From Actinomycetes bacterium (GTDB lineage Bacteria; Actinomycetota; Acidimicrobiia; Acidimicrobiales; Microtrichaceae): 37,068 nt of DNA. The translations under genes and the position numbers were made by a program. This document shows positions 1 through 37,068 of the stretch, in pieces. Location: assembly GCA_030621865.1 (NCBI GenBank), contig JAUXGW010000004.1, positions 1-37,068 on the forward strand, read 5' to 3'. Numbering within the stretch: the stretch's first letter is position 1; each line of letters opens with the position of its first letter. The notes below the pieces were generated by a model that was not told the DNA's origin, searched no databases, and saw nothing but the letters and a program-made list of their open reading frames with translations.

Positions 1-2
1 TG

Positions 3-695
3 ATGATCGTCGTGGGCCCGATTGCCCTGCTGCTGGTGGATCAGGGACTGCGCCGCGGCTTCAAGGGTGGATACCCGGCCGCCATCGGGGTGGCGGGCGC
101 CGACCTCGTGTACTCGTCCCTCGCTGCGGTGGCCGGCATGGCAGCGGCGAAGGTACTCGCTCCCGTTGAGTCCTGGCTGCAGATCGCTGCCGTGACCATG
201 CTTTGCGCGATGGCAGCCAGGATCGCACTGCAGGCCTGGCGCGAACTCAAGCCAACCGAAGCTGTCCCGGCTCGGGAACTGGCTCCGGCGGTGGCGATCG
301 TGGCGGACCAGCGTACCGATCATCACCGGAGCAACGAATCGGGGATGGTCCTGGCCCCTGTCGGAGCCGCTGACACTTCAGCCGACCCCAACCGTGGCGG
401 GACCCCGGAAACCTTGGGGGAACGTCTGGTTCTGGCTGGTGGCTTCTTCGGAATCACAGCTGTGAATCCGATCACCATTGTCGTGTTCGCCACCATTGTG
501 ATGAGTGGTCGCCAGGGAGTCGGGTCACCCGGTTGGGTGATCGGCATGGTCGCCGCGTCCTTGATGGTGAACATGACCTTCCTGGCGGTCGGCCATACGC
601 TTGGTGCCGTCTTCAGCGAAGGTTCGATCAACCGTCTGCGGCTCGGTGGAGCGGCGCTGATGGTCTTGCTCGGGATCCTGCTGTTGGCCGGATAG
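3..695 (+). CDS. LysE/RhtB-like translocator family membrane protein (5' end may lie outside window)
   Basis: Hydrophobic multi-helix protein; 'GPIALLLVDQGLRRGFKGGYPAAIGVAGAD' resembles the LysE N-terminal region and 'FFGITAVNPITIVVF' the middle region. Confidence 0.7.
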   Translation: MIVVGPIALLLVDQGLRRGFKGGYPAAIGVAGADLVYSSLAAVAGMAAAKVLAPVESWLQIAAVTMLCAMAARIALQAWRELKPTEAVPARELAPAVAIVADQRTDHHRSNESGMVLAPVGAADTSADPNRGGTPETLGERLVLAGGFFGITAVNPITIVVFATIVMSGRQGVGSPGWVIGMVAASLMVNMTFLAVGHTLGAVFSEGSINRLRLGGAALMVLLGILLLAG

Positions 696-741
696 TCCAC
701 CTTGGCTGGATGGGTTGTTGATTCCGGGGATGAATTCCCGT

Positions 742-2382
742 CTACGGACTCACCTTGAACTCGGCGGATTCCGCAAGGTTCTTCGCCCAGCGATAATCAG
801 GTTTCCCCGATGGTGACCGCGTGATCTCCTCCACCACATGTAGCTCGCGCGGCATCTTGTAGCCGGCAATCTGGGTCCGTGCGTGCCCGGCCAGCTCCTC
901 CAGAGGCGCATCAGTGTCATCGCGGAACTGAACCACGGCGGCGACGCGTTGACCCCAGCGCTCATCGGGCACTCCGACAACCAGGCAGTCGAACACAGCC
1001 GGGTGAGCCTTCAAGGCCTGCTCGACTTCCTCGGGAAAGACCTTTTCGCCACCGGTGTTGATCGAAACCGTTCCACGGCCGAGCATCACCATGCGGCCTT
1101 CATCGGTCCATTGAGCCAGGTCTCCGGCAACAGCGAAACGTTCGCCGTTGCCGGCAGTGACGAAAGTCTCGGCTGTCTTCTTCTCGTCGTTGTAGTAGCC
1201 GAGCGGGATGTTTCCGCCCCGCCCGATCTTGCCCTGGCGAGTGTCTCCCCGGGGGATCAGCGCCAGGTCATCGTCGAGGATCACCACGTCCGCTCCGGCA
1301 TCCACTGTGGGGCCGCCGCCCCGGGTGATGGCGCCCTTCTCGGCGTATGTGACGCCGTTGAATCCGGACTCCGTGGATCCGATGGAGTCGGTGATCACCA
1401 GGTCGGGGAACGCCTCCAGGAAGCGGTCCTTCACGGATTGCGAGAACAGGGCGGCGCTGGATGAGACCGACAGCAGGCTGGAAGTGTCCCAGCGGCCCGG
1501 ATGGGCCTCCAGCATTTCGATCAACGGTCTGGCAATGGCGTCACCGGTGACGATCGTGGAGTTGATCCCGTGCTCGGACACTGCGTTCCACACCGACTCG
1601 GCGTCGAACTTGGTCAGCAACACGATGGTGGAGCCGATGAACCACTGGCTGAGTGTGGCTATTTGCGCTGCGCCGTGCATGAGGGGCGGGATCACGCAGA
1701 AGACAAGCCCGCCACCGGCCGCGGCCTGCTCGGCCTTGGTGAACTCAGTGGCCACACGCTCTCCGGTGAGGGCATCGATGCCCTGACCCAGCGCGAAGTA
1801 GATGTCCTCGCTGCGCCACACCACACCCTTGGGCATGCCAGTGGTGCCGCCGGTGTAGATGATGAATTGATCATCACCGGAGCGTTCGCCGAAGTCGCGC
1901 TCGGCTGACATCGATGCCATCGCATTTTCGACGCTGGTGGATTCCATTTTCTTCAGTGCTGTCGTGGACTCGCCATCCGTACCTTCACCGATGTGAATGC
2001 AGGTATTGAGTGTCGGCAAGTCGTCAATCACGGCGGCCAGGCGGGATGCGTATTCCGCATCGAACACACAGGCCACCGAGTCGCTGTTGTCCAGCAGGTA
2101 TTTGAGCTCAGCTTCCACGTATCGGAAATTCACGTTCACCGGTACGGCACGAACCTTCAGGCCCCCGAGCATCGCAAGCAGCCATGCCTCGGAGTTCATG
2201 GCGTAGATTGCCACGTGGTCACCGGGTGCCACCCCCTGGCTCAACAGGTAGTGAGCAAACCGATTCGCCCGGTCATCGAGTTCGGCGAAGGTTCGGCGAA
2301 CACCCGTGTCGGTGATGAGTGCGATGCGATCCGGCACGGCATCAACGGTGTGTTCGAAAAGGTCTGCGATGTTGTACGCCAC
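742..2382 (-). CDS. Acyl-CoA synthetase (AMP-binding, FadD-like)
   Basis: 546 aa; AMP-binding motif 'IIYTGGTTGMPKGVVW', 'GRGGNIPLGYYND', 'SINTGGEKVFPEEVE', C-terminal 'RSPSGKPDYRWAK'; GTG start. Confidence 0.93.
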   Translation of the reverse strand: MAYNIADLFEHTVDAVPDRIALITDTGVRRTFAELDDRANRFAHYLLSQGVAPGDHVAIYAMNSEAWLLAMLGGLKVRAVPVNVNFRYVEAELKYLLDNSDSVACVFDAEYASRLAAVIDDLPTLNTCIHIGEGTDGESTTALKKMESTSVENAMASMSAERDFGERSGDDQFIIYTGGTTGMPKGVVWRSEDIYFALGQGIDALTGERVATEFTKAEQAAAGGGLVFCVIPPLMHGAAQIATLSQWFIGSTIVLLTKFDAESVWNAVSEHGINSTIVTGDAIARPLIEMLEAHPGRWDTSSLLSVSSSAALFSQSVKDRFLEAFPDLVITDSIGSTESGFNGVTYAEKGAITRGGGPTVDAGADVVILDDDLALIPRGDTRQGKIGRGGNIPLGYYNDEKKTAETFVTAGNGERFAVAGDLAQWTDEGRMVMLGRGTVSINTGGEKVFPEEVEQALKAHPAVFDCLVVGVPDERWGQRVAAVVQFRDDTDAPLEELAGHARTQIAGYKMPRELHVVEEITRSPSGKPDYRWAKNLAESAEFKVSP

Positions 2383-2385
2383 AAT

Positions 2386-2417
2386 CAGAAACTAGAACAC
2401 GCAGAAACTGGAACACG
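2386..2417. repeat. 16-bp tandem repeat x2 (cagaaactagaacacg / cagaaactggaacacg) upstream of acyl-CoA synthetase
   Basis: Direct reading; one mismatch between copies; ends 4 bp upstream of the GTG start of the minus-strand CDS. Confidence 0.9.
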
Positions 2418-2458
2418 CTGCAATACGCGTGCACTCCGGTATTTTCGGGCCGTGGCCG

Positions 2459-4042
2459 TCAGCTGACCTTGCTGGACTTCTTGGTGCCCTTGGAGTTCCC
2501 GGCTTTCGACTTGCTGGTTTTCGACTTTGCGGACTTCGAGCCGTTCTTCTTCGCAGAAGACTTCGTTTTGGATCCGGACTTGGTGGCCTGTTTCGCCGAT
2601 TTGGAAGTGGCGGTAACCGGTGCTGCCACCTTCGTGAGCGTTGGATCGACTTCGCCGCCAAGTTCGACAAGTTCATCAAAGGCCGCTTGAAGGTCCTCGG
2701 CCATGTCCCAGACGTCGGGGATGAGATCGGAGTCGACCATGAAACCGATGTCGATGTGTTCCCGATACGACAGCACCGTGATGTTCAGTCCGGCGCCATC
2801 CATCACCGGACCCATCGGGTAGGCCGCAACAAGTTCCGCGCCACCGATGTACAGCGGAAACGGGGGACCCGGCACGTTGGAAATCACCACGTTGTGGATG
2901 GGGCCGAGGCTCTCGGCCAGGTGCATCGAACCGTAGAGTCGAGAGGCCAGCCCGAAGGTTCGCGGCGCCGACCATTCAGCCCAATCGGTGAGGGTGTGGG
3001 CACCGACCCTTTCGTGATCAGACTTTGCCCCGGCAGTGCTCTCCGAAATGGCTTTGAGGCGTTCCCCTGGATCCTCGATGTCGGTGGCGAGGGAGGCCCA
3101 CATTCCGGAGACCATGTTTGCGCCCTCGTGCAGTTCCCCGTCGGTGCGAACCGAGATCGGGCACATCGCAATCAGTGCTTCTTCGGGAAGGTCCTCGTGG
3201 CGCTGGAGATAACGGCGAAGGGTTCCCGCACAAACAGCGAGGATGACGTCGTTGAGTTTCACCCCGAGTGCGTCCTTGACGTCCTTGGCCCGCTCGAGCG
3301 GCAGGCGGGCGAACGCGACCTTGCGGTGTGGGCCTATCGACTGATTCAAGCGCGTCGGTGGTGCCGTCAGCGGTACGGCGCCGTGGTGTGACTCGGGATT
3401 TCGCGCCGATCGAATCATCTGGTCCACCGTGGCGGCGGTTCTGCGGATGAGTCCGACGGAGTCCCGGGCCAGTTTGAGCTTGGAAATGGCTGCATAGGTG
3501 ATCAGTTCCTGCTCACTGGGAACCTTGTCCGGAATCCGCTCAACCGGCTCGATTTCCCGGCCTTCGGGTGTCAGGTCGTAGAGCTGGGTCATGATCTCTG
3601 CTCCCGACGCTCCGTCGATGGCAGCGTGGTGGATCTTGACCACGAAACCGATCCGATCGTGTTTCAGACCTTCGATCACCCACGCCTCCCACAAGGGGCA
3701 GGAGCGATCCAGGGGAATGGACGCAATCTGGCCTGCGACCTCCGCGAGTTCCCGGCGACCGCCGGGTTCCGGGCAACCGATGCGCCGCACGTGGTAATCG
3801 AGATTGAAGTCGGGGTCCTCGATCCACACCGGATGATGGAGATTGAACGGCACCTTCACCAGGCGACGCGTGAATTGGGGTACGAGCTGCAATCTCGCGC
3901 GGATGTGCTCCTTGACCGTTTCGAACTTGTAGCCCCCGGTCATCGATGACACGTCGTATATTCCGGTCATCGCCACGTGCATGTGAGCGTTGTGGGTTTC
4001 CACGTACAAGAACGTGGCGTCAATTCCCGTCAGTCGTTCCAT
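2459..4042 (-). CDS. WS/DGAT-family O-acyltransferase with Lys/Ser-rich C-terminal tail
   Basis: 'KIHHAAIDGASG' (HHxxxDG motif), 'VISNVPGPPFPLYIGGAEL'; start placed at MERLTG behind GGGAGG; tail 'KSAKQATKSGSKTKSSAKKNGSKSAKSKTSKSKAG...'. Confidence 0.92.
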   Translation of the reverse strand: MERLTGIDATFLYVETHNAHMHVAMTGIYDVSSMTGGYKFETVKEHIRARLQLVPQFTRRLVKVPFNLHHPVWIEDPDFNLDYHVRRIGCPEPGGRRELAEVAGQIASIPLDRSCPLWEAWVIEGLKHDRIGFVVKIHHAAIDGASGAEIMTQLYDLTPEGREIEPVERIPDKVPSEQELITYAAISKLKLARDSVGLIRRTAATVDQMIRSARNPESHHGAVPLTAPPTRLNQSIGPHRKVAFARLPLERAKDVKDALGVKLNDVILAVCAGTLRRYLQRHEDLPEEALIAMCPISVRTDGELHEGANMVSGMWASLATDIEDPGERLKAISESTAGAKSDHERVGAHTLTDWAEWSAPRTFGLASRLYGSMHLAESLGPIHNVVISNVPGPPFPLYIGGAELVAAYPMGPVMDGAGLNITVLSYREHIDIGFMVDSDLIPDVWDMAEDLQAAFDELVELGGEVDPTLTKVAAPVTATSKSAKQATKSGSKTKSSAKKNGSKSAKSKTSKSKAGNSKGTKKSSKVS

Positions 4043-4157
4043 CCCGGACATCCTCCCGCGTTGATCATTGTGCGCCTGATCTCCCATTCAAGCACTCGCG
4101 GGCGGCCAAGTGTTCCGGCAATCAGTTCAACCGGCCATGACGTGACACACTTGCCGC

Positions 4158-5432
4158 ATGGGAATCCTGCAGAGTCGCCTTCTCCGGCAAGGAATCGTCC
4201 GTTCGGTCCTTGCTGCAAACACATTTGCTCCCCGGGCAGACAGCCCGCTGCTGACCGTGCCGTCGTTTTTCTCGTCGTGGATGACAGGTGAGGCCAGCCC
4301 GGCCGTGCTGGGCATCTGGGGATTCCGCACTGCGGCCGCGGTCAGGAGAGCGCGCCGTGAAGGCGGTCTGACTTCTGCCGACTACATCGGTTTGGGTCTC
4401 ACCGCGGGCGCATCCGTCGCCCTCGTCAAGTCGGTCATCTCCCACCATCGGGCCGAAGAGTCGTTGCGGGCTGCGGTCTCACGGGTGGTTCCGGAGACTG
4501 CAATCGACGATCGACTCGGAACCTCCAGGATCTCCCGGGTTGTCCCGTTCGTGACCGGCGCCGGCCAACGCAAGGTCACCCGCGGAGTTGAGTACGCCAA
4601 CGTTGACGGTGTTTCGCTCAAACTTGATGTTTACCGACCCACTGTTCCTCCGGCGCGTGGCCAACGTCGGCCCGCGATCATGCAGATCCACGGTGGAGGA
4701 TGGATGGTCGGAGACAAACGGGAGCAAGGCATTCCGCTGCTCAACTACATGGCCGCCAACGGGTGGGTCGGGTTCAACGTGAACTACCGCCTCAGCCCGA
4801 AGGTGAAGTCGCCGGTTCATCTTCAGGACTGCAAGCGGGCACTGGTCTGGATTCGCGAGCACGCTGAGGAATACAACGTCGACCCGAACTTCATTGCGGT
4901 CACAGGTGGATCGGCCGGAGGGCACCTTTCGGCCATGGTGGCCCTCACGGAGAACGATCCCGAGTTCCAGCCGGGCTTTGAGGGATCGGACACCTCGATC
5001 CAGGCGGGAGTTCCGTTCTACGGCGTCTACGACATGCTCACCCGTGGTGGTGATGATGACCAGGATTTCGTGGACCTGATGTCCCAGTTCGTCATGGCAG
5101 GAGACCCGGAATCGGATCCCGATTCCTGGTCCGCATATTCGCCGATCGATCAGGTTCACACCAAGGCTCCGCCAATGATGGTCGTACACGGAACGAAGGA
5201 TGTCCTCGTGCCGGTGCAGGGTGCCCGCAGGTTCGTGGCCAAGATGACGGAATTCTCCGACAATCCAGTTGTGTATGCCGAGATCGAAGGTGCACAACAC
5301 GCGTTCGACGTTTTCCCGAGCATCCGGGCCAACGTCACGATCGAGTACGTCGAGCGCTTTCTGAACGAGATGTATCAGCGGTATCTCGACACAGGCGACT
5401 TTGAAGAGGCCTCGCAGTCCACGACTGCTTGA
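4158..5432 (+). CDS. Alpha/beta hydrolase (esterase/lipase, HSL-like)
   Basis: 'QIHGGGWMVGDK' oxyanion motif, 'VTGGSAGGHL' nucleophile elbow, 'MMVVHGTKDVLVPV', C-terminal 'GAQHAFD'. Confidence 0.9.
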   Translation: MGILQSRLLRQGIVRSVLAANTFAPRADSPLLTVPSFFSSWMTGEASPAVLGIWGFRTAAAVRRARREGGLTSADYIGLGLTAGASVALVKSVISHHRAEESLRAAVSRVVPETAIDDRLGTSRISRVVPFVTGAGQRKVTRGVEYANVDGVSLKLDVYRPTVPPARGQRRPAIMQIHGGGWMVGDKREQGIPLLNYMAANGWVGFNVNYRLSPKVKSPVHLQDCKRALVWIREHAEEYNVDPNFIAVTGGSAGGHLSAMVALTENDPEFQPGFEGSDTSIQAGVPFYGVYDMLTRGGDDDQDFVDLMSQFVMAGDPESDPDSWSAYSPIDQVHTKAPPMMVVHGTKDVLVPVQGARRFVAKMTEFSDNPVVYAEIEGAQHAFDVFPSIRANVTIEYVERFLNEMYQRYLDTGDFEEASQSTTA

Positions 5433-5472
5433 GGGGTCTTCACTCCGCAGGCCGCATTGACGGGCGTTGGTG

Positions 5473-7485
5473 ATGACTGAATCTGCCTCACCCCTGTGGG
5501 TGCCGCCTGAGAGCAGGGTGCGGGCCTCCAACATCGAGCGCTTTCGCGCAGCTTCTTCCGCTGTACATGGAATCTCGGCGCGTGACACGTCTGCATTGCA
5601 CCGCTGGTCAATCGAGAATCCTGAGGACTTCTGGTCTGCCCTGTTCGATTACCTCCTGCCCGGCGTTGACCGTGTCGGGCCTGCGACTGCTCCTTCGACC
5701 GTGCCCGGAGCGACCACGTGGTTCCCCGGAACCCGGCTGAATGTGGCGGAGATGATCCTGGACGGATCCACTTCGGGCCAGGGGACTCCGACGGACACCG
5801 ATGTGATGTTCGTGAGTGTTGACGAAACCGGCCGCAGGCGGGAGTTGAGCCGCGGGGACGCTCGCCGTGAAGTCGGACGGATCGCGGCCGCACTGCGGGC
5901 AGAGGGAGTCGTGGCGGGGGACCGAGTGGCGGCCTGGATGCCCAACGTCGCGACCACAAATCTGGTGATGCTTGCAGCGGCCTCGATCGGGGCAGTGTTC
6001 AGCTCCACTTCGCCCGACTTCGGTTCAGACGGTGTGCTCGATCGTTTTCGCCAGATCGAGCCGAAGGTACTGGTGGCGGCCGACGGATACACCTACGGAG
6101 GATCTCCGCATGACCGCCGCCCCGACTTGCGGAGAATCGTTTCCGGTCTGGACAGTCTCAACCGGTGTGTGGTCGTGCCGTTCCTGGAGGACGAACCGGA
6201 CATGTCCGGAGGCCCGCGTGTTGTTGGCTGGGAGGAGTGGCTTGAGCCACACGATCCGGCAGACCCGCAGTTCGTACCCGTCGAGTTCGATCATCCCTGG
6301 TACATCCTGTTCAGTTCCGGCACCACGGGGATTCCCAAATGCATCGTTCACCGAACCGGTGGTGTTCTGCTTCAACACCTGAAAGAGCAGCAGCTTCACT
6401 GTGATGTGAAACCCGGTGATCGCGTGTGTTACTTCACAACCTGTGGATGGATGATGTGGAACTGGCTGGCTTCCATGGCGGCTTCCGGAGCCACGACAGT
6501 TCTCTACGAAGGAAACCCTTTTCATCCGGGACCCGAACGGCTCTGGGAATTGGTCGAGCAGGAGCGGCTCAGCTTCCTGGGTGTTTCGGCCAAGTACCTC
6601 GATGCCGTGAGGAAGTCCGGATTCGTCCCGGCGGAATCCGTGGACCTGTCGTCGCTGAGAACCCTTGCCTCCACTGGTTCCCCGCTGGCGGCGGAGACCT
6701 TCGGCTGGGTCTATGAGGCGGTGGCGCCGGGATGTGGGTCCAGCGGTCTACACCTGGCCTCGATCTCGGGTGGAACGGATCTGTGCGGGTGTTTCGTAGG
6801 CGGAGATCCCACGAAGCCGGTTTGGCCGGGTGAGATCCAGGGACCCCAACTCGGCATGGGTGTTGATGTGTTGCTCGACGATGGATCCAGCGCATCTGCC
6901 GGCGAGAGGGGAGAGCTGGTCTGTGATGGAGCCTTCCCCTCGATGCCTCTCGGATTCTGGAATGACGGTCCCCTGGGTCGGGTCGGTCCCAAGTACTCCG
7001 CTGCCTACTTCGAACGGTTCGACGGATTGTGGGCCCAGGGTGACTTCGCCACCTGGACCGAGCACGGTGGCATGGTCATCCACGGGCGCTCCGACACCAC
7101 CCTCAATCCGGGAGGTGTCCGAATCGGGACCGCTGAGATCTACCGACAGGTCGAGCAGATACCCGAAGTTCTGGAGTCGCTGGTGTTCGGGCGGGAACAC
7201 GATGATGACGTCAGCATCGTGTTGTTGCTGAGACTGGCCGACGGCCGGGAACTCTCTGCTGAACTCCTCGCGGATGTGAAGAACCGGATTCGCACCGGCT
7301 GTTCTCCACGGCATGTGCCGGCCGAGGTGTTGGCGGTGCAGGATTTGCCTCGAACACGATCGGGAAAACTCGCCGAACTGGCGGTGTCCGACGTCGTCAA
7401 CGGCCGAACGGTTCGCAACACGGCAGCCCTGGCCAATCCGGAATCGCTGGAAGCGATAGCCGCCAGATTCAGCTCTGCGGACTAG
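5473..7485 (+). CDS. Acetoacetyl-CoA synthetase
   Basis: 'ILFSSGTTGIPKCIVHRTGGVLLQHLKEQQLHCDVKPGDRVCYFTTCGWMMWNW', 'SISGGTDLCGCFVGG', 'PGGVRIGTAEIYR'; start placed at ATG 5473 (track starts at upstream TTG 5467). Confidence 0.92.
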   Translation: MTESASPLWVPPESRVRASNIERFRAASSAVHGISARDTSALHRWSIENPEDFWSALFDYLLPGVDRVGPATAPSTVPGATTWFPGTRLNVAEMILDGSTSGQGTPTDTDVMFVSVDETGRRRELSRGDARREVGRIAAALRAEGVVAGDRVAAWMPNVATTNLVMLAAASIGAVFSSTSPDFGSDGVLDRFRQIEPKVLVAADGYTYGGSPHDRRPDLRRIVSGLDSLNRCVVVPFLEDEPDMSGGPRVVGWEEWLEPHDPADPQFVPVEFDHPWYILFSSGTTGIPKCIVHRTGGVLLQHLKEQQLHCDVKPGDRVCYFTTCGWMMWNWLASMAASGATTVLYEGNPFHPGPERLWELVEQERLSFLGVSAKYLDAVRKSGFVPAESVDLSSLRTLASTGSPLAAETFGWVYEAVAPGCGSSGLHLASISGGTDLCGCFVGGDPTKPVWPGEIQGPQLGMGVDVLLDDGSSASAGERGELVCDGAFPSMPLGFWNDGPLGRVGPKYSAAYFERFDGLWAQGDFATWTEHGGMVIHGRSDTTLNPGGVRIGTAEIYRQVEQIPEVLESLVFGREHDDDVSIVLLLRLADGRELSAELLADVKNRIRTGCSPRHVPAEVLAVQDLPRTRSGKLAELAVSDVVNGRTVRNTAALANPESLEAIAARFSSAD

Positions 7486-8714
7486 TGGCGGGTTGCGCCC
7501 ATCGTTTGCGCCCATCGTTTGGGGGTCAGGACGACCACTCCGAGAGTTGCCGCGCTGATTGCTGCCGCCGCGATGAAGGGAGCCGAAGGGCCGATCACGG
7601 TGTAGAGCAGTCCGGCAAACAGTGGTCCGACAATGCGGACAAGTCCTTGCGCTGATGCCTGGGCACCTATTGCCCTTCCCCGCATCTCGTCCGGGGCGGC
7701 GTTGGTCACTGCTGCGGTCAGAGTGGGTCTGAGTGCACCCTGGGAAATCGCCGCCAGGGAAATGGCTCCCACGATGAGGGTTCTGGTGTCCGCTGCAGCA
7801 AGAAGCGCGAATCCCGCAGTGGCCACCAACAGCGCTGCGCCGGTGGTCCGGCGCGTCCCCAGATAATTGTTCAGCGGCCCGACAGCGCCACCCTGGACGA
7901 CGGCGAGCAGCAAGCCGACCCACACGAACACCATCGCGATCGACGATTCGTCGAAGCCGCCCCGCTCAGCGGCGAGAAGTGTGAAAGTTCCTCCCTCGAT
8001 GGAAGCAAAGGCGAACAATGCGGCTGCCAGGATCGCGATGTAGAACCACGCTGAGGAACCGATCGCTCCGGCGTGGCGGAAGGGCGCGAGTGGACTGGTG
8101 TCTTCATTGACCGTGGAACCCGAAGTCGCGCGCTCGTGGGTTTCGGGAAACCTGAACACTGCGGCCAGTGCGTTGGCGAGGCCAAGAGCGGCGGCAATGA
8201 AGAATGGCAGTCGTTCGTCTACTCGTGACGTGATGCTGGTCAGTGCCGGGCCGATCACGAATCCGGCGGCAAATGCTGTTCCCAGAAGACCCAGGTAGCG
8301 GGCGCGTTGTCTGGGTTCGGTGAGGTCGGTGATGGCTGCCTGGGCCGACACGATTGCGGTTCCCGACAGTCCATCGACCGCACGGCCCACGAAGAGCATG
8401 GGCAGCGAACCGGCCAGACCGAGGATGAGGCTCCCCAGAGCTGATCCGAGCAGCGACACGATGACTATCGGCTTTCGCCCGATTCGGTCCGACAGTGCAC
8501 CCGCAAGTGGTGAGATCAGGAACTGCGACAGGGCGAACACCGATACCAGCGCGGTGACGGTCAGCGCAGATGCCCCATACCGGGTTGCCACGAGCGGCAG
8601 AATCGGCAGGACCATCGCAAACACGATCTGATCGAGCGCGATCGTCGACCATATGACCCAGAACCCCCTGGGCTTGCGGGAAGACCCCGCGCTGTTTTGC
8701 ACTGAGTCAGTCAA
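7482..8714 (-). CDS. MFS transporter
   Basis: About 12 hydrophobic segments; 'GALSDRIGRKPIVI' MFS signature; 'GRAIGAQASAQGLVRIVGPLFAG'. Confidence 0.9.
   Translation of the reverse strand: MTDSVQNSAGSSRKPRGFWVIWSTIALDQIVFAMVLPILPLVATRYGASALTVTALVSVFALSQFLISPLAGALSDRIGRKPIVIVSLLGSALGSLILGLAGSLPMLFVGRAVDGLSGTAIVSAQAAITDLTEPRQRARYLGLLGTAFAAGFVIGPALTSITSRVDERLPFFIAAALGLANALAAVFRFPETHERATSGSTVNEDTSPLAPFRHAGAIGSSAWFYIAILAAALFAFASIEGGTFTLLAAERGGFDESSIAMVFVWVGLLLAVVQGGAVGPLNNYLGTRRTTGAALLVATAGFALLAAADTRTLIVGAISLAAISQGALRPTLTAAVTNAAPDEMRGRAIGAQASAQGLVRIVGPLFAGLLYTVIGPSAPFIAAAAISAATLGVVVLTPKRWAQTMGATRH
7495..7520. repeat. 13-bp tandem repeat x2 (gcgcccatcgttt) at MFS C-terminus
   Basis: Perfect duplicate read directly. 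Confidence 0.95.
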
Positions 8715-8764
8715 GAGCCGGTCCCGATCCCGGTCAAATCACCCGGACCGGGGTCACTTGGTGC

Positions 8765-10330
8765 TCAGGCGTTTTCGTGACCTTCCCAGTACGGGTCGCG
8801 CAGCTTGCGCTTGAACAGCTTGCCGGAAGGATCCCGCGGGAGCTCTTCGTGCAGGTCGATCGAGCGAGGATGCTTGAACTTGGCCAACGATTCCTGGAGC
8901 GCAGCCATGATCTCATCGGAGAAGGCCTCCTCGCGCTCCTCGTCGCCCAGGATGGTCGTGTCCCTGGGCTGGATCACCGCCTTGACCTCCTGACCCCATT
9001 CGGAATGCGGTATGCCGAACACGCCGACGTCTTCCACACCCGCAATGGCAAGGATGGCTGCCTCGATCTCGGCCGGATAGATGTTCACCCCGCCCGAGAG
9101 GATCAGGTCGCTGCGACGATCCTTGAGGAAGAGGTAGCCGTCTTCGTCGAGGTATCCCCAGTCACCCACGGTGAAGAAGCCTTCGACGCGGTTGTCGTCG
9201 GTCTTGCCCTTGTCGCCTTTGTATTCGAAGTCAGCCATGGCCAAACCCATGTAGACCGTGCCCTCGATGCCGGCGGGCACATCCAGCTTGTTGTCATCGA
9301 GAACGCGGATTTCGGCCATCGGCCAGGGGAGTCCCACTGAGCCGGGCTTCTTCAACCACTCGGCAGCGGAGATGTAGGTTCCTCCACCTTCGGTGGCTGC
9401 GTAGTACTCCCAGATCGAGTCGCCCCACCATTCGATCATCTGGCGTTTCACGTCGGGAGGGCAAGGTGCAGCGGCGTGGACCATGGCCCGCAGGCTGCTC
9501 ACGTCGTAGTTGCCACGATCCTGTTCCGGCACTGCGGAGAGGATGCGATGGAACTGGGTGGGAACCATGTGTGACCAGGTCACATGGTGCTCGTCGATGA
9601 GTTCCATCATCTCCACTGGATCCCACTTGTCCATGAGTATTGCCGGGTGCCCCATGTGGAAGGCGCTGCCGAACCACATCAGTGGAGCTGTGTGATATAG
9701 CGGCGAACCGCAGATGTGCACGTTGTCATCGTGGGGTTCGATGCCGAACATGCCCTGGAGGCCAGTCATCATCTCGGCCATGTCGTCGGGATCGATCTCG
9801 ACCAGCGGTCGACGAACACCCTTCGGGCGGCCGGTTGTGCCGGAGGTGTAGTGAGTGGCTGAACCTGCGGTGCGACCTTCCGGAAGGGTGTCCGGCTGCC
9901 CGGCGGCGATGTCCGACCAATCGCGGAAACCGGCGATGTCACCCACGGCATACCAGCGATCGTCGGCAAGCGACGAGGCGGCCCGCGCGGAGGTGACTGC
10001 ATCGGCGAAACGGTCCGAAACCACTGCCACCTTCGCTTCGCTGTCATCCACTATGTAGGCGATTTCCGGTCCGACGAGGTGATGGTTGATCGGCGTGAGC
10101 CGCATGCCTGCCTGGAGGGTGGCGAAGTACAGCTCCACCATGGGCAGGCCGTTGGGCAGCACAGCCACAACGGAGTCACCCACACCAAGACCCAGTGAGC
10201 GGAGTCCGTGGACGATCTGGTTGGCTCGCGAAAGCAGATCACCCCGTGACACCCTGGAACCGTCCGGCAGAATCAGAGCCACCGCCGAAGGATCCTTCTG
10301 AGCCAGTCGCCAGAATCCGTTTTCACCCAT
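8765..10330 (-). CDS. Acyl-CoA synthetase (AMP-binding)
   Basis: 'THYTSGTTGRPKGVRR', 'YYAATEGGGTYI', 'GDWGYLDEDGYLFLKDRRSDLILSGGVNIYPAEIE', 'PRDPSGKLFKRKLR'. Confidence 0.93.
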   Translation of the reverse strand: MGENGFWRLAQKDPSAVALILPDGSRVSRGDLLSRANQIVHGLRSLGLGVGDSVVAVLPNGLPMVELYFATLQAGMRLTPINHHLVGPEIAYIVDDSEAKVAVVSDRFADAVTSARAASSLADDRWYAVGDIAGFRDWSDIAAGQPDTLPEGRTAGSATHYTSGTTGRPKGVRRPLVEIDPDDMAEMMTGLQGMFGIEPHDDNVHICGSPLYHTAPLMWFGSAFHMGHPAILMDKWDPVEMMELIDEHHVTWSHMVPTQFHRILSAVPEQDRGNYDVSSLRAMVHAAAPCPPDVKRQMIEWWGDSIWEYYAATEGGGTYISAAEWLKKPGSVGLPWPMAEIRVLDDNKLDVPAGIEGTVYMGLAMADFEYKGDKGKTDDNRVEGFFTVGDWGYLDEDGYLFLKDRRSDLILSGGVNIYPAEIEAAILAIAGVEDVGVFGIPHSEWGQEVKAVIQPRDTTILGDEEREEAFSDEIMAALQESLAKFKHPRSIDLHEELPRDPSGKLFKRKLRDPYWEGHENA

Positions 10331-10505
10331 GTCTGTCCCCGCTTCTCTGGCCGCGCGGTCGCGGCGGTTCGTCTGAGTGTCGTGAGATTATCCGACTCGC
10401 CTCACCGACGAGTAAGCGGGCGTTTACCCCGACGATCACAGCGGCGATCACAGCGGCGATCACCGGGGCGATCGGAGGGACAGGCATGAAAGGGAAATTG
10501 GGCAC
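10323..10505 (-). CDS. Possible small hydrophobic protein, coupled to the downstream acyl-CoA synthetase
   Basis: 60 aa; 'PPIAPVIAAVIAAVIVGV' potential TM helix encoded by a 12-bp repeat; stop overlaps the downstream start (ATGGGTGA); GTG start; no homology known to me. Confidence 0.3.
   Translation of the reverse strand: MPNFPFMPVPPIAPVIAAVIAAVIVGVNARLLVGEASRIISRHSDEPPRPRGQRSGDRHG
10433..10468. repeat. 12-bp tandem repeat x3 (cgatcacagcgg)
   Basis: Two perfect copies plus one degenerate copy. Confidence 0.9.
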
Positions 10506-10529
10506 AGAACGCCCAAGGTGGGCCGGTGT

Positions 10530-11474
10530 CTAGCCCAGAAGGACGGTGGTGAGGGCCTCGGCCACTGCGCTGGGGCCATCCATCGTGGTCCAGCGACAGC
10601 CGAGGGCATTCGCCATGGCCTCCGCATCGGCGGTGTCGTCGGCGGGTGCGAGGATCACCAACTCGTCGATGCCAGCCACGTGCGGGAGTGGGTCCCCTCC
10701 GGTTGTTGCCCGGCAATCCGACATGAGGATCGCCAGCTTTCGCCCCGCCCGGGAACGGGAAAGTTGCCGGGATGCAGTCCTGAGCGCCAGGCCGATGTCC
10801 GTGATGCCGAAGCCGCGAAGGCCGAGTACATCAGAAACCACGCCATCGGGATCGCGGGGATCGGTCTGGGATTTCACCACCACCGATTGATCGGAAAAGC
10901 AGACCACGGAGCAATCAAGCGGAGCGCGGAACACCACTGCAGCAGCAGCCACCGCTGCCGTGGCCAGGCGGTCGCCGGCCATCGAGCCCGACCGGTCCAC
11001 GAGCAGGCACACAGCCGTGGAGGGTTTTTCCCAGGTACTGACCACAAGTCGCTGCGGATCTGGAGGTATTCCAAGCGCGGAAGCTTCAGTGATCGCCTCC
11101 AGTGACTCTTCCAGGTCGATGTCGCCTTCGGCGCGGTGCAGGCTCTTGCGCCTCAACTTTCCGATTCCGCGTTTGCGCTCGCGGCCGATGCGGGCGACGT
11201 CCACCATCACTCTGCCGGCGAGGCTTCGGGCCAGTGCCTTCAGGTTCTGGTCGGTTGCCGCAGTCATGTCAGCGAGCAGGGCCATCGCTTCATCGGGATG
11301 TTCGGAGAAGTGCTCCATGAAGGCGTCTTCGTCGAGCACACCCAGCTCCGGGCTCACATCTTCGAAGCCCTCATGCCGGTTGAGTTCCCGTCGCGAAGTT
11401 GACTTGCGACCAGCCTCGGCCACTGCTTCGGCCGCTTCTTGACCTTCGAGAATCTCCTCGGTGGGTGATGGCAA
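10530..11474 (-). CDS. VWA-domain protein (Mg-chelatase subunit D/CoxE-like)
   Basis: 'VCLLVDRSGSMAGDRLATAAVAAAAVVFR' MIDAS motif (DxSxS); 'LAILMSDCRATTGGDPL'. Confidence 0.85.
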   Translation of the reverse strand: MPSPTEEILEGQEAAEAVAEAGRKSTSRRELNRHEGFEDVSPELGVLDEDAFMEHFSEHPDEAMALLADMTAATDQNLKALARSLAGRVMVDVARIGRERKRGIGKLRRKSLHRAEGDIDLEESLEAITEASALGIPPDPQRLVVSTWEKPSTAVCLLVDRSGSMAGDRLATAAVAAAAVVFRAPLDCSVVCFSDQSVVVKSQTDPRDPDGVVSDVLGLRGFGITDIGLALRTASRQLSRSRAGRKLAILMSDCRATTGGDPLPHVAGIDELVILAPADDTADAEAMANALGCRWTTMDGPSAVAEALTTVLLG

Positions 11475-11491
11475 CCCACCCGGAGGTGGGA

Positions 11492-12376
11492 TCAGGCTTT
11501 TCCCGGATCAGATTCGGATCGCTCGGTTTCCCCATCTGTTTCGTCGGCCACGCGGAAGTGCTTTTCCCACAGTTCGATGACGACGTCCTCGCTGCTTCGG
11601 GTGCTCCCCTCGCGAAGCCGGAGTCGGCCGGACAATGCCAGCTGCGCGGCGTCGAGTGTGACTCCCGCATCATCACGGGTGGTTCCTCGCAGCGCCGCCA
11701 GTTCGGTGCAGAGCAGAACGTGGTCGATTGCGCCTCTCACCGAAGAACCCGTGCGAACGTCGGGATGTTCGCGGCTGTCGCGAACCATGGCAACTGAACG
11801 GTCGACCTCGGTGGGCGCACGCCCGCCGAGTTGATCCTCAGCAGCCTTCACCACGATGGAAACTTCCTCGGCTTCGGTCTGGTAGTCCATGGCGAGTCGA
11901 CAGCAGCGGTCATAGACCGCCGATGCGATACGAGCGGTGCCAACAGCATCGAAGGGATTCATGGCGGCCACCAGGCGGAATCCGCCGGCCGCCGAAACGT
12001 GACCCAGGCGGGGTACGTGCAGTTCGCCCTCACTCATGACCGTGATGAGGACGTTCAGAGTCTCCTCCGGGATGCGGTTGATCTCCTCGATGTAGAGCAA
12101 CGCCCCGTCGCGCAGTGCGCTCAGGAGCGGTCCATCGACGAATGCCTCCGGGGAATAACCCTCCTTCAGAACCGCTGCCGGATCGAATGAGCCGATCAGC
12201 CGGGCCGGAGTCAATTCGGCGTTGCCCTCCACGAATTCGAAGCCGGAGTCGGTGCTGTCTGCGATCGCACGCAACACCGTGGATTTCCCGGTGCCGGGTG
12301 GTCCCTCCAGAAGCAGGTGTCGACCGGCAGCGAGAGCGGCGAGGATCGACTCCAGTTCCCGCCCGCGCCCCACCAC
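11492..12376 (-). CDS. MoxR-family AAA+ ATPase
   Basis: Walker A 'GPPGTGKST', Walker B 'LLYIEEINR', 'AAMNPFDAVGTARIASAVYDRC'; start uncertain (GTG). Confidence 0.9.
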   Translation of the reverse strand: MVGRGRELESILAALAAGRHLLLEGPPGTGKSTVLRAIADSTDSGFEFVEGNAELTPARLIGSFDPAAVLKEGYSPEAFVDGPLLSALRDGALLYIEEINRIPEETLNVLITVMSEGELHVPRLGHVSAAGGFRLVAAMNPFDAVGTARIASAVYDRCCRLAMDYQTEAEEVSIVVKAAEDQLGGRAPTEVDRSVAMVRDSREHPDVRTGSSVRGAIDHVLLCTELAALRGTTRDDAGVTLDAAQLALSGRLRLREGSTRSSEDVVIELWEKHFRVADETDGETERSESDPGKA

Positions 12377-12426
12377 CTTCGTGCTGAGAAGCCTCAGATG
12401 GTCGGGCCCGAACGGGCTGTGCGCAA

Positions 12427-13551
12427 TCAGAACTCGATGACTCCGCGGATGTTCTTGCCGGCACGAAGGTCTTCGTACCCCTGATTCACGTCGTCGAGCT
12501 TGTACCGATTGGTGATCAGCCCGTCGAGTTTCAGGACACCTTCGCGGTACATCGACAACAAGGCGGGAATGTCAGCTCGCGGGTTACCTGAGCCGAACAC
12601 GGTGCCAGTAACGGTCTTGTTCATCATCGAGAGCATGAACAGGTTCAGTTGCACGTCGGACTCGAGCAGTCCTGCCAGGCCTGTGACCACAAGGCTGCCG
12701 CCCTTGTCCACCAGGTTGATGGCCGGCTCGATCAGGTCTCCGGTGACCACACCGAGGGAGAGAACCACGGTCTGGCACATCTCGCCCCAAGTGAGTTCGG
12801 GAACCGCCGCGAGCGCTTCGTCGATTGAGGCGAAGGTGTGGGTGGCGCCCATCTCCATCGCCTTCTCGCGCTTGAACTCCACCGGGTCCACAGCGATGAT
12901 CCGCTTTGCCCCTGCCATCCTGGCGCCCTGCACGGCGTTGATCCCCACGCCGCCGATTCCGATTATGGCTGCGTTGTCACCCGGTTGGACCTTTCCTGCA
13001 TGTACCGCTGATCCCCAGCCGGTTGCCACGCCACAGCTGATCAGGGCCACGGCGTCGAGGTTGAGGTCCTTCTCGACTTTCACCACCGACTCCTCGGCGA
13101 CCAGGAGCCTTTCGGAGAAGGTCCCGAGCTGAGCGAATCGGGCTGCCTCATCCTCGCCAATGGTGTGGGAGATGTCGCCCTCGGCGCGGGTCATCATCTG
13201 GTTGTCGAACAATTTGGAGCCTTCGTCACAAAGGTTCTGTCGACCTGTGGAACAGAAGCGGCAGTGGCCACACGACGGTATGAAGGACATCGCCACGTGA
13301 TCACCGGGTTCAACCGCGCTCACGCCGGTGCCCACCGCGCTGACCACACCGGAACCCTCGTGGCCGCCGATGAAAGGGAAGTGGGGAGCCGGCATGTCGC
13401 CGGTAACCACGTGTTCGTCGGAATGACATAGGCCTGCATATGCCGTTTCGATCACGACTTCACCCGGACCCGGGTCGTCCATGACCATGTCTTCGACTTT
13501 CCATTCCTGTTCGGGTCCCCACAGAACGGCAGCACGGGTGTTGGTAGGCAT
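12427..13551 (-). CDS. Zn-dependent alcohol dehydrogenase, NDMA-dependent / mycofactocin-associated type (Rxyl_3153-like)
   Basis: 'AAVLWGPEQEWKVEDMVMDDPGPGEVVIETAYAGLCHSDEHVVTGDMP', 'GGHEGSGVVSAVG', structural-Zn cysteines 'CGHCRFCSTGRQNLCDEG'; divergent from mftA. Confidence 0.9.
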   Translation of the reverse strand: MPTNTRAAVLWGPEQEWKVEDMVMDDPGPGEVVIETAYAGLCHSDEHVVTGDMPAPHFPFIGGHEGSGVVSAVGTGVSAVEPGDHVAMSFIPSCGHCRFCSTGRQNLCDEGSKLFDNQMMTRAEGDISHTIGEDEAARFAQLGTFSERLLVAEESVVKVEKDLNLDAVALISCGVATGWGSAVHAGKVQPGDNAAIIGIGGVGINAVQGARMAGAKRIIAVDPVEFKREKAMEMGATHTFASIDEALAAVPELTWGEMCQTVVLSLGVVTGDLIEPAINLVDKGGSLVVTGLAGLLESDVQLNLFMLSMMNKTVTGTVFGSGNPRADIPALLSMYREGVLKLDGLITNRYKLDDVNQGYEDLRAGKNIRGVIEF

Positions 13552-13747
13552 GAATTCCCCTGATCTTGGATGACGGTGCTCGTCTGACAGTAACGGTGCC
13601 TGGATGGCAGAAACCGCCAGACTGCCTTTTCTAGCTCAGCAGATCCCCCTTCGGGTAACCGATCGCCGCAGCACAAGGTATCCCTCCCTGCATCCCAGGC
13701 TCCTCTGGCTGCCACGGTGGGGTCCGCCCGCGGATACGCTCGGACCC

Positions 13748-13906
13748 ATGAGTCCAGTTACATCCGAAGAACCAGTTACATCCGAAGATGCAGTGTCCGA
13801 AGATGCAGTGAATGCCGATGGTGCCTCTGTCCAGAAAGCGGAGATGCTTGAAGAGGAACTCCTCGTGGAAGAGGTTTCGATCGACGGCATGTGCGGCGTC
13901 TACTGA
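13748..13906 (+). CDS. mftA: Mycofactocin precursor peptide
   Basis: Short peptide ending 'EELLVEEVSIDGMCGVY*', matching the conserved MftA C-terminus; followed by mftB and mftC. Confidence 0.96.
   Translation: MSPVTSEEPVTSEDAVSEDAVNADGASVQKAEMLEEELLVEEVSIDGMCGVY
13754..13810. repeat. Nested tandem repeats in mftA leader (18 bp x2, then 15 bp x2)
   Basis: ccagttacatccgaaga(a/t) x2, overlapping tccgaagatgcagtg x2 (perfect). Confidence 0.95.
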
Positions 13907-13914
13907 CCACGGAG

Positions 13915-14247
13915 ATGGCTCAGCCGAATCCCGCCGAGCTGAATCCCACCGAGTTGAATCCCACCGAGCTGAATCCCGCCGAGTTGAATCCCAAAGAGCC
14001 TTATGAACTTCACCCTCAGGTGAGCCTGCGACCCGAACGGTTCGGCGCGCTTGCCTACCACTTCGGCAATCGAAAACTCTCCTTCGTGAAGAACGCGGAT
14101 CTGCTCCGGGTTCTGGAGCAGCTCGATCAGGAGCCGAGCGTGGAAGCCGCCCTTGATGCAATGGCGATCGAAGAAAGCCGGCGCCCCGGGTTCATCAAGG
14201 CCCTCGAGACACTCGAGGAATCGGAGATGGTCCGTGCCCGCTCCTGA
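13915..14247 (+). CDS. mftB: Mycofactocin biosynthesis chaperone (RRE-like)
   Basis: 'YELHPQVSLRPERFGALAYHFGNRKLSFVKNADLLRVLEQL' typical MftB; position between mftA and mftC. Confidence 0.95.
   Translation: MAQPNPAELNPTELNPTELNPAELNPKEPYELHPQVSLRPERFGALAYHFGNRKLSFVKNADLLRVLEQLDQEPSVEAALDAMAIEESRRPGFIKALETLEESEMVRARS
13927..14001. repeat. 15-bp repeat x5 in mftB 5' end, encoding (NP[A/T]EL)n
   Basis: aatcc(c)gccgagctg-type units read directly; last unit degenerate. Confidence 0.95.
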
Positions 14248-15415
14248 ATCCCTGCTGTCGGAGCAGCCTCTGGCGGCCACGAGAGGTTTGGTGGAAGAGT
14301 TCAAGGAGGGCCTTGATGCCCCGATCTGTCTCACTTGGGAACTGACCTATGCGTGCAATCTGGCGTGTGTGCACTGCCTTTCATCTTCGGGGCGGACCGA
14401 CCCGCGGGAGTTGAGCACGGACGAATGTTTCGGAGTGATTGATGAACTCCGGAAGCTGAAGGTGTTCTACGTGAACATGGGGGGCGGAGAACCGATGCTG
14501 CGTCCCGACTTCTTCGAGATCCTCACCTACGCCGCGGCTCACGATGTTGGAGTGAAGTTCTCCACCAACGGCACGTACATCAACGCTGCCGCGGCGGAGC
14601 GGCTTGCGGCGATGGACTATCTCGACATCCAGGTGTCACTCGACGGTGCAGACGCCGATGTGAATGACCTCATCCGTGGTGAGGGTTCCCACGCCAGCGC
14701 TCTGGCGGCAATGGAAAACCTTGCAGCCGCGAACTTCGGACCGTTCAAGATCTCCGTGGTGGTCACCCGGGAAAACGTTGACCAACTTGACCAGTTCCGA
14801 CGGTTGGCGGATTCGTTCGGCGCGCAACTACGGCTCACGAGATTTCGACCTTCCGGTCGGGGAGCGGACACCTGGGATCGCCTGCATCCCACCCAGGATC
14901 AGCAGCGCCGGCTTTATCACTGGCTGATCGATCGACCCGATGTGCTCACCGGCGACTCGTTCTTCCACCTTTCGGCGCTGGGCAAGGAATTGCCGGGCTT
15001 GAATCTGTGTGGTGCCGGCAGAGTTGTCGCCCTGATTGATCCCGTCGGGGACGTGTACGCCTGTCCTTTTGTGATTCACGACGAGTTTCTCGCCGGCAAC
15101 CTGCGTGATGCCGGTGGATTCACGAAGATCTGGCGCCGAAGTGACTTGTTCACCTCACTGCGTGAACCCGGCAGCCCCGGCGCCTGCGCAAGTTGTGGCA
15201 GCTACGACGCCTGCCAGGGTGGCTGCATGGCCTCAAAGTTCTTCGTCGGACTGGATCTGTCGGATCCCGATCCTGAATGTGTTCACGGACACGCTGACGA
15301 ACTGCTTGCCGAACTCGCCGAAGGGCGCGGTCTCAACGACACGACGCCGAAGTCGTCGCAGGATCATTCGCGTCCCGGCGTGCCGATTCCGGTGGCCGTG
15401 AAGATGCGACGCTGA
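14234..15415 (+). CDS. mftC: Mycofactocin radical SAM maturase
   Basis: 'CNLACVHC' radical SAM CxxxCxxC; '[15 protein letters not shown]'; SPASM cysteines '[21 protein letters not shown]...[18 protein letters not shown]'; GTG start overlapping mftB. Confidence 0.95.
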
Positions 15416-16218
15416 TGGATGGTTACGAGGAATTCCCGGGCCTCGATTTCGATCGGCCGGCCGAGGGTGTGTTGCGCATAACCCTCGATGCTCCCGGCCT
15501 CAACTCGGTGGACACGCACACTCATCGCGAACTCGCGGATGTGTGGCTTGCAGTTGACCGGGACACCAGGACGCGCGTCGCCCTCCTGAGAGGTGCAGGA
15601 AAGGGATTCTCTGCTGGAGGAAGCTTCGACCTGATCGACGGCATGATCTCCGACTACGCGACAAGAACCCGGGTACTCCGCGAAGCCCGGGATCTCGTGT
15701 TCAACGTGATCAATTGTTCGAAGCCGATCGTGTCCGCGATTCACGGCCCGGCTGTGGGAGCGGGGTTGGTGGCGGCACTGCTTGCCGACATCTCGGTTGT
15801 CGGGGAGAACGCGAAGATCATCGATGGTCACACCCGGCTCGGGGTGGCCGCGGGTGACCATGCGGCGATCTGTTGGCCGCTGCTGTGTGGCATGGCCAAG
15901 GCCAAGTACTACCTGCTCACTTGCGAACCCCTTACTGGCACCGAGGCCGAACGCATCGGTCTGGTGAGTCTCTGTGTGCCCGACGATGAAGTTCACGACC
16001 GTGCGATGGCCACCGCGGTGTCACTCGCCGGTGGTTCCCAGTCGGCCATTCGGTGGACCAAACACTCACTGAACAACTGGTACCGCGATCACTCGTCCAT
16101 ATTCGATGCCTCTCTCGGTCTCGAGTTCTACGGGTTCGGCGGACCCGACGTGAGAGAAGGCCTGATTTCACATCAAGAGAAGCGTGATCCCCGCTTCGAT
16201 GGACCGACCAGCGAGTGA
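15415..16218 (+). CDS. Enoyl-CoA hydratase/isomerase (crotonase) family protein
   Basis: '[13 protein letters not shown]', '[27 protein letters not shown]'; ATGA overlap with mftC. Confidence 0.9.
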
Positions 16219-17108
16219 CATCGCGCACTGGGGTTCCCCAGATCAGCACTGGGGTTCCCCAGATCATGACTGGGATTCCCCAGATCATGGGTGTGGTCAA
16301 CGCATCCATCGACTCTCTGACCGGCGGTGTCGACGCGGCCACAGCAGCCGTGCTCGCCTCCGAAATGGTGGGTGCCGGAGCAACGGTGCTCGACATCGGT
16401 GGGCAATCGCTTCGAACTGACCGCGTTGAACTGACGATCGAGGAGGAACTTGCCAACGTTGTGCCGGTTCTCGAGGCCGTTCTGCCGATTGCGGATGGTG
16501 CCAGGATCTCGATCGACACTTACCGGGCGCCCGTTGCAGAAGCGGCCATCGGTCTGGGTGCCCGGCTGGTCAATGATCCTTCGGGGTTGATCGATCCTTC
16601 GCTGGCCGACCTGATTGCGGACCACGACGTTGATCTGGTGCTCGCGTACAGCCGTGCCACGCCGAAGATCCGCATGGAGCGCTCGAGTCTGGTCGGCGAT
16701 CCCCTGGCCGACTGCCGGGTGTTCCTCCGTGACCGCCTCGGAACCCTGGCCGCGGCTGGAGTTGATTCCAGTCGCATCGTGATCGACGTGGGACCTGACC
16801 TCGGCAAATCGCCGGAGCAGACGGTCGCGATCCTTCGTGGAGTCAGCGAACTCAGGGCCGAGCTGGGTGATCACCGGTATCTCTGGGCCCTGTCGCGCAA
16901 GGATTTCATCGGAGCTCTGATCGAGAAACCACCGTCTGGCAGATCAGCGGGAACCTTCGGTGCCCTCGCAGCGGTCGACATGCGCCCCGGTGACATCGTG
17001 CGGGTCCATGACGTGGCCGGAACGGCCGAATTCTTCGAGGTGCGCCGGGCCATCGCCGAGGGGATCAAAGGTGCACTCGATCTGCCGGAGGCAGTTCGCT
17101 ACGACTGA
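16215..17108 (+). CDS. Dihydropteroate synthase-family protein (FolP-like, divergent)
   Basis: '[15 protein letters not shown]', '[12 protein letters not shown]', 'LVNDPSG', '[12 protein letters not shown]', 'ALSRKDFIG', 'VRVHDV'; GTGA overlap with upstream CDS. Confidence 0.88.
16226..16288. repeat. 21-bp tandem repeat x3 over the folP-like start (cactggggttccccagatca[g/t])
   Basis: Three consecutive copies; each contains inverted arms TGGG(G/A)-TT-CCCCA. Confidence 0.95.
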
Positions 17109-17156
17109 GCGTCACGACTGGGCCGTTTCTGGCATCCGAGGCGCTGCTACCCCGAA

Positions 17157-18086
17157 TCAGTCCTGCGGTTCGGCGTTTGGGATCTCGGGGTCGGGGATCT
17201 CGGGTTTCGGGAGCCCGGTCGGATTCGGATACGGGATCCACCCGGTTGTCACCACCGCCTCGACAATCGGCATCAGCGTGCTGCACATCGAAGCGCGGCC
17301 CGACTGTCCAAGTTGGACATATGGTGGTGCAGCCAATCCGTCGGTCCGCTTCTCGATGTGATCCCTGAACCTGATTCCGCGCTCTGTGAGATCGCCGTCG
17401 GCCGTGATCAGGCCCGCTCCCGCGAGGGTGCGTGTGGCTTCTTTCCACTCCAGTTCCGGCCAACCACGGACTTCCCGCAGCCGGTCCGGATCAATTCCAC
17501 TTCGGGCGGCGGCAATTATGTGTGGCTCGCAGCCGGACAACCCTTCCGACACCAGCACGGCAACATGGCCGTCGCCGCGGTGTTCCCGCAGGGTGGTGCA
17601 GAGTTGCCACATGTCGGCAACCGGATCGTCGAAGGGCATGAGGTCGGCGTTGCTGGCGAACAGTGCGCGGCCGCTCGGGTCAGCCAGTTCGGCGGCATGG
17701 CTGAGGGGATCGAGCACCTGTTCTGCGAGGTCCGACAGTTCGTCTTCGGATCCCGACGCCTTCCATGCCGTTCGGAGTGCGGCAGCAGCGGCGGCCGCCC
17801 GACCTTCGACTGCATCATCCGGTGAGCACCAGGTCCATGCATCTGGCAGAGACTTGCGAACCATTGCGGGATCAAACCCGGCGAACGCTGCCGTGGCGAC
17901 TCCCGGCCCCACGGAACCCATCGGTGCGGCCCTCGAACCGAAGTAACCCATCCAGAACCCCTTGAAACCCTGTTCCCTTCTGGCCTCGATGCACTCCGGC
18001 GAGAAATAGGTCACTGCGTGAACGGTTTCGATCAGTGTCCAGATGGTTCGTGATTCGACCGGCTCCATCAGCAAATCATTGCCCAT
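17157..18086 (-). CDS. SCO6745-like conserved actinobacterial protein
   Basis: 'TIWTLIETVHAVTYFSPECIEARREQGFKGFWMGYFGSRAAPMG' and C-terminal 'LTERGIRFRDHIEKRTD' recognised as this family; start ambiguous (18086 or 18068). Confidence 0.75.
   Translation of the reverse strand: MGNDLLMEPVESRTIWTLIETVHAVTYFSPECIEARREQGFKGFWMGYFGSRAAPMGSVGPGVATAAFAGFDPAMVRKSLPDAWTWCSPDDAVEGRAAAAAAALRTAWKASGSEDELSDLAEQVLDPLSHAAELADPSGRALFASNADLMPFDDPVADMWQLCTTLREHRGDGHVAVLVSEGLSGCEPHIIAAARSGIDPDRLREVRGWPELEWKEATRTLAGAGLITADGDLTERGIRFRDHIEKRTDGLAAPPYVQLGQSGRASMCSTLMPIVEAVVTTGWIPYPNPTGLPKPEIPDPEIPNAEPQD
17179..17208. repeat. 15-bp imperfect tandem repeat x2 (gggatctcgggg...) at C-terminus of SCO6745-like CDS
   Basis: Encodes 'PEIPDPEIPN'. 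Confidence 0.8.
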
Positions 18087-18106
18087 CCGCGGATAGGTTG
18101 CGGACA

Positions 18107-18478
18107 ATGGCAGGCAAACAGATCCCTTTGACCGACGAACTCCGGGCGTATCTCGTTGCACACAGCGATCCGCCCCGCACCGACGTACACCGCGACCTGA
18201 TGGAGACAACGGCACGGGAGATCGGTGATCTGGCCTTCATCGATGCGGACAAGGAAAACTACGTCACGTACTACGAGATCATTCTCGACCGCATGGAATC
18301 GGGTGGCCTGATCGTGGCCGACAACACCTTGTGGTCCGGCGCAGTGCTCGATGAAAACGACACCAGCGAGTCAACCGTGGCGATTCGGGAATTCAATGCC
18401 CACGTTGTGAACGATGAGCGCGTCGACGCACTTCTGGTGAATGTCGGCGACGGCTTGATGCTTGCGCGGAAGCGGTGA
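18107..18478 (+). CDS. Internally truncated class I SAM O-methyltransferase (probably non-catalytic)
   Basis: N-terminus 'KQIPLTDELRAYLVAHSDPPRTDVHRDLMETTARE' and C-terminus 'DLAFIDADKENYVTYYEIILDRMESGGLIVADNTLWSGAV...VNVGDGLMLARKR' match the family, but the SAM-binding core is absent. Confidence 0.85.
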   Translation: MAGKQIPLTDELRAYLVAHSDPPRTDVHRDLMETTAREIGDLAFIDADKENYVTYYEIILDRMESGGLIVADNTLWSGAVLDENDTSESTVAIREFNAHVVNDERVDALLVNVGDGLMLARKR

Positions 18479-18529
18479 AAGTGCGGCGAGATTTCCGGCG
18501 AGCGGATCTGCGCGCCACGATGGACATTC

Positions 18530-20494
18530 TTGAAACTCCTTGAGCCGCTGAAGCTGGGCGCAGTGATCGCCCCGAACCGTGTGGTGTTCGGTGCGCACGA
18601 GACGAACCTGGGCAGGGATCGTTCCATTTCCGAACGCCATCTCGCGTACTACCTGTCCCGCGCCAAAGGAGGCGCAGGGGTGATCGTCACCGAAGAAGCC
18701 TCGGTTCATGAATCGGATTGGCCGTATGAACGTGCTCCGCTGGCAGTCGATTGTGCCGATGGGTGGTCCAGGGTTTCGGACGCGTGCCACAACGAATCTT
18801 CGGTTGTCCTGGCCGCGCTGAATCACGCCGGCGGTCAGGGGACTTCCCACTGGAGTCAGCGGGAACTCTGGGCGCCCGGTCGGGTTCCGGAGGTCAATAC
18901 CCGGGAAGTACCGAAGTTGATGGAGCAATCCGATATCGACGCCGTTGTCAGCGGATTTGGCTCCGCAGCGTCCATTGCGGTTTCTGCCGGCTGTGATGGA
19001 GTGGAGATCAGCGCCGGTCAGTTCTCCCTGGTGAGGCAGTTCCTGTCAGGACTGACCAACACCAGAGACGATCAGTATCGCGATCGATCCTTGTTCGCCA
19101 AACAGGTGATCCGTGCGGTTCGACGGGCGATCGGCGCGGACAAGGTGATCTCGTTCCGGCTGTCCTGTGACGAGTTGGCGCCATGGGCCGGGATCACTCC
19201 GGAGATGGCGGCCGAGTTGGCAGCGGACTTCGTTGCGGACACCGACGAGGCCCGAATCGATCTGCTCACAGTGGTTCGCGGCTCTATATTCAGCGCAGGA
19301 TCCACCCGCCCCGATGGCCACGACGCCCCGGGATTCAATCTGGAACTCTGTCGGTCGATCCGTTCGGCGGTTCGCGAGGTTGCAGGAGATCGGGTTCCCG
19401 TGGTTGCACAGGGTTCGATCGTGGACACTTCGCAGGCCGAGTGGGCCATCGAAGATGGTGTGGCCGACGCGGTCGAGATGACCCGTGCCCAGATGGCTGA
19501 CCCGAATCTGGTGAACAAGGCCGCAATGGGGCGGGCCGAGCGCATCCGCCCCTGCGTGTTGTGCAATCAGATGTGCATGGTGCGCGACAACCGCAACCCG
19601 ATGGTCACCTGTGTGGTCAATCCGATGTCGGGCCATGAGTTCGAGGACGAACCTCTGGTGGGTACTGCGACGATAGCGAGCGAGGTCCAGGTGGTCGGTG
19701 GCGGCGCGGCGGGGATGGAGTCTGCGCGGGTCGCCAGCATCCGCGGGCACACAGTGCGGTTGTTCGAAGCTTCTGATTCATTGGGTGGTGAACTTCTCCA
19801 GATCGCGAAGTTGCCGGGACGCGACAGGTTTTCCCTGTTTGCAGACTGGCTTGCGGCCGAGGTGCATGAGTTGGGTGTCGAGGTCAATACTTCGATGGAA
19901 GCGATTCCAGCAGAACTCGATTCCACCTCGCACGTGATTGTCGCCACGGGCAGCAGGATCGGTGATCCCACCTACGCCGTCACCAAGGCGGCACAGGTGC
20001 TCAGTGCAGGTGACGTTCTCGCTGCCGGGGACCCGACAGGCCAGGAAGGCGATCTGCCGAATGGAGCGGTCCTTGTCTGGGATCCCATCGGTGGCCCGGT
20101 CGGAATCGGGGTTGCCGAACTTCTGCTTGCGGCAGGTCGGGAAGTCCATCTGGCGACACCGGATTACATCATCGGCAATGAACTCGCCAGAGCAGGTGAT
20201 CTCGGGCCTGCCAACGCCCGCCTGGCCCAGGCCGGCCTGCACGCGCACCGGCGCTGTTCGCTGCTGAGCGTCAAGAAGGGGACTGCAACCCTCGCCGACC
20301 GATTCTCGGAGGAACTGCTCGAGGTTCCGGTGGAGTGGGTTGTTGATGCCGGACACAGATTGCCCGAAGACAATCTGTTCCATGAACTCGCCGCCGCAGG
20401 TTTCAAGGCATCCCAGGCGGGCGACTCCGTGGCACCCCGGACGGTTCACGAGGCCATTCTCGAAGGACGCCGTCGAGCCCTCGACCTCGGCTGA
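18530..20494 (+). CDS. FadH/OYE-family flavin oxidoreductase (mycofactocin system OYE type)
   Basis: 'LGAVIAPNRVVFGAHETNLG', FeS motif 'CVLCNQMCMVRDNRNPMVTC', NAD(P) motif 'VVGGGAAGMESARVA'; TTG start. Confidence 0.88.
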   Translation: MKLLEPLKLGAVIAPNRVVFGAHETNLGRDRSISERHLAYYLSRAKGGAGVIVTEEASVHESDWPYERAPLAVDCADGWSRVSDACHNESSVVLAALNHAGGQGTSHWSQRELWAPGRVPEVNTREVPKLMEQSDIDAVVSGFGSAASIAVSAGCDGVEISAGQFSLVRQFLSGLTNTRDDQYRDRSLFAKQVIRAVRRAIGADKVISFRLSCDELAPWAGITPEMAAELAADFVADTDEARIDLLTVVRGSIFSAGSTRPDGHDAPGFNLELCRSIRSAVREVAGDRVPVVAQGSIVDTSQAEWAIEDGVADAVEMTRAQMADPNLVNKAAMGRAERIRPCVLCNQMCMVRDNRNPMVTCVVNPMSGHEFEDEPLVGTATIASEVQVVGGGAAGMESARVASIRGHTVRLFEASDSLGGELLQIAKLPGRDRFSLFADWLAAEVHELGVEVNTSMEAIPAELDSTSHVIVATGSRIGDPTYAVTKAAQVLSAGDVLAAGDPTGQEGDLPNGAVLVWDPIGGPVGIGVAELLLAAGREVHLATPDYIIGNELARAGDLGPANARLAQAGLHAHRRCSLLSVKKGTATLADRFSEELLEVPVEWVVDAGHRLPEDNLFHELAAAGFKASQAGDSVAPRTVHEAILEGRRRALDLG

Positions 20495-20514
20495 GGTCTG
20501 AACGGCCGGTTTTC

Positions 20515-20550
20515 GGCTCGAATCCACCAACTGGCTCGAATTCACCAACT
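20515..20550. repeat. 18-bp tandem repeat x2 (ggctcgaatccaccaact / ggctcgaattcaccaact)
   Basis: Directly read between oye and korA. Confidence 0.95.
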
Positions 20551-20568
20551 GGACTGCCGGGTGTACCG

Positions 20569-20604
20569 TCCTAGAGAAGCTCTCAACGTCGAGATCCTCT
20601 AGGA
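20569..20604 (+). promoter_or_regulatory. Inverted repeat TCCTAGAG-N20-CTCTAGGA overlapping the korA RBS
   Basis: Perfect 8-bp arms; 3' arm contains AGGA of AGGAG, just upstream of GTG at 20611. Confidence 0.55.
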
Positions 20605-20610
20605 GACCAG

Positions 20611-22506
20611 GTGTCCACTGCGAAGTCGTCGTCCGTGAAGCCGTCCGAAGAAATCGAAAACGTGGTGATCAGGCTCGCCGGGGACTCCGGCGACGGAATG
20701 CAGTTGACCGGCAACCAGTTCACCGCTGTGAGCGCCCTCGCCGGCAACGATTTGGCCACCCTGCCGGACTTTCCGGCAGAAATCAGGGCCCCAGCCGGAA
20801 CCATGGCGGGTGTATCTGCTTTTCAGGTTCACATCTCTTCGGAGGACATTTCCCATCCCGGTGACAAGGCCGATGTGTTGGTCGCCATGAATCCGGCGGC
20901 GTTGCGCTCGGAGCTTTCGAAGGTCCATTCCGATGCCACTTTGATCATCAACACGGATGAGTTTGGCGAGCGGGAGCTGGAAAAGGCCGGTTATGACTCG
21001 AATCCACTCGACGACGACTCGCTCGAGGGCTACTACGTGATCGACGTTCCGATGACCTCGCTGACGGTGACAGCAGTGAAGGAGCTGGGAGCCAAGCGAC
21101 GCGACGCGGAACGGTCCAAGAACTTCTTTGCCCTCGGTCTGCTCTGCTGGATGTACAGCCGGAATCCCGACGACGTGAAGGACTGGATCGACGAGCGCTT
21201 CGCTTCGGATGACCTGATCCGCCGTTCCAACGTCACTGCGTTCGACGTGGGCCATGCCTTCGGCGAGACCACGGAGCAGATATCGATCACACATGTGGTG
21301 GAATCCGCGGATCATCCGCCGGGTACCTACCGCAACGTCAACGGAAACACTGCTCTGGCCTGGGGAATGATCGCGGCCACGCAGTTGAGCGGACTCCAGT
21401 CCTTTCTGGGTTCGTATCCCATCACACCCGCGTCCGACATCCTCCACGAACTGTCCAAGCACCCTGCGGCGGCTTTCCGCACGTTCCAGGCCGAAGACGA
21501 GATCGCGGCTGTCACATCTGCCATTGGAGCATCCTTCGCCGGTGACCTGGCCTGGACCACCACTTCGGGTCCCGGAATGGCACTCAAGGGAGAGGCGATG
21601 GGCCTTGCGGTATCACTCGAGTTGCCTCTGGTGATCGTGAACATCCAGCGCGGTGGACCTTCCACCGGGTTGCCGACGAAGACCGAGCAATCTGATCTCT
21701 TTCAGGCGATGTATGGCCGGCATGGAGAATCTCCGATGCCGGTGATTGCCGCCCGCCGCCCGGCGGACTGCTTCGAGTGTGCCATCGAGGCGGCTCAGGT
21801 TGCGTTGCGGTATCGCACTCCGGTGATCCTCCTGTCGGACGGATATCTGGGCAACAGCTCGGAGCCCTGGCGGATTCCTGATGTGGACGACTTGCCGGAT
21901 CTGAGTGTGGAGTTCGCCACCGAGTCGAATCACGAGAATCCTGACGGGTCGATGGACTTCTGGCCGTACCTTCGCGATGAGGCAACCTTGGCGAGGCCGT
22001 GGGCGATACCCGGCACACCGGGACTCGAGCACCGCATCGGAGGCATCGAGAAGCAGGACGGCACCGGTGACATCTCCTATGACGCCGTCAATCATCAACT
22101 GATGACCGATCTGCGCGCCGAGAAGATTGCGCGGATTGCGGACGATCTCCCGCCGCCGGAATACACGGGCGATCTCGATGCCGAGGTGCTCCTGGTCGGT
22201 TGGGGATCCACCTGGGGGACGATTGCATCTGCGGTCGAAAGACTCCGCAAGGAAGGCATCCTGGTTGCTCATCTGCATCTCAGGTATATCAATCCACTTC
22301 CGAAGGAAGTGGGAGAGATCCTTCGCAGCCATCGGTCGGTGATTGTGCCCGAGTTGAACATGGGGCAGCTCTCCAGGATGCTCCGGGCCGAGTTCCTGGT
22401 GGACGCCCAGCCGCTGAACAAGGTTGCCGGGCTTCCGTTCACGGTTGGCGAAATTGAGGCGGCCGTGCGAAAAGCTGTGCACGGAGACGATGGGGGATCG
22501 AAATGA
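20611..22506 (+). CDS. korA: 2-oxoacid (2-oxoglutarate):ferredoxin oxidoreductase, gamma/alpha fusion
   Basis: 'VIRLAGDSGDGMQLTGNQF', 'GSYPITPASDILHELSKH', 'EDEIAAVTSAIGASFAG', 'RGGPSTGLPTKTEQSDL'. Confidence 0.93.
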   Translation: MSTAKSSSVKPSEEIENVVIRLAGDSGDGMQLTGNQFTAVSALAGNDLATLPDFPAEIRAPAGTMAGVSAFQVHISSEDISHPGDKADVLVAMNPAALRSELSKVHSDATLIINTDEFGERELEKAGYDSNPLDDDSLEGYYVIDVPMTSLTVTAVKELGAKRRDAERSKNFFALGLLCWMYSRNPDDVKDWIDERFASDDLIRRSNVTAFDVGHAFGETTEQISITHVVESADHPPGTYRNVNGNTALAWGMIAATQLSGLQSFLGSYPITPASDILHELSKHPAAAFRTFQAEDEIAAVTSAIGASFAGDLAWTTTSGPGMALKGEAMGLAVSLELPLVIVNIQRGGPSTGLPTKTEQSDLFQAMYGRHGESPMPVIAARRPADCFECAIEAAQVALRYRTPVILLSDGYLGNSSEPWRIPDVDDLPDLSVEFATESNHENPDGSMDFWPYLRDEATLARPWAIPGTPGLEHRIGGIEKQDGTGDISYDAVNHQLMTDLRAEKIARIADDLPPPEYTGDLDAEVLLVGWGSTWGTIASAVERLRKEGILVAHLHLRYINPLPKEVGEILRSHRSVIVPELNMGQLSRMLRAEFLVDAQPLNKVAGLPFTVGEIEAAVRKAVHGDDGGSK

Positions 22507-23531
22507 CGACGACCGAGACAACAACGACCGCAGTGGACATTCCCACCACCAAACGTGCCGACTGGCAGAGCGACCAGGAGGTCCGGTGGTGTCCGGGTTG
22601 TGGGGACTACTCGATCCTCTCAGCCATGCAGTTCGCTCTTCCCGAGATGGGTATTCGACGAGAAGACACGGTTGTGGTGGGCGGAATCGGCTGCGCAGCG
22701 AGATTCCCGTATTACATGAACACCTACGGGATACACGGAATCCACGGACGTGCTCCCGCCATCGCCACCGGTGTTGCCCTGGCGAACCCCGACCTTTCGG
22801 TGTTCGTGGTGGGCGGAGATGGAGATTTGCTCTCCATCGGCGGAAACCATCTGCTGCATGCACTTCGCCGAAACATCAACATGACGATCCTGTTGGTCAA
22901 CAACCGGATCTACGGTCTCACCAAAGGCCAGTATTCGCCCACTTCGGAACAGGGAAAGGTGACCAAGTCATCTCCCCGGGGATCAGAAGATTCACCCCTG
23001 TTGCCGTTGTCGATTGCCCTCGGGGCGGACGCCACATTTGTGGCCCGCACCCACGACATGGACCGTCAACACATGATGGAGGTGTTCAAACGGGCGCATG
23101 CCCATCCGGGTGCTGCCTTTGTCGAGGTTCTTCAGAACTGCAATGTGTTCAACAACCATGCCTACGAATCGATCACAGCCAAGGCGAATCGTGAAGGAAT
23201 GATCATTCCACTTCGTCAGGGAGAGCCAATTCGTTTCGGCCCCGACGACAGCCTCGGCGTTGTCCTCGATCCCCGGCACGGTGCGGTTGTGGTGAACACT
23301 GCCGACGTCTCGGAGGATGAACTGCTTGTTCACAACGAGGCCAGGGACCATCCCTCGGTCGCGTTCGCTCTTTCTCGTCTCTCCCCCAACATGGACGAAC
23401 CCACTCCAATGGGAGTCTTCAGGGCAGTGGACCGCCCGGTCTACGGCCGCAACCCCGTGGAGACCGAACCGCCGGGGAGACAACTCATCTCCGATCTGTT
23501 GCATTCAGGCACCACCTGGGAAGTGGACTGA
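22503..23531 (+). CDS. korB: 2-oxoacid:ferredoxin oxidoreductase beta subunit
   Basis: 'WCPGCGDYSILSAMQ', 'IGCAARFPYYMNTYGIHGIHGRAPAIATG', TPP motif 'GGDGDLLSIGGNHLLHALRRNINMTILLVNN'. Confidence 0.94.
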   Translation: MTTTETTTTAVDIPTTKRADWQSDQEVRWCPGCGDYSILSAMQFALPEMGIRREDTVVVGGIGCAARFPYYMNTYGIHGIHGRAPAIATGVALANPDLSVFVVGGDGDLLSIGGNHLLHALRRNINMTILLVNNRIYGLTKGQYSPTSEQGKVTKSSPRGSEDSPLLPLSIALGADATFVARTHDMDRQHMMEVFKRAHAHPGAAFVEVLQNCNVFNNHAYESITAKANREGMIIPLRQGEPIRFGPDDSLGVVLDPRHGAVVVNTADVSEDELLVHNEARDHPSVAFALSRLSPNMDEPTPMGVFRAVDRPVYGRNPVETEPPGRQLISDLLHSGTTWEVD

Positions 23532-23596
23532 TCCTGAGACCCGTCTTCGGTTTCATGGACTTTTGGGGATTTGGCGATAGCATTGCCGAAGGGCGA

Positions 23597-23618
23597 TTGC
23601 GGCGTGATTGCGCCGCAG
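23597..23618 (+). terminator. GC-rich hairpin (GCGGCG-tgattg-CGCCGC) downstream of korB
   Basis: 6-bp perfect GC stem plus flanking pairs; no clear U-tract, so tentative. Confidence 0.35.
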
Positions 23619-23678
23619 ACAGTTTGGTGATCCGAATCCGGTCGGGTTTCGGTCGCTTCGAAGGAGAAGGAGGCTGAC

Positions 23679-24023
23679 ATGTTGAGTGCCACCAAGAATG
23701 TTCTGGAGGCGACTGTGCAGCAGGCACAGGATCTGGCTGAGGCCGCCAACACGGCCTTCCGGTCACACGATGACGTGGCTGTGGCGTTGCCGGGCGGCAT
23801 GTTCGGTCACGTCCACAAGGGTCGGCTCGTCGGATTCGGTCTGGAACCGGTCGGCGACGTGCTCGTCGAAAGCGACCGTCACGTTGAAGACCTGATCGAT
23901 GGCTCCAGGGGTCACTTGGTCTGGGGTCGTGTTGTGGCCGTCGCCGGCGGGGCGGCCGCGGCCGCGTCAACGGTCGCCGGTGTAACTGCAGCGGTCCTTC
24001 GTGGCCGCCGGGAAGCTGCCTGA
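23679..24023 (+). CDS. Small uncharacterised protein with C-terminal Ala-rich TM-like segment
   Basis: 114 aa; 'VWGRVVAVAGGAAAAASTVAGVTAAVLRGRREAA'; upstream 'GAAGGAGAAGGAGG' RBS-like. Confidence 0.7.
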   Translation: MLSATKNVLEATVQQAQDLAEAANTAFRSHDDVAVALPGGMFGHVHKGRLVGFGLEPVGDVLVESDRHVEDLIDGSRGHLVWGRVVAVAGGAAAAASTVAGVTAAVLRGRREAA

Positions 24024-24092
24024 GTCCTCCGCAGTCGAAGACCGGGTAGCTCACGGTTTTGAGTGGTTCCGGCCGGCACGTAGCTTGGTCGG

Positions 24093-26042
24093 ATGGCGGA
24101 GCGTCTCCTGTGGTCACCACAACAGATCGGACCTGTCACGGTTCGCAATCGTGTGGTTTTTGCCGCACACCTGACGAACTACGCCAAAGACGGTCTGCCG
24201 ACTCTGCAGCACGCTGATTACTACGCCGAGAGGGCAGCGGGCGGAGCCGGACTCATCATCACCGAGGAGCACTCGACTCACCCCACTGACTGGCCCTACG
24301 AGAAGCTGATCCACGGATTCAACCGGGAGGTCATTCCCCGGTATCGACGAATGACCGAAGCTGTTCACCGTCACGGCGTTCCAATTTTCGCCCAGATCAA
24401 TCACAACGGCGGACAGGCATCGTCGATGTATTCGCGCCTTCCCGTGTGGGCACCCTCACCAGTGGCAGACCCGTTGTTCAGGGAAGTGCCGAAGGCTGTT
24501 GACCATGCCGAGATCGCCGAAATCGTGGAGTCCTACGCACGGGTTGCCCAGCACTGCGCCGAGGGTGGCTTCGACGGCATTGAACTCCAGTGTTCGCACT
24601 CTTCCATCGTGCGGGGATTTCTTTCGCCGGCCACCAACAAACGTCGCGATTCCTACGGCGGGACGCTCGCACGCAGGGCCCGGATCCTGCTGGAGATCGT
24701 GTCGGCCGTACGCTCCGCCATCGGCCCGGATCTGGCCCTGGGCGTTCGCATCTGCGGTGACGAACTGATCGAAGGCGGAACCACGATCGAGGAGGCAGTC
24801 GAGGTGGCGCGACTGGTGGAGCTCAGCGGCCACGTCGACTACATCAACACTTCCATCGGAGTGGCCACAGCCAGCCTCTTCATGATCGAAGCATCGATGC
24901 ACATTCCTCCCGGTTACTCGATGTTCATCCCATCCGCGATCCGCAAGGCTGTCGACCTGCCAGTGGTGGGTGTCGGCCGTTTCAAGGATCCGATCCAGGC
25001 CGAGCGAGCACTTGCTGACGGCCACTGTGATCTTGTCGGAGTTGTCCGCGGTCAGATAGCCGACGCTGACTTCGTGGCCAAGGCCCGCTCCGGTCACTCC
25101 GACGACACCCGTCTTTGTCTCTCCTGCAACCAGGAATGTGTTGGTCGCATGGGTCTCAACCGGTGGCTCGGTTGCATCGAAAACCCGCGGACCGGCCGCG
25201 AATCACTCGGCGTCGGCATTGCCAGGCCGACTCGTGTTCCCCGCAAGGTTTTGGTGATTGGTGCCGGCCCGGCGGGATTGCAGGCGGCGATCGCAGCGGC
25301 TCGCAATGGGCATGTCGTGACGGTTCTGGAGGCCGCCTCCGCAGCTGGGGGACAGGTCGCGTTGGCAGCTTCGGTTCCGAATCGTGCCGAATTCGGTGAC
25401 TTGGTGCGAAACCAGCTGCACGAATGCAACCGAATGGGTGTGGCCATTGAATACGGCGTCAGAGCTGACCTGGCAGAGGTGATTCGACGCGATCCCTCGC
25501 AGGTGATCATCGCCACCGGATCGGTGGCCGCTCGCCCCTGGTGGGCTCCACCAGAGGCTGAGTGGATTGTGGATGTTCGCGACGTCCTCACTGGGGACGT
25601 TCATCCCAGCGGGTCCGTGATGGTTCTCGACGAACTCGGCTTCCATCAGGCCACTTCCGTCGCTGAGTTGCTGGCTGACCGCGGATGTGAGGTGGAGATG
25701 GTGACTCCGGGAATGGTCGTGGGTCAGGATCTCGGAGTGACGCTGGATCTGGAGAATTTCTGGATCCGGGCACAATCCAAGGGCATCGTTCAGTCCACAG
25801 AACTGGTCCCGATGGGAGTCGATGGTCATGTCGTGAACCTGCAACACCATCCGACCGGCCGGATGGAAACCCGCGAACCGGACTGGCTGGTGCTGGCGAT
25901 TCCTTCCGAGCCTGCCGACGAGTTGTATCTCCAGCTGCACAAGGCGGGAATGCAGGCTGAACGAGTGGGTGATGCAGTGGCTCCGAGACGTGCCCATGCC
26001 GCCGTGGTCGACGGCGAGCGTGTCGGTGCAGCGATTGTCTGA
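24093..26042 (+). CDS. FadH/OYE-family flavin oxidoreductase, second paralogue (mycofactocin system OYE type)
   Basis: 'IGPVTVRNRVVFAAHLTNYAKDGLPTLQHADYYAERAAGGAGLIITEEHSTHPTDWPYEK', 'CLSCNQECVGRMGLNRWLGC', 'VIGAGPAGLQAAIAAARNGH'. Confidence 0.9.
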   Translation: MAERLLWSPQQIGPVTVRNRVVFAAHLTNYAKDGLPTLQHADYYAERAAGGAGLIITEEHSTHPTDWPYEKLIHGFNREVIPRYRRMTEAVHRHGVPIFAQINHNGGQASSMYSRLPVWAPSPVADPLFREVPKAVDHAEIAEIVESYARVAQHCAEGGFDGIELQCSHSSIVRGFLSPATNKRRDSYGGTLARRARILLEIVSAVRSAIGPDLALGVRICGDELIEGGTTIEEAVEVARLVELSGHVDYINTSIGVATASLFMIEASMHIPPGYSMFIPSAIRKAVDLPVVGVGRFKDPIQAERALADGHCDLVGVVRGQIADADFVAKARSGHSDDTRLCLSCNQECVGRMGLNRWLGCIENPRTGRESLGVGIARPTRVPRKVLVIGAGPAGLQAAIAAARNGHVVTVLEAASAAGGQVALAASVPNRAEFGDLVRNQLHECNRMGVAIEYGVRADLAEVIRRDPSQVIIATGSVAARPWWAPPEAEWIVDVRDVLTGDVHPSGSVMVLDELGFHQATSVAELLADRGCEVEMVTPGMVVGQDLGVTLDLENFWIRAQSKGIVQSTELVPMGVDGHVVNLQHHPTGRMETREPDWLVLAIPSEPADELYLQLHKAGMQAERVGDAVAPRRAHAAVVDGERVGAAIV

Positions 26043-26063
26043 GAAGCAGCGATTGTCTGGGAA
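26028..26063. repeat. 18-bp tandem repeat x2 spanning the OYE stop codon (gcagcgattgtctg[a/g]gaa)
   Basis: Directly read; one mismatch, and the mismatch removes the stop in the second copy. Confidence 0.95.
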
Positions 26064-26077
26064 GAGTTGTGCGTCGA

Positions 26078-27001
26078 CTACCAGTCGATCTGATCACAAC
26101 CCGTGTGGCTGACCGGCTCAACCTGCAATGTGGCGTGGCGGATTCCGTGCTTCTCGGCGAGCACATCCCGGCTCCGGTCGAGGATCGAATGTGCGTCAAT
26201 GTCCTCTTCTGTGGCCAGGTGGGCGGTCAGAACGTCCATGTCTGTGGTGAGGGTCCACACATGCAGGTCATGAACGTTGACGACGCCGTCAAGTGATTCC
26301 AGGTCAGTTCGTATCTGATCCAGGTCGACTCCCTTCGGGGCCGACTGAAGCAGGATGTTCAGTGCCTCCCGGCCGAGCCTGATTGCCCTGGGGAGTATCC
26401 ACAGTCCGATCGCCAGGCCGATCCAGGCATCGAACACCGGATTGCCGGTGATGATTATCAGCGCTCCGCCGGCAACCACACCCACCGAGCCGACTGCATC
26501 GGCCAGGACTTCGAGTCGGGCCCCTGCAGCGGCAAGTGACGTCCCACCGGCGAGGATCTTGAATGAGACCAGATTCGCCACGAGGCCTATCGCGCCCACC
26601 ACGAGCACAGGCCAACCGGGAACTTCAGGGGGATTCTGAATTCTTTCGATCGCTTCGAAGAGCGCCCAGATTCCAACCATCACCAGGAGTGCGGCATTCG
26701 CGAGGGCGGACAGCACCTCCAGGCGGTACAAACCGAACGTTCGGTCATCCCGGGTGGGCCTTGATGCGAGAGTCACCGCCGCGAGCGCCAGGACGATTCC
26801 ACCCACATCGGTGAGCAGATGTGCCGCGTCGGTGAGCAGGGACAGTGATCCGGTGGTGAATCCGAAAACGACCTGAAGCACCAAGGTTGCCGAGGTGATC
26901 ACCAAGGCGATCGTGAGCGGCTTCCTGGCCGCTTCACCGGACCGTGCAAGCGCGGTGCCGTGGTCGTGGCCGTGGCCGGCCCGTCCCCGATCCTCAGTCA
27001 T
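26078..27001 (-). CDS. Cation diffusion facilitator (CzcD/ZnT-like) with His-rich N-terminus
   Basis: 'GHGHDHG', 'LTDAAHLLTDVGGIVLALAAV', 'LEVLADAVGSVGVVAGG', C-terminal 'VNVHDLHVWTLTTDMDVLTAHL'. Confidence 0.92.
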   Translation of the reverse strand: MTEDRGRAGHGHDHGTALARSGEAARKPLTIALVITSATLVLQVVFGFTTGSLSLLTDAAHLLTDVGGIVLALAAVTLASRPTRDDRTFGLYRLEVLSALANAALLVMVGIWALFEAIERIQNPPEVPGWPVLVVGAIGLVANLVSFKILAGGTSLAAAGARLEVLADAVGSVGVVAGGALIIITGNPVFDAWIGLAIGLWILPRAIRLGREALNILLQSAPKGVDLDQIRTDLESLDGVVNVHDLHVWTLTTDMDVLTAHLATEEDIDAHSILDRSRDVLAEKHGIRHATLQVEPVSHTGCDQIDW

Positions 27002-27698
27002 GGTTCGGCTCGAGGCGATCTGCGGCGTCAACCAGTGAGTCGGTCAACTGCGCATGGATCTCCTCACCTTGGCGGGCGGTCGCGGTTTCGGGATTGCCGA
27101 GTACCCCGTTGGTTGACACGGCGAGTACCCCGGACTCCGTCAGTTCCCTTTTCAGGTGCTCCACGGGCATTGTGTTTCCCGCATCAGCGAGATCCATCGC
27201 CACAGCTTCGGGGCGAAGGTGGAGCATGAGGGATGTCTCTGTGTGCCCGGCGTGGGCGTCGGCGTCGGGAAGGTGAGGGTTCCACGCGTCGACTGTGCGA
27301 CCCTCGGTGCGCAGTAGTGAAACAGCGTTGCTCACAGCCGCCACATTGCCACCGTGGCCGTTGACCAACAACACCGCGGCGAATGGCTTCGGCAACTCTG
27401 AGTCCTGCGGGGGGATCGCGCTGCGAACGAGCTCCACGATGAGGTCCCTCAGGATGTCCGTACCGATTGAGATCGTGCCGGGGAATCCCTGATGCTCGCC
27501 GGAAGCCCCCAGGGAAACAGTGGGAGCCACCACAACGCTGGGGCGCAGTCGAGCCAGGGAAAGGCTCATTTGCTCGGCGATGATGGTGTCGGTGTTGAGA
27601 GGCAGATGCGGACCGTGCTGTTCGCAGCTGCCCAGCGGCACCGCCAGGATTCGGCTGCCGGTGACCTCTGGCCAACGCATGGCCGCAAGTTCAGTCAT
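26994..27698 (-). CDS. mftE: Mycofactocin precursor peptide peptidase (creatininase family)
   Basis: 'LAVPLGSCEQHGPHLPLNTDTIIAEQ', 'GASGEHQGFPGTISIGTDIL', 'LVNGHGGNVAAV', 'DAHAGHTETSLMLHLRP'. Confidence 0.92.
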   Translation of the reverse strand: MTELAAMRWPEVTGSRILAVPLGSCEQHGPHLPLNTDTIIAEQMSLSLARLRPSVVVAPTVSLGASGEHQGFPGTISIGTDILRDLIVELVRSAIPPQDSELPKPFAAVLLVNGHGGNVAAVSNAVSLLRTEGRTVDAWNPHLPDADAHAGHTETSLMLHLRPEAVAMDLADAGNTMPVEHLKRELTESGVLAVSTNGVLGNPETATARQGEEIHAQLTDSLVDAADRLEPNHD

Positions 27699-28578
27699 CG
27701 GAACCCAGGTATCCCCACTCCGCGAGGCTGTCCATGATCATCCGGGCCGCCTCCGAAGGGTCGGCCTTGACGGTCCGCGGCGGCGACGTGTCGGAAAGCG
27801 AACCGGTCAACTCGAGGATCCGGTCGAATGCGGATTCTCCACCTGGTCCCGCAAGGGTGCGTGCCCTGGGGCGCCAGGGAGTGGTTCTCGGGGGATCCGA
27901 TTCACCGTGGCTGTGGCCACCGCGAACTTCCACCTCGGCGTCGGTATGGGCCGATTCGCCCATTGAGGCGTCCAGCGCTGCCCGCCGCAGGGTGGCGATC
28001 CCGCCTTCCACCGAGATCACGGCGGGAATCGGGATCCTGATGCGTTCCCGTCGTGCTCCGTCGAGTCGTCGAATCGCGACGATCGTGTGATCGTCAGCGG
28101 GTTCCGCAGACACGGGTTCCACAGACAGCAGTCCGAGGGCCTGGCAGAAATCCAGATGGTGAGCGAGCATCGCCGGAACTGCACCGGATGAACGGTCATA
28201 GGACATGTCACCGCAGACCACGAGATCCACATCGAGATCCGTTTGTCCGAGCGTTCGCACCAACAACTCGGCCACGGTGGCCGTTTCCAGCTGTCCGGGA
28301 ATGTCCACCCGAACGGTTCTCGAGAACCCGGAAGCCGCTACTTCCAGAAGTGAGCGGTCTGCGTTGGCAGGTCCGGCGCACACGAGGACAGCGGTTCCGG
28401 ACCAGGCTTCGGCGATACTCAGTGCTGTTTCGGCGGCCGACAGGTCGGCAGCGGAGAATCCCCCGCCACGGCGCGAAGGGGCCAAGGTGCCCTGCACCGA
28501 ATCGAGCTCCGGCCTGAGGTCAACCCACTTGATGCAGGCCGCCACCACTGGTGACAGGAACGTGTCCTTCGGGTTCAT
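27691..28578 (-). CDS. etfB: Electron transfer flavoprotein beta-like subunit (FixA/EtfB; mycofactocin-associated)
   Basis: 'VVAACIKWVDLRPELD', 'DLSAAETALSIAEAW', 'DLVVCGDMSYDRSSGAVPAMLAHHLDFCQAL'; adjacent to FixX/FixC/EtfA genes. Confidence 0.82.
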   Translation of the reverse strand: MNPKDTFLSPVVAACIKWVDLRPELDSVQGTLAPSRRGGGFSAADLSAAETALSIAEAWSGTAVLVCAGPANADRSLLEVAASGFSRTVRVDIPGQLETATVAELLVRTLGQTDLDVDLVVCGDMSYDRSSGAVPAMLAHHLDFCQALGLLSVEPVSAEPADDHTIVAIRRLDGARRERIRIPIPAVISVEGGIATLRRAALDASMGESAHTDAEVEVRGGHSHGESDPPRTTPWRPRARTLAGPGGESAFDRILELTGSLSDTSPPRTVKADPSEAARMIMDSLAEWGYLGSDD

Positions 28579-28868
28579 GTCTTGTGGAACACCACTCCGT
28601 GGCCACCCTCCGGATAGGACCAGTCGATGGCACCTTCGGTGTTGCATGCCAGGGAGCAGGCGCCGCATTCGAAGCACTGTTCGTAGTTGAAGACGATTCC
28701 GCCATCGGAGGTGGGGACGAACAGGTTCGCGGGGCAAGCGGTTATGCAGCCGCGGACACTGCAGTCGCGACACAACGTGTCGTCCACTGTGATGTGGGCG
28801 CTTTCACCCACACGGAACTCCACCGAGTCCATGCGAGTTTCGAAGCTTATTTGTGAGTAGCCGCTCAT
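28575..28868 (-). CDS. fixX: FixX-like ferredoxin
   Basis: 'CRDCSVRGCITACPANLF' and 'CFECGACSLACN'; ATGA-type overlaps with neighbours. Confidence 0.9.
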   Translation of the reverse strand: MSGYSQISFETRMDSVEFRVGESAHITVDDTLCRDCSVRGCITACPANLFVPTSDGGIVFNYEQCFECGACSLACNTEGAIDWSYPEGGHGVVFHKT

Positions 28869-30235
28869 CCGAAGCCCCTGATCGCCTTGACGGACTCACG
28901 GATCAGGTCCCGGAATCGCACGCCGTTGGTTTTCATCTCACTGCGGATTATTCGACGCAAGCCGGGTTTGGGCGCCGGATTGTCGACGTGGAAGAACTGC
29001 TCCGCCACTCCGCAGGCCATTCCCGGGAGCCTGGTCTGGGCCAGGTCGCCCATCACCAGGTGAGGGATCTCACGCAGCTTCCGGTGATCGGAGAGCACGA
29101 AGGATGATTCCAGCCGTGTCCGGTATCCCTCGAGACCTTCAGCGGAAGTGTCACCTCTTTGTATTGCGCGGTGGGTGGCTCGGCCGGCGGCCGCACCGGA
29201 GCCGATCGCGAAGTTCACTCCCTCGAGCCAGACTCCGGCAGCCAGACACATCGATGCGGCGTCGCCTGCAACCAGGAGTCCGTTGCCAATGAGCTCCGGC
29301 ATGGCCTCGTAGCCGCCTTCGGGAATCATGTGTGCCGAGTATTCCCTGACTTCTCCGCCTTCCACGAGGGGAGCGATTCCCGCGTGCTGCTTCATCTGGT
29401 GCAGGAGTTGCTCAGGTCTCTTGTCGCCCTTGGCCAGTTCGGGCAACGACAGCACCAAACCCACCGACACGGTGTCGCGATTGGTGTAGACGAATCCGCC
29501 ACCGGGCACCCCACCTGTGCAACCAAGGATCTCGATGTCCACGCCGTGATCACCGCGTACCCCGAATCTGGCGTCGATCACTTCGGATGGAAGGGCAATC
29601 GTCTCCTTCACACCCACTGTGAAGTTGGCAGGATCCAGGTTCTCGTACAGGCCCGCTTCTCTGGCGAGGAAGGAGTTGGCACCGTCACAGGCGATCACGA
29701 CCTTGGCCCTCAATTCGCCGCCCGGCCTGTCCGTGGTGACTCCTACAACCTGTTCACCTTCGTGGATCAGCCCGGTTGCAGTGGTGGAACAGACCACGCG
29801 CGCCCCGGCCTCTGCAGCCTTGTCCGCGAGCCACTGATCGAAGTCCGGCCGGTAGGCAGTTGCACCGTTGTACGGAGGATCGCCCCACCGGTCGGAGCGG
29901 TAGTCGATGGTGAGGGCCTGATCGCCGCTGAGCATCATGGTCTGGCGCCGGGTCACCCAGCGCTGGATGGGAGCCTCTTCCCACCACTTCGGCACCAACG
30001 TGTCGAGGATTCGGCCGTAGATGACACCGCCGTACATGTTTTTGGATCCGGGAAAGGGTCCACGTTCGAGAAGCACCACTGAGTGGCCGTTGCGAGCCAA
30101 TTCCAGGGCTGCCGCGCTGCCGGCTGGACCGGCTCCGACGACGATCGCGTCCACTTCGGAGCCTGCTGCATCTGCACGTTGTAGTGGGTCTGGGCGCGGC
30201 GATCCCTCGGGGCGCGGCGATTCCCCGGGGATCAT
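28865..30235 (-). CDS. fixC: FixC-like ETF:quinone oxidoreductase family flavoprotein
   Basis: 'DAIVVGAGPAGSAAALELARNGHSVVLLERGPFPGSKNMYGGVIYGRIL', 'LLVAGDAASMCLAAGVWLEGVNFAIGSG'. Confidence 0.93.
   Translation of the reverse strand: MIPGESPRPEGSPRPDPLQRADAAGSEVDAIVVGAGPAGSAAALELARNGHSVVLLERGPFPGSKNMYGGVIYGRILDTLVPKWWEEAPIQRWVTRRQTMMLSGDQALTIDYRSDRWGDPPYNGATAYRPDFDQWLADKAAEAGARVVCSTTATGLIHEGEQVVGVTTDRPGGELRAKVVIACDGANSFLAREAGLYENLDPANFTVGVKETIALPSEVIDARFGVRGDHGVDIEILGCTGGVPGGGFVYTNRDTVSVGLVLSLPELAKGDKRPEQLLHQMKQHAGIAPLVEGGEVREYSAHMIPEGGYEAMPELIGNGLLVAGDAASMCLAAGVWLEGVNFAIGSGAAAGRATHRAIQRGDTSAEGLEGYRTRLESSFVLSDHRKLREIPHLVMGDLAQTRLPGMACGVAEQFFHVDNPAPKPGLRRIIRSEMKTNGVRFRDLIRESVKAIRGFG
30192..30227. 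repeat. 18-bp tandem repeat x2 at fixC 5' end (gggcgcggcgat[c/t]ccc..)
   Basis: Encodes 'ESPRPEGSPRPD'. Confidence 0.85.
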
Positions 30236-31152
30236 TGTGAACCTCCGGCACCCAGGAGCCGTTCGAGTTCGGTCAGCGTTTCGTTGGCGTCGCTGACGAT
30301 CGCAAGATCGGCCAGATCCATCATCGGGCAGTGAGGTTCGGTGTTCACCGAGATCATGTGCTGCGGCTGACCGAGTCCCGAGGTGTGCTGGACTGCTCCC
30401 GAGATGCCGAATGCCAGATACAGCTCGGGGTCCACCACAACTCCCGTGGTTCCGATCTGCCGGCTGTGCGGCAGCCAGCCTTTGTCGGTGATCACGCGTG
30501 TGGTCCCGACCGAGGCGTTCATGGCCTTGGCAATACGCCCCAGTTGTTCGAAGCGGTCCGCTGATTCCAGCCCGTTTCCTCCGCCGAGGATCCGCGGTGC
30601 TTCCGCCAGATCCATGGTTGTCACATCAGGAGGCAGCACCTCCAGAATCTCCGCATCGGGCACCGGCACGCTCCTGGGCGAGATCGAGGGAGTCAGGGCC
30701 ACGGGTTCGGGCAGGTCGATGTCCTGCGGTTGTGTCCCCCGGACTCCCGGTTGCAGGGTCACGATGCTTGCGCCGCCAAGAAGATGTTCCACCATCACGA
30801 TTCCCTGGAATCCGATGCAGGTGACGCCGTGGGGGCGAACTTCGATCGCACCGGCAAACAGAGGTCGTTCGAGCTGAGCTGCGAGGCGGGGCGCCAGGTC
30901 GCGGCCGTCGGGGCTGGCCGGCAGAAGCACGATGTCCTCTGCGAGTAGTTCATCGGCCAGTGAGGCCGCCCACATCCCCGGGGCAAAACCCGGTGTGTCC
31001 CAGTACTGGATTTCGGTGGCGATTCCCCTCAGCCCGGTCAGTGCCTCCAGTGGGGATTCCCCAACCAGCAGAACCCGGCCTCCGGCTTCGGCGACGGATT
31101 CAGCACCACCTGCGGGAAGTTCTCCGTCGCGAATCGGGACCACTGCGATCAT
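30232..31152 (-). CDS. etfA: Electron transfer flavoprotein alpha-like subunit (FixB/EtfA; mycofactocin-associated)
   Basis: C-terminal FAD-domain signature 'RQIGTTGVVVDPELYLAFGISGAVQHTSGLGQPQHMISVNTEPHCPMMDLADLAIVSD'. Confidence 0.9.
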   Translation of the reverse strand: MIAVVPIRDGELPAGGAESVAEAGGRVLLVGESPLEALTGLRGIATEIQYWDTPGFAPGMWAASLADELLAEDIVLLPASPDGRDLAPRLAAQLERPLFAGAIEVRPHGVTCIGFQGIVMVEHLLGGASIVTLQPGVRGTQPQDIDLPEPVALTPSISPRSVPVPDAEILEVLPPDVTTMDLAEAPRILGGGNGLESADRFEQLGRIAKAMNASVGTTRVITDKGWLPHSRQIGTTGVVVDPELYLAFGISGAVQHTSGLGQPQHMISVNTEPHCPMMDLADLAIVSDANETLTELERLLGAGGSQ

Positions 31153-31218
31153 TGGATGCCACGCTACCGTCCACGGAATATTCGGGATCAATCGAGCTGG
31201 CATGACACTCTTGGGGCG

Positions 31219-31986
31219 ATGAGTGAGCGTCTGGCTCTGGTCACCGGAGCAGCAAGGGGTATCGGCGCGGCCACGGCCATCAGGCTCGCCGAGGCCGGGG
31301 ACCGTGTGGTCTGCCTGGACATATGCGCGGATGACCCGACGCTCGACTACTCGTTCTCCACCTTCGAGGATCTGGCTGCGACCGTTGAAGCCTGTGGGGC
31401 CGGGGCGGAAGGTGTGGCCGGTGACGTCCGCGACCGGACCTCTCTCGCCGGATGCCTCGAGGACTACAGATTCGACGTGGTGGTGTGCGCCGCAGGCGCT
31501 GTCTGGGGCGGCAAGGAGTTGTGGGACACGCCGGAAGCAGCCTGGCGACAGATGATGGCAGTGAACCTCGATGGTGTGTTCAACACTGCGGGTGTGACCA
31601 TTCCGGCGATGATCGAATCGGAGAAGCCGGGGAGGTTCGTGGCCGTGGCATCAGCGGCATCAATGAGGGGATTACATCTCATGGGCGCGTACGCCGCCGC
31701 CAAGCATGGGGTTGTGGGGCTGATCAGATCACTGGCAGCCGACCTGGCCGACACGGGGGTAACCGCAAACGCAGTTGCCCCGGGAGCCACATCCACCGTG
31801 GTACTTGAAGCGTCTGCGGATGTTTATTCCCTGGAGGACTCTTCCGAGTTCGCCGATCACCACACGAACCAACGGGTACTGCAACCTGACGAGATCGCCG
31901 ATGCGATCGTCTGGTTGTGCTCCGGTGGTGCCTCGGCCGTCACGGGTTCGGTGGTTGCGGTGGATGGTGGAATGACTGCCACCTGA
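31219..31986 (+). CDS. Mycofactocin-coupled SDR family oxidoreductase
   Basis: 'LALVTGAARGIGAATAIRLAEAGDRVVCLDICADDPTLDYSFSTFEDLAATVEA' carries the insertion after the NAD-binding Asp typical of the MFT-coupled SDR subfamily; 'YAAAKHGVVGL' catalytic YxxxK. Confidence 0.9.
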   Translation: MSERLALVTGAARGIGAATAIRLAEAGDRVVCLDICADDPTLDYSFSTFEDLAATVEACGAGAEGVAGDVRDRTSLAGCLEDYRFDVVVCAAGAVWGGKELWDTPEAAWRQMMAVNLDGVFNTAGVTIPAMIESEKPGRFVAVASAASMRGLHLMGAYAAAKHGVVGLIRSLAADLADTGVTANAVAPGATSTVVLEASADVYSLEDSSEFADHHTNQRVLQPDEIADAIVWLCSGGASAVTGSVVAVDGGMTAT

Positions 31987-31987
31987 C

Positions 31988-33361
31988 ATGCCCCGTTCTT
32001 CATCGACCACGTTGCTGACCGTTTCCGCCGACCGCACACTGCGCAGGCTCGCACCCCGGGTGTGGGTGGGTGGAGCGCCGATGCGGATGTTCCGGGTGAG
32101 TGATGCAGGTGACGAACTTCTCGCCCGGTTGGCTTCTGATGAGCAGATTTCGGTCAACGGCGAGGCGGCCAAGCGCCTTCTGCGGCGTCTTGTTGATGCC
32201 GGGGCCGCCCATCCAGTGGTGGATGGTGTCCCTTCGCGATTCAGCGGTCGAGACGTGACCGCGGTGGTGGCGGTCCGCGACAATCCGGATGGCATCCGAT
32301 CGCTGGGCAACCTGTCTGCCAGTGTGGAATTTGTGGTGGTGGTTGACGACGGGTCCGGCGATCCGGGTGCTCATTCGGCCGCAGCGCGGGACATCGGCGC
32401 AAAGTACGTGCGCTTGGAGAGCTCCGGTGGACCGGGTGCCGCAAGGAACGCCGGCGCGAAGTTGGCGAGGACAGATCTGCTCGCGTTCGTTGATTCGGAT
32501 GTGGAGGTGACCACGCAGTGGTTGGTTCCCCTTCTTGCGCACTTTGAAGATGAGGCGGTGGAAGTGGTTGCACCGCGTGTCGGCACCCGGGACCGAGGCG
32601 ATCCGATCTCCGCTTATGAGGCGAACTCCTCACCTCTGGACTTGGGCTCCGAACCAGCCAATGTCCGGCCCGGCTCGATGGTCTCCTTCGTTCCGGCTGC
32701 GGCATTGCTGGTGCGCTCGGAGGCGTTCGCCGCACTCGGCGGATTCAATCCGGATCTCCGATTCGGCGAAGACGTCGACTTCGTCTGGCGTGTCGAGGCC
32801 GATGGGGGATCCATTCGGTACGAGCCGGCTTCGGAGGTGATGCACTTGCCAAGATCCACCTGGGCCGGATTGCTGCGCCAGAGGATCGACTACGGGTCGT
32901 CCGCGGCCGAACTGGCAGAGCGGCATCGCGGGAGCGTGCCGCCGGTCGTGCTCTCCCCGTGGAGTGCAGGTGTGTGGCTCAATGTGGTTGCCGGCCATCG
33001 GTTCAGGGCCTTGGTGATTGCAGCGTCCTCGGGTATTGCCCTGGCTCGGAAGCTCGATCAGGTGACTCCCGGGGTTGCACTGCGGCTTGTGATTGCCGGT
33101 CATCTGGGTGCCGGCCGCCAGCTTGCCAAGGCGGCGGTGCGCGAATGGTGGCCGGTGCTGGCGGTGGCGTCGCTGATGTCCCGCCAGGCCCGCCGCGCTG
33201 CACTGATGGCTGTTGCCGCCCGGGTTCTCGGCGACGGTCGACCGCCCGCTCAGCGCGTGATCGGAATTGTCGATGACATGGCCTACGGCGCGGGAGTGTG
33301 GAAAGGCGTCGTGCGGCGCAGATCCGTGAAGGCCCTGCTGCCCCGAATCACCCGCAGGTGA
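31988..33361 (+). CDS. mftF: Mycofactocin glycosyltransferase (GT2 type)
   Basis: 'VVVVDDGSGDPGAHS', 'GPGAARNAGAKLARTDLLAFVDSDVEV', 'GGFNPDLRFGEDVDFVWR'. Confidence 0.92.
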   Translation: MPRSSSTTLLTVSADRTLRRLAPRVWVGGAPMRMFRVSDAGDELLARLASDEQISVNGEAAKRLLRRLVDAGAAHPVVDGVPSRFSGRDVTAVVAVRDNPDGIRSLGNLSASVEFVVVVDDGSGDPGAHSAAARDIGAKYVRLESSGGPGAARNAGAKLARTDLLAFVDSDVEVTTQWLVPLLAHFEDEAVEVVAPRVGTRDRGDPISAYEANSSPLDLGSEPANVRPGSMVSFVPAAALLVRSEAFAALGGFNPDLRFGEDVDFVWRVEADGGSIRYEPASEVMHLPRSTWAGLLRQRIDYGSSAAELAERHRGSVPPVVLSPWSAGVWLNVVAGHRFRALVIAASSGIALARKLDQVTPGVALRLVIAGHLGAGRQLAKAAVREWWPVLAVASLMSRQARRAALMAVAARVLGDGRPPAQRVIGIVDDMAYGAGVWKGVVRRRSVKALLPRITRR

Positions 33362-33370
33362 CCGGAGTGT

Positions 33371-33565
33371 TCACTCGACCAGGGTGATTGCGTACTCGGG
33401 GCAGTTGTCGGCCGCGAGATTCGCCTTCTCCTGGAGGTCAGCCGGGACTTCACCGTCCACAAGCAGTACGGCGTATCCATCGTCGTCCACGTCGAACAAC
33501 TCCGGTGCCAGCAGGTAACACCGGTTGTGTCCCTGGCAGAGGTCGCGGTCGTACTTGATTTTCAT
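33371..33565 (-). CDS. [3Fe-4S] ferredoxin (CxxHxxC type), P450 partner
   Basis: 'DLCQGHNRCYLLAPELFDVDDDGYA...NCPEYAI'. Confidence 0.92.
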   Translation of the reverse strand: MKIKYDRDLCQGHNRCYLLAPELFDVDDDGYAVLLVDGEVPADLQEKANLAADNCPEYAITLVE

Positions 33566-34797
33566 GGGTTTTGCTCCATTGATCCGGAGATGATCAGGGG
33601 TAATTCACGGGGACCGCGGACCTGGCCCGTTGACCAGCGCACCGCGTCCGGGTCGGAGGACTGAAGTTCCATCGTGTCGATGGCCTTCACCCATTCCTCG
33701 AGTGCAATACGCAGTTCCATGCGAGCCAGATTGCTGCCGAGGCAGCGGTGGATTCCCAATCCAAAGGCCGCGTGGCGATTCTGCTTGCGATCAATCAGGA
33801 ACTCATCGGCTGCGGAGAAGGCGTCCTCATCGCGGTTTGCCGACGGAAACGGGAGCAGTACCCAGTCGTCCGCCTTCATCTCGGCATCCTTGAACGTGAT
33901 GTCGTGCGAGACCGATCGTGCCATCGTGACCGGTGCGTAGAAGCGCAGGAATTCCTCCACGGCGAACGGCATGAGGTCAGGTTCGGACCTGAGCCTCCTG
34001 AGGTCCTCGGGATTCTGGGCGAGATGCCAGAGTGACGCGCCGATTGCGGACCATGTGGTGTCGATTCCGGCGATGATCAGAAGTGCAATGGTGCCTCCGA
34101 TGTGGTTGTCGGTGAGCGGTTCCCCCTCCATCTCGAGATCCAGGAGGTAGCTGATCAGATCGCTGCCTCCCGGGTTTTCCCGTCGATCTCCCACCGTCCT
34201 CTCGAGGTAGGTGTCGAGGAGGATGTCATCCTCTGCAACCTCCGCCTGGCCCGGCGTTTCCATGATCCGGTGAATGAATCCGCGGAACGTGTCGCCGTCT
34301 GATTCGGGCAGGCCCAGCATCTTGGCGATGATTCGCACTGGAATGTGCTGTGCATATCCGGTGGCAGCGTCGGCGCGGCCTTCGTTGTCGGCGGCGGATT
34401 CAAGAAGGTCCGCGATCAGTTCACGGCAGACATCGCGCGTGGTCGGTTCGAGTTGGGCAACGGCCTTCGGACCGAAGGCAGGCAGCAGGATCTTTCGCGC
34501 CATCTGGTGAAACGGCGGGTCCGAGGTGATTGGAGGAGCGCCACCAACGGGTGCCTCTCCCATCGGACCCCAGTCGTTCACGATCACCGATCGCGACGTG
34601 AAGTGCTCGGTGTCATGCGCGATCTCGGAGATGTCCTCGTGGGTCGCCGGGAACCAGCAACCACCGAACCTGTCGGTGTGTGCCACCGGGCACTCCTCGC
34701 GGAACTCCGCCCAGATCTCCGGCGCGTTCTGGGCCCAGTCCGCAACGGTGTGATCAAAGTCGGTCTTCCAGTCGGAGACTTGTGAGTCGTTTGCCAT
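33562..34797 (-). CDS. Cytochrome P450
   Basis: Heme motif 'FGLGIHRCLGSNLARME', I-helix 'LLIIAGIDTTWSAIG', ExxR region 'EEFLRFYAPV'. Confidence 0.96.
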   Translation of the reverse strand: MANDSQVSDWKTDFDHTVADWAQNAPEIWAEFREECPVAHTDRFGGCWFPATHEDISEIAHDTEHFTSRSVIVNDWGPMGEAPVGGAPPITSDPPFHQMARKILLPAFGPKAVAQLEPTTRDVCRELIADLLESAADNEGRADAATGYAQHIPVRIIAKMLGLPESDGDTFRGFIHRIMETPGQAEVAEDDILLDTYLERTVGDRRENPGGSDLISYLLDLEMEGEPLTDNHIGGTIALLIIAGIDTTWSAIGASLWHLAQNPEDLRRLRSEPDLMPFAVEEFLRFYAPVTMARSVSHDITFKDAEMKADDWVLLPFPSANRDEDAFSAADEFLIDRKQNRHAAFGLGIHRCLGSNLARMELRIALEEWVKAIDTMELQSSDPDAVRWSTGQVRGPRELPLIISGSMEQNP

Positions 34798-34879
34798 CGG
34801 TGCTCCTTGAGTTCTTCCGGATCGTAGCGAGATGTGGTCATGGACACACGGAATCCTCTGTGGGTGCTAGTGATGACCC

Positions 34880-36760
34880 ATGACGTCTCCGAAGGATGCA
34901 ACCACTCACACAGCCAGGGTTCAGGAGGATTTCCGGGCCGGGACACCCATGGACTGGGATGATCAGCAGGATCAGGAGAATGCCACCCGTGGTTTCGTGG
35001 GTCGGCCGGAGAACAGTGTTGTGACCACCGACGCCGGTGGCCCCGTGTGGTCCCTGGAGGAGTACGAGTTCCTTGACGGCGAGGCCCCTCCCACCGTGAA
35101 TCCATCCCTGTGGCGGCAGGCGAACCTGAACATGGAATCCGGGATGTTCACGATTGCTCCCCGCATCCATCAGTTGCGCGGATTCGACCTGTCGGAGATC
35201 ACGATCATCGAGGGCGACACGGGCTTGATCGTGATCGACCCGTTGATCTCCAGGGAGGCGGCATCGGCCGCCATGTCGTTTGCCAGGGAACATCTCGGTC
35301 ATCGGCCGGTGGTGGCAGTGATTCACACCCATTCGCATGTGGATCATTTCGGCGGAGTCAAGGGAGTCATCTCGCAAGAGGACGTGGACTCCGGCAAGTG
35401 TCGGGTGATCGCCCCGATCGGAATGGTCGAAGCGGCCGTCAGCGAGAACGTCTTCGCCGGTCCCGCCATGGGCCGTCGGGCCGAGTACATGTACGGCGCC
35501 AAGCTGGATCGAAGTGCGAAGGGACAGGTCGACGCCGGTCTCGGCAAGACCAATTCAACCGGCACAGTCACCCTCATCCTGCCCACTGACATCATCAGCG
35601 AAACGGGAGACAAGCTGACCATCGACGGAGTGGAGATCGAGTTCCAGCTCACTCCCGGCACCGAGGCGCCCGCGGAGATGAACTTCTACTTCCCGCAATT
35701 CCGCGCGCTCTGCATGGCGGAGAACTGCTCGCGAAATCTGCACAACCTCTACACACTCAGAGGTGCACAGGTCCGCGATGCCCTTGCCTGGTCCAGGTAC
35801 ATGGATGAGTCAATGCTGCGCTTCGACGGCAAGGTGGATCTGCTGTTCACCAGCCACCATTGGCCCGTCTGGGGTCAGGAGGCCGCCAACGAATACATGG
35901 CAGCCCAGCGAGATGTCTACAAGTTCCTCCACGACCAGACACTGAAGCTCGCAAACCAGGGTTACACGATGACCGAGTGCGCCGAGATCCTGGAACTGCC
36001 GGACGCATTGGCCGGACACTGGTGCAATCGGCCGTACTACGGCACCGTGAGCCACAACGTGAAGGCGGTCTATCAGCGCTACCTCGGTTGGTTCTCCGGC
36101 AATCCGTCGGAGCTGCATGCCCTGCCCGAGGAAGCCGCCGCCGCCAAGTACGTGGAATACATGGGTGGGCCCGAACCGATACTGGCCAAGGCACGCGTTG
36201 ACTTCGAAGCCGGGGAGTATCGCTGGGTTGCCGAGGTGCTCAACCGGGTGGTGTTCGCTGATGAATCCAACACTGAAGCGAAGGAACTGCTGGCCGACGC
36301 CTACGAACAGCTCGGCTATCAGGCCGAATCGGCTCCCTGGCGCAACTTCTACCTCGTCGGTGCCGGCGAACTTCGAAATGGAGTTGCCGAGACCGCGAGC
36401 GACTTCCAGACGGCCGGAGCGGATGTGGCGATGGTCATGGACGTTTCGATGCTCTTTGATGCCATTGCCCTGCGCATCAATGCCGATGCGTGCGCCGGCA
36501 AGGAACTCAAGGTGAACTTCGACTTCAGCGACATCGATGAGCAGTACTGCCTTTTCGTGGAGAATTCGGTACTTCACAACCGCCGGGGTCTTGACGATGC
36601 TGCGGCCGCAACGGTCACGCTCACCAAGACCGATTTCCTGCTGGCCCTCGCCGGTCACCCGACCGGCGATGCAGACATCGAGGGCGACGATAATGCCCTG
36701 GCGACCCTCATGGGCTGGGTGGATCGAACAGGCGGGAATTTCCCGATCGTCACTCCCTGA
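34880..36760 (+). CDS. Alkyl/aryl sulfatase, MBL fold (SdsA/BDS1-like)
   Basis: 'VIHTHSHVDHFGGVKGV' metal motif, 'GTEAPAEMNFYFPQFRALCMAENC', dimerisation and SCP2-like C-terminal domains. Confidence 0.93.
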   Translation: MTSPKDATTHTARVQEDFRAGTPMDWDDQQDQENATRGFVGRPENSVVTTDAGGPVWSLEEYEFLDGEAPPTVNPSLWRQANLNMESGMFTIAPRIHQLRGFDLSEITIIEGDTGLIVIDPLISREAASAAMSFAREHLGHRPVVAVIHTHSHVDHFGGVKGVISQEDVDSGKCRVIAPIGMVEAAVSENVFAGPAMGRRAEYMYGAKLDRSAKGQVDAGLGKTNSTGTVTLILPTDIISETGDKLTIDGVEIEFQLTPGTEAPAEMNFYFPQFRALCMAENCSRNLHNLYTLRGAQVRDALAWSRYMDESMLRFDGKVDLLFTSHHWPVWGQEAANEYMAAQRDVYKFLHDQTLKLANQGYTMTECAEILELPDALAGHWCNRPYYGTVSHNVKAVYQRYLGWFSGNPSELHALPEEAAAAKYVEYMGGPEPILAKARVDFEAGEYRWVAEVLNRVVFADESNTEAKELLADAYEQLGYQAESAPWRNFYLVGAGELRNGVAETASDFQTAGADVAMVMDVSMLFDAIALRINADACAGKELKVNFDFSDIDEQYCLFVENSVLHNRRGLDDAAAATVTLTKTDFLLALAGHPTGDADIEGDDNALATLMGWVDRTGGNFPIVTP

Positions 36761-36814
36761 CCCTCCGGCGGAATGTGCGCTGATCCCCCGGGACCCGTGT
36801 GGCTTTTCCGAAAC

Positions 36815-36828
36815 GAGAACGTGTTCTA
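36815..36828. promoter_or_regulatory. KstR-like palindrome GAGAACGTGTTCTA (revcomp TAGAACACGTTCTC)
   Basis: Matches TnnAACnnGTTnnA with one end mismatch; 47 bp upstream of ATG at 36876. Confidence 0.45.
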
Positions 36829-36875
36829 GCCTCTGCCAGTCGGTCCACGGGGTGATCGGCGGAACGGGGATACGG

Positions 36876-37068
36876 ATGGCCGGCTCAACCGACTCGCAGG
36901 ACCTGCTGCGAGCTCCACTGACCATTGAGTTCGGTTTCAGCCGAACCACAGGTCCGGTGATCGGAGCATTTCTCACCGGCCTGATTGAACAGAGGGTCCT
37001 CGGCATCAGGGACTCCACGGGGCGCATTGTGTGTCCCCCGGTGGAATACGACTCCTTGACCGGTGAAC
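36876..37068 (+). CDS. Zn-ribbon/OB-fold (DUF35)-type protein, N-terminal fragment (continues beyond window)
   Basis: 'LTIEFGFSRTTGPVIGAFLTGLIEQRVLGIRDSTGRIVCPPVEYDSLTGE' resembles DUF35 N-terminal helix; open at window end. Confidence 0.65.
   Translation, partial: MAGSTDSQDLLRAPLTIEFGFSRTTGPVIGAFLTGLIEQRVLGIRDSTGRIVCPPVEYDSLTGE

Follow-up and report, generated by a model that had tools for sequence, protein, structure and literature searches.

An amine dehydrogenase-like enzyme with its own electron transfer chain as a candidate replacement for MftD in mycofactocin biosynthesis

The window analyzed here, a 37,068-nt stretch of DNA from an actinomycete of the family Microtrichaceae, carries a mycofactocin cluster in which genes for an electron transfer flavoprotein (ETF) and for FixC and FixX are joined to the peptidase gene mftE. 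This raises the question of which reaction of mycofactocin metabolism would supply this chain with electrons. Comparison of gene content, gene order, and active-site residues suggests, with a probability of about two in three, that the ETF operon carries electrons away from OYE2, a premycofactocin synthase of another kind that would replace MftD.

Gene content of the locus

The window holds a complete mycofactocin gene set except mftD, in whose place stand an amine dehydrogenase-like enzyme, OYE2, and an electron transfer chain of its own (Table 1). The absence of mftD from the window was missed in the first-pass annotation. Six minus-strand genes, etfA-fixC-fixX-etfB-mftE-CDF, were described there as overlapping, and all six frames are indeed open, with overlaps of 4, 4, 4, 8, and 8 nt at successive junctions (EtfA stop 30232/FixC start 30235, FixC 28865/FixX 28868, FixX 28575/EtfB 28578, EtfB 27691/MftE 27698, and MftE 26994/CDF 27001). 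The operon is real, but the span given for the module, 26078 to 31152, omits the neighboring FadH/OYE-family gene at 24093 to 26042, a member of this module in relatives. The CDF gene adjoins the module in the window, in its nearest relatives, and in only 2 of 80 other loci and is a local, co-transcribed passenger; KorAB, ECH, and FolP-like proteins, confined to the window's nearest relatives, were likewise rejected as parts of the module. The start of the short-chain dehydrogenase (SDR) gene is likely 31219 rather than 31156, as the longer frame matches TIGR04504 from its residue 25 onward.

Table 1. Mycofactocin-related features of the window
Feature	Coordinates	Strand	Evidence
NDMA-dependent alcohol dehydrogenase, mycofactocin client enzyme	12427..13551	-	TIGR03989 524 bits (cutoff 440)
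mftA precursor, C terminus IDGMCGVY-like (SIDGMCGVY)	13604..13906	+	TIGR03969 48 bits (cutoff 25)
mftB	13891..14247	+	TIGR03967 102 bits
mftC radical SAM maturase	14153..15415	+	TIGR03962 586 bits (cutoff 265)
OYE1, mycofactocin FadH/OYE family oxidoreductase 1	18530..20494	+	TIGR03996 724 bits (cutoff 628)
OYE2, mycofactocin FadH/OYE family oxidoreductase 2	24093..26042	+	TIGR03997 962 bits (cutoff 793)
CDF cation transporter	26078..27001	-	TIGR01297 244 bits
mftE peptidase	26994..27698	-	TIGR03964 265 bits (cutoff 172)
etfB, mycofactocin-associated ETF beta subunit, 295 aa	27691..28578	-	TIGR04503 mft_etfB 225 bits (cutoff 200)
fixX, 2x[4Fe-4S] ferredoxin partner of FixC, 97 aa	28575..28868	-	FixX PRK15449 47 bits (below its cutoff); two complete Cys4 sets
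fixC, ETF:quinone oxidoreductase-like flavoprotein, 456 aa	28865..30235	-	FixC families 332-335 bits, best PRK10015/FixC 335; 7koe_C (T. maritima FixC/EtfC) 263 bits
etfA, mycofactocin-associated ETF alpha subunit, 306 aa, intact FAD-binding domain	30232..31152	-	NF038209 mft_etfA 371 bits (cutoff 240); PF00766 99 bits
Mycofactocin-coupled SDR, divergent from etfA	31219..31986	+	TIGR04504 295 bits
mftF glycosyltransferase	31988..33361	+	TIGR03965 372 bits (cutoff 280)

Two elements of this picture are already known. The ETF subunits bear mycofactocin-associated names at NCBI (the first-pass annotation had mentioned earlier annotation of ETF genes in this sense), and the BGCFlow study of 2024 found mftD missing and TIGR03997 present in 17 mycofactocin-like clusters of Saccharopolyspora, and also reported production of methylated mycofactocin by S. 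erythraea (PMC11162802). That study left TIGR03997 as a family of unknown function and did not deal with an ETF, a mechanism, or the distribution outside Saccharopolyspora (PMC11162802). Our literature search yielded no paper that treats mycofactocin together with an electron transfer flavoprotein.

Mutual exclusion of MftD and the OYE2/ETF set

Presence of each family was scored by curated HMM cutoffs in 397 genomes, including 73 MftC-positive actinobacterial genomes. MftD exceeded its cutoff in 57 of the 73 and was absent in 16. All 16 MftD-less genomes carry OYE2 (TIGR03997) together with EtfA-FixC-FixX-EtfB (14 with OYE2 over the cutoff of 793 bits, one at 787 bits at a contig end, and one at 764), and neither OYE2 nor the mycofactocin ETF occurs in any of the 57 MftD genomes (Fisher test for exclusion of OYE2 and MftD, p = 2e-16, shared descent not corrected for). 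OYE2 was found in 16/397 genomes, every one MftC positive; mft_etfA exceeded its cutoff in 12/397, all MftC positive and MftD-less, and gene maps of the other four MftD-less genomes place Etf/Fix genes beside OYE2. The partner in mutual exclusion with the ETF set is MftD, the AHDP-oxidizing biosynthetic enzyme, and its constant companion is OYE2. Exceptions exist: MftD also occurs in 3 of 50 OYE2 genomes, in one through a second mftA-B-C-D-E cluster and in two as an orphan mftD. Among 12 plasmid-borne clusters, 4 have mftD and 8 have OYE2/ETF, two of the latter being haloarchaeal; no plasmid cluster among those read, eight of them gene by gene, combined both.

Gene order points the same way. 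In all 17 loci in which both ends are present, OYE2-EtfA-FixC lies between mftC and mftE, the position of mftD elsewhere. OYE2 is separate from the ETF genes in 16 of 80 loci; an automatic count put EtfA directly after OYE2 in 46/73, a figure made unreliable by stop-to-stop frame starts. On the MftC tree, a single clade of the OYE2 type is rejected (p-AU 1e-38), and the mftD and OYE2 types were exchanged 6 to 8 times on the best tree and 3 times on well-supported branches, the latter number being too small by itself to support a sign test. Since the swap recurs across the actinobacteria and appears in two haloarchaea, the chain probably contributes to building the cofactor rather than recycling it.

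OYE1, which shares 33% identity with OYE2, was considered as a substitute for MftD and rejected as a constant partner: it is a frequent but not universal cluster member, is missing from the f48 clusters, and has OYE1-like counterparts in MftD genomes.

OYE2 and its predicted electron acceptors

The nearest full-length structures to OYE2 are NCR, DCR, histamine dehydrogenase, 6-hydroxypseudooxynicotine (6-HPON) dehydrogenase, and trimethylamine dehydrogenase (TMADH); full-length matches include 3k30, 6de6, 6l6j (about 26% identity), and 2tmd, and OYE2 combines an OYE barrel, a [4Fe-4S] cluster, and a dinucleotide domain over its full length. By overall score DCR ranks highest, and the reductases DCR and NCR are closer than the amine dehydrogenases. 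The active-site residues, however, place OYE2 in the trimethylamine/histamine dehydrogenase family, with the amine dehydrogenase His retained and the reductase residues missing. His169, equivalent to TMADH His172, is invariant in 96 sequences; this column is also His in TMADH, histamine dehydrogenase, and 6-HPON dehydrogenase, whereas DCR has E there and NCR has V. The position of the DCR catalytic Tyr166 is Ser171 in 96/96 OYE2 sequences, and the WHE of the DCR Trp-His motif is replaced by VAT, with Ala at the position of His252. The cluster ligands Cys 342/345/349/361 are kept in 95 to 96 of 96. At the second dinucleotide site the GxGxxG NAD(P)H motif is absent from OYE2 (VLDELGFHQATSVAELLA, versus VYDDDHYYLGGVVAELLA in histamine dehydrogenase and VILNADTYFMAPSLAEKLA in TMADH, the two enzymes aligned at this site). 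In the alignment, OYE2 has Gln166 at TMADH Tyr169 and no conserved Asp at Asp267. Both are substrate-site residues of TMADH itself, and the substrate of OYE2 is expected to differ; we claim membership in the wider family, not identity with TMADH.

FixC and FixX are encoded together, as a flavoprotein and a ferredoxin predicted to form a split ETF:quinone oxidoreductase, and the eight Cys of FixX are invariant in 64/64 relatives. The EtfAB/FixCX set probably feeds quinone. We propose that AHDP released by MftE would be the substrate of OYE2, a predicted FMN/[4Fe-4S] enzyme of the TMADH/histamine dehydrogenase/6-HPON dehydrogenase type, which would dehydrogenate the C-N bond of AHDP (or glycosylated AHDP); hydrolysis of the imine would then give the keto amide premycofactocin. 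Single electrons would pass from the [4Fe-4S] cluster of OYE2 to EtfAB, and from there through FixC-FixX to the quinone pool.

MftD (TIGR03966), the premycofactocin synthase, deaminates AHDP, and loss of mftD leads to accumulation of AHDP (PMC7491314). OYE2 stands where mftD does in the gene order and, we infer, performs the same conversion of AHDP to premycofactocin, although MftD is an LldD2-like (lactate dehydrogenase) flavoenzyme of an unrelated protein family and has no ETF. A direct precedent for the module is Pno/HisD (6-HPON dehydrogenase) of Agrobacterium tumefaciens S33, a TMADH-family FMN/[4Fe-4S] amine dehydrogenase whose own etfAB and euo (ETF-QO) lie in the same nicotine cluster; its electrons go to quinone, its product oxygen comes from water, and its FMN is non-covalent (PMC7688666). 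We predict the same for OYE2. In contrast, Pno is catabolic and uses a single-chain ETF-QO, whereas the OYE2 module would serve cofactor biosynthesis, with a split FixC/FixX and another substrate.

Alternative readings and implications

The first-pass annotation saw in EtfAB/FixCX an exit to quinone for electrons from mycofactocinol or MFT-dependent dehydrogenases, in place of MftG (TIGR03970), the GMC-family mycofactocin dehydrogenase, which acts on mycofactocinol and likewise connects the metabolism of mycofactocin with respiratory electron transport (PMC11778925). With PMFT at -255 mV and menaquinone at -74 mV (PMC11778925), this is thermodynamically possible. Its observation that the window encodes no GMC protein was confirmed; in the whole source assembly (92.7% complete) no protein reaches the MftG cutoff (best, 25 versus 387 bits), and MftG exceeds it in 0 of the 16 OYE2/ETF genomes. 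However, about 35 genomes with MftD have neither MftG nor the ETF set, no genome of the window's order has MftG above the cutoff, with or without ETF, and 2 of 50 OYE2 genomes do have MftG. The anticorrelation between mftG and etf/fix that replacement would predict failed to appear, the two showing no covariation in independent tree pairs. Replacement of MftG, which would also leave the exclusion of MftD and the constant presence of OYE2 unexplained, is thus not supported by co-occurrence counts or tree pairs, and we consider it unlikely. What survives of the proposed exit is its dedication to mycofactocin, all 12 mft_etfA genomes being MftC positive, and its probable delivery to quinone. Since the ETF set is exclusive with MftD and has OYE2 as its constant partner, synthesis of the cofactor is a likelier source of the electrons than the recycling of mycofactocinol, in which the set may have an additional role. 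Organisms without MftG are not, as such, ETF carriers, so the 25% MftG gap reported earlier (PMC11778925) remains.

It is similarly improbable that OYE2/ETF/FixCX catalyzes some other mycofactocin-linked oxidation while an unrelated or distant enzyme, such as an LldD-like paralogue, performs the MftD step. The best MftD score in the whole source genome, 263 bits against a cutoff of 471, belongs to an LldD-like protein at C304, and orphan mftD genes occur in some OYE2 genomes, both of which would suit this explanation. Yet similar paralogues are also found alongside true MftD, 9 of the 16 genomes without MftD show no homologue of its family at E <= 1e-30, on which ground the paralogue was rejected as MftD, and the module lies where mftD is expected, between mftC and mftE. 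We give very little weight to a bifurcating FixABCX that oxidizes NADH and makes reduced ferredoxin, for instance for the radical SAM enzyme MftC. The subunits EtfA, EtfB, FixC, and FixX are those of FixABCX/EtfABCX of Thermotoga maritima and diazotrophs, and FixX has the eight Cys, but at the second flavin site EtfB reads DRSSGAVPA in the window and DRGSGSVPA in most relatives, whereas DGDT(G/A)QVGP stands there in 7koe and 5ol2, both bifurcating; QVGP is absent from the window and from all 40 relatives inspected, and bifurcation was rejected for lack of this motif. Moreover, MftC runs without the set in MftD-type clusters, the partner here is OYE2 rather than an NADH/ferredoxin pathway, and neither OYE2 nor the exclusion of MftD would be accounted for.

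An alternative premycofactocin synthase with its own electron line would give four families so far merely labeled mycofactocin associated (TIGR03997, NF038209, TIGR04503, and the linked FixC/FixX) a specific, testable function, and would explain how mycofactocin could still be made from mftD-free clusters. Detection rules that require mftD overlook a large group of clusters, a failing that BGCFlow observed in antiSMASH (PMC11162802). Cultured carriers in Amycolatopsis, Saccharopolyspora, Streptomyces, and Haloterrigena make tests feasible. On balance, our results favor the view that the redox center of mycofactocin is made by two interchangeable routes, MftD and OYE2-EtfAB-FixCX, that have been swapped repeatedly in the actinobacteria, the second being also haloarchaeal; this second route would send biosynthetic electrons to quinone and may also reoxidize mycofactocinol.

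Mycofactocin genes of the window

The six minus-strand genes running from etfA to the CDF gene are as the first-pass annotation described them, and they overlap by 4, 4, 4, 8, and 8 nt, a pattern of the kind typical of translational coupling. In profile searches, EtfA and EtfB exceed the cut-offs of NCBI models NF038209 and TIGR04503, respectively, whose names confirm that ETF genes had previously been annotated as mycofactocin associated; NCBI has given such names to OYE1 and OYE2 as well. FixC hits both FixC families and the structure of T. maritima EtfC, FixX carries two Cys4 sets, and MftE scores above the TIGR03964 cut-off. Ordinary EtfA and EtfB are matched a second time at another place in the genome, so the ETF of the window is a dedicated copy.

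The window further harbors mftA, mftB, mftC, mftF, a mycofactocin (MFT)-coupled SDR, an NDMA-dependent alcohol dehydrogenase, and two mycofactocin FadH/OYE-family enzymes, OYE1 (TIGR03996) and OYE2 (TIGR03997). The absence of MftG, the GMC-family mycofactocin dehydrogenase, extends from the window to its own assembly (completeness, 92.7%), and mftD, encoding premycofactocin synthase, is likewise found in neither (the highest MftD score is 263 bits, with the cut-off at 471). OYE1 and OYE2 are separated by KorAB, a 2-oxoacid:ferredoxin oxidoreductase pair, an arrangement shared by the nearest relatives of the window alone. Enoyl-CoA hydratase-like and dihydropteroate-synthase-like genes with overlapping ends directly follow mftC. 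In many mycofactocin loci, this one included, the alcohol dehydrogenase has as neighbors a vWA protein and an AAA ATPase of the MoxR type, which may act as a pair in activating the enzyme or loading its metal.

Coordinates of features in the window and in comparison loci
Feature	Sequence	Positions	Strand
MoxR-type AAA ATPase, vWA protein, and NDMA-dependent alcohol dehydrogenase	window	10530-13551	
Enoyl-CoA hydratase-like and dihydropteroate-synthase-like genes	window	15415-17108	
OYE1	window	18530-20494	+
KorAB	window	20611-23531	
OYE2	window	24093-26042	+
etfA-fixC-fixX-etfB-mftE-CDF	window	26078-31152	-
OYE2 with Asp at second [4Fe-4S] cysteine	locus L029 (genome G310)	8574-10520	
vWA gene bordering haloarchaeal module	locus L185	18305-18843	
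vWA gene bordering haloarchaeal module	locus L186	17883-18852	

Distribution of MftD, MftG, and the OYE2-EtfAB-FixCX module

EtfAB/FixCX had been proposed to carry electrons from mycofactocinol, or from MFT-dependent flavoenzymes, to quinone in place of MftG. In an evenly drawn sample of 397 actinobacterial genomes, of which 73 have MftC, mft_etfA exceeded its cut-off in 12, all MftC positive, and MftG did so in 18, with one near-miss adjoining MftC. The expected anti-correlation holds insofar as no genome of this sample carries both, but about 35 MftC genomes carry neither, and MftG exceeds its cut-off in no genome of the window's own order, ETF-bearing or not; both results argue against the replacement.

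MftD, in contrast, scored above its cut-off in 57 of the 73 MftC genomes, and the 16 without it comprise the 12 mft_etfA genomes and four more. OYE2 is present in all 16 (two scores fall slightly below the cut-off, one of them from a gene truncated by a contig end) and in 0 of the 57, and these 16, all MftC positive, are its only carriers among the 397. In the four additional genomes, gene maps place divergent EtfA-FixC-FixX sequences beside OYE2, and EtfB was matched near MftC by profile in three of them; in the remaining one, a pairwise search detected it. Several of the 16 assemblies are near-complete in 7 to 20 contigs, so the absence of MftD is not a gap artifact.

Among another 80 OYE2 loci, all taken from named genomes, the usual order is mftB-mftC-OYE1-OYE2-etfA-fixC-fixX-etfB-mftE-(SDR)-mftF. 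OYE2, EtfA, and FixC lie between mftC and mftE in 17/17 loci showing both ends, the interval that mftD occupies in the mftD-type cluster (L044 among the loci examined). OYE2 is separate from the ETF genes in 16/80 loci and in 3/16 sampled genomes. Three loci of one family (f48; L027, L028, and L029) have a divergent MftC (about 330 bits to TIGR03962) directly followed by OYE2, with Etf/Fix genes present; a pairwise search recognized no mftE in them.

OYE2 and MftD occur together in 3 of 50 OYE2 genomes. Saccharopolyspora ipomoeae (G437) has two mycofactocin clusters, one of the mftD type (mftA-B-C-D-E; L129) and one of the OYE2/ETF type (L117), and the other two genomes carry an orphan mftD. 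Within Saccharopolyspora, MftD is present in 11 of 22 genomes, the ones without it being, for the most part, the larger genomes. The S. erythraea genome is about 8.2 Mb, and this species is therefore probably without MftD. Its status matters because experimental evidence for methylated mycofactocin production there is cited in PMC11162802.

Exchange of cluster types

A tree of 72 MftC sequences requires eight changes between the MftD and OYE2 types, or six without long branches, and a single clade of OYE2-type MftC is rejected (p-AU, 1e-38). In each of three exchange pairs on well-supported branches, MftD and OYE2 are opposite and MftG is normally the same on both sides. A sign test cannot reach significance with only three pairs, and the uncorrected Fisher p of 2e-16 should therefore not be taken as independent evidence.

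Among 12 plasmid-borne MftC genes collected separately, four accompany mftD (Streptomyces NBC_00080, Mycolicibacterium chubuense, Tsukamurella, and Thermomicrobium) and eight accompany OYE2/ETF (six Streptomyces, Haloterrigena turkmenica, and Halolamina); eight clusters were read gene by gene, and the remaining four, from Streptomyces, were assigned from the OYE2 hit. Whole clusters of both types reside on Streptomyces linear plasmids (L181, L182, L183, and others), which are a likely route for the exchange. TIGR03997, mft_etfA, and mft_etfB are the best families for the haloarchaeal proteins, with scores below the cut-offs, and their modules have a vWA gene at the border.

A putative amine dehydrogenase coupled to ETF

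OYE2 (predicted model, mean pLDDT 75) belongs with 2,4-dienoyl-CoA reductase, naphthoyl-CoA reductase, histamine dehydrogenase, 6-hydroxypseudooxynicotine (6-HPON) dehydrogenase, and trimethylamine dehydrogenase (TMADH), and its overall score places it closest to the reductases. Despite this score, the residues point away from the reductases: their catalytic Tyr is Ser171 in 96/96 OYE2 sequences and their Trp-His is substituted, whereas the active-site His of the amine dehydrogenases is the invariant His169. The second dinucleotide site resembles those of TMADH and histamine dehydrogenase, lacking GxGxxG, and the Cys for covalent FMN is missing, as in 6-HPON dehydrogenase. One of the 96 sequences has Asp for the second [4Fe-4S] cysteine. 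Several metagenome-assembled contigs titled Bifidobacterium breve (e.g., L054, L055, and L086) carry genes about 71 to 77% identical to OYE2 of the window; these titles look mislabelled.

Members of the amine-dehydrogenase group donate electrons to ETF; Pno of Agrobacterium S33 is one of them, and its gene cluster also encodes etfAB and an ETF:ubiquinone oxidoreductase that serve this transfer (PMC7688666). MftD catalyzes the oxidative deamination of AHDP, which accumulates when MftD is lost (PMC7491314). The simplest reading, from sequence comparison, is that OYE2 would perform this amine oxidation and pass the electrons through EtfAB-FixCX to quinone. EtfAB-FixCX might instead be an NADH-bifurcating line, which is less favored than a one-way line to quinone because the bifurcation motif is missing from EtfB.

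Seventeen Saccharopolyspora clusters were previously found to lack mftD and contain TIGR03997, whose function was left unknown (BGCFlow, PMC11162802). As far as the literature examined shows, our analysis adds the phylum-wide mutual exclusion of MftD and the whole OYE2-EtfAB-FixCX module, the position of this module in the mftD slot, its repeated exchange and haloarchaeal cases, a demotion of the MftG-replacement idea, and residue evidence suggesting that OYE2 is of the amine-dehydrogenase type.
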